This document shows positions 1 to 58,826 of a DNA stretch of 58,826 bases, one piece after another. Source of the stretch: Spirogloea muscicola. Taxonomy: Eukaryota; Streptophyta; Zygnematophyceae; Spirogloeales; Spirogloeaceae. The number at the start of each line of letters is the position of its first letter. Position 1 is the first letter of the stretch. Below the pieces are notes generated by a model, which saw only the letters and a list, made by a program, of their open reading frames with translations, made no database searches and was not told the origin of the DNA. The stretch lies in assembly GCA_009602725.1 (NCBI GenBank), contig WELB01000030.1:629769-688594 (forward strand), given 5' to 3'. The translations under genes were made by a program, and so were the position numbers.

Positions 1-70
1 AGCGCCGGTCGCGCCGCGCGCCAGGCGCGGAGTTCGCGGCGGCGCGCCATCCATTCCCATTCTCGCCACG

Positions 71-2286
71 ATGTTTGACCCGGCGGGCGTCTCGCAGCTG
101 CTCGGCGCGTCCTACCTCGGCAGCCGGCTGGCCCCCGGCCGCCCGGTGGCGGCGCGCCCCGATCTGGCGGCGGCGGGGCTGCCCGGCCTGCGCCTGCCCG
201 TGAACCCCGCCTTCGCCACGCCGCTGGCTGATCTGACCGCCGTCAAGCGCGTGGCGCCGCACTTCATCCCGGCCGCCACCGAGGGCAAGGGGGGCGTGAA
301 GAAGGGGTCCGTCGCCGGCTTCCTCGTCGACTTCCTCATGGGCGGCGTGTCGGCCGCCGTCTCCAAGACCGCCGCCGCCCCCATCGAGCGCGTCAAGCTC
401 CTGATCCAGAACCAGGACGAGATGATCAAGCAGGGGCGCCTGTCGGAGCCGTACAAGGGCATCGGCGAGTGCTTTGGCCGCACCATCAAGGACGAGGGCG
501 TCCTGGCTCTGTGGCGTGGCAACACCGCCAACGTCATCCGCTACTTCCCCACCCAGGTCCTTGCAGAGGCCTCGGAGCACCCTAACCGGCTCGCAAGTGC
601 GAACCTAGGGCTATATATGTATACATCATAGATGTTCTCTATATGTGCGCTTGCTTGAAATCTGCTAATCACGAGTACGAGATGCGACGCATATGGCAGG
701 CTCTGAACTTTGCGTTCAAGGACTACTTCAAGAAGCTATTCGGGTTCAAGAAGGACAGGGATGGTTACTGGAAGTGGTTCGCCGGCAACCTCGCTTCTGG
801 AGGCGCAGCTGGCGCTGCTTCCCTTGCCTTTGTCTACTCTCTGGACTATGCTCGTACGCGCCTTGCCAATGACAACAAATCTGCCAAGAAGGGAGGCGAG
901 CGTCAGTTCAACGGCCTTATTGATGTTTACAGGCAACTTCCAATACCTGCCGCTGTTCTGAGCCTCCATTTGTTCACAAAACTCAGTGTTGCATCTTGCT
1001 GTCAGCTCTGATTAGCGAGCCTAGCTGTGCCCCTCAAGGTCCATCCTGAATGCATCTACACAATCTAAAGCTGGATATGTAATGAAAATGCAGGAAGACC
1101 CTCGCCACTGATGGCATTGCTGGACTTTACCGTGGTTTTACCATTTCGTGCGTGGGAATCATTGTGTACCGTGGCCTGTACTTTGGAATGTACGATTCTC
1201 TAAAGCCTGTGGTCCTGACTGGGAACCTTGAGGTAGAGTTCACAACTTCATGTAGACCACATTATATATGACTCAGATCGCAAGATTGCTGTGTGGTTGC
1301 CGCATTGTTCTTTCATCAAGAGCCTCTTTGAGCTCAATGTCTCTTGGTATTGGCACTGCTCTGCACCCTGCTTAAAGTTGTTGGCAATGCTGCTCGCAGA
1401 GTCGTTGGGGTCAACGTGGCACCTTGTGTCTAGTTTTGTTGGGCTCATGCTTATCTGTGTACATTGGTTTGTGCAATGTATGAGCAGGGAAGCTTCTTGG
1501 CCAGTTTCTTGCTGGGCTGGGGTATTACTATCGGAGCAGGCCTGGCTTCATATCCTATTGATACTGTCCGCCGTCGCATGATGATGACGTCTGGACAAGC
1601 CGTCAAATACAAGAGCTCCGTTGATGCTTTCAGTCAGGTACCTGAAAGATCGCACAAGCTACCGAATCAAACAGCAGATGACCAGACTGTAGGATGACAA
1701 TTTGATATAGGTAGTCCACCTTGTCCAGCTTGTCAGTCAGTTGTGGTATATTGCTCTTGTCAATATCACATTGTCCGTTCCAAGCAGAGTGACCTTGCTG
1801 TTTCATTCTGCAGATTATGGCCAAGGAAGGTGTGTCATCGTTGTTCAAGGGAGCTGGGGCAAATATTCTTCGTGCAGTTGCTGGTGCTGGAGTACTTGCT
1901 GGCTATGATCAGTTGCAGGTCTGGCTATATCCTTGCAGCATCTTCTTCTCGTGTTCAGAATGTGCTTGGAGGAGAGTGACTTGTTAGGAACGTCAGGCCT
2001 TTCTGCCAGCTATGTGAAGAGGCATTGTGCCTCCAGAGACTTGTCTGTAACTAGCAGTGCAAGCATTGGGCTCGAAGCATCTCGTATCTCTAAATGGATC
2101 TTAGATCCACCCAGTAGATGTCATTGCTGCTGTCTTTTAGTAATCACGTTCAATAATCCACTTGGAATGCTCTCCAGTTGGTGCTTCACTTACTGCGGTG
2201 AGTACATTAACGTTGCTACTTGCCTGCTGGCGTGGACCTTGCAGTTGCTCTTCTTTGGCAAAGCCTACGGCGGTGGAGGCGGTTAG
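71..2286 (+). CDS. AAC: Mitochondrial ADP/ATP carrier (adenine nucleotide translocase)
   Basis: Exchanges ADP for ATP across the inner mitochondrial membrane; member of the mitochondrial carrier family. Six exons join in frame: 71-556, 700-932, 1094-1232, 1488-1637, 1814-1918, 2245-2286, giving 384 residues. The three carrier repeats are visible: a P-x-E-R-V-K-L-L block near residue 98, the [12 protein letters not shown] block near residue 190, and [16 protein letters not shown] near residue 310, which holds the RRRMMM signature specific to ADP/ATP carriers. The protein ends in a Gly-rich [11 protein letters not shown] tail. The first ~85 residues precede the carrier core, as in plant carriers whose N-terminal extension is removed after targeting. 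Intron 2 starts with GC rather than GT (AG|GCAACT at 931-938). Bases 1-70 upstream are GC-rich leader. Neighbour LAG1 is convergent. Confidence 0.97.
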
Positions 2287-3703
2287 AGTTGAGGCCAATT
2301 TGAGCTTTCTAGTTGGTGCCGATCCATGGAGAAGTACGCATGTGCTCAGTTTGCGGGGGCGTGATGGGAGTGAGTATGGGACAATGTCATCTTTTGTAGT
2401 GGCTTGAAGTCCAGCAACTGGACACAAGATCAAAGCGTAGACTGAGATGCCGCTTAGCTGTTTATGCAAGCCATGCAATGCCACAATAGAGGACATCTGT
2501 TGACCAGTGATTTATAACTTTGGCTCAACAATGCCCTGGTGCTGCCACGGACTCTGGACATGTTGAGTTGGGTACCTGCACGTCTGGCCTTATGTTCTGC
2601 TGCACTTTTGTTTGTCATCACCTGTGAGAGGTCGTTAGGGCCAGGCTGCCCAAGGGCCATCATTGGAGGTTCTTGTTCGCTGTTGATGTATGGTGAGCGC
2701 CTGCCTTGCAAGGAACATGGACAGAGATTAAAATCCTGCATGTGATCTTCCAAGCAATGCGAGCCACATTGCAAGCAATGCCTGTTGGTGCTAAATGCTA
2801 GGCATTAGTGACACGCACAACTACGTACATTGCTGATGGCATTGTCACATGGAGATTAGATGCTTATCTCCACCATTGTATCCCAGTCGCTTGCAAGTCG
2901 GCAACTTCGCAACGAACTCTGTGCATCCATCTCAACTGCTACTGTGATGCAACCTCCTGCGACAAAGAGTGCATTCATGCTTTGCTATTCTGGACATGTG
3001 CATGCATCAAGTTTTCGAACCCGGGGCTTGAAGCTGGAGAGTGCGGCCTTTGGCAGATTCATGCTGCAGCCTGCTCCACATGTCTTGGTGATGTGCTGGA
3101 CCAGTGAGTGGAGGGCAGTGCTTACATACTCATGATACAGACACTGCTTCTCAAGGCAGAGGGCCAATGAGCTTACAGAAAACTAACTCCAGCAGGAATA
3201 TCCCCTCGCGAAGCTGGACCATCTTCCAGGTCTGACATCAACTGTGATGTATTGACTAGAGTTGGAGCCGTGCTGCAGGAGTTGGCTGCTGCTCGACCTG
3301 CTAGTCCACCCTCACCCACGGGCAGCTTTCATATGATAGATTAAATTGGACTACTTTGCCAGAGGTCAAGTAGGGCCACACCGCTAGGCTTGACCTGCTT
3401 GAGAGCTACAGCTTCAACTCTCTCCAATCAATGGGACTCGCTTCAAGACCGCCAATACAGTAAAATGTCTGTCATCATCCTCTACTATCTTTCAAGGGCG
3501 GCTGCTGCATTGGACGACAGGCAAATGCTTGCACTTTGCAAATCGACTTTGACAATGCAGGAGTGCAAGCCACTCAATGAGGAGCGTGAGGAGAGTCTAA
3601 GTACTAAATTGCCGCAATAAGGATTTCAGGTCACACAGTACGACGCAGGGGCCGGCTGCCAGCCTGCGCACACTGCCCGCTCTGCGTTGCTTTGCTAAGA
3701 GCG
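2287..3703. other. Convergent intergenic stretch, no gene seen
   Basis: About 1.4 kb between the ends of the ADP/ATP carrier (+) and the ceramide synthase (-). It presumably contains both 3' untranslated regions. Short open frames here have no recognisable domain and no splice-consistent conserved block. I see no RNA gene. Confidence 0.6.
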
Positions 3704-6700
3704 TCAGTCCTCGTCCTCTGAATCTGCAAGAAGCAGCACCCAAAGAGCATCGCAGTGGTCACCAACAGTGTGCTCTGCAGGGCGAGCACACTTATGCAGG
3801 AGAGTTTGCTCTTTGAAGCGAATGTCCTGCCACAGCATGATCAGGTTTCGTGTGCGGTGGATGGCGCACCTTCGCGATCGTCCTTGGCCACGGTGCCGGA
3901 TGCGAATAGCTGCTTGACGAGGATGCGGTAGATGAGGATCCACCAGTAAATGTGCAGCACGAGCAGCATGATAAGCAGCGTGTTGAAGGTGTAGTAGAGC
4001 ACCGGACCATCGTACTTGTGCTTCTCCTTGTTCAGCACCTTGAGCACCTCGTAGCTGCCGCACACAGAAATGCATCTTGCTGTCAGCAGTGGCAGCAGCG
4101 GCGGCTGCAAAGCCGTTGTGCTTTCGTGTAGTAATCTTACGAGCCGGCGGCTTAAGATCAGGCCTCGAAGATGGAGAAGTTAGGCTTACAGCTTCATCGA
4201 ATGTAAATGCACGCTCTGAGATGATAGATTTTAGGATTCTGGGGCTGAGGGTTAGGGGTCAGAACTGCAAGGGCTAGAATTAGATACTGGGAGCCGGAGC
4301 CGGGCGAGCGTACGTGGTGCTCCAGATGACCCAGAACGGGTAGTAGACGAGGCGCAGGAGCAGCCAGGAGAGCGCAAAGAGCGCAAAGTTGGTGGTGGCG
4401 CCGAGGTCGAACTGGCAGTAGCGGCTGAGCTTCGCCAGCTCCAGCCACACATCGCTCGCGTCGTGGATGGCCACCACCACCGACCCGATGCGCGCAAACC
4501 TGGCCGTGCTTGGCGGCAAGTCAGAAGCCGACTTGCACTTAGCATTGATACAGTACTCAATTTCACTCCATCCGCTTTAGACCTACGCACGTATGCTACT
4601 TGACATTGTGCGCTTCGATGCGATGCTACAATTCTCCCGGGCGTGTCTTGTGGTCACTTGCAAGCCACGTAACATGCGCGGCTTGCTGGGGCTTGCTCGA
4701 AGATCGTTGTGGGCCGAGGACAGCACGGGAGGCAGCGGCGCACCTGGCAACGTAGGAGAAGACGATGAGGAGGACGGAGGCGACGTGGTGGGCCATGGAG
4801 ACGCCGAAGTCCTTGCGGCGCGTCTCCCAGAACACGAGCGCAAAGATGGAGTAGGTGTAGAACCCCCCCATGAACATGTACAGCGTCTTGAGCTTATACC
4901 TACACAACAGGCAGAGCCATGGCCATTTGAAGAACCCCAGGGTTTAGCACTCTGCAGTAGATCCAAAGATCCATCACTTCATCCGTTGACAGGGATAGAT
5001 AGCCCTCTCGCCGTATTGGAATATTAAGCTTTGTTTCCTTACTCCTTGTGGTAAGTGATCTGAAGCTACTAAGACACTGCTGGATCCTGACTCACAACAA
5101 TAGAAGACAAGGAAAAAGTAGCGTACTCCAGTCATGATTTATGCGATGTGATGGGCAATACACGCGTTATGGTAACCAATCAGAAGGTACTAAGACACTG
5201 GTGGAGCCTGACTTTCCAATGACAGAAGCCAGAGAAATACCAGAAACCTAACACCTACAAACCCATAAACTCCCCTAAACGCATATCTCTCAGGTGGATA
5301 GATGGGGGGTGGGGCGCCCACTTGATGAGCTGGTCGGGCCAGCACTGGTCGCCGGGGCCGAGCCAGTACTTCTCGGTGTCCAGGAACCAGGGCTCGGGCA
5401 CGGTGACGGCCAGCGCCAGCAGCTCGGACGCGCTGTAGTACGTCGCCTTCCAGCACGACTCCTTGAACTTGGCGTGCGTGCGCGCCAGCGCTGCCGCGCC
5501 CGCCTCGCCGCCGCCGCCGCCCGCNTCTGCGAACCGCAATACTAGTAGCTGTTGATCTGTGACTCTGGGAAAGAGTCAGCTATGCAAACACAGTCAAGGT
5601 CACTTTGTGGTGAAGTGCATGCAAGAAGACAGACCTGCCGACCACACTTCATAGAAAATCGATCTGCACAGATGTAGCTTCTCATGTCTGGCTGTATACC
5701 TGCTAAGGACAGTGGCATCTCCAATACTTTATGCACACACCGGAGCTGTCTCTATGACCAAGTACATTCTGCTCCTCTGGAGAGTCTGGCCTTGGCGCAC
5801 CTGCTGCGGATTGAAGGTGCGGGCGTCGGCGCCGCTGCTGTCATCTGACACCGTCAGGAAGGTCGCCCACAGGATGAGCTGCACAGGCGGCAAGCCGAAG
5901 GCGTATCGGAGGCTGGTCAAGCACAGGGCGAACCCGCAGCAATTACTAAATTGCTGGATCAGTGTTGACAGACGAAATAATATGACTGCACCATGGATGC
6001 TCAACACATTACATTCTCAGCATATTAACTCGCTTCATAACAGCAAGACACCCAACAGGCAGCACAAGCAGGGGCCCGACAGCCGCCATTGCGAGGAGAG
6101 CGATTGCAAGTGTTATGGTCAGCATCGGCATCAGTCTACTGCTGCCGTGCAAACATAAGTATACCCATATGTTGCATAGCAACTGATTGGACTTGGTGCC
6201 TGTCTTAGCGTGACTACAGGTAATTAAGCAGATGTGATTGGGGTGGTCGTTAAACCTTGAGCAGCGTGGTGGCAGCGTAGACGGCGGCGGCCTTGAGCGA
6301 TGCGCCCCAGGTGCCATACTCCGACCTGGGGGCCAGATTGCTTGGAGAAATGAACAAAGTGTCTCTTATGTTTCTGTTTACTATCACTTCTTTGGTCTCT
6401 ATCTACCGCGGCTCGGCCGCGTGAGGCCTTCTTGGTGGGGAGCCGGCAAGGGGCCATCGCTTAGAAAGACTGCAATGTGATCAGCCTAACACACATCACT
6501 AAGAGTCCTCTTTTATGGAAACAGGTGCGGAAAATGGGGGGGGTGCGGGGAACAAGTCAAGCGGTGGGACAGCGACTGCTGCCATGCTCTTCTTCGGACT
6601 TGATCCCTGCACCTCTCATCTGCTGCTCTCCACTCTTAATTCCCTATCCCAGATAGCTGTCGCAGTGACATCGCCGCGGGGTCGAGCCGCCGAAGGAGGA

Positions 6701-6900
6701 ATGCGGTAGAATACGCGGATATGAAGATCTGGAGTCTAGGCTTCAGGCTTGGCTTTCGAGAGATCGGGGGTTCGAGGCTTGGGCGAGGAGCAAGTTGACG
6801 GGGCTCAGGGCGGCGGCGCTGACAGCGGCGTGGCCTTGTAGTAGACGGCGTGCGGCCCGAAGGCGAGCGCCGCGCAGCTGAGGAAGTGGAGGAGCGTCAT
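3704..6900 (-). CDS. LAG1: LAG1-type ceramide synthase (TLC domain)
   Basis: Acylates sphingoid bases in the endoplasmic reticulum membrane to make ceramide. Eight exons on the minus strand, read from high to low: 6900-6824, 6325-6256, 5953-5801, 5526-5322, 4899-4744, 4499-4314, 4054-3870, 3723-3704, about 350 residues. The Lag1 motif is complete: [27 protein letters not shown], then [20 protein letters not shown] with the two catalytic His, followed by the [14 protein letters not shown] segment with conserved Asp residues. Several membrane helices follow ([39 protein letters not shown]). The C-terminus is acidic (DDREDSEDED), as usual in the family. A single N at 5525 sits at the exon 4 acceptor and leaves the frame there off by one base, so the protein is unresolved at that junction. 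Head-to-head with the ASG2-like gene. Confidence 0.95.
5061..5237. repeat. Imperfect direct duplication inside a LAG1 intron
   Basis: Two ~55-bp segments sharing CTACTAAGACACTG-TGGA-CCTGACT and an ACA-GAAG-CA-G block start near 5061 and 5182, spaced by about 121 bp, inside the intron between exons 4 and 5 of the ceramide synthase. A local tandem-type duplication that has diverged. Confidence 0.6.
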
Positions 6901-6969
6901 CGCCGCCCGCCCCCCGCCGCCGCCGCCGCCGCCACCGCTAGCGGCTGCTCTCTTTTGCCGTGAAAGACA
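6901..6969. promoter_or_regulatory. Very short head-to-head promoter between LAG1 and ASG2-like gene
   Basis: Only 69 bp separate the LAG1 start codon (6900, minus strand) from the first ATG of the divergent gene (6970). The stretch is CCG-rich (CCGCCGCCG run at about 6913-6935) followed by GCTAGCGGCTGCTCTCTTTTGCCGTG. I see no TATA box. Both promoters and leaders must share or overlap this DNA; inference from the two gene models. Confidence 0.6.
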
Positions 6970-6976
6970 ATGGCCA

Positions 6977-7014
<38 letters not shown>

Positions 7015-10000
7015 AGGTCCCGGAGTCGTACCGGGAGCGCCGCGTGGAGCGCGCCCTGCAGATGCATCCCTCGCTCGTCGGCCGCCTGCAGCTCGACGCC
7101 GTCCTCAACGTGTGGACCCCTTCTCTAACGACTCCTTGACGCTAGCAGCCGCTTCTTTCCCCACTAGTTGGTGCACCGTCGTCGTCGTCGCCGTTGCCGT
7201 GATTGCCGCCGTGACTCGAGCGCCGACGCCGCCCCGCCAACGCCGCCGCCGCTGCGTGGGCGCCGTGACGCCGACGGCAGGGCCACTCGGGCTGCGTCAA
7301 CACCATCGCGTGGAACCGCGCCGGCAGCCTCCTCGTCTCCGGCTCCGACGACACCAACGTGGGCTCCGCCCTCCCATACCTCGTAGCCGCTGCGGCCACT
7401 GTCGGCTGTCGGCTGCTCGGCCTGCTCAGCGGCCCCGTCGGCAGTGCTCGCCGCGGGGCCTTCATCCCATCGTGATCATTGCGCTTCTGCCCGCCTTCGG
7501 CGGCCTGCTCAATGGCGAGAGCCCCTCCCCGCATCGTGGCGAGTGCCCCGCAGATCAACATCTGGGACTACTGCTCGCGAGCCCTGCTGCTGAGTGCCAA
7601 GTCAGGCCACAGCCAGAACGTCTTCTGCACCAAGTTCGTGCCGGAGACCGGCGACGCCCTCGTCGCCTCCGGCGCCGGCGATGGCGAGGTGCACCTCCTG
7701 GTTGCTCCATGCAAGCTGCTGACAGGCCAGGCAGGGCCGTAGGGGAAGCCCTCACCTGTGGAGGCTGTGCCAAGTTCGACGGCGAGCCAAGTTCGACGGC
7801 AATTGGAGCTCCTCACAGAGCCGGCCTGTGGTGGCAATGTGCGGCGCAGGTTCGGGTGAATTGCGTCAGCCAGCTCGGCGGCAAGGGCGCCGCAGCACAG
7901 TCGCACACCGTCTTCGGCTGCCACTCCAGGAGGGTCAAGAAGCTCGCGGTATGTAGCTCGGGGAGCATCGCCCAGTTCATCAGTGCTGCTCCTCCACATT
8001 CTCTTGCTCAAGTCACGTGCAGCGGTGCTACTCGCTCGTCCCTGGGAGACCGTCGCTTGCCTGGCCAGCAGCTGTGCCGCACCTCCGCCACCGCAACAGT
8101 TGTGGAGGCCCTCACTCGGGCGGGCAGCTCTGTCGCTTGAGTCGTTGGTCTGACGCCGAGAGCGGCGGCGGCCTGCCGTCGTTGGCACGCCGGCAGGTGG
8201 AGGAGGGCAACCCCTACCTGGTCTGGAGCGCGAGCGAGGACGGGACTCTGCGGCAGCACGATCTGCGCGAGCCCAACTTCTGCTCGGCGCCCCTCTCCTC
8301 GCACGAGGAGTGTCGCAGCATTCTGGTCAGCCAGCGCCTCCTGCATGCGCCGCGCCAGTTCAGGAGTGCAAGCGTTGCCCACATCTGGAGCTGGCCCCCG
8401 AAGCAGAGGACACGGCAGACTTGTGAAGAGCGCCAGCTTCTTGCGGCGCTGCCTGTCCTCCCGTGTGCTGACTGCTAGTGTTGGCTCGCTGTGCTCTGTG
8501 CAGCTCGACCTGCGGAGCGCAGCGAAGCGGTCGCTCCTGGCGCCGCCCAAGCATACGCTGGCGCTCAAGACGTGCGCGCTGAGCCCCACGCGGCCCCACC
8601 ACCTGCTCGTTGGAGGGAGGTTTGTTGTGCCGCCATTTCAACCACCATCTGACCTCCAAATCAGTCATCCGTATTGTTGGCAACGTGCTCCGCGCTCAAT
8701 GCAAGCATAGTGATTGGCAAGGCAGGCAGCTTCTTGGGGCTTGAGGTTCAGGAGTTAAGGTTTAGATCAGCTGATTAAGCCTATGCCCATGAGCGGCTTA
8801 TGGTCATGTTAAGGTCGTGGCTGCGCCATCTGCTATGTTGATAGGACTCACTCATGAGTATGGATGCCTGTTGTCACGTGTTGCAGTGACGCATTCGCAC
8901 GTCTGTACGATCGGCGCATGCTCCCGGGCCCTGGCTCGTTGTCACCCTCGCCAGAGGCGCCTGCACCTGTCTGCTACTTTGCCCCTGCTCATCTCTCTAG
9001 TCTGGTACGAAAAAGTCGCTGCCGCTCCTCAGACCAGCTTGCAGATCTTGTCCATTGCTTCAAGCCTCTCACACATCAGATCGTCAGCCGAGCGTGTCAG
9101 GGCTTGACACACGACCAGCACTGTCATGCAGAGCCGGTCCTCCAGCCTCCATCTCACGCATGTGACGTTTAGCCCCGACGGCAGGGAGGTCCTGCTGAGC
9201 TACAGCGGCGAGCACGTCTACCTCATGGATGCCAACAACCGTGAGACACCTTTGCCTCTACAGTTGCAACATGCCTACAATGTGCAGTATAGGCATACGC
9301 CGCCACGACCACAATCCTGGCAATACTTGGCTTTCAGAGCATACTGCTCATACTTGAACAGTGGTTATCCTCCAACATCGATTGATAGAGGCATCAGGTG
9401 TCGCTGACTGCCAGTTCAGCTTCGGCCGGCAGTCCAGGATGGAGACATGTTGTACACTGCGGCCGATGCTGCGGCCAGATGCAAGGTGGCACCCCTCAGC
9501 AACGGCACAAGCCGGAGCTCTCTGCCGCGAGCTGCTTCCGGCCAGCTCACAGGCAGCCGGGCTCGCATCTACGAGGTTTGCCCATGCAAGGCCTCAGCCA
9601 CTTCAGGCCCCTCTGTGTCATTCTGAGATTTCTTAATGGTCTAGAACAGTGTGACACTAGTAGCGACCTGAGGGCATCTTGCTTCGCGACTTTGCAGGAT
9701 CTGGAGGCACTTTTTGAGAGGGCCAAGATGCTCATGTGCTCAAAGGGTGACTCGTCAAGTCGGGACTACACACTGGCCGCCGCGCTCTGCACTGAGGTCC
9801 TGGAGGAGGGAGGGAGGGAGGCTGGGCCTGGCCTCCGACACGACTGCCTGTGCATGCGTGCCAATGCGTACAGAGAGGTGCGATAAGATTAGATTTGCAT
9901 TGCGCCAATGTTTCTCTGACAATGGAAAGCATAAATATTGTGCTGTTCTTTAGAATGCCAGTCTGCTTAAGCAACTCAAAGACCACAGCCTACAAACAAC

Positions 10001-12944
10001 GGCCCAATGTCCTACTAATGATCGTAAGATTGCAACCTCAAGTTGCCTGGAATTCGTGTACGCTCAGTAGATAGGTTCCAGTCCCTCACCAGCCATCTTA
10101 TCTTCTCAACCTTGCACCTTGCTTTTTGTGGGCTTGGCCCTACAGAGAAATTGGAAGAACGATCTGCACATGGCTGTCAGGGATTGCCACATGGCACTCA
10201 AGCTTGATGGCCAATCCCCATTTGCGCATCTCGGCATGGCCCTGGCGCTTGAGCAGGTAACACCATATTTAGTGAACGCGCTCCTGTGCTTCTGATGGAT
10301 CTGATGAAGAACGACACTGCAATTTTGCTTACCCTCAGAGAATCAACTGGCTGCAACTTTTTTGCGAGCTTGAATCTGGTTGTAATGTTCCAAGCGTGAG
10401 CAATGTAAAGCTTGATTACTGCAAGCTGTTGTATGTAATGGGTCAAGACAGGTACTCTGCCTGTTGACAGCTGGCTGCTGCCGCCACTTACTGATGTCCG
10501 TAGTTGTGCTGCTTCTTTGGCAAAATAGCTAGGACGAGACGAGGAAGCGTTGCAGTGGGCCGTGCGAGCTCACCAGCTCGACCCGTCGGACCCTGACCTG
10601 TCTGCCTGCCTCACTGCGATTCGTCGGAAAGCAGAGACAGGTCCTAATTGTCTTGCCAGGCGCATGCAGATAGATACCCACTGATAATATTTTACCCCGT
10701 GTTGTATGCCTTCGAAGGCTCCTCGAGCACCTGATGCTACTATGATACCACTGTACAAAAGTGCCTAGCGGTGTAGAGGCTTGCATGCCTTCTTTCCTGT
10801 GACTGAACATGCCTTGCTGCATGCTTTGAAGGTCTTGCAGCGACACGCAAAAGGCTGGACGCAAAGAAACCGTCTGATAAGAGCAAAGACAATGGCGCCA
10901 AGCTCGGCAGTCAGCCAGAGGCTGCGCAGCCCTCTCAGAGTTCCAGCGCAAGCCAGCTGGAAGCCACGACGGACCACCATGGCCGGCAGACTGAAGATGA
11001 GGAGCAGTCGCAGGGCAGCGCGTCCACGGAGGACCTGGAGGAGGATGCTGAGGGCGGTGAGGAGGACGAGGGCAAGGGCGGCTCGGAGCTGGACCTGGAG
11101 ATCGAGGTCGAGTCTGCGGAGCCCACGTCACCTCGAGGAGGCGGCACAGAAGAGGGTGGCCGAGAGAGGGGGATCCCCCGCATGAGCTTGCGAGTGAGGC
11201 GAAGGAACCGAGCAACCGGTGGCGAGTCCGCATCCACGTCCGGCAGGTGCAGTGGCGTCCACGAGAGCCGGCAGGGCGGACGGCGGGCTGCCGCTGCCGG
11301 CAGGCAAGGGCCTGTTGATGTGAAGGTGAGCATCCCAAGAGGCGGTTAGCCTGTTACGAGCAGCGTGGTCTGATCTCATCACAATCTCAGCAAGACTTCG
11401 ACCACTGCTGACACTTAACAAGGTGCAGCACAGACTAATTGGTTGCATGGTTACAGATTGGCGATTTGCATCATCTTGCTGCCTAGTGATTGCGGTTGCA
11501 CTGGGCAGCATGTAAACTCCCCCTTCTTCACTCTCATGTGCCCAAGTATTACTACTTGGCAGGCCGAACCGGCAGTGGACATGCGACAGCGGTACGTGGG
11601 CCACTGCAATACAGGCACAGACATCAAGCAGGCCAGCTTCCTAGGCGATCGAGGTAAAATGTCAACCAGCATGTCTACCATATAAGCTGGACGCTGTAAT
11701 ACCCTTCTGCTCTTAATTTTGTTCGTGGAACCAGCTTTGAGATACAGGTAATGATGCGCTTGAGATATAATGTGATGTAGCTGGGACCCTCTTGTCATAG
11801 GCTTAAGGTATCAAAGGTAGGAGGGAGGTTCTAAGCAAAGATGGGACCTTGATTTGCAGTGTGGCAAGACATCGGCTTAAATGAGTGTGTCATGAGCTAG
11901 CTCAAAGAACCCCATCTCTGATTCAGTTCCCTCTTAGATGCAACAGGTGACTTTGTAGCAAGTGGGAGTGACGATGGCCGATGGTTCATTTGGGAGAAGA
12001 AGACTGGCCGCTTAGTGAAAATGTTTCTCGCCGACGACAATGGTGCGCTGCCAGCTCGTCCCCACATCCTCACCTCCTTCCTGCCAACCACTAAGCGTCA
12101 GCCCAATCCTGTCGGACTACTTGCATGAGAGCGGGGGCAACAGGTACACAGGATAGTACCATCTCACGAGGCTTCCTGTAACTTGGCTTTGTAGATGATT
12201 GATCACATCACCACAGCAAGGCCTAATATCTGACTGTTGTGTCTGGTGATTTATGTGCAGTGGTAAATTGTGTACAAAGTCATCCAATAGACTGCGTGGT
12301 GGCAACAAGCGGCATAGATAGCACTATCAAGGTGACAATGTGCTAAGCACTATCACAACCGATCAGTATGTATGAGTGCACAGTCGATCACTTGTATTGC
12401 TCTGACGCACTCTCATTGTACATTGCAGCTGTGGTCGCCTCACGTCTCTGACGCCGCAGAGAGGAACGAGGCGGAGATGGAGCCGCTTGCCCGTGTCACG
12501 GGCCCTCACCTGCCCGATGCTGTCGAAATGGACCGCGTCATGGCAGACAACCAGCAACGCATGCGTCGGCCCCGTGATCTTGGCTTGTGAGCACTACTGT
12601 ACTGCACATGTTTCTGTCACACTGATAGCTAGCACTGCGGTCCCCCAAGCTGCTGTTCAAACTCTCACAAGGTTCTCAGCATTTCCGCAAATTAAATCTC
12701 TAGTGCATTGACTGACAGTATGTCGCATCTGCCTGCATTTTTCGCTTACTTTCACACTGTCTAAGTATAATTGATCATACCTGAAGAGCGGGAATTGAGT
12801 TGAGATTGTCGTCGTTTAATCTGCAGTGACCTTACCGTGCATACACCATTGTACTTGTGCAGGCCCATGGCCCTTCTACAACGGCTTCGTGTTGCTGAAG
12901 GCCTCGAGGGTGGCACTCATCGGATTGAATGCACCCCAAGCTAA
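6970..12944 (+). CDS. ASG2: ASG2/WDTC1-like WD40-TPR protein, CUL4-DDB1 substrate adaptor, with C-terminal CaaX box
   Basis: Family role (known): WD40 plus tetratricopeptide adaptor of CUL4-DDB1 ubiquitin ligases; the Arabidopsis homologue ASG2 is farnesylated. Exons: about 6970-7109, 7281-7358, 7554-7688, 7850-7948, 8197-8325, 8504-8619, 8887-9004, 9132-9240, 9433-9575, 9698-9877, 10146-10256, 10529-10640, 10841-11325, 11563-11653, 11947-12042, 12261-12331, 12429-12586, 12863-12944; all joints from exon 2 on are phase-consistent, about 815 residues. Visible blocks: GHSGCVNTIAWN, VWSASEDGTLRQHDLRE, SDAFARLYDRRM, LTHVTFSPDG, TPR-like helices in exons 10-12, an acidic linker in exon 13, then SGSDDGRWFIWEKKTGRLV and VVATSGID. 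The last residues are CTPS, a CaaX box with Ser (farnesyl type). Oddity: the ATG at 6970 is out of frame with the conserved reading after the CCG run; an in-frame ATG lies at 7062. Confidence 0.93.
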
Positions 12945-13460
12945 GAATGTGCATATGTTGCTCATGAGATTGCATAGCCTTCAAGTCCGCATCACGAACC
13001 CTCTCTAGACATGGCAGCCCCACTTCTTTCCTCGAAGTCAGTTCCATCAAGCAGTTCCTGCATTGGCATATGGGCCGCTTTGGATGTGGCGAAGGCCAAG
13101 CAGCTGGACATTCCCTGCCATCTTTGGTCTGCAGCCCGCCAGTACGACCTCTTGGCGGCATGTACATTCGTATACAGAGAAAGCATTGAGTGTTCTCCAT
13201 GGAGCTTAAAGCTTCTGGGAGGCCTTTACTTGGCAGAGAAGCAGACACTAAGGTTCTCAAGATAAAGAGAAGGGACTCATGTGGAACTTTCCCTTGTATA
13301 ATAAGCTAGGGAAGTCGCGTTCTGTTGGGTGCCGCTCTACTGCCCCTTTTCAGCAGCGGCGTCTCAGGAGCAGTGGCATGGAATGTTGCCCCACTGAGCT
13401 CAACTAGCAGCATCAGTCGATGAGGAGGCAGAGGTGTGCAACCTCTTGCAGCAACCATCG
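12945..13460. other. Convergent intergenic stretch, no gene seen
   Basis: 516 bp between the stop codons of the ASG2-like gene (+) and RCE1 (-). Expected to hold the two 3' untranslated regions. No conserved block or RNA gene recognised. Confidence 0.6.
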
Positions 13461-14995
13461 TCAAGAGTAGAAGAGGGATGCATAGTTGGAGTGATACAGC
13501 AAAGGCCGGGTAAGAGGCCCGGCCAGCAGAATGAAGGCCACCAGCCCCGTTGCAAAGGCGACGGCGACCGCTGCGGCATGCAGTGCAAGCAGGTTGAGCT
13601 GGTCAGCAATCATTTGCGTTGCTCTCTTTGCCTCATTCCTCAATTTTTCTAAAAAATTGGCGTCTGTTCTAAAGCTGCGACCATCATTTTCAGTGACGAT
13701 TGTCAGCGCAGTTTGTGGTCAAGGATAACAAGGGCTTACCTATGCCTTGCGGGCTGCTGTCGATCCCGTCAGAATCTGGCGGCCCCATAACGTTGCAGAA
13801 CACATGTGCTGTCACTGGGGCTGCCACATGGCCTGCAGACATTTTCCAGAGATACCATCAGTCAGCTGCATGCAATGACACCCGAGGTGCACACACGCGA
13901 GCCATGCAGGTTCATTCGAATCTTGCAAAATCTTGGCAGCCAGCAAGCAGGACTCTTCACATGGACGATGCGCACAGCAGGGAGGCGATTCTCAGACTTG
14001 CATGCTTGCCTGTCCTGAGAAAGAGGAATGCGGCGTACCACCCAAAGAGCGTGGTGATTGCCAGCTGCTGTGCTGCCTCGAGAAGAAACGGCAAGGCGGC
14101 ATGAGGCTCCTGCGAAGGTCCCCAGAGCGCCACCAAGGCACCGCCAGCGCGGCGTCTCGTCGCCGTCGAATCGGTGGGCAGCCGCCGGTCACGGGCTGAC
14201 AAAGAGCTGGCGGCGGAGCGGTCGTTTGTGGAGGAGTGCAGAGCGCTGCTCACTCAGGATGGCAGCTGCGCGCCGCGGCTCCTCGCCGCGGTACTGCACG
14301 AGGTCCCAGAAGTGGTGCAGGTGTGCTGGGCAGCGCAGGCGCACGACCAAGTTTTCTGTCAGCTCTCGTGCCACTTGAGTCGCACTTATGTGCGATAACG
14401 CTTTTCTGGCCACTTGCGAAGTAACTCATCTTTCTGGGCTGGCCGATCACAGCCATCGCCCTCTACTGAAGAGCCCTCCTGTCGTGCCCGCCCGCAAGCT
14501 CAGCGCCTGACTTGGGATGAGGGTAACCCTGAACCCTGAAACCTAACCCTAATTGAAACCCTAAGCCCTATAACCGAAACCCATTACTGCACCAGGCTCG
14601 CAGAAGAGCGGCGGAGAGCGGCGGCGGCGGCGGAGGCCCCGAGAGGGCTCACCGGGCGCGAAGAAGACGGGCGAGGCCAGGACGGTGGCGGTGGTGCCGA
14701 GGCCGCCGGCGCGCAGCATGGGGCACATGCACGCCCGGAACACCACCTCCTCCGTCACGGGCGCCTGCCCTCCGCCGCCACCGCCGCCGCCGCCGCCGCC
14801 ATTGCCGCCGCCATTGCCTCCGTCAGCTGGGCTTAGGGTTCAGGGTATAAGGCTTCGGGGTTTAGGGGTTGTCCACAGAAGCCGACAGCGGCGGCGGGAG
14901 GTGCCGGTGCCCGACCACGACGTAGTCGCGCCAGTTGCGGAGGTCGCGAGCCGCCGCCGCCGCCGCTGCGGCGGCGGCGGAGAGACGGCGGGGCC
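13461..14995 (-). CDS. RCE1: CaaX prenyl protease 2 (RCE1/FACE2), 5' end lost in assembly gap
   Basis: ER membrane protease that cuts the last three residues from prenylated CaaX proteins. Minus-strand exons: (gap)-14916, 14764-14653, 14325-14254, 14072-14010, 13832-13740, 13648-13461; joints are phase-consistent. Catalytic blocks of the CPBP family are intact: APVTEEVVFRACMCP with the paired Glu, AHLHHFWD with a His, LFGWYAAFLFLRTGH, and APVTAHVFCNVMGPPD with the second His. Upstream the reading RDLRNWRDYVV fits the segment before TEE. The N-terminal helices must lie in the gap at 14996-15876. The exon ending at 14010 uses a GC donor (ACAG|GCAAGC). The last exon adds about 18 polar residues (EKLRNEAKRATQMIADQL) before the final membrane helix, which I do not know from other RCE1 proteins. 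Tail-to-tail with the ASG2-like gene, whose product carries a CaaX box. Confidence 0.92.
14395..14480. repeat. Dispersed short repeat copy (family C) in RCE1 intron
   Basis: The stretch CGCTTTTCTGGCC...CTTTCTGGGCTGGCC then ATCACAGCCATCGCCCTCTACTG closely matches copies at about 23,930-24,012 and 35,240-35,315 in the repeat island. It lies in the RCE1 intron between 14,326 and 14,652. Confidence 0.75.
14522..14582. repeat. Degenerate telomere-like tract in RCE1 intron
   Basis: Repeated variants of AACCCTAA/AACCCTGA (for example AACCCTGAACCCTGAAACC, then AACCCTAA, AAACCCTAAGCCC). A related GGGTT-type tract lies at 14,834-14,870 on the other side of the next exon. Confidence 0.7.
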
Positions 14996-15876
14996 NNNNN
15001 NNNNNNNNNNNNNNNNNNNNNNNNNNNNNNNNNNNNNNNNNNNNNNNNNNNNNNNNNNNNNNNNNNNNNNNNNNNNNNNNNNNNNNNNNNNNNNNNNNNN
15101 NNNNNNNNNNNNNNNNNNNNNNNNNNNNNNNNNNNNNNNNNNNNNNNNNNNNNNNNNNNNNNNNNNNNNNNNNNNNNNNNNNNNNNNNNNNNNNNNNNNN
15201 NNNNNNNNNNNNNNNNNNNNNNNNNNNNNNNNNNNNNNNNNNNNNNNNNNNNNNNNNNNNNNNNNNNNNNNNNNNNNNNNNNNNNNNNNNNNNNNNNNNN
15301 NNNNNNNNNNNNNNNNNNNNNNNNNNNNNNNNNNNNNNNNNNNNNNNNNNNNNNNNNNNNNNNNNNNNNNNNNNNNNNNNNNNNNNNNNNNNNNNNNNNN
15401 NNNNNNNNNNNNNNNNNNNNNNNNNNNNNNNNNNNNNNNNNNNNNNNNNNNNNNNNNNNNNNNNNNNNNNNNNNNNNNNNNNNNNNNNNNNNNNNNNNNN
15501 NNNNNNNNNNNNNNNNNNNNNNNNNNNNNNNNNNNNNNNNNNNNNNNNNNNNNNNNNNNNNNNNNNNNNNNNNNNNNNNNNNNNNNNNNNNNNNNNNNNN
15601 NNNNNNNNNNNNNNNNNNNNNNNNNNNNNNNNNNNNNNNNNNNNNNNNNNNNNNNNNNNNNNNNNNNNNNNNNNNNNNNNNNNNNNNNNNNNNNNNNNNN
15701 NNNNNNNNNNNNNNNNNNNNNNNNNNNNNNNNNNNNNNNNNNNNNNNNNNNNNNNNNNNNNNNNNNNNNNNNNNNNNNNNNNNNNNNNNNNNNNNNNNNN
15801 NNNNNNNNNNNNNNNNNNNNNNNNNNNNNNNNNNNNNNNNNNNNNNNNNNNNNNNNNNNNNNNNNNNNNNNNNNNN
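14996..15876. other. Assembly gap (881 N) over the RCE1/GCN5 head-to-head promoter
   Basis: Run of N flanked on both sides by CGG/GCC trinucleotide repeats. The missing DNA must contain the RCE1 first exon(s), the shared upstream region and the GCN5 start. Confidence 0.98.
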
Positions 15877-20068
<4,192 letters not shown>

Positions 20069-20615
20069 GCTCTAGAATGTAGAAGTCACCTTGCTGTGCT
20101 ATTCACTGGGGTAGCATTAGCTACTCACAGACTTGTCACATTCATTTGGAAGTCTTGATGCTAGCTACCAACTGGCATCGTGCTGAACACACTCTGTGCT
20201 TGATCAAAGCATGACCTTGACAAAGCTGGAGCAGCAAGCCGCTTACTTAGAAAGCCAGCAGAGTTTCGATCTGTTAATAGCCATTGAAGAAGGCGCGTAG
20301 TGTGCATGGATTGGAAGGGAGACCAAGCTGAGCCAGTACACTGTGATGCCAAATGACCACCGAGCTCAGCGTTGTCGGACTTCACAAACGGCACCCTTGT
20401 ATTCATGTCGCTGATGGTGCTTAGTGCTCGCTGCTTTGCTTAGAAATAAATGAGCTGGATGGAGCACTCTGTAAGGTTGGACAGAGAGGGCGTCTAGACC
20501 CTCCACCATGCAGGCCCAAGTACAAGACTGGTGGTGACCAGTAGGGAAGCAAGAGGAGATGGACAAGCTTGGTCTGCTCCTGAAGATTCCTAAAGGTCAA
20601 GAACAGAGTACTGCA
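20069..20615. other. Convergent intergenic stretch, no gene seen
   Basis: 547 bp between the GCN5 stop and the DnaJ gene stop, two convergent genes. No conserved coding block, RNA gene or clear repeat recognised. Confidence 0.6.
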
Positions 20616-22483
20616 CTAGCGGGCAGGGGAGAGCTCGTGCTGGAGCTGCACTGACTTGAGTGCAAGGAGCATGACAGCCGCCGGGGCGAGGCCCGAGGCT
20701 TGGACAACGATGCCGCCAAGCCAGAGCGTGACTGCCACCGCCGCCGCTGCCTCGTGGTACCGCTCACCCCACCACCGCAACATGGACACGAGCACGAGCA
20801 CAAGGAGCAGTCCCTTCTCGCCACCACAGCACCATGCGGCGGCCGCGGCGATGCGGTGCCCGCACGGCACGCCCCGCGCAACCATGAGCACTGCTGCCAT
20901 GGTGCTAAGAGTGGCGTGCGTCCCGAAAGCATGCCAAAGCACAGCAATCGCCCACAAGACAAAGACGTCCTCGCCGCACAAACCGGGATTCTGGTGCGGC
21001 CACAGTGCGACGCCCTTGGCTGTCCTCCCATTCACACCTACGGCAGCTGTTGCGCCAGCATTGCCATCACCGTCGCCGCGCCTCTGATAGGCGTAGCCGG
21101 CAGCATTGTCTCGCCTCTTTGGCGGCGGGAATGGACCCATCTCCCACGCAGCATGTCCGGCCATGTTGACGTCGAAAGACCGCCGGCTGGCTGTACGCTG
21201 GCGCTCTCTACGCCCAAAGGCGCCCTGGCTGCCCCTTGCAGCGTCGCGATATTTGGCACCACCACGCTCTGCAGAAGCTGAGGGCTCTGCGAGAAGACCA
21301 GTAGCCCACAGAGTTTAGATCTTTGACTTTATGTCATGGGGTCAGAGTTTTGGATATTCAGAAGCTTGTGCTGCCATCATCAAGTCCTGGACAAGACCAG
21401 AACAGCATGCCAGGTGAAAGACGAACCACCTCACTGCTGAGCTGCCACCAAGCCACCGGCCGCACATTACCTGCAGCAGGTGACGGCCTCGCCATGGGCT
21501 CCCTGGCTCTCGCATGGCCGCCGCTGCCTGCGGCTGCATTGGAATTGCTGGCAGTCTGAGCATACTGTGCCGCCCTCCTCCTCGCCCCGTCCTCGCTTCT
21601 GTAGCGGTGCTCCCGCTCGGCTGCCAGCTTTGCCTGCAGTGCCTCATCATACAACCGCCGCTTGTGGTCGTCGCACAGCACCTGCCAAATCATTTACCAC
21701 GATAATTAGGCAACAGCTAATGTAGTGCGAGCAGTTTCCGACTGCGTACATAGCTGACTAAGCGGGAGAGATATGACCAAGTCAGGCACGCCCTGAGTGC
21801 CATGCTCTATTAGACCACTAATATGTTGAATCTGATCGAACCAGGCTAAAAACAACGTTAGACTCAAACCCCTAAAGCGCCAACACTTCAATGTCGTTCA
21901 CATGACTTTAGCCACAAGCCCCCGGACTTTGAACTCGAAGTGTAGCCGGCCATTCGACCACAACAATATTCCAGGCTATCTGAGGCGTAGCCAATTGACC
22001 AGAGCGCTTACATCGTATGCATCCTTGATGAGCCGGAACGTCTCGGCGGCATCACGCGCCTTGTTCACGTCCGGATGGAACTGCAGCCAACCTCAGCGGG
22101 TCTGATTAGGAGACCCCGTCAAGAGCAAGCGAATCACGGGCGAGAGGCCCGGGAGGGAGGTGCCCTCAGCGGAGGCTCTCGGCCGCCACCGCCACCATGG
22201 CGACGACGGCGACGACGGCGGAGGCGCCAAAGGCAATTGGGTGGTCAGTGGCTGCGGCAGCCCCTGCGGGCGGACTTGGGCGCCACGGGCGCAGCATGAG
22301 TGGTTGAGGGCTAAGGATTTCGGATTTAGATTTTCGGGTTCAGGGTTTCAAGTGCCGCTTGCGCACCCGGCGGGCGAGCGCCCGGTAAGCGCATTTGATG
22401 GCGGCGCGGCCGGCCGCCGGCTCGAGGCCCAGCGTGCGGTAGTGGCTCGGCGGCGGCGGCGGCGCCGCGGCGGCGGAGGCCAT
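20616..22483 (-). CDS. DnaJ-domain protein with C-terminal membrane helices
   Basis: J-domain co-chaperone that would activate an Hsp70; the subfamily is not one I recognise. Four minus-strand exons, phase-consistent: 22483-22367, 22080-22012, 21681-21471, 21268-20616, giving 349 residues. The J domain occupies roughly residues 13-80: HYRTLGL, helix II with AYRALARR, the essential HPD in FHPDVNKARD, then AAETFRLIKDAYDVL and RRLYDEAL. A charged, low-complexity middle follows. The C-terminal ~110 residues hold about four hydrophobic stretches (for example DVFVLWAIAVLWHAFG, LLLVLVLVSMLRWW, VAVTLWLGGIVVQASG), so the J domain is probably displayed at a membrane with its C-terminus anchored. There is no zinc-finger or DnaJ C domain. 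Intron 1 carries a degenerate telomere-like tract near 22,305-22,350. It is the last host gene before the repeat island. Confidence 0.88.
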
Positions 22484-22544
22484 GGCGCCGCTGGCTGGCC
22501 GGCCTGGTGGCGCTTGCCGGCCGCTCGGGAGACTGACGGGGGGA

Positions 22545-22925
22545 GCCTTGGCTAGTACTGTAAGCTGGTCTAGCCTTACTGGTGGCACAAAGAAAGAAAG
22601 GGCTCGCCCATTGAGGATAGGGGGCTGGACAAGCCAGCCCAAAAAAGAATGAACAAAGAACGAGAAGGGGGCCAGAGGAAGCCAGAGGAAGCGCTAAGAA
22701 ACCAAAGCACACAAAGAAAGAAAGCAGCTACAAATCACTCAGTAACCCCTGCTAAGCAGCCGCAAATCAGAGAGGCTAGGGTCCTGGAAGTGGCTTGTCC
22801 GTTGCCGTCCGGTATCTGGGTTTCAGTTAGCGACCTCTACGTCCTGACTCGTGGTTACTGAGCGGGTCAGCTTCGCAGCAGGTGATGTACACCTGTCAAT
22901 GTGCTTGCCACTGTTCTTGGTCCAC
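22545..22925. repeat. Family A repeat copy split by a nested family B insertion
   Basis: The left part (AAGCTGGTCTAGCCTTACTGGTGGCAC) and right part (TTGCCGTCCGGTATCTGGG... GTTAGCGACCTC...) match the uninterrupted copy at about 35,590-35,760, where they are joined. The segment 22,589-22,790 between them is a copy of element B. Confidence 0.75.
22589..22790. mobile_element. Short element B, copy 1 (nested in family A repeat)
   Basis: About 200 bp, nearly identical (only a handful of differences) to 27,606-27,806. It begins AAGAAAGGGCTCGCCCATTG, contains the small hairpin GGGCTGG-acaag-CCAGCCC, and runs through a GGCCAGAGGAAGCCAGAGGA stretch to AGGCTAGGGTCCTGGAA. It codes for nothing recognisable. 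Possible short target duplication GTGGC on both sides, weak. Confidence 0.7.
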
Positions 22926-24780
22926 TCCTTTTGGGCTGGCCTCTCACACTTCATCAACGTGCAGGGCGCGCTCTAAGTCAGGCCTCCGGCTTTCGTGGCG
23001 GCGCTCCAGCTCCCCAAGTTAGCTTGTCAGATTTGTTTGTGCTCACCCGTGGGTATTGATGTCACCTTAGGCACCTTACTTTAGGTATGTGTAGCCTTGT
23101 TTAGTCTGCACTAGACTTTGCCTGAACAATGTATTGGCTTGAATTGGCCTCCCTTTTATTTCATGCGCCCCGCGCGCTCTCTCACACGCAGTCACCAATT
23201 TGGCCCCCGCTGTCCCTCACTTGGCCACACAGGCCCTCCATCGGGGGGAGCCGTGCCGATGGGGGCCACGTCGACTCGACCTGCACCGCTTCTGGAGCTG
23301 CTAGCTGCTAATTGAAGTGGCTCTCCCAATGGGGGCAAGGGCTGTGAGAAGCCAGCCCGAAAAGAATCGACAACGGGCGAAGGGGCTAAAGTACGAAGGC
23401 CATCACAATACACACCCCATTCCTTGCCCAGAAGAAAGAAACAGCTCTTCCCGTGGAAGACGATGGTTGTGAGAGGCCCGCCTAGAGGAAAGCATACAAG
23501 GTCTGAAGGGCCGGAAGGTGCAAAAAGCAGGACACTATGCTCCATGATGTCTGCCAATGGAGGCTCAATGACCTCTAGTTCAGCAAGTGCGGATCAGAAT
23601 GAATAGAGGGCGGAAGAAAGACTCTTCCAGAAATTGGCTATGGCTGTGATTGGCCAGCCCAGGAGAAGAATGAACAAACTTGCCCACAACCCGCCAACTG
23701 CTTCTTTAAAGTAGAGGTTTCTGAACGCCCGTTTGCAGTAGTCCCTTGTGTTGTAGTCCCTCCCTTAGTTGTATGGTTCAGCTCTTTTCCGGCCCCGTAG
23801 GACCTTGTCCTAATTCTGTCGGCTGCCTTTTCACATGGACCTGCACCCGGAGACTAGTTTCTCTGACTTGCGGCTGCTCCACTTAGGCGATATTGAGCAC
23901 CAAGTGGCCACTTGAGCAGCTGTGTGCTTCAGCGCTCTTCTGGCCCATTCGAGTTATGTTCATCCTCTTTCTGGGCTGGTCAATCACAGCCATCGCCCTC
24001 TACTGGAAGAGTCTGTCATTTACCTGGCATTGGCGCGCAAGCCCCATCTGCCGCCCGCGCCACTCAAAGAAGAGCCAAACAATAGCCGGAAAGCCCAAGC
24101 CCCGGAATGAAGGGTTGTGACACCTTGATGAGCTGTGGCGGGTGGGTACGGCACCAGCGGGTGGGTAAGGTTGGAAGTATGGGAGACGGGCACGCGAGTG
24201 CCGTGCTACACTGGCCTTTGGGACCAGGGGTGCCAAATGCGCCACAGATGGCCTTTGCCACCAAGAAACGATGCAATCATTACTTGACCGAGCATATACA
24301 GAGTGAGGAGGGTCGGGGCCGAGCAGTTCTCCTGACCCAGTCTCTCACTCTTGCAAAACTGCCCCGCGCTGCCGCCGCGACCGCATTGCTGACGGGCGTC
24401 GATCGCTCCTACTGTGCCACGCCAAGAGGGCATATTGCGGAGGAAGAGGCTGGCAGCAGCAGCGCAGCTATAGAGAGCTTACTCGGGAAGCTCTGCGTCC
24501 AGGTCGCAGAAGGCCGGCGCACACTTGGTTAGCCGCGAACCTCGTGATGTTGCGTGACAGTATAATCAAGACTTGAACAAGTGTGTGTGGATGTGCCCCT
24601 CTTGGTGTGAGATTGCATCTTGCATTGTGGAACTGCAGCTTGTCATTGTTGCTCTTGCGGGCGTTGTGGTGCTTTGAACCTTGTCCATTCAGATCGGTCA
24701 GCCAGTCATGTTCATTATCACGACTTGATCGCTGTGAATAGAATGCCTTGAGTACTGTTTCCAAACAAAAGACCTGAGGG
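22926..24780. other. Repeat-rich stretch without a recognisable gene
   Basis: Fragments of the short dispersed repeats recur here: CCAGCCC-rAAAGAAT-GACAA motifs near 23,350 and 23,660, and a fuller family C copy at about 23,855-24,012 (CTCTGACTTGCGGCTGCTCC ... CTTTCTGGGCTGGTCAATCA). An open frame at 24,107-24,532 (141 codons, plus) has no domain I recognise and is probably fortuitous. Confidence 0.6.
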
Positions 24781-25610
24781 TATAAATTATTTACTCCTTC
24801 CAGTGTCTCGTGTTTATGCGCTGTTCGTGTGGCTTGTTTCTCAACATTTTTTCCTGATTCGAGACTAAGCCAACTGAGTACAAGTCACTAAGCGCTGTTG
24901 TTAATTTCTTTTGAAAATTTATCATTGGCCTTCTCCATTCTAGCTACAGAAGTCAATGCGCTCATTCAGCTTGGTGGGGAGGATAAAACCGTGTGAACGG
25001 ATCTGTTACTGTTGTGTGGCATTCTGTCATTGCTAAGGCTGGCGTTGCCAGACGGTTGTATAGCTGTGCTACGCCATCAAGGGAAAATCTGACTAACTGT
25101 TTACTCGAATAATTAGATGGTAGTTTAACGTTGCCAAACATGTTATCATCATTTCACATTTTATGCAAAAACATGAGTAGATCAGAAGTAAAGACCTTTT
25201 CGGATTTTTTTTCGAAACTTACCTTCAAAAGTAGTTGGAAATAATGCACTTAGGTGTTTTCTTCGGCACAAGAAAATCCATAATTAACCAAGTTTTACAA
25301 ATCTGGATTTGAGAAGACTTGTAACTTTAAGTGAAAATAACTTACACATGAGATATATCAAATGATTGATGATTACTTTCAATTGATTTTCAAAAATATC
25401 TTCTCAGAAATTTGTTAAAATTATTGGTCTGAGGTTGATTAAAAGATGGCAAACTAACAAACTGTTCAGGTAATTTCATATTGTAAACAACTCGTCCTTT
25501 TGTCGAAATCAATGTATTTTCTTTTTTAGTATGCTCAAATTGTCCAACATTGGAGCAAAATCGTTTGGATTATGGATTAACTGCTACAGTAGCAGCTTTT
25601 ACTTTCTCTT
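24781..25610. other. AT-rich block, left side of the palindrome
   Basis: A sharp change from GC-rich host DNA to clearly AT-rich sequence with A/T runs and no long open frames. It directly follows the stop codon of the minus-strand PstS-like copy. The mirror block is 31,575-32,430; only the ~80 bp nearest the PstS-like copies still align between the two sides. Confidence 0.75.
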
Positions 25611-25619
25611 TACCATTTT

Positions 25620-26114
25620 CTATGAGATGGTTGCAACAGCATTCCTGTTCTGGGTGAGAAGGCTGCTAGGATCGGGAACAAATCCGAGGGGGGGGAGGAG
25701 GTTCTGGCCGGAGGTGGAGAACATGAAGTTGAGGAAAGCCTTGGTGGCCGAAGCAGCGGGGACGCTGCCAGTGGGGTAGGTCTTGCGGGCCCAGATGTAG
25801 GCGAAAGAGACCATGGGGCAGACACCGGAGCCGGGCTGGAAGATGGTGTTCACTCCGGACCAGGTAGCGGTGGCGGAGGGCAGGGACACGGGGATGGCGC
25901 CGGTCACAGAGCAGGAGTTGCCCTTGTAGTTTTGGCCAGCCTTGTTGTTGGTGGCAGCAATGCGGACGTTGCCGGTGACGAAGGTGATGGCGACCGGGGT
26001 GCCGAGGTAGCAGATGGCACCGGGGTGGGAGAACACGTACGAAGCGACGCCGCTGGAGCCCGTGGCAGTGACCAGGCGCGGGGAGCCCCAGCTGACGACC
26101 TCCCCGACCTTGCT
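25620..26114 (-). pseudogene. PstS-like phosphate-binding protein, 3' fragment (left copy)
   Basis: About 165 codons of the C-terminal half of a PstS-type periplasmic-binding-like domain. Family marks: TATGSSGVASYV, HPGAICYLGTP, NNKAGQNYKG, then PMVSFAYIWARKTYPTG and a C-terminal FLNFMFSTSGQNLLPPLGFV block before the stop (minus strand, ends at 25620). In PstS proteins the GSSG loop contributes to phosphate binding. The 5' part is missing: the copy runs into GC-rich palindrome DNA and then the N gap. It differs from the right copy by one base in about 512 (a Lys/Glu codon change at 25,784). It could be a terminal exon of a gene whose other exons are lost, or a captured fragment. Confidence 0.75.
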
Positions 26115-26132
26115 TGCGGGCCACGGGCGCGC

Positions 26133-26949
26133 NNNNNNNNNNNNNNNNNNNNNNNNNNNNNNNNNNNNNNNNNNNNNNNNNNNNNNNNNNNNNNNNNNNN
26201 NNNNNNNNNNNNNNNNNNNNNNNNNNNNNNNNNNNNNNNNNNNNNNNNNNNNNNNNNNNNNNNNNNNNNNNNNNNNNNNNNNNNNNNNNNNNNNNNNNNN
26301 NNNNNNNNNNNNNNNNNNNNNNNNNNNNNNNNNNNNNNNNNNNNNNNNNNNNNNNNNNNNNNNNNNNNNNNNNNNNNNNNNNNNNNNNNNNNNNNNNNNN
26401 NNNNNNNNNNNNNNNNNNNNNNNNNNNNNNNNNNNNNNNNNNNNNNNNNNNNNNNNNNNNNNNNNNNNNNNNNNNNNNNNNNNNNNNNNNNNNNNNNNNN
26501 NNNNNNNNNNNNNNNNNNNNNNNNNNNNNNNNNNNNNNNNNNNNNNNNNNNNNNNNNNNNNNNNNNNNNNNNNNNNNNNNNNNNNNNNNNNNNNNNNNNN
26601 NNNNNNNNNNNNNNNNNNNNNNNNNNNNNNNNNNNNNNNNNNNNNNNNNNNNNNNNNNNNNNNNNNNNNNNNNNNNNNNNNNNNNNNNNNNNNNNNNNNN
26701 NNNNNNNNNNNNNNNNNNNNNNNNNNNNNNNNNNNNNNNNNNNNNNNNNNNNNNNNNNNNNNNNNNNNNNNNNNNNNNNNNNNNNNNNNNNNNNNNNNNN
26801 NNNNNNNNNNNNNNNNNNNNNNNNNNNNNNNNNNNNNNNNNNNNNNNNNNNNNNNNNNNNNNNNNNNNNNNNNNNNNNNNNNNNNNNNNNNNNNNNNNNN
26901 NNNNNNNNNNNNNNNNNNNNNNNNNNNNNNNNNNNNNNNNNNNNNNNNN
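26133..26949. other. Assembly gap (817 N) in the left palindrome arm
   Basis: Run of N directly followed by a long poly(A). In the opposite arm the corresponding sequence is continuous, so the gap lies within an insertion relative to the right arm. Confidence 0.98.
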
Positions 26950-27073
<124 letters not shown>

Positions 27074-27605
27074 GATACCCGCGGCTCGGCCGCCCGCACG
27101 TGCGGCCCGGCTATCGCTCGCCCGGCGGGCGCGGGCCCCTCGCCGGGTGCCGCCCTGTCGCAGACCAGCGCGCTCGCCACTCGAGTGGGGCCCCCTCGCC
27201 CCGGCCGGTCAGGGCGGAGGTTCCGCGGCCCGCATCTGCTGAGATTCCCGGCGCAGCGAGCCGCTTCTCCGGGGGGACCCGGCTGCCATCATCGTTCCTG
27301 CCGAAACGATGATGGCTCCACGGCCTGCCGGTCACGCCCACGGTGTGTGCTCTTTGCGCCATGATCGTGCAGCCGCCAGCCCCGCCGGCCCCTCTCGAGC
27401 ACCCCTGGAAGCGCGCGCCCCGTAGGGAGAAGCTTCGAGAGGAGATGCGGAATCAGTGAGTGCATCTTGAATCTTCCCCGCACCTTATGACTCCAGTCCT
27501 CTGCCTCATTGGTAGTTTACCACTCTTCTGCCCATTCGTCCTTGTCTTTCAAATCGGGCTGAAGTCTCACAATTTTCGCCCCCTTTGGAAGAGCCACTCT
27601 CTATC

Positions 27606-27831
27606 AGAAGAAAGGGCTCGCCCATTGAGGATAGGGGCTGGACAAGCCAGCCCAAAAAAGAATGAACAAAGATCGAGAAGGGGGCCAGAGGAAGCCAGAG
27701 GAAGCGCTAAGAAACCAAAGCACACAAAGAAAGAAAGCAGCTACAAATCACTCAGGAACCCCTGCTAAGCAGCCGCAAATCAGAGAGGCTAGGGTCCTGG
27801 AAATGGGTCCCCTGGACAGAGCCCGAGGCAG
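27606..27831. mobile_element. Short element B, copy 2, with 11-bp target-site duplication
   Basis: About 226 bp bounded on both sides by CACTCTCTATC (27,595-27,605 and 27,832-27,842). The mirror position in the right palindrome arm (about 30,625) has the flanks joined with a single copy (reverse complement reads GCCACTTTCTACCTGCCTCC), an empty site. The body matches 22,589-22,790 almost exactly. No coding capacity; a non-autonomous mobile element by structure, class unknown. Confidence 0.8.
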
Positions 27832-28639
27832 CACTCTCTATCTGCCTCCATACCGCGTTCTCTCGCCTGGCAGTCGCTGAGTCCGCTTTGTTCTGCTTTT
27901 CGTGGTCCTGGCGGCTCCAGACTCGAGGCTGGAGAGCTCCCCCCTTTCCCGATGATCACTCACCTCCTGGTGATTGATCACCTGGAGCTCCCTGGGAGGA
28001 GGCACTCCCTCCTTGCAGCAGCGCAGTCCAGCCCAGCGGCCACCCAGAGGAGGGAAGCTCCTCGCGGGAATCCAGGGATCTTCCCTGCATCCCAGGTGGA
28101 TGCCGAGACTGTCCGCCTCCGCTTGTGCAGGATTCGTTGGAAGTAGCCGCTGGGCGGTGTGGCTGTGAGGAGTCAGCTTGAGACGCGTGGGCGCCTCTGA
28201 CAGGGTCTGGAAGCCCCAAAGGGGGGCGAGTTCGTAGAAGTTTGCGGTTGCTGCCATTGAAAGAGCGGCTGTAAAGCCAGCTAGGTGCACACAGAGGGTG
28301 TTCATGACTACAGTAGCGGAGCCACAGGCTAGGCAGACAGGTAGAGAGAAACTTTTCAGTAGAGGGCGAATGCTGTGGTCAGCCCAGAAACAAAGAGTGA
28401 ATACGATTCGAAGGGGCCAGACAAGCGCTAAAGCCAGGTAGCTCTTAGTACCCCCAAAAGAAAGAGGGCATGAAAGGTCAGGCGGAATACGAGGCAGCAG
28501 CCAAGCCGCGGCGTGCCCGCAACCCCCACACCTGCCCGCCGCTCCTTCCATCTGGCAGCCGGGGAGGCCCACCCAGGCTCCCACTTTCCGACCCATTGTC
28601 AATGTCCTTGCCTTTCCGGGCTGTCTGCAGCGAGCTCAG

Positions 28640-28825
28640 GCTAATGCCTTGCATCAGAAAGCTGGGCGAGCTCTATTTGGTGACAGAAGGGCTTCGTACC
28701 TGACATCTAGTATTCATGCATCGGTTAGCGACCTTTATGTTTTGACCCGTGGATTTTGAGCGGGTCAACCTGCTGCAGGTTATGTAGATATTTAGATGTG
28801 CTTGCTTGCCTTTGTACTTGGCCAT
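28640..28825. repeat. Dispersed repeat copy (family A) in palindrome left arm
   Basis: GCATCAGAAAGCTGGGCGAG and CATCGGTTAGCGACCTTTAT, then GAGCGGGTCAACCTGCTGCA and ATGTGCTTGCTTGCCTTTG. It is a diverged relative of the copies at 16,425, 22,800 and 35,577. Confidence 0.65.
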
Positions 28826-29854
28826 TGGCCTATGTTTGTTTCAAATACACGACATTTTCTTCACAGCCCTCGCCCCCTTTTGGAAGTGCCACTATCTTGT
28901 TCATTCTTCTGGGGTCAATCCTCACAGAGATGAGAATCAGCTCTCTTATAGTTTCCGATTTATGTAGCCCCAACTTCTGCACTAGGTATTGCCTGAACAG
29001 TGCTTGGCTTGAAATGGACACCCTTTCAGATCATGGGCACCGCACCCCTCCTCTCTTTATAGATGTAAGGCAGTGGCTGCGAGAGGCCAGCGCACTAGGA
29101 CTGAATAGTCCTCGCCCCTTTGGTAAAGCTGCTTCTTTGCAGTTGTGAACTAGAGGTATTGAACGTTCGTTCGCAATAGTCAGGGGAAGAAACTTCGTGC
29201 TTTTGCGCATTCCGGCCCTTATGTACCTTGTTCATTCCTTTGGGGTTCTGATGGCCCTCATGTGCCGGGGTGGGTCTATGCATTATTGCCGATGTAGTCA
29301 CCACAGATATGGTTACCTCTTACAATGCGGGGCTCTCAGCTTCAAATGGTGGGCGTTGTCGCGCCACACAACATCGATTGCCGTACTACATCGATAGGTC
29401 AAATATTGACAAAAAAGATCTGTGATGACTACATTGGCAATGATGCGCAGAATCTCGCGTCAGGTCAACCCATAAGAATGAACAAGGTTGGAAAGGGCCG
29501 GAATGCGCAAGAGCAAGAAACTCCTCTCCCTGACTTTCGCGAATGGACGCACAGTAACCCTTAGTCAATTCAATAAGTGCAAAAGAGCAGCTTTCCAAAC
29601 GGGCGAGAACTGTTCAGTCCTAGTGCGCTGGCCTTTAACAGCCACTGCCTTACATTGGGAGAGCTCTTTCTCAGTGAAGATTGGCCCCAAATGAATGGGC
29701 AAGAAAGTGGCTCTGTCAATGGGGGCGAGGGTTGTGCACAGCCAGCCCGAGTAGTAAAAAAATAGACAAGGGAGTCAGAAAGTGGGAGCCGAGGTGAGGC
29801 TCCTCGGCTGCCAGATGGCATGGGCGGCGAGAAGGTGGGGTTGTGGGCCTGGCC

Positions 29855-29975
29855 AGGGGACCAACTACAAGGAGACCAGTTTCTCCGACCTGCGGCTGCT
29901 CAGCGGGGGTTAGTGAGTGTTTCGTAACTACTTGTTTCCCTATGTGCTCTGGCACTTTCCCTGGCCTTTCACAGC
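29855..29975. repeat. Diverged element B/C-related segment in palindrome right arm
   Basis: CAGTTTCTCCGACCTGCGGC, TCAGCGGGGGTTAGTGAGTG, and CCCTGGCCTTTCACAGCCAC resemble the complement of element B and family C. The left arm lacks it at the matching position, so it is a second arm-specific insertion or a loss. Confidence 0.55.
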
Positions 29976-31073
29976 CACCGCCCCTTGGCTGCTGCCTCCG
30001 ATTGCCGCCAGACCTGCCCTCTTTCTTGGGGGTACCAAGAGCTACCTGGCATTAGCGCTTTTCTGGTCCCTTCGATCATCGTCTTTCCAGGCTGGCCAAT
30101 TACAGCAATCTTCTAATGGTCATTGCCTAGCTTGTGCCTCCGCTACAATAATTCATGGACACCCTTTGTGTGCACCTGGCTGGCTTCACAGCCGCTCCTT
30201 CGATATCAGCAGCCTCATTCTCCCTTACGAACACGCCCCCCTTTGAAACAGCTACTCCTCCGAGCCCTGACGGAGGCGCCCACGCGTCTCCAGCTCTCCT
30301 CACAGGCACACCCTCCCGCATACGTCCAACGAAAATCTGCACAGGCGGAAGCGGACAGCCTAGGCTCAGACTCGAGTTTTATATGGGAGCGCCCCTGAGA
30401 TGCAGGGAAGATTCCTAGATTCCCGCGAGGAGCTTCCTTCCTCTGGGTGGCTGCTGGGCTGGATGGCGCTGCTGCGGGGCGGGGAGTGCCTCCTCCCAGG
30501 GGCTCTGGGTGGAGTGATCATCGGGATGGGGGAGCTCTCCAACCTCGAGTTCTGGAGCCGCCAGGACCACAGAAAGCAACAAAAGCGGACTCAGCGACTG
30601 TCAGAGATCGCGGCGTGGAGGCAGGTAGAAAGTGGCTCTTCCAAAGGGGGGCGAAATTGTGAAATTCCAGCCCGATATCGTTGAAGACAAGGACGATATG
30701 GGCAGAAGAGTGGTAAACCACATATGAGGCAGAGGACTGGAGCCATAAGGTGCGGGGAAGATTCAAGATTCATGCACTGATTCCGCATCTCCACTCGAAG
30801 CTTCTTCCAGGGGTGCTCGAGAGGGGCCGGCGGGGCTGGCGGCTGCACGATCATGGCGCACAGAGCACACACCGTGGGCGTGACCGGCAGGCCGTGGAGC
30901 CATCATGGTTTCTGCCAAAACGATGATGGCAGCCTGGACACCCCCCCGGAGAAGCGCCCCGCAGCGCCGGGAATCAATGCAGATGCGGCGGGGCGGACTC
31001 ATCGCCCCAGCCGGCCAGGGTGAGGCGACCCCACTCGAGTGGCGAGCGCGCTGGTCAGCGAGCGCGCCCGTGG

Positions 31074-31574
31074 CCCGCAAGCAAGGTCGGGGAGGTCGTC
31101 AGCTGGGGCTCCCCGCGCCTGGTCACTGCCACGGGCTCCAGCGGCGTCGCTTCGTACGTGTTCTCCCACCCCGGTGCCATCTGCTACCTCGGCACCCCGG
31201 TCGCCATCACCTTCGTCACCGGCAACGTCCGCATTGCTGCCACCAACAACAAGGCTGGCCAAAACTACAAGGGCAACTCCTGCTCTGTGACCGGCGCCAT
31301 CCCCGTGTCCCTGCCCTCCGCCACCGCTACCTGGTCCGGAGTGAACACCATCTTCCAGCCCGGCTCCGGTGTCTGCCCCATGGTCTCTTTCGCCTACATC
31401 TGGGCCCGCGAGACCTACCCCACTGGCAGCGTCCCCGCTGCTTCGGCCACCAAGGCTTTCCTCAACTTCATGTTCTCCACCTCCGGCCAGAACCTCCTCC
31501 CCCCCCTCGGATTTGTTCCCGATCCTAGCAGCCTTCTCACCCAGAACAGGAATGCTGTTGCAACCATCTCATAG
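31074..31574 (+). pseudogene. PstS-like phosphate-binding protein, 3' fragment (right copy)
   Basis: Mirror of the left copy: the same 3' reading with TATGSSGVASYV, NNKAGQNYKG, YIWARETYPTG and the same stop (TAG at 31,572-31,574). Identity to the left copy is about 511 of 512 bases over 31,062-31,573, then drops immediately after the stop codon. Codon third positions are mostly C, like host genes. No start codon with a fitting signal sequence and no upstream exon could be placed, so it is a partial gene at best. Confidence 0.75.
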
Positions 31575-32430
31575 AAGATGGTATAGAGAGTAAAAGCTGC
31601 ATCTGTAGCAGTTATCGAACGATTTTGCTCTGAACAATCTGAATCGAATGAAGTAGAAACTGTACTGTCAAATCCCAATTGCACTAACAAACGATGACAT
31701 TCTTCAATTAAATTGTGGATTTTGAGTAATCAAATTTGACAATTACCACAGAATTTTGATATTTTAGACAATTTTACTGAATGTGCTTTCTATAGCTAAG
31801 TATGAATGGTTCAATGCAGTAAATCTGAAATACTTAATGAAAAGTGAGGACCAACAGCTTTATGACAAATAATATCAAAAACTATCAGATAGGGGATAAT
31901 AAAATACTTCTACAAGTAAAATCACCATATCAAATCTTTATCAACGCATTAATAAGCAGCAACTTTTAACGACAGATATCATTAAACACCCGATAATTTG
32001 AAAGAGGTTGGAATATTTTGATAATGTTTGATGATGCGAATGATTTGAATGATATTAAACCTCTAATGGTGCGAATCATATTTACCCCTAATTGCTTCTA
32101 ACATTGCACCTTTGCCACATACTGTAGAACAATCAAGACGGTAACACACTTGACCACAAAAGACAATTGATCTACTAGAAAACATAGTCTGTTCATACCC
32201 CAATTAAGTTCCCCTACCAAACTGACTGTATAATTCGCAACTGTGCTGATGATGGTCAACACCAGTCACACTCTCAGAGAGACACTAGCTTCAGATACGG
32301 CAGAAGCCAACTTAGTCACTACAATTGCTGTACCTGTCATACTTAATGCCAGTCACATTCTCAAAGTGACAATAACATCAGATGGAATAAGCAACGCTCA
32401 TACTCGAGCCTTTTCGTACAATTTCATCAA
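31575..32430. other. AT-rich block, right side of the palindrome
   Basis: AT-rich DNA starting immediately after the PstS-like stop codon, with many short A/T runs and no recognisable gene. A frame at 32,243-32,450 is open but unrecognised. Composition returns to normal near 32,440. Confidence 0.75.
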
Positions 32431-32564
32431 AAATCGCTCTGCCGACGGTCTCCCCTCGCCCACATGTCAAATAGCAACCGAACATTGCAGCAATCTCGTA
32501 GTATTACGACCATGGTTTTGGCACAGCCGGAGCCTGGCCAACAACAGCGAGTGTGCTCGCTGTC

Positions 32565-32640
32565 TGGGAGACTGTCGGCCTTTTCCAGCCCCTATCCTCA
32601 ATGGGCGAGCCCTTCTTCTTCTTCTGATACAAAGGAAGGG
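32565..32640. repeat. Partial element B fragment
   Basis: TTTTCCAGCCCCTATCCTCA and ATGGGCGAGCCCTTCTTCTT, the complement of one end of element B; the rest of the element is missing or unalignable here. Confidence 0.65.
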
Positions 32641-33479
32641 CCTCTTTATGTCCACACCGGGCTGACTTTTCACAGCCCCCGCCCCCTCTGGAGAGGCTCA
32701 CTTTCTTCTGTTAGGGGAGAGAGAGAAGGCGCGCGGTGCGCATGAAATTGAAAGGGAGGCCAATATTAGCCTTACAAATGTCTTATTAACTGGGTAATGA
32801 GCTGGCTAAGGGGGACACTAATATCCCCGAGTGAGCACATGCATATCTGACAAGCTATACTGAGGAGCCAAACCACCCCCACGGAAGCCATTAGCCTGGG
32901 CTAATGCACGACCAGCACGCTGGTGAATTGCGAGTCCTTGAGAGCGCTGCAGACTCAACGATAACCGCATTCTAAAGCATGCAACTATGGCTTGCGGGAC
33001 GCTAGAATGGCCAAGCTACCCGCCCGACTACGTCGGCGGGCATCGACATCCAGTGCCAGGCGATGGAGGAGGGCAGACCACTTCGTTCCGTAGCCGCCGT
33101 AGATGTCCATGGCGCATGGGAAGAAGTGGTCGCCCCGGGGGTGGTCTCTGTAGGGGAAAAGCTATGGCGGGCGCGTGGGCCACGCTAGAGCGCCGGCTAC
33201 CTACGTCACTGCTTCCTATGGTCAACCGGCTTCTGTGCAGCCGCCACATGGCAGGCTGTAAGGCATAGCCAATCTACAGTACTACGCAAAACTTCCGTAG
33301 GGCTTCGTGGAAGGAAGATCTACGACTGCAGTGCCCCCCGCGTAGCTGTGTGGAAGTGTCGTCAGCGTGGCAGCATCTGGCAGTCCAGATGAAGTCAAGA
33401 TTTCAATCTCCACAAGTGCTACCTAAGTGACGGAATCCGTCATATCACTCCGCTCTCGGAAGAGGCTCGGGCAGGGCGC

Positions 33480-34060
33480 TGCATGTAGGGCTTAATGCGG
33501 GAGACGTGGGCAGTGGCTTTGTTGCTATGGCTCTGTCCAGTCATCGGCACTTGTAGGATATCGTTCCAAGTTGCTTGATTGCTTGATAGGGTCCACGCCA
33601 AGGCAATGTCGGCTTGATTGATAATCAGATCTTCCTGCTGGAAAAGTGAATGAGGACAAGGCTTCCATTATGATATACCTTGAGTATGTGTCGCTGATTG
33701 TAGTCGCTTGATTGCTTGATAGGGTCCACGCCAAGGCCTTGTCAGCTTGATTGATAACCAGATCTTCCTGCTGGAAAAGTGAATGAGGACAAGGCTTCCA
33801 TTACGATATACCTTGAGTGTGTGTCGCTGATTGTAGTCGCTTTGCTGTCGCCTCCAAGCATCTCCAAATTCCTAGCGGCTGTTGCTCGAGTGACAGCCAA
33901 GTCCTTGTATAGCCTCTCTCCCACTCTTGACTTATCACAGAAGGTCGTCCCTGACCGGATTCGCCTCGTGGTGGTCGTGTCCTTGCCATTGCTGATTGTC
34001 ATCGTCCTTTGTGTTGCTGTTGCCGCCACCGCTGCATCCGCTGACGCCACCTTTGACTCT
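33480..34060 (-). mobile_element. Decayed Ty3/gypsy-like integrase C-terminal remnant
   Basis: On the minus strand, frames broken by stops read LVLIHFSSRKIWLSIKL then TRPWRGPYQ, which resembles the GPY/F module after the integrase core, and further on ATAHVSRIKPYMQ, the usual SRLKPY-type end. No intact open frame; a fossil retroelement. It contains a tandem duplication (33,574-33,839). Confidence 0.5.
33574..33839. repeat. 133-bp tandem duplication within the retroelement remnant
   Basis: Units 33,574-33,706 and 33,707-33,839, each beginning CTTGATTGCTTGATAGGGTC and ending GTCGCTGATTGTAGTCGCTT; they differ at only a few positions. Confidence 0.85.
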
Positions 34061-35574
34061 TAAATAGCTCTTTGTTGTTTTCTATATCTGGAAGAGCTTC
34101 TTCCTGTCACAGGACGTCCACACGTACCTGGCTCCTCGCAGCCACCATCATCGTATGGCTTCGCCTAGCATCTTCCTGCACAGGCAAAAGCCCGTCAGGC
34201 TAGGCTCAGATACATCACGTTCGTCTATATCTGGACCACTTTTCGGATGCGCCCCTGGCATGCAGGGACTCTTCCTGATTCCTGAGAGAGGCTTCCCTCC
34301 TCTTGGTGCTAGGCTCGACGGGTGCTCACGTTCCTCTGAACCTAGACTACTTTTCGACATGCATATGCATTGTCTCGTGTCTAGTTGTGTACTTTTCTTT
34401 TCGGCACGCTTTTTTGGCTATGGATATTGTCCACTCTTTTGGGGCTGGCTTGCCCAGCCCCTCTTCTCTTCTCTCTTTTTGGGCTGGCTTCTCACAGCCC
34501 TTGCCCCCATTGGGAGAAAGAAGAAGGTGCTCGCCCATAGAAAAAGGGGGCCAGCAAAGCCAGCCCAGAAAGAATGGACAATGTCATATTGGGGAGCCAC
34601 TTCTTTCTTTTCGAGGCACCCCTGGGATGCACTGCAGATTCCTAATTACTGAGAGAAACTTCCCTCCCCTTGGGGCTGGGCTGGGCGGGTGCTCACGTTC
34701 CTCGGAATCTAGACAATCCTTCGGATGCGCCGTGGGCATGGGGAGAATTTTTGATTACTGAGGGAAGCTTCCCTCTTGGCTTCCTTCTTCTTCTTCTTGG
34801 TGCTGCTGGGCTGAACAGGTGCTGCGGGAAGTGAGTGCACCCTTCCAGAGGTTCTGGGTGCAGTTACTAATTTGGGGTCTAAGTGAGATCCCAAGGGGCG
34901 AGTGCCAGAGCGGCCAGGACGACAGAAAGCAGAACGGAGTCAGACTCAGCGGCTGCTGGCGCCATCGAGGAGCGGGGGAGCGGGGGCCCTTGAGTGCGGG
35001 AAGATCCTGCCAGAGCTTCGCCTCGACGGGGCGCTCGCTTCCAGGGACTTTTGAGAGGGGGCCGACAAAGGCTGGCGGCTGCGCGATCATGGCGCGCAGA
35101 GCCCCCGTGGAACGTGAGCGCTGCTGGTCGACGAGCTCCGCTCGTTGGAACGATAATGGCGGCCGGCCGCAGCCTCCCTGCGGCTGCTCAACAGGGGATA
35201 TTGAGCACCCAGAGGCCACTTGAGTGGCTGTGTGCTTTATCGCTTTTCTGGCCCGTTCGTTCTCTTTCTGGGTTGGCAAATCACAGCAGTCGCCCTCTCT
35301 GGAAGCGTCTTCTTTTCTGCCTGTTCCTCCGGGGAGGTGCGGCCGTGGCGCCGGGGGATCGCGGGTGGTGGCGCGGTCAGAGGAAGCAATCCAGGCGGGC
35401 TGGCGGGTGAGGGCAGGACAGTCGAGTGGGGAGTCGGCTAGTCAGCACTTGAGCTGCGCCCGGCGAGGGGCCGGCGCGCGCAGAGCGAGCGGGGGCGGGC
35501 CGGGGCCTGGCGGCGGCGGCGACTTCTCCGCCTCACCCCCCCTTACTTTGACAACCTGTCTGCAACGAGCTCAG
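34061..35574. other. Repeat-rich stretch without a recognisable gene
   Basis: Contains several GGGCTGG/CCAGCCC hairpin motifs (34,443-34,461; 34,480-34,500; 34,550-34,580) with nearby AGAATGGACAA or CTTCT blocks, and a family C copy at about 35,165-35,315. Open frames here overlap these repeats and carry no domain. Confidence 0.6.
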
Positions 35575-35760
35575 GCGTATGCTCTGCATCAGAAAGCTGG
35601 TCGAGCCTTAGCTGCTGGCACAAGAGCTAGTCAATTGCCGTCCGGTATTCGAGCGTCAGCTAGCGACCTCTATGTGCTGACTCGTGGTTACTGAGCGGGT
35701 CAGCTTAGCAGCAGGTGACGTACATTTGTCCAATGTGCTTGCCTTTGTACTTGGCCACAC
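35575..35760. repeat. Dispersed repeat copy (family A), uninterrupted
   Basis: GCATCAGAAAGCTGGTCGAG, TTGCCGTCCGGTATTCGAGC, GTCAGCTAGCGACCTCTATG, ACTCGTGGTTACTGAGCGGG, then the ATGTGCTTGCCTTTGTACTT end. The reference copy for showing that the 22,545 copy is interrupted. Confidence 0.75.
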
Positions 35761-36053
35761 ATGGCCTCCCCATCTCTTAATACACACGCACTGTCTGCCT
35801 TACTGAGGCACTCTCGGCTGGCATCAGCCGCCACGCACGCAGCCTGCTGGGCCGCCTTCCCTAGGTATGCGCCATGTCCTCGGACGTGTATGACACCTTG
35901 TCACTATCGGCCCTGCCACAAATTACTTCACCACGCATTCCCCCACCCGAAGCTCGCTGCACTTGTCGATCAGCAGCCATGACCCGCCTGCCATTGCCGT
36001 CCTGGTCCTGCCTGTCGTAGCTTCCGCCTTCGCCGCATGCTCAAACGCAGCAT

Positions 36054-36360
36054 ATGGCGGACGTGGAAGAGGAGGCCTTCGCCCAAGCTGTGCGGCTTTT
36101 ATCCAAGGACGACCTTCGTGGCCGCGCCCGGCTATTGTCGGCTTCCTTCCCAAAGGTGGCGGCATGGTTGACGGCCCTCCCGATCTACGCGGCGCTCAGC
36201 ATGCAGGACGACATCATTTCTGGACGGCTGTCCACCCGCCTCGTCTCCCTCAGTGGTGTGATGCAGTGCGAGAGTGGAGAGCGCAGCACAGAGGCGCGTA
36301 GGCCGCACATGCACCGGTGTGCATGGGTAGGTGGGGAGGGAAGACAGAAGGCGCGGCGGT
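36054..36360 (+). other. Open frame of uncertain nature, possibly retroelement-derived
   Basis: Reads MADVEEEAFAQAVRLLSKDD then SASFPKVAAWLTALPI. The AAWLTALP segment is reminiscent of ORFs next to reverse transcriptases in protist and plant retroelements, but I cannot confirm this. A similar doubtful remnant (minus strand, HFFPCAMDIYGG) lies near 33,100-33,190. Not called as a host gene. Confidence 0.3.
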
Positions 36361-36639
36361 GCGCTTAAAGTAAAGGGTGGCCAATTTAAGCCAACACACT
36401 ATTCAGGCAGAAGCTAGTGCAAAAAGTGGGGCGACATGATGTGAAGCCCTATGCTCGGTGGCTAAAGTAACAGTGTGACGTCTGGCAAGCGGAAAGGCAC
36501 GCCCGACCTCCTCCAAAACGCCATGTATGATGTCTTCTGGCGGTTTAATATTATTCCTTTTTCTTTGGGTTGGCCTCTCCCAGCCACCGCTTTCTCCTGG
36601 AAACGTCCTTCCTTGTTTTCTTTCTGGAGGCGGGCCTCA

Positions 36640-36830
36640 CCGTCGCCAATGGAGAACTCCAGCGTCATGCCCACCACACTTGGGGTTACTGAGTGATTCG
36701 TAGCTGCTTTGTCTCTTCTTGTGCTTGTTTTTCTTAGCGCTTCCCCTGGCCCCCTTCTCGTGCTTCGTTCATTCTGTTTTGGGCTGGCTTTTCCAGCCCC
36801 TATCCTCAATGGGCGAGCACTTTCTCACAC
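36640..36830. repeat. Diverged element B copy, inverted orientation
   Basis: GGGGTTACTGAGTGATTCGT, CTTAGCGCTTCCCCTGGCCC, TGGGCTGGCTTTTCCAGCCC and TATCCTCAATGGGCGAGCAC are the complement of element B with moderate divergence; an older copy at the right edge of the island. Confidence 0.75.
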
Positions 36831-37297
36831 TTGCGGCGGGTGGCCGTCTTCAAGCGCGTCACACCGCGTCACCCCAACCTCGTGGCCAGCGCGCTGGGCG
36901 GGGTCCCCACGGCCCCGCCCCCGATCATAGCAGACGTTGTCGACATCGGCTGCTTTGACGAGGTTGGCCACCAGTCGGGAGAGGAGGGCGGGCGGTGCAG
37001 ACCCATGTGATGCCACACCCCCTCCACCTCTCGCCACGTGGCGACTACCCGCGGGGCCACAGCTTCCTCTTACGCGTCGCCCACCGAGGCCGCCAAGTGG
37101 CAAGCTCCCTCCAAGCACCGTAGTACGTCTCCCAGCGCGTCCGGTGGCTCCTCGCCACGTGGCGGCCGGCGCGCCGGTCGGACAAGCGGACACTCCTCCC
37201 GAGCCGTCATTTGTCGGCTGGCCGCGGCCGTCACGTCAGCGCCAGTTTCCCGTTAACCCGTCTCGTTGCCGCCGCCGCCGGGCTCTGCGCCTCCGCC

Positions 37298-39938
37298 ATG
37301 GGACCGGCGGCGGCCACGGCGGCGGCGGCGGCGGCGGCGACGGCGGCGGGGGCGGCGGGGGCGGCGGCGGCGGCGGCGGGGGCGGCGGCTCTCACAGGCG
37401 CCGGGGATGTGGTCCATGATGTGNNNNGCCGCCGCCGCCGCCGCCGCCCCCGCCGCCGCCGCCGCCGCAACGGCGCGGCCCCTTGCGCCCAGCATCGATC
37501 CCCTCAAGGTCCGTCTTTGCCACTGGCGCTGGTTATCCATACGGGCCTCGTCGGCTCATCGCCAGCTGCCTGGCCAGCGGCCGCGCAGCCATGCCTGACG
37601 AGCTCGCCGCCGCCGCCGCCGCCGCCGCCGCAGGCAGTCATGTTCCAGGGGTTCAACTGGGACTCGCACTGGTGCGGCCGCTGGTACGACGTGCTCGCCG
37701 CCACCGCCGCCGACCTCGGCGCCGCCGGCATCACCGACGTCTGGCTCCCGCCTCCCAGCCACTCCGTGTCCCCGCAAGGTCTGCTCGCCGCATCAAACAG
37801 TCATTCTGTAGAGCCTTGTTACTTAGACACAGCCGAGCTCGGGCAGTCCAGCAGCTGCCCCGCTCTTTCTCTCTGTGTAGATGATGACCAGCGCCAGTAC
37901 CGCTGCTGAGCATCGACGCTGCATGCATGGGCGATAGGGTATCTTCCGGCGCAGCTCTACAACCTGGACGCGTCGCACTACGGGTCAGAGCGGTCTCTCA
38001 GGGCGTTGGTGGATGCCATGCACGTCGCTGGCGTGCGTGTCCTGGCGGACATCGTCATCAACCACCGCAGCGCGACCCAGACCGACGAGCGCTGCGTGTG
38101 GGCTGCCTTCAAGGGCGGGCATCGTGATGGCAAGGCCGACTGGGGAGCGTGGGCTCTCACGCGCGACGACCCTTACGGCGACGGCTCTGGCAACCCGGAC
38201 AGCGGCGCGAGCTGCCCGTTTGCGCCCGATCTCGACCACACCGACCCCGTCGTCCAACGGGACATTACTGAGTGGCTCAACTTCCTCCGGCGCGAGATTG
38301 GATATGATGGCTGGCGGTTCGACTTTGTCAAGGGATATGCACCTCTCTTTACGCAGATGTGAGTAGGAATCACTTACCCCAGAAACTATGAAAATAATCA
38401 AGGCGATGAATACAGTGAAAGTGACCACTTTGCGACTTGTGGAGTACACCTCTTAAGAGATACTCTTCTTTGGCAGCTATTTGTGTTGGCATGTAATCAC
38501 TGGCCACTGTTATTGCTATCCTTAGGTACTGCGAGGCGACAAAGCCAGACTTTGCGGTCGGCGAGCTCTGGCCCCCCATGGAGTACGGCAACTGTGGTTG
38601 TTTTATGTATGTCCAGGGTGAGGCACGCTCCTGGCCTGACTTGGACTTGTGAATAGTGGCAAGCCTGTAAGATCACGTCAAGCCTGGTTGGAGCACTGCA
38701 TCCTTGCATGAACCCTTATTCTTGCAGGTGCTTTAAAGTCAGGGTGTAATAGGGTTCAGGTCAACTCATCTCATGTAATATTCCTTGGCGCAGACAGAAA
38801 TCGGCAAGAGCTCATCAGCTGGGTGAATTCGACTGGGGGCGCCTGCCATGCATTTGACTTCACAACCAAGGGCATCTTGAATGTGGCAATGAACGGCGAG
38901 CTGTGGCGACTCAAGGACCGCGAGAACCATGCGCCAGGGATGATTGGCTGGTACCCTGAGAAGGCGATCACGTTCGTTGACAATCACGACACGGGCTCGT
39001 CGCAGAATCACTGGCCATTTCCCGCTGACAAAGTGATGGCTGGCTACGCCTACATCCTCACACACCCAGGCGTCCCCTGCGTGGTGCGCAGCTGCTAGGA
39101 TCACAAATACCTTCTTGGATTGCCTGTCGCCACTGTCTACCTTCTGTGTGGCATTCAGGATATCAATGAGGGTAGAACTTGAAACCTTGGTTGTTCTTGA
39201 CGACCTTGTTCTTAAAAGATACATGGCCCTGTCACTTGATCAGTTGCAGCCCTTCAAATGCTGACGCTTGACGAGACTTGGCTTGTGCAGTTCTACGATC
39301 ACTTCTATGATTGGGGCCTACGCCAGCAAATTACGGATCTGATTCAGCTGCGTAAGCGCTCTGGCATCCAGGCGGACAGCAAACTGTCCATCCTCCACGC
39401 CCCGGACCACCTCTACCTGGCTACAATCAACGAGCGAGTCATGGTGAAGATTGGCCCTCAGTGAGCATCTAACCGTGTCCCTGAGCTGCACCAGTATATA
39501 ACCATAGCAAATGTTGCATTTCTGAATTCGTCTTTCCTCTGTGCAGTGCACATATATCTGACACCTTGTACGCAGTACATATCTTCTTGAACTGCCTATT
39601 CTTATCACTGAGCAGCTCTGGCAGCATTATACTGATGCCATATTGGTCAACCAATCTTGAGCTGCAGGATGGATCTTGGCCACCTGCTCCCAGCTCATGA
39701 GGACTGGAGGGTGGCCTGCTGCGGCCACGACTACTGCGTCTGGGAGAAGATTCTGGTGCCGACAGAGCTGGAGATTGTTGGTGGCCATGGAAGCCAAGCT
39801 TCTGTACTGCCGCTCAACATAGCAACTGGAAGCACACTGCAGCAATCTGACATCCAGATGGGCATGTTCAATGGCTTTGATGGGATGTCGGACATTGTCG
39901 CAGCTGGTGGCAAAGCTGCGAAAACTCTCATTGCATAG
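37298..39938 (+). CDS. AMY: Alpha-amylase (GH13, plant type)
   Basis: Hydrolyses alpha-1,4-glucan bonds in starch. Exons: 37298-37508 (containing NNNN at 37424-37427), 37634-37778, 37938-38358, 38526-38617, 38794-39083, 39291-39460, 39668-39938; joints from exon 2 on are in phase, 462 residues plus about 70 in exon 1. GH13 core: [28 protein letters not shown], conserved region [10 protein letters not shown], region [13 protein letters not shown] with the nucleophile Asp, region III VGELWPP with the acid/base Glu, region [19 protein letters not shown] with the stabilising Asp, then [22 protein letters not shown] and the C-terminal domain ending VWEKI. The family normally stops at about this point; here 61 more residues follow before the TAG. 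The N-terminus is almost pure Ala/Gly, so I cannot say whether it is a transit or signal peptide, and the start is uncertain. Confidence 0.95.
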
Positions 39939-40313
39939 TGTAAAGAGGTCTTTATGCTGAGAGTTCCTTGATTGTTGCCCCCATCAGCTAGATTGGAGGC
40001 ACTACAAGGATAGCACCTTGTGGTGGCTAATTTATGGGGCTCATTTGTTTTAGCTCGATTATTTTTAGGTCATTAGGAGCTGCCAAGCCACTGGCCGGTA
40101 CCCCTTCTTCTCAGTCTAGTTATTCGTTATTTCTGCTTGCTCTTTAGATGTTCTTTGGTTAGTCCATTAAAGATGGACCAACAATGACAAATGATTGACC
40201 CATCAAAGGCAGCTCACTGAGATCTAGTCATTGACAATATTATTGATTTTATGATAATTAAAAGACACATATTGTTCCCAGCACCCGGTAGCCCCACCGC
40301 CAGTCGCAGTCTG
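39939..40313. other. Convergent intergenic stretch, no gene seen
   Basis: 375 bp between the amylase and RAD4 stop codons. No conserved block, RNA gene or dispersed repeat recognised. Confidence 0.6.
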
Positions 40314-43300
40314 TCACAACTCTTCTACCTGCACGGAGAATCCGCAAAAGCAGCGCCGAATGTGCAGGCTACAGCTGCCTCCTGGCTGGCTCTCTGGTCT
40401 TCCAAAGCAGTGCTCATGCGGCTGCCGACTCCACTCATGGCTCAAACTGCTCAGCTTCCTGCCACTCTCCAAGGTGCTACTCCTATCCAGCTGTGCTACC
40501 TCTACTACTCCACAGCCATCTGCCCCAACAGGCATGGCCATAGGCCTATTGATGTCTGCAGGACTGCAGTTGGAGGTATGCGCACCATCCAATTGGCAGT
40601 CAGCCTCATATGCCTCCCTTAAGCGCTGACGCGTGGCTAGAGACTGGATGAGTAGCCGCCAGCGATCCAGCGCGGCCTGCTCGCGTTTCCTCCTGCCCTG
40701 CAGCGCCCTCCTCGCCTCCTCCTCGTCATATGCCTGCGCCACGGTTGCTACTTAGCAGTCACATACTGCAAGCATGGCTACCAGCTTAAATTGCTCGCTC
40801 AGCTGCCATCACTGACGACAAGCAGTGCAAGCAGCTTCCTCTGGCTCACACCTTGTTCTGCCAAGACAATGATACCCTGGTTTGCAGTGAGCACCTGGCG
40901 TATAGCAGCTTCATGCTCGTGGCATACCACCACGCCCTGATACATGGGCTTGGACTTTCCGCCCTTGACCTCGAAGCCCACCATGGCTGGCGCAAAGTCA
41001 AAGCCCAGCTGCCGGACAACCGGAACAATCCTCGGTAGTGCTAGGTGGATGGTGCCCTCCGGCAAGCTTTCAGCGGACCACACATCGATCTGGCCTCGTG
41101 AGTTCTGCGAGCAGGAACAGCTGCTCGACATTAGGCCTTCTGGTTACGCTCAAGCAGCATCATTGGTCATATGCTCCATAATTTGCTCTGTCAATTAGCC
41201 TGAATAATTATGCTAGATTTTACCTTGGGCACAATGCCATTGATAGCTGGGGGGGGCCGCCACGCGCTCGTCTGCCAGCGCCCAAACAGCGATGAGGTGG
41301 TCCCAGCACCACCTTCCTCGCCCTGCCTTGCCATCTCCAGTGCAATGTCCACGCCAGCAAGCCTGGACGCCGCTAGGATCTGCGTCATCAAAGAGCAGAG
41401 AAGACCTTGAGGCACTTACTCAGGGTTTATCATTTCGCAACATGGACTCAGCAGTTGCAGGTAAGTCTCAAACTTGTCAACAAGGTGTTGAAGAAGAGCA
41501 GACAGAAGCGAAGGAAAACGTGGAGGTCAGCAGGACCTTGACGGGCTGCTCGCCATCTCTGACTTTGCGGAGCTCCCGCAGCCACCGGTCAGCGGTGTGC
41601 AACGACTGGACGCACTCGCGAGGGTACACGGCCTGCCCTGCGCAGTACCCCAGCACTGGGCCCTGCGGATGCAGCGCCTGGTACTTGCCCAGCCAGCGCT
41701 CGAGCGCATACAGTGGATGCGCTTTGTAGGCCTGCCAAGCCAGCCCGCATAAAGTTCAGGATTTATCTGGTGAAGTACTCTTTGCATGTGAGTGAACATT
41801 TTTTGAGGTTTATTGAGGTCAAGGCCTCCTCAGAGGCCTGCAATATAGCTAAAATGTTGTTGACAAGTGGTCTGCCAGAGAGCTTGCTTGTCAAGAGGGC
41901 CGCCCACTTTACCTGCTGGCTGGTCGGCAGGGACTCGGTGAGCTCCCTGACCTCCATCTCGACGTCCTCCTGGGAGCTTGGGTCTCGCAGGGTTGCAAAA
42001 CACTCGACTCCAGAGCTCGCTCGACGATCCAACTCTTTCTTGAGGGGCATCTTGTCAACCGCACGACAGCTAGATGTGCATGGCTGCTCCATTTTCTGAG
42101 ACTGCTCCCGCCTGGTCGTCCCCTCGGCTCCTCTTCGCCCGTCGCCAACCTCCACAACTTTGCCAGACGGCCCCTCAGCCAGTCTCCCGTTGGCCGTTGT
42201 CGTACCTCCAACTGGGTTGGTCCCGGTGTTGATGGAGTCGGTGCGCCTGCCAGCGGATGCGTCTGCCTCGCGGCGCCGCAGCGGCGCGAGGGTGCATTCC
42301 CACCAAGCGGCATCGACCCTCAGAGGCACCACTGTTGACCACCTCGTTATGTATCTGTACACCCAGCAGGTATGATGTATGTCAGAGGAGTCAAGACGCT
42401 GACTGCGTCAGTGCTGCTCTTGACTCCGCAGTGAAACCCAGAAAATCCAAGATTCCGTACACAACATACCGGCGGGTGATGTCTTTGGCGCCGCCGCCGG
42501 CAAAGGCAAGGACGTAGCGAAGGGGCTGGCAGCAGCCGGCTGCCGTCGCAGCCTCCACATCGTTGGCGCCGTCCACCACGCCGCGCGCGCCGTCCACGTG
42601 CACCCAGCGCCCCTCTGGCCCCTCACCAGGGCAGAAGACCTCTGCCCAGTGGAGGATTGGCCCCATCTTGCGCGATCAAGGAGCTGCAGCCGTTGCCGGC
42701 GCCGCCCTGTCCGCGGCGCCTGAGGGCGTCCTGGCCTGCCAGCGGAGCGGCGGAGCGGCGGAGCGGCGGAGCGGCTGCTCCGCCGGCTGCTGCGGTGGGG
42801 TGCTCGTGGACGGCGACGTGCCACGCATGCCGTTCGGTGAAGCTGCTGCCGTGGCCTCCAGGGCCATGGCCAGCTGGCGCTCGTACTCCTCGTCGCCCTT
42901 GCTACGCCTCCTCGCTGGCCTTGCCTCCTCAGAGACGAGTCCATCCTCCAACACCTCGGGCGGAGGAGCAGCCAAGCCTTTGCTACTGCTACTTGGGTCC
43001 CTTGCCATCGCCGGCCAGCTGTGACGGTGACGGCGAATGCCATTCGGGCTCGTCATGCGACCCTGGTATGGCGGGGGCAATGCTGGCGACGAGTCTGACG
43101 TCGGCGATGCCTGGGAGGCTCTCGATGGAGGCAGAAGCCTTGCCAGCGCCCTCCCGAGGCCGGTGGCGGCCACCCGACTCCGCAGCACTGCCTCGGAGAT
43201 TGGCGACTCGCTCCTCGTCTCCCCGTCCCAGCCCTCGGAGGCGTCCAGCGAGTCGGCGTCCGGCTTCAGCGGCACCACGTCCAGTGCGCATATGTACCTA

Positions 43301-45922
43301 GACGACCAAGACGAGGCGATGCCAGGCCCACAGCAGCAGGCAAGGCACAATATGTAAGTTACACGGTCAGCAATTTCGATTTGTGCACTCTAGGCAGCTT
43401 GATGGTAATAGATTGCATGATAACTTTCATGGAAGAAGGTGTGCTGTGCATGGAGAAGGCTGGCCTGGCAGGGGGCTGCCTGACCGTGTAGTTAGGCCCA
43501 GGGAGCGGCAGATAGCGACTGTGATTGCCGCAACCTGGTGTTGGTCGAGGCAGAGAGGCGAATGGCCGCAAGGTGAGAATTGCAAACTACTGCGGCCTCA
43601 CAAGTACTTGACTACCAATGAAGTGTGCCAAGTTCCAGAGGGACCGGCAAGAAAATTGACTATCTACTTGACACTCTTGATTATCTTCCGCTTCACATCT
43701 AGCTTATATGAAATCTGACTTTCTACCACGCACTCAGTTTCCGCCACGCACTTGCAGTCTAGCCTTAGCTCAATCTTGAGTCCTACAACGAAACCCTGTG
43801 GTGAGGAGGGACGTTGGCAGAGCGGGGGTCCGATTACTTGCCTCTTCCGCCGTCCCCAATTTGCGGGCAACAGCTTCCGCGAGGCCGTGGGATTCCAGTG
43901 ACTGGCCGTCCAGGGAGGTGGGCTCCACTCTGAAAGTAAGCTGGACCTGAAGGAGAGTGAAAGTAGGCAAGGAATTGTCAGCAGCTGTGTACGCCGCAAA
44001 GGTCTGCAAGTAGCAGCAAGCGGTAGTGTACAAGTCTTGGCTCGTCAGAGGGACGTGCAGCTGGTGGCGCGAATAGATCTGTGTGCAAGTCTTGATGTCA
44101 GATCATGCAACCTGGGTTGCGCAGATGAGCCAAGCGTGCCTCACCCAAGCGACAAGCGGTCGGAGGAGTTCAGCTCGCAGGCAGCTCAAGTTGGTGCAGG
44201 CAGGCGCAGCGCTTGCTGGCAGCAGGGACAGCAGCGAGGCCTGCCGACACGTGCCCAGCAGCGTCCGTCAGGGGCAGGAGTGGCATGCTTTGTCACAAGC
44301 GCGCAGCAGCACATAAACCTAAAGCTTAAGTAACCCCTACATCATTGAACGATCATTTGCTAACCTCTAGATGGCAATTCCTGGTCAAGATACAGCATTG
44401 ACTTGTGCAATAGCTGCCTCTTGCTAAGACAATTATAGCAAGCACTACATTTTGAGCAAGCACGTCATCTGCAAATCTCAAGATGGCAGGCAAGGGCCTG
44501 ATTGCATGGTTCAATTGACTTTGTTCAACCAGCCATTATTGTCGGCCTTATAAGCAGGATCTCAGGGTCAGCTTGTAGGATCATAGCATAGCATCTATGA
44601 GGTACACTGCAGAATAAGGTCCAAACTGCAAAACAACACCCTCTTGTTGAGAACCTCAGTCAGGCACCCATACCTGCAACAGGGGATCGCTGCAAAGGTC
44701 CTCAGCATGGATGGCCCTTGCCAGCAGGCAGAGCAGGTGCGCCTTGTGCACCATGACAGCGTACTCCTGCAGAGTGAATGAGGTGAAACCAATTTGCCCA
44801 AAACTTTCCAAAGTGTGGGAGTAAGAGTAGTCATGGCCGACGTGCCGTGACCATGCGGAGCACGTGCAGATGCTGTTTCAAGAAGGCAGGATGCAACGTG
44901 ACCCAGCACCAGATGAGAACCCTAAACCCCTCAACCCTGACCCTTAACCCTTCACTCATAAATGATAAACCCTACACCTAATGGAGCTGCAATAAGAACC
45001 ATGACTACAAGGGGCATTCCATCCATCACATCATTCATCACTCGAGGCTCAGAGTTTTAGCCAGTCCTCCCTTTCTGTTAGCCTTTCTTGAAGTCGGTCC
45101 CCTAGACTTAGACGCTGATCCCGAGAGCTTGGACATAAGCCAGCAACCGGCCCGCACCTTGTCCAGCGCATTGGCTCGTCGAACAGAAGCCTTGCCAGGC
45201 CGCCGCTTGACCTTTGGCGCTCCTTCAGCCTCGCAGCCATTGGCAGGGATCGAGAGCTGCCCGTCCCACTCCGGGTCCCCACCTCGGTGAGAGCCACCGG
45301 GGACGCCTCCGGACGCCGCAGCGCCACTCTGAGCCTGGCCTTCGGCGCTGCCGTCGATCCAGCACCAGTCCCCGTCCTCGCTGCCGCTGCCGCCGCCGCC
45401 TCCCTCTGCCAGCTTGCTCCCGCTGCCGCACTTGGGGTCCGCTTCAGCGGCTTGCCTCTCGCCTCCGTCGAGCTCGTCTTCCTGCGAGGCCCTGCCGCTC
45501 CACAGCTCGGCCTCGTCGCCACTTTCCCCTCCTCCGTCGTCACCAGCATCGAGCGCTCTGCCACTGCCCGACGACGCCAGCCCGTCTGCTGCGACTGTGC
45601 CAGTGGCGGCCTCGAGACTCTTGGCGCTCTGCGCCGGCGCCCCGCACACGACGTCTCCGACGAAGGCCTTGGACGCAGCCGCCTGCGCGGCGTGGCCGCC
45701 ACCTCCGGCGCTCGGGTGCTGCGAGAGCAGGCCATAGTCGGCGTCCTGCGGCCCCTTCCTCTTGCGATGGCGTCCCGCCTGGCACCATGACGAGCCCCAC
45801 GGCAGTCAGGGCGCGGATGCCAGCGCCGGAGCTCGACGACGGCGAGACGCCGGCGGCGCTGGCGGCGCCGGCGAGGTCCGCGGCGAGAGCGAGGCTGGGG
45901 CTCGGACCGGCGGCGGAGGCGC
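40314..45922 (-). CDS. RAD4: RAD4/XPC DNA damage recognition protein, 5' end in gap
   Basis: Nuclear sensor for global-genome nucleotide excision repair. Minus-strand exons: 45778-45158, 44766-44674, 44240-44145, 43946-43842, 43534-43485, 43297-~42700, 42666-42470, 42354-41913, 41731-41537, 41379-41224, 41104-40895, 40733-40314. A basic-acidic N-terminal region leads into the transglutaminase-like fold: VMVHKAHLLCLLARAI, VAAITVAICRSLGLTTR, then GDEEYERQLAMALEATAA, HWAEVFCPGEG, GRWVHVDGARGVVDG, RYVLAFAGGGAKDITRRY. The beta-hairpin domains follow: LYALERWLGKYQALHPQGP, YPRECVQSLHTADRWLRELR, LFGRWQTSAW, INGIVPK, FDFAPAMVGFEVKGGKS. The exon ending at 43842 has a GC donor (GAG|GCAAGT). The join between the exon ending near 42,700 and the one at 42,666 is unresolved: I find no donor that fits a normal intron length. 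The upstream-most reading enters the gap. Confidence 0.92.
44925..44985. repeat. Degenerate telomere-like tract in RAD4 intron
   Basis: GAACCCTAAACCCCTCAACC followed by CTGACCCTTAACCCTTCA and AAACCCTACACC, in the intron between the first two visible RAD4 exons (44,767-45,157). Confidence 0.7.
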
Positions 45923-46666
45923 NNNNNNNNNNNNNNNNNNNNNNNNNNNNNNNNNNNNNNNNNNNNNNNNNNNNNNNNNNNNNNNNNNNNNNNNNNNNNN
46001 NNNNNNNNNNNNNNNNNNNNNNNNNNNNNNNNNNNNNNNNNNNNNNNNNNNNNNNNNNNNNNNNNNNNNNNNNNNNNNNNNNNNNNNNNNNNNNNNNNNN
46101 NNNNNNNNNNNNNNNNNNNNNNNNNNNNNNNNNNNNNNNNNNNNNNNNNNNNNNNNNNNNNNNNNNNNNNNNNNNNNNNNNNNNNNNNNNNNNNNNNNNN
46201 NNNNNNNNNNNNNNNNNNNNNNNNNNNNNNNNNNNNNNNNNNNNNNNNNNNNNNNNNNNNNNNNNNNNNNNNNNNNNNNNNNNNNNNNNNNNNNNNNNNN
46301 NNNNNNNNNNNNNNNNNNNNNNNNNNNNNNNNNNNNNNNNNNNNNNNNNNNNNNNNNNNNNNNNNNNNNNNNNNNNNNNNNNNNNNNNNNNNNNNNNNNN
46401 NNNNNNNNNNNNNNNNNNNNNNNNNNNNNNNNNNNNNNNNNNNNNNNNNNNNNNNNNNNNNNNNNNNNNNNNNNNNNNNNNNNNNNNNNNNNNNNNNNNN
46501 NNNNNNNNNNNNNNNNNNNNNNNNNNNNNNNNNNNNNNNNNNNNNNNNNNNNNNNNNNNNNNNNNNNNNNNNNNNNNNNNNNNNNNNNNNNNNNNNNNNN
46601 NNNNNNNNNNNNNNNNNNNNNNNNNNNNNNNNNNNNNNNNNNNNNNNNNNNNNNNNNNNNNNNNNN
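45923..46666. other. Assembly gap (744 N) over the RAD4/OTUD6 head-to-head promoter
   Basis: Run of N flanked by CGG/GCC-rich coding-like DNA on both sides; hides the 5' ends of both divergent genes. Confidence 0.98.
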
Positions 46667-48450
46667 GGCGGCGCGGCTCTGACGGCGGCGGCGACGGCGG
46701 CGGCGGCGGCGGTGGCGGGCAAGCAGGCGGGAGATCCGGGAGCTGGCGGGGCGGGAGGTGGAGCTGAAGCGCGGCGCAGCGCGCGGCAGCAAGGCGGAGC
46801 AGAAAGCCAAGAAGAAGGCCGCTGACGACGAGGTCGCGCGCCTCGACGCCGCGCTGCGCGCCCGCCACGCCGCCGAGCTCGCCTCCCTCGGTCCGTCGCC
46901 CAGCTCCCGCCGGCCGGGCGGCCATGGCTGCTGTGTGCGGTGGCGCCTTCGCCTCGGGCGGCCGCGGCGTCGCTCAGGCGCGGCTGTGGCGGGACTGCCG
47001 TCTCGGTGGTCCGGCTCCGCAGGCTTCGTGGCGTCCACCGCGGGGGCGCCGGAGGAGCGCGAGACGGCGGCGGCGCGCCGGGAGAGCGAGATGGACGCCG
47101 TGGTCAAGGCCATGGCGGGCGTCACGACGGCCATCAGCGGCCGCGAGGAGGGCCGCGTGAGCAAGGCCCAGAAGAGGTCGGCGTCGACGCCGACGCCAAC
47201 TGGCGGCGGCGGGCCTTCGTCAAACCGCTCAGCCGCCCCAACAGAAATGGCAGTGGTTCTCGACTGATCGCCCAAGTCTTGCATGGCGCTGCTGCAGGAA
47301 GGACAAGAAGCTGCAGCAGGAGGCGGAGCGGGAGCAGCGCATCGCGGAGGAGCAGAGCGACGTCGTCAGCGAGCGCGCCCTCGAGCACCAGCGCCTCCGG
47401 TCCAAGCTGGAGGTTGCGGCTGCGGCGGCCCCCTGGTTGAGCTCGTGCGACCCCAGCCATGAGCACGCTCATGTCGTCTTTCTGACAGCCGCGGATGTCA
47501 TGGCGGCCGTCGTTCTTGCGCAGCCCTTGGGTCTGGCTGTCAAGGAGGTGAAGCCGGACGGGCATTGCCTGTACCGCGCGGTGGAAGACCAGCTCGGCCT
47601 GGAGGGCGGCGACAGCGGCAGCAGCGGCGACTACCTGTCACTGCGGCGGGTGGCCGCTGGATACATGCGGGAGCACCCCGACGACTTCGTGCCGTTCGTG
47701 CACGGAGAGCTGGGTCAAGGTGTGGCAGATGCGACTTGAGTGCTGCTGGTCCTCGCTTGCTGCTGCTGCGCCGGTGCTCGATGGAGGTGACGCAAGGAAG
47801 CTGGCGGTGTCGTGGTGCTGGCCATGCCTTTGGGATTAAGGCGACGTGAGACCGGCACTGGGTCGCGTCGCAGAAGATGGCGCTCGGGACTCGTCGTCCG
47901 CAGCCAATGGGGACGAGTCCACAGAGATGCTGGAGAGCTACTGCCGCAGCGTGGAGGGCACGGCTGCGTGGGGCGGCCAGCTGGAGCTCGGCGCCCTGGC
48001 ACACGCGCTGCACCGGCGCATCACTGGTGACCTCCTCTGACTGACATCCTCCACCATCACTCTCCGCTTTGCACCTTCTTCTCCAACCCTCCACCCTCTA
48101 CGGTTTCGGTTATAAGTGTTCTGCCACTTTGCTGCAAAGCTTAGCAGGGCTGCTGAGTGCTTGTTTGGCTGCTCTTGTGACCTGATCGAGGAGTCTGGAT
48201 CTGTCTGGGCTGCCTGCGATTCGAGCGGAGTTTAAGCAAGGTATCTCTCATGGGGTTCTCGTTGAATGTGCTGACAGTGTACACGGCTGACGGGCCGGAG
48301 GTGGAAATGGGTGAGGACTACGGGAAGGGTGCCGCCGCCCGGCCGCCAGTTCGATTGTCCTACCACCGGCATGCGTACGGCCTTGGGGAGCACTACAACT
48401 CGGTTGTGCCTGCGGAGGCAGGGCCGTCAGTCGACGCCGACGAGGCATAG
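46667..48450 (+). CDS. OTUD6B: OTUD6-type OTU-domain deubiquitinase, 5' end in or near gap
   Basis: Cysteine protease that removes ubiquitin; the OTUD6 branch has a coiled N-terminal half and a C-terminal OTU domain. Exons: (gap)-46890, 47023-47176, 47298-47412, 47524-47713, 47874-48026, 48278-48450, all phase-consistent, at least 336 residues. The N-terminal half is charged and helical (AEQKAKKKAADDEVARLDAA; KDKKLQQEAEREQRIAEEQS). The OTU domain carries the catalytic DGHCLYRAVEDQLG (Asp and Cys), SLRRVAAGYMREHPDDFVPF, GTAAWGGQLELGALAHALHR, VYTADGPEVEMGEDY, and the catalytic His in RHAYGLGEHYNSV. All three active-site positions look intact. Total length already matches the family, so the start codon is probably at or just inside the gap. 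Head-to-head with RAD4. Confidence 0.94.
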
Positions 48451-49468
48451 GCTGGTCGTATGGAGGGGGGGAGCTCTCACACAATCGTGTGTGACGCGGT
48501 CAGTTGCTTAATGCGCCTTTTTTTCTTTTACTAAGCCAAGCTTGAGCCATGAATTGTGCTGACAGCACAGAGCGTGAGCTCTCCTCACATTGCACAAGGC
48601 AGTCTCTGCAGCCCTGCCAAGATGAGTTGCGAGCAGGCCTCACTGGTTGCTCAAGTGCTGTGCGGCCTTCTTGCAGGGCCATTTCCGGACTCCTTGCTTT
48701 GGACTTGGACTCCTTGCTTTGGACCTGGAGACATGGAGCTGCCGTAGTCAGTGCCAGGCTGTGTTAGCTTCCCTGGGTGTACTACTTTTAAGTTTTGCAG
48801 CAAGTGGGTATGTCGTTCACGTGTTCGCTTGCAATCCTTTGAATTTTAGTCCTCTGCCATCAGAGTGTTCGCCCAGGGCGTACAAGCCATACTGGCAGGC
48901 GCGTAAGTACCAGATGCGTACTTCCTGCATGCTTCCGGCAGCTCAATGACAGAGCGACTTGCAAAGTCGTGGCTGCAAAGTCTAATGTGTGCTGTCTCTT
49001 CGTCATAGCTGTCTCTTGATCAAGCAAGCAAGCATAATCATGAATGATGGATGATTAAGGGCGGCGACGCAGGCCGACCACCTCTCACCAGCAAGTGCCA
49101 GTATATATCGCTTCCTACTGGCAAAAGCATGCATCAATATCTGCTACTAGTACCTGGAGAAGCTTCGTCAAGTCTCACTGAGGATTCTGAAAGCGTGCAA
49201 GATCATGAAACTTTTACTATAGTAGCAGCGCTGAAGCTGATGAGCTCCTGGGCGACTGGCTGGCCTTTGACCTGCCTCAGATTGAAGCCATAATGAGACC
49301 ACTGACTTGCATAATGACAGCAATGACATCTAAGAGCTCTGTCAACACGGGACCACCAAGAGTTGGCGAGGGCTGGTATAACTGGAGAGCCTTGGATGTA
49401 TGTTATACATGCAATTGGTAATAATTGGCTATAACAATGACACAAATGGCACGTGCAAAGAGACTCCT
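48451..49468. other. Convergent intergenic stretch, no gene seen
   Basis: About 1 kb between the OTUD6 and IPK2 stop codons. It includes a small direct repeat (GGACTCCTTGCTTTGGACTT / GGACTCCTTGCTTTGGACCT near 48,687-48,725). No coding block or RNA gene recognised. Confidence 0.6.
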
Positions 49469-51442
49469 CTAAGCAGAGGTGATCAACAGTGACAGGAGTG
49501 CAATGAGTGCCTGAAGAGCATGGAGGAAATTCTCGTCCTTCTGGTTGTTGTATGTCACATGGGCAAAATCCACAAGCCGTGTGCTGAGCTTCCGGGCCTG
49601 CTCGGCGGTGCTGTCCATGCCTCCCTCGGCCTTCAGGTCGCCTCCCTCATAGATGAAGAGCACCGATGCTGAGTAGAACTGGTAGCTTTGCTGCACTTCA
49701 AACCTGTACACAATCACAAGATGCGGTAATGAGGACTTGCTGCTTAACAAGCACGGTCAATATAACCTTGTGTGATTAAGCACAAGCGAAGCACTTTTCC
49801 AACACAAGACAGGGCGTTAAATCTGGTGCGTGGATGCAGACTCCATATTGCTAGAATGCTTGCCAGGTGGGCAAACCGTTCAAAGGCCCTATGGCATATC
49901 AATGCATATGTCCAAAGATCTGCAGCAAGAAGTGCTGTCCCAGCTATGAAGAACGTTCAATCAAGTCTGGAAAGAGGTATATCATGAAGGAGTCAAGGAA
50001 AGAGAGTTACAAAGTTCATCTGTCAATGCCAGGCGAGTTAAGTGCTAACCAGCTCTTGAGCTCTTGCAGCTTCGCCACCGCCTCAACATACACTTCATTT
50101 GCGTGCTTGCCATCGAATGGAGCCTCGTCTTGACTACAGTTGGACGACACGAATCTGAGAAGCACCGAGTGCATCTCGCTTGACTTTATATTCTTACACC
50201 ACTTCCGGTCTGCGCGCCACGTGGTCCCCTGTCTCTCATCATAGACCTGATTATATACAAGATAAGATCCAGGCCCACAGTTGCCAAGAGTTGGTGACAA
50301 GTAGACTCACTGCTTGCTTACAAACACATTGTGGCACTGCAGGAAGGACACTAAGTTCTATTCTTTCGAGTATACATTGGGTGTTTACTAGGGTGGCAAA
50401 GCTTAGATTCCCTCTCAAACAACTTACACAAGATGTCCCAAAATTCTTGTGAATGTATTCTCTACTTAAAAGCAGAGTGCTGTGACTGCTCGGATGCGAC
50501 ATGCACCTGCATGCCCCCTAACCTGAAGCCCAACTCGCCTGACGTGGTCGAAGCATCCTTCTCTCTGCCAAAACCCATGAGGTGGAGCTCAGAGATCGTT
50601 GAAGTCATCTGATTGGATGGTTACTGATGCGTACGACCTGCAATGCTATGCTGGCTATAAGCAGGCAGACAGACTGACTTGATGAGAGGCCACAGAAAGG
50701 CCTGCAATTGACGACAAGCAGACAGACAAACAGACTTAATGGAAAGCCATGGAAAGGCTTGTCTTCCAACTCACTTGCACTTGGCAATGTAGGACTCGCT
50801 CGCTCCCTCGTGCCAAGTGCGCGCCCCCATCTTGAGGATCATGCCACTCGTCCAAGCATTTGACAGTCAGGCATCCTAAGCATGCCAGGTCTTCTTGAGC
50901 GCAAAGCTTGTGACCAGAGTATAGGCAGACTTATGTGCAGTGACATGAATGGGCTGGTGAAAGAGCTCCCACCTTGATGTCAGCCACAGATGGGTGCTTG
51001 AACCCATGTGTCAGGTCCTCAAGGACTGCATGCTGTGTACGAAGTCAAGGTATCTTAAGGTAAGGTATGCCCTTTTGAGTCACGAGAGCTAGGTCATATC
51101 ATGTCAAGAAAGCAATCTCACTGAGTATCGCAGAGCAGCAATTGCAAATGCCTCCATTAAATTCCTGCAGCAATTCATTAGTCGCCCCAGTGACCATTGG
51201 CTACTGGTGCTCTCAACGTGAAGAGGGTAGGGCAGAGGGGATATTGCAAAATCCGCTGCCATCCTCTGCGGTTACAACGACCGTCCCATAGTACCGCGGA
51301 AAGTAAGCCAAGATGTTCTTAGGAACGCTCTCGTCCGCCTGGATCTTCTCATAGAAGCTCGTCTCCTGGTCACCCCTTTCACCTCCCTGCAGCGGCTTGT
51401 AGAACCTGCCGCTCTCGTCAACGAGCGACCCTCTTCGCCCCT
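49469..51442 (-). CDS. IPK2: Inositol polyphosphate multikinase (plant IPK2 type), first exon not placed
   Basis: Phosphorylates inositol phosphates (IP3 to IP5 route). Minus-strand exons: 51442-51276, 51032-50973, 50830-50775, 50564-50507, 50246-50050, 49703-49469; joints are in phase, about 257 residues. Family marks: LVDESGRFYKPLQGG, then FYEKIQ and NILAYFPRYYGT; the inositol-binding PxxxDxKxG motif is split by an intron as PSVADIK|MG, followed by ARTWHEGASESYIAKCK; then FRLGGMQVYDE, LRFVSSN, LQELKSWFE, FYSASVLFIYEG and the metal-binding RLVDFAHV, then DENFLHALQALI. The plant-specific gap lengths fit IPK2 better than IP6K. The exon ending at 51276 is joined by a GTAACC donor that I chose on phase. 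The first visible exon needs a preceding exon ending in phase 1; it should lie between 51,450 and 52,250 but no candidate is convincing. Confidence 0.9.
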
Positions 51443-52293
51443 CTGACAGCCGCCAGATCAGGATCGACGTGTCAGGTCATACAGCACTAACAGACAGTGT
51501 CTAACAGGAGTACAAATTTGACTGCCACAGAATCGCTCGATAATTTACTGTCCTTATGCATACTAAAGCCTGATTTAGACCCTCACGCCTGGTCACCGCA
51601 GACTTTCTGACGTAGAGCACATTGGCAGCTCTTTTGCACGTCAAGGGCTAGAGGCAGTAAGCAAGGCAGCAAGCCTCTCCTTACCTGTTCCTCGGAGCAC
51701 AACGGAGCCCGTGCTCGTGTGACCGAGGTTGAGATGCTGAGTGCCAGTCATTACCTTCAAAGCGGTGGCCAGACACCTGGTGGGCAGACGGCCTGAGGTT
51801 CTGCAGCCGGCGACGTGGCAGACTGGGCCAAGCATGAGCACCGTTACAGGGCTTGCGTCGGGTTGGTGGTGTAGGAGCTCAACATGAAGAAGACGGTGGC
51901 CAGATGTGCATGCAATGGGGCCATGCATCGCACATTCCCCAGCAATGCTGAACGTCAACGTGCCGCGCTCGTCAAGAGAGACCGGCGATCTGCCAGGGCT
52001 TAACCCTGACCCTAGTCCCGAATGCTGGCCAAGCGCAGCGTACAGGCGGCGGCGGCTGGTCCATGGCGTCCCCGGCGACGGTGCCGCGACGCCGAGACGG
52101 CTGAGGCCTTCAGCGGCGACGGCACTCGTCTCGTTCGCCCCGCAGTGCCGCCGGCGCGGAGGCCTCCTGGCGGCCGTTGGCGAAGCGACGAGCTCTAATG
52201 GCACCGGCGGCTATGTTTATTTAACGGCAAAGCCCAAACCCCCGGAGTGGCCTTGGCAAACCCTAAAGCCGTAGCCCTGCCCTCGTGCCGCAG
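51443..52293. promoter_or_regulatory. Head-to-head region between IPK2 and CNOT11
   Basis: Should contain the IPK2 first exon, both promoters and possibly the CNOT11 first exon. An open frame on the minus strand (51,641-52,204) starts with ATG at 52,204 and could include the IPK2 start. Telomere-like pieces occur at 52,003-52,015 (AACCCTGACCCTAG) and 52,229-52,268. No TATA box recognised. Confidence 0.45.
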
Positions 52294-55954
<3,661 letters not shown>

Positions 55955-56648
55955 AGCAGAGACACACACTTGCGCTCCTGCATTTGTGAGTCGAAGTTGG
56001 AGCTCCTGTGGCTTCACACAACAGGCTCCGCCCTTGCACTTGCCAGCCCAATTGCTTCTATGCTGGCATGGACAGAAGGCATTCAATAGGTCGCAGCAGA
56101 TTCTGGACCTTCAGATTGACATGGGCACGGCAACGGCCTGGCAAGGTTGGGCTGTCGCCAATAGAAAGCTGGGCTTTCAATTCTCAGGATGATGTGAAAG
56201 TGTAGCTCCCCACCCCCAGCCTTGTACTTGGTGTTGATTGAGACAGACTGGCGGACATGTCGTCAGGTGAGTCCTGTGAGGAAAGGGCGAAGAGGCCAGT
56301 GGGGGGCTGCCAAACCCAATGTCAAGTCATGGCAGTACTTATCACAGTAATCTACATTGCCTGTCACACACCTGCATAAGGTCCATAGCACCACCCTGCC
56401 CATTGATCACCCCGAGGCCAACATACTGCACCATATCTAACTTCCAGGCGCTACCATCCTGCTGTTGAAAGCAGCTTCTCAGTCAGTGCTCCTCGGAGCA
56501 AAGCTGGCACCTTACAGTGCCTGCGCGGGGCCATTCCTTGCGCATAGTGGATACCGACAAACAATGAACAGTTGCATATAAAGACAGCAACACTTGACTA
56601 ACAATTGGGCAGGTGAACGCACAAAAGTTGCAAGAATGCTAGCGCTAA
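55955..56648. other. Convergent intergenic stretch, no gene seen
   Basis: About 0.7 kb between the CNOT11 stop and the last proposed exon of the proteasome gene. Presumably 3' untranslated regions. No domain-bearing frame or RNA gene recognised. Confidence 0.55.
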
Positions 56649-58826
56649 TCACCACTTCAGATGAATGGTGCCAGTGACTTTGTCGCCAAGGTTGACTAGC
56701 TTCACAAGTAGAGCTCCATATACAACAATGTAAGAGATGGTGTAGTGTGATAAGGTGGTGGCTGCCGATAAGTGCAGGCCCTGCAAGAACTTGCTCTACT
56801 CCTGCATAGCGTCTCCGTTGACCACGGTCACCAGTTTTGATAGCGGCTGCCGGTTCGTTGTCAAGACAGCTGCAGCGTGGCGCACAGGACAAGGTGTTAG
56901 CAATGGTCAGCTGCATCTCAACATACACTTAATGTGTAGCACCATAACTGCCAAGCTCCATTCTCTTCTCAAACTGAACAACAAATTTGTCTCCATTCAA
57001 AGTCAGCAGGCCAGCAGCCAGTTGTAGGCAAGGCTTGTGCTCACGTGTGTGGCCCTTGCTGAAGCTGTAGCCCTTGCTCCGGACGTATGTCCGTGGGTTG
57101 GGCTTCTCGTAGTTCCTGAGATACTCTCTGCCATCCTGGCATTCATACAAAGTGTCACAGTTTATAGCTAGTGCCAAAAACGAAAACACTATCCTTCGCT
57201 GCTCCAGACACTCACGTTGAACAAAGAGGCTAACACCCAGATGACGTATTAGGGTATTCCACCTTGTTGTACACCATGGAGCTTCTCCTTAAGTACGTCA
57301 ACACAAGGGCCGTACCTTCACTATCACGCAGATGTCCACGTTGCTGCCGGAGCCCAGGTCGTTGAAAATGCCAGCCCGGACAGCCATAGCCACCAGTTCA
57401 ATTGCCTCCTCTCTCTGCGAACAAGCCAATGACCGGAGGTTTGTCAGCAAGTCATGAAAGCACAGATTCTTGAGATCAGCTTGCTCGGTCAGCAAGGGCG
57501 TCAGATACTTAAGCTGCAACTTGAGTGCTCGGTTCTCAGCCTCTATGCTGCAGCGACTCCACTTAATGGGATTAATCACGTGAGCAATATAAGAGTACAG
57601 ACAGGTTCTCCACAAAAAGCCAGGATCTGCTTGTGCAGGTGGAGGAGGTGGTGGAAGTTACCGTCATGTCCTCCTTGTATCGAGACTCGAAGATGGACAT
57701 TGCGGCAAGTGATCCGGAGCCCATGGTTGCATAAGGAAGCGAGTCCGTGGAGCCGTGCGGGTAGACCTGACAGCATATCAAGGAGCGCAGGGGACAGCAG
57801 ACCGTCAGAGGCATCAAAATCAGCACAGTCACCACAACAGCAACGTTGATGTCACAGGCATGCGCAGCAATTGGACTAGCACCAGTCAGTATAACGTGCA
57901 AAATTGGCGAAGCAAACGCCAATGAGTACCACTGACCGTGTGCAGGTGGGGGCCGCCGACGTCAACACCACCCAGAACCAGTGCCGCGCTCACGTGGCCC
58001 TGGTACCTGTCAAGCAGCTTGGGCACCCACTTCAGGCGATCCATGCCATGACCGGCAGAGAGGAGAAGCCGGGGATGCACGCCCGCCACTTCCGCGGCCT
58101 TAGCACTGGGCCAGCAGCCGGCAGCGGGGAAATCTACGGAAAACGGCGGAAAATTTACCGGAAGAGGTGGGACTTGAGGAGCGTGAGCGCGGTGACGACG
58201 CGCGACTGGCGGCCCGTCGCATACCGGTGGAGCTCCAGCTGCGAGCTGATCATGCCTGCACCGCAGGACGGCCGCCGCGGCGTGCGCCGCACGTCAGGCA
58301 GCGCCGAAACAGGCGCTGCAAGCGCAGAGTGGCGGCCAGAGCCGGGCCAGAGCCACTGACTGCCGCCTCCATCACCGCCGCCGCTCCGTGGGCCAGCCGT
58401 TTGTTTGCCCACTGAAGGCAACGCCGCCCATCAAGGCCGGCTCGCTGACAGTGAGCGCCGCCGCACCTGTGACGTTCTCGGTGTCGGCGGCGGTGCCGGC
58501 GCCGCAGCAGTAGATGTTGGGCGCGATGTAGTGGATCTTCTCGCAGTTCTTGTCGCACACGATGTCGCCCTCCGTCGCCCGCGTGTCCGCGCCCAGCACC
58601 ACGCCCTCCTGCGCGCCGCCGCCAGAACCAGTTCAGCGCCGCCGCCGCTGCCGCCGCCGCCGCCGCTGCGGCCGCGAGGGCCGGGAGCAGCGAGGCGGAG
58701 ACCTTGTAGATGACGCCGACGATGGTGGTGCCGGTCTTGCGCGCCGTCGGCGGCGCCACGCCCGCGGCGAGCAGCGCGGCGTTGCGCCGGCACAGCTCGA
58801 AGCTGAAGCCGCCGCCGCCGCCGCCG
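56649..58826 (-). CDS. PBB: 20S proteasome subunit beta-2 (PSMB7/PBB), cut by window end
   Basis: Trypsin-like catalytic subunit of the 20S proteasome core. Minus-strand exons: (window end)-58703, 58608-58467, 58255-58159, 58006-57937, 57766-57662, 57414-57316, 57135-57045, and tentatively 56713-56649; joints are in phase, at least 264 residues. Visible: propeptide [15 protein letters not shown], the processing site KTGTTIVGV with the catalytic Thr, [105 protein letters not shown], and [18 protein letters not shown], the plant-type C-terminal arm. The final exon ([12 protein letters not shown]... to TGA at 56,649) fits the reading frame but resembles the family weakly. The start lies just outside the window. 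Confidence 0.94.
58620..58690. repeat. CGG/GCC trinucleotide-rich tract in proteasome intron 1
   Basis: GCCGCCGCC runs next to the first two exons of the beta-2 subunit gene. Similar tracts occur at 6,913-6,935, 6,976-7,013, 14,775-14,815, 15,897-15,930, 37,314-37,385, 37,428-37,470, 37,606-37,632, 46,680-46,715, 52,300-52,343 and 58,808-58,826, nearly all at gene 5' ends. Confidence 0.75.

Follow-up and report, generated by a model that had tools for sequence, protein, structure and literature searches.

A palindrome with two PstS-like gene halves in Spirogloea muscicola: probable origin in an old inverted gene duplication

In foldback transposons of the FB/Galileo type, a short middle is flanked by long inverted arms. 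A 2007 study by Caceres et al. is said to have described a spacer between inverted repeats on the eutherian X chromosome that has inverted recurrently. Inverted hsp70 gene pairs of flies undergo gene conversion, as described in the sections consulted of PMC3071340. In mammalian sex-chromosome palindromes, according to the portion of PMC8981503 used here, arms can exceed 1 Mb with more than 99% identity, conversion keeps inverted arms near-identical and spacers are unstable. The window analysed here, a 58,826-nucleotide stretch of a Spirogloea muscicola contig (C30), contains a palindrome that, together with related loci of the same genome, shares features with these systems.

Architecture of the palindrome and its gene halves

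Self-BLAST of window positions 24,301-33,000 confirmed the inverted, collinear arms described in an earlier sequence-only reading. One block pairs 25,578-26,132 with 31,062-31,614 (98.7% over 555 columns, inverted); further inverted blocks span 455 columns at 84.4%, 720 at 74.0% and 252 at 74.6%, along with shorter ones. A repeat search of 24,000-33,500 returned 17 inverted pairs, 16 of which are nested and collinear; the remaining pair (27,612-27,646 / 32,580-32,614) is part of a dispersed repeat. The innermost nested pair (29,275-29,308 / 29,418-29,451; 34 nt, 85%) encloses an unpaired centre of 109 nt (29,309-29,417) and therefore places the axis near 29,363, so that the centre at 29,364 and the unpaired middle of about 100 bp given by that reading were correct. 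The greater length of the left arm displaces the midpoint of the outermost pairs (about 28,600) to the left of the axis.

The left inner arm (27,073-29,308, minus strand) is the upstream region of the left gene and features blocks 73-90% identical to, and collinear with, C131:337,792-334,328, in addition to its inverted match to 29,418-31,061. The latter segment is the right inner arm (plus strand), the upstream region of the right gene, which features blocks of 69-92% collinear with C131:334,372-337,733 and an inverted match to the left inner arm. The inner arms are just 74-84% alike in BLAST blocks, which rules out a recent fold-back of a sequencing read. The old age that had been deduced from substitutions, indels and arm-specific inserts is supported by the arm comparison. 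The accompanying idea that divergence stabilised the palindrome is plausible at these identities, and arm divergence may well lower the risk of hairpin formation.

An N run of 817 bp (26,133-26,949), which we read as an assembly gap, occurs in the left arm. It starts at the point where the left gene half stops pairing with the right half (26,132 / 31,062), and the left gene's 5' half possibly lies within it. Adjoining it are 123 A's (26,950-27,072), possibly an assembly artefact. The sequence-only reading was silent on this N run at the left-arm breakpoint.

The outer ends of the palindrome are gene ends. On the left, the 3' half of exon 2 and about 15 bases beyond the stop codon (25,605-26,132, minus strand), with the 3' end outward, form a 528 nt segment that matches 31,062-31,589 in inverted orientation at 99% and residues 14-184 of the window fragment P0001 at 99%. 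On the right, the 3' half of exon 2 and the 3' flank (31,062-31,689, plus strand) match C340:87,148-87,775 at 91%, the match extending beyond the stop codon into the 3' flank. At the breakpoint (31,061/31,062), upstream DNA abuts the middle of exon 2; exon 1 and the intron are missing from the right gene, as is half of exon 2. Positions 337,733 and 339,143 of C131 are 1.4 kb apart, and their window counterparts lie at most 16 bp apart at the right breakpoint. In C131, exon 1, the intron and the start of exon 2 occupy the place of the window's N run, the landmarks bounding the equivalent interval (339,143 and 337,792) being separated by 1,351 bp. The locus consists of two homologous inverted genes, with divergent 3' halves and inverted upstream arms, of which the right one is truncated.

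Profile matches suggest that these genes encode putative PstS-like, secreted proteins of a bacterial-type family. Family member P0005 matches TIGR00975 (E 8.3e-29, 100.6 bits; the equivalog cut-off is 205 bits) and the PDB PstS structure 8ods (E 2.6e-10); P0001 scores 13.8 bits against PF12849, the cut-off of which is 27. A genome search revealed 76 matches in 65 merged units. The gene halves belong to this resident family, and the earlier proposal of a captured gene fragment is not supported. An older, third relic of the gene and its upstream unit is found at 34,790-36,042 (plus strand). Arm-like pieces matching the right inner arm (34,790-34,955 and 35,038-35,120) precede a decayed copy of the upstream region and signal-peptide exon, in which 35,882-36,042 is 71% identical to the upstream region and exon 1 of the C131 gene and lacks 1 bp after the ATG. 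Parts of this relic are also present in C131 and C340.

Syntenic copies, arm identity and the history of the locus

Syntenic copies of the window occur on C131 and C340, which agrees with the triplication that the consulted parts of PMC11547041 and PMC12866927 report for S. muscicola. The left flank, outside the palindrome (20,277-24,478, plus strand), matches both: 20,277-22,112 is 89% identical to C340:82,003-83,825 and 85% to C131:344,146-342,268, and 23,890-24,478 is 74% identical to C340:85,528-86,124. The right flank (32,064-35,102, plus strand) forms collinear blocks with C340:88,057-91,541 (72-87%), and a right-hand anchor at 54,000-57,000 matches C131 and C58. C131 carries only the left gene and one inner arm; these are collinear with the left arm, and the 3' end of the gene points to the left flank. 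C340 carries only the right gene, in right-arm orientation and with the right flank next to it. A right arm was not found in C131 334,328-331,948, where a short direct repeat of near-axis sequence was all that was seen. In the 6.7 kb of C340 examined, matches to exon 1 are at most chance-level (16 bp or less). As markers of left and right orthologues, the 3' flanks do not assign C131 to either.

The arms are about 75% identical near the axis, and their identity climbs outward to 99.8% in the gene halves. Near the axis, arm divergence is comparable to that between syntenic copies. The gene halves differ at one of the 504 exon sites compared. At third positions there is no left-right difference; the left gene differs from C340 at 22 and from C131 at 32, and C340 differs from C131 at 33. 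The 504-site set holds 54 informative sites, 30 of which group C30 with C340, the other groupings receiving 12 each. The homogeneous tract ends sharply, with identity falling from 499/500 within the gene to 83/100 in the adjacent bin, 38/95 in the bin from 31,662 and 38/100 thereafter; beyond the gene ends, the left and right sequences differ. Its inner end coincides with the breakpoint and the N run.

In a three-way alignment with C131, agreements between left and right arms, left arm and C131, and right arm and C131 numbered 31, 45 and 43, respectively, in the first two 200 bp bins near the axis, 74, 46 and 30 in the following three bins, and 128, 32 and 31 outward of 30,385. The same counts restricted to well-aligned columns were 10, 17 and 19 near the axis and 70, 23 and 17 outward. 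Over the whole alignment they were 233, 123 and 104, and shared gap events numbered 15 for the two arms, versus 3 and 5. In the gene halves, silent sites included, each arm resembles the other more than it does its orthologue; near the axis this is not so. Gene conversion appears to be the best explanation of the identity gradient and of the absence of third-position differences; because third positions do not differ, the 99.8% identity of the gene halves is not attributed to purifying selection.

We regard as fairly likely that the palindrome is an old local inverted gene duplication, the gene ends of which still exchange sequence, and not a mobile element. A secreted PstS-like gene and about 2-3 kb of upstream DNA would have been duplicated in inverted (divergent) orientation no later than about the separation of the three syntenic chromosome copies, most likely earlier. 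C131 would then have lost the right half, and C340 the left half and the centre, C30 retaining both arms. In C30, the 5' part of the right gene would have been deleted, joining upstream DNA to the middle of exon 2; the left gene is possibly whole, its 5' part lying within the N run. The gene halves would recombine as inverted repeats, and conversion, probably from right to left, would maintain their near-identity, while the inner arms, with poorer pairing and with inserts, would diverge. Some data run counter to this history. The exon 2 tree pairs C340 with C131 (0.86), whereas the 504-site count favours C30 with C340. Moreover, near the axis the left arm is not clearly closer to C131 than the right arm is, and the duplication may therefore date to about the split rather than earlier.

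A duplication on C30 alone, after the separation and from a C131-like single left-type gene, with the C340 gene flipped independently, agrees with the occurrence of both arms in C30 alone among the three copies, with the excess of left-right agreements over the whole alignment and with the shared gaps. We consider it unlikely, since the near-axis counts, in which the arms agree with each other less often than either does with C131, are unexpected for a later event, the right-arm orientation and right flank of C340 demand an additional inversion, and two probably syntenic copies elsewhere in the family (C96 and C20, see below) have an inverted pair in common.

Still less probable is an assembly artefact, either a duplicate placement of a single gene end or a false join between near-identical repeats at the right junction. 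The N run at the key boundary conceals the 5' half of the left gene, and an assembly error is possible there: the run begins at the arm boundary with the A's next to it, and the right junction between upstream DNA and mid-exon 2 is GC-rich with similar short words on either side. However, the two gene ends are followed outward by different sequences, of which that on the right matches C340; a single sequence read twice would not yield inner arms this diverged; and C131 shows the left-arm arrangement independently.

Dispersed repeats within the arms

The dispersed repeats noticed within the palindrome are present at three places. The left-arm repeat at 27,606-27,833 has matches of up to 96% elsewhere (for instance, C93:312,674-312,900), and its counterpart is absent between the adjoining paired blocks of the right arm. 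A high-copy repeat of about 250 bp, also in the left arm (28,614-28,863, plus strand), occurs, with 40 of 3,504 candidates scored, in at least 40 other places at 92-98% over at least 237 bp. The right-arm repeat (29,844-29,983) has matches of 77-89% on many other scaffolds, with 40 of 1,493 candidates scored. When the outer portions of the inner arms were used as queries, all matches (13/13 and 7/7) fell on C30, C131 and C340. The near-axis query returned 63 matches; among the 40 scored of its 1,493 candidates, those beyond C30 and C131 lie inside the insert at 29,844-29,983 or are pieces of at most 67 bp.

Since C131 has the left gene and inner arm and C340 the right gene, the arms are native DNA with a few dispersed-repeat inserts. 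They were thus not built from non-host repeats, as had been thought: an inner arm sits at the syntenic spot on another chromosome copy, and the repeats are short passengers. Nor is a composite or foldback mobile unit supported, C131 and C340 each holding one half in place. No Pfam family was matched to E 0.1, and hence no transposase was found, in the ORFs at 27,460-27,768, 27,838-28,602, 28,756-29,148, 29,917-30,246, 30,763-31,080 and 30,905-31,528; the ORF at 31,020-31,574 showed a weak PBP_like_2 match and nothing else. The Pfam test covered these seven ORFs, and a transposase supplied by a partner element would escape it. Rfam models gave no match in the window at the gathering score. An empty orthologous site was not found, as the syntenic place is occupied by one arm in C131 and by one gene in C340. 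A foldback or composite element with a captured host gene fragment would fit the long inverted arms, the short unpaired middle and the internal dispersed repeats, the last of which include one in the near-axis part, but is highly improbable given the synteny, the undispersed outer arm parts, the Pfam result and palindrome ends that are the ends of host genes.

Related loci and comparison with known systems

Three further loci of the family, C96, C20 and C365, carry homogenised inverted pairs, with arm-pair identities in exon 2 of 99.3%, 97.4% and 99.9%, respectively. In an exon 2 tree built from 8 arms and 21 other loci (29 sequences; L036 and weaker matches without a locus were left out), arm pairs are sisters, with supports of 0.95 for C96, 0.99 for C20, 0.96 for C365 and 0.86 for C30. 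The four C96 and C20 genes group by locus at 50 of 51 informative sites and by arm at one; in their introns, 18 sites group by locus versus one by arm. Intron identity is 96.8% between the C96 arms and 88.0% between the C20 arms, compared with 82.6-84.4% between C96 and C20. Purifying selection is further disfavoured, because introns too are more alike within either locus than between them. C96 and C20 are probably syntenic copies sharing an inverted pair. The orientation of the spacer is opposite between their homologous inverted gene copies, and one spacer appears to have been flipped. This comparison covers two loci, N positions lie close to their arms in the assembly, and scaffolding across the 1.2 kb inverted repeats could have misoriented a spacer. 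C6 is the probable third copy; its gene is 98% identical in exon 2 to the C96 genes, almost as near as these are to each other.

The inverted pairs may be the main means by which the amplified PstS-like family is kept homogeneous. Conversion tracts would run from start to stop (in C96, the intron included), crossovers would flip spacers, and this copy-correction device would survive or be lost separately on each chromosome copy. We find this generalisation possible but doubtful. Further data from the family run counter to the history proposed for C30: C6 has a single gene in the 9 kb examined and is almost as close to the C96 genes as these are to each other, and the C20 intron arms are only 88.0% alike. 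Homogeneity is not exclusive to inverted pairs either, since a direct tandem pair on C14 is 99.9% alike. Neighbours within 12 kb among the 65 merged units comprise 8 divergent, 0 convergent and 5 tandem pairs, but we claim no significance for the divergent bias because C234 consists of two overlapping weak hits, several other divergent pairs are fragments, and C96 and C20 are probably one event.

What looked like a mobile palindrome has a readable history, in which each of three chromosome copies holds its own portion of a single inverted pair. The family has four such pairs in a genome reported to be triplicated, and these constitute an internal test of homogenisation, flipping and loss over equal time. 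The locus is also a caution, as an N run that interrupts a gene at a repeat boundary can make it resemble a captured fragment. The consulted parts of the Spirogloea literature on gene conversion do not report this inverted pair, and a literature search for conversion in divergently oriented inverted duplicates with concerted evolution returned nothing.

On this reading, the C30 palindrome is a fresh example of the already known inverted-pair, gene-conversion type. It resembles FB/Galileo-type transposons in its long inverted arms and short middle, but differs from them in its undispersed outer arm parts, in the lack of a transposase in the seven ORFs, in ending at host genes and in having an arm at a syntenic site. 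The likeness to the spacer of Caceres et al. 2007 lies in the opposite spacer orientations of C96 and C20, not in the C30 palindrome. Mammalian palindromes differ from this locus, in which near-identity is confined to a gene end of about 0.5 kb and the inner arms reach 74-84%. In fly hsp70, as in C30, inverted duplicates lie a few kb apart, and in species with a tight cluster the coding regions are homogenised and the 3' UTRs diverged, according to the consulted text of PMC3071340. In contrast to hsp70, the gene at the C30 locus is an algal PstS-like gene on one of three syntenic copies, its partner is truncated and its upstream arms are long and diverged.

Structure of the palindrome and its syntenic copies

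The imperfect palindrome of about 6 kb described in the sequence-only reading is real. Inverted collinear blocks run inward from about 25,578 and 31,614 to 29,275-29,308 and 29,418-29,451, around an axis at about 29,363 and an unpaired middle of about 109 bp. On each side, the 3' half of a PstS-like gene (left, 25,605-26,132; right, from 31,062) lies outside an inner arm that is the upstream region of such a gene (left, 27,073-29,308; right, 29,418-31,061).

The left arm contains 817 N and 123 A's, and the N run begins where the left gene half stops matching the right gene half. One simple reading is that assembly of near-identical repeats halted at the last shared base, the left continuation differing from the right; alternatively, the N run may be sequence that was withheld. 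Two further long N runs (14,996-15,876 and 45,923-46,666) adjoin CGG-type repeats, the pattern expected of GC-rich assembly gaps.

A passage in PMC11547041 attributes collinear gene pairs in Spirogloea muscicola to whole-genome triplication. The left flank (20,277-22,112) has three full-length matches, on C30 (the contig that holds the window at 629,769-688,594), C340 (89%) and C131 (85%, inverted), while the other 11 of its 14 matches are short; a right-hand piece (54,000-57,000) matches C131 (86%) and C58 (85%). In window orientation, C131 carries the left flank, a gene with its 3' end facing the flank, an inner arm in the collinear order of 27,116-29,352, and sequence resembling 35,043-36,955; no right arm was seen in it. 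C340 carries the left flank up to 24,478, AT-rich DNA, exon 2 in right-arm orientation, and the right flank (32,064-35,102); neither an exon 1 nor an inner arm adjoining the gene was found there. The left half is thus present on C131, the right gene on C340, and both on C30.

At the right junction, sequence is missing. The end of the inner arm (337,733) and the matching point of exon 2 (339,143) are 1.4 kb apart in C131, and their window counterparts, 31,047 and 31,063, are separated by only 16 bp, so the 5' part of the right gene is absent. In the left arm, the place of this 1.4 kb interval is taken by the N run and the A run, together with some 40 bp.

Dispersed repeats within the arms

The assembly searched comprises 153 Mb in 471 contigs. 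All matches of 30,208-31,061 (13) and of 27,073-27,600 (7) fall on C30, C131 or C340. A search with 29,060-30,080 listed 63 matches (best 40 of 1,493 candidates scored), of which C30 has 6 and C131 has 3; the remaining 54 lie within 29,844-29,983 or are pieces of 67 bp or less. With the outer parts of the inner arms not dispersed, and no transposase-like family among the palindrome ORFs tested, the earlier proposal of a composite or foldback-type mobile unit was rejected.

Three repeats look like passengers in the palindrome. The left arm contains a dispersed repeat (27,606-27,833) and a high-copy repeat of about 250 bp (28,614-28,863), which matches 40 scored places of 3,504 first-look candidates at 92-98% and looks recently active; the right arm contains a dispersed repeat (29,844-29,983) with 77-89% matches on many scaffolds. 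Since C340:89,819-90,034 matches both dispersed repeats, these look like one family. A tandem array (33,569-33,842; period 133 bp, 2.1 copies, 95%) was also identified, and sequence near it occurs several times in C340:89,071-90,965.

The PstS-like family and its inverted pairs

Residues 14-184 of ORF 31,020-31,574 show homology to a family that has 76 genomic matches, or 65 units once merged. The best matches of the window-encoded gene are eukprot proteins named SM000... (e.g., s144:248,114-249,473 and s365:27,332-28,565), with scaffold and position written in the name, and the genome search matches contig 144 at 248,367-248,516 and contig 365 at 27,335-27,844. These proteins thus derive from the assembly searched; the SM prefix would denote Spirogloea muscicola (Zygnematophyceae). 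Longer members feature an exon 1 encoding a signal-like peptide, as judged by eye, a single intron and exon 2; both window copies start in mid exon 2 and are directed outward. P0005, a family member, matches the PstS model TIGR00975 (E 8.3e-29, under the model's 205-bit cut-off) and, among solved PstS structures, 8ods best (E 2.6e-10). A search with the protein from contig C96, in which the 7,992 candidates with the most words in common were scored, gave 35 proteins, 11 of them with SM names; none of the other 24 is labelled as a eukaryote, and 8 have phosphate-binding or phosphate-transport names, 2 of which name bacteria.

Other genes and relics were noted in the window. A third relic of the upstream region and signal-peptide exon (34,790-36,042), parts of which are common to the syntenic copies, precedes what may be another gene. 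ORFs 38,006-38,362 (alpha-amylase domain, E 1.8e-8) and 55,605-56,192 (short CNOT11 match, E 3e-6) are, by these matches, predicted to be ordinary host genes.

Inverted divergent pairs of the family also occur on C96 (arms of 1,228 nt, 98.2%), C20 (1,238 nt, 94.3%) and C365 (C365:26,801-36,800, L041), where a larger palindrome has arms of 2,325 nt at 98.5% and 870 nt at 86% and encloses a degenerate third gene piece. A direct tandem pair, 99.9% alike in exon 2, is found at C14:267,024-267,536 and 273,576-274,088, and reflects either recent duplication or conversion without inversion. In an exon 2 tree of 29 sequences, the members of the four inverted pairs and of the C14 pair are each sisters within their own locus.

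The C96 (C96:199,001-206,800, L038) and C20 (C20:335,401-342,800, L039) loci have common flanks that are 65% and 73% alike and oriented the same way; C6 has the left gene and its flank in common with them. Informative sites group by locus in the four genes (50 of 51) and in the intron (18 of 19). Given the common flanks and spacer, the inverted pair probably predates the C96-C20 split and was then homogenised within each locus; in C96, the alike stretch extends from just 5' of the ATG through the stop codon, with 42-44% identity beyond. The spacer lies in opposite orientations in C96 and C20, an outcome that would follow from crossing over between arms. An assembly error is possible, because single N positions occur close to an arm at these loci, 12 and 211 bp away.

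Age and probable homogenisation of the C30 arms

The left (L) and right (R) inner arms were aligned with C131 over 1,486 three-way sites, omitting the two left-arm repeats and retaining the right-arm repeat. Next to the axis, in the first two bins, all three sequences are roughly equidistant (L=R 31, L=C131 45, R=C131 43); L=R sites then number 74 in the following three bins (L=C131 46, R=C131 30) and 128 from 30,385 outward (L=C131 32, R=C131 31). The gene halves differ at 1 of 504 sites and at no third position; third-position differences between syntenic copies number 22-33. Beyond the stop codon, identity of the arms is 83/100, then 38/95. This pattern fits an old duplication with conversion rising outward.

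Informative gene-half sites join both C30 halves with C340 in 30 cases and with C131 in 12, while 12 join C340 with C131. The greater proximity to C340 suggests that the right gene overwrote the left; at odds with this count, C340 groups with C131 in the exon 2 tree.

The palindrome is probably a native pair of inverted genes that is old and in part kept alike by conversion; each of the two other chromosome copies lacks one half of it. The process is of a known kind; the example is new.
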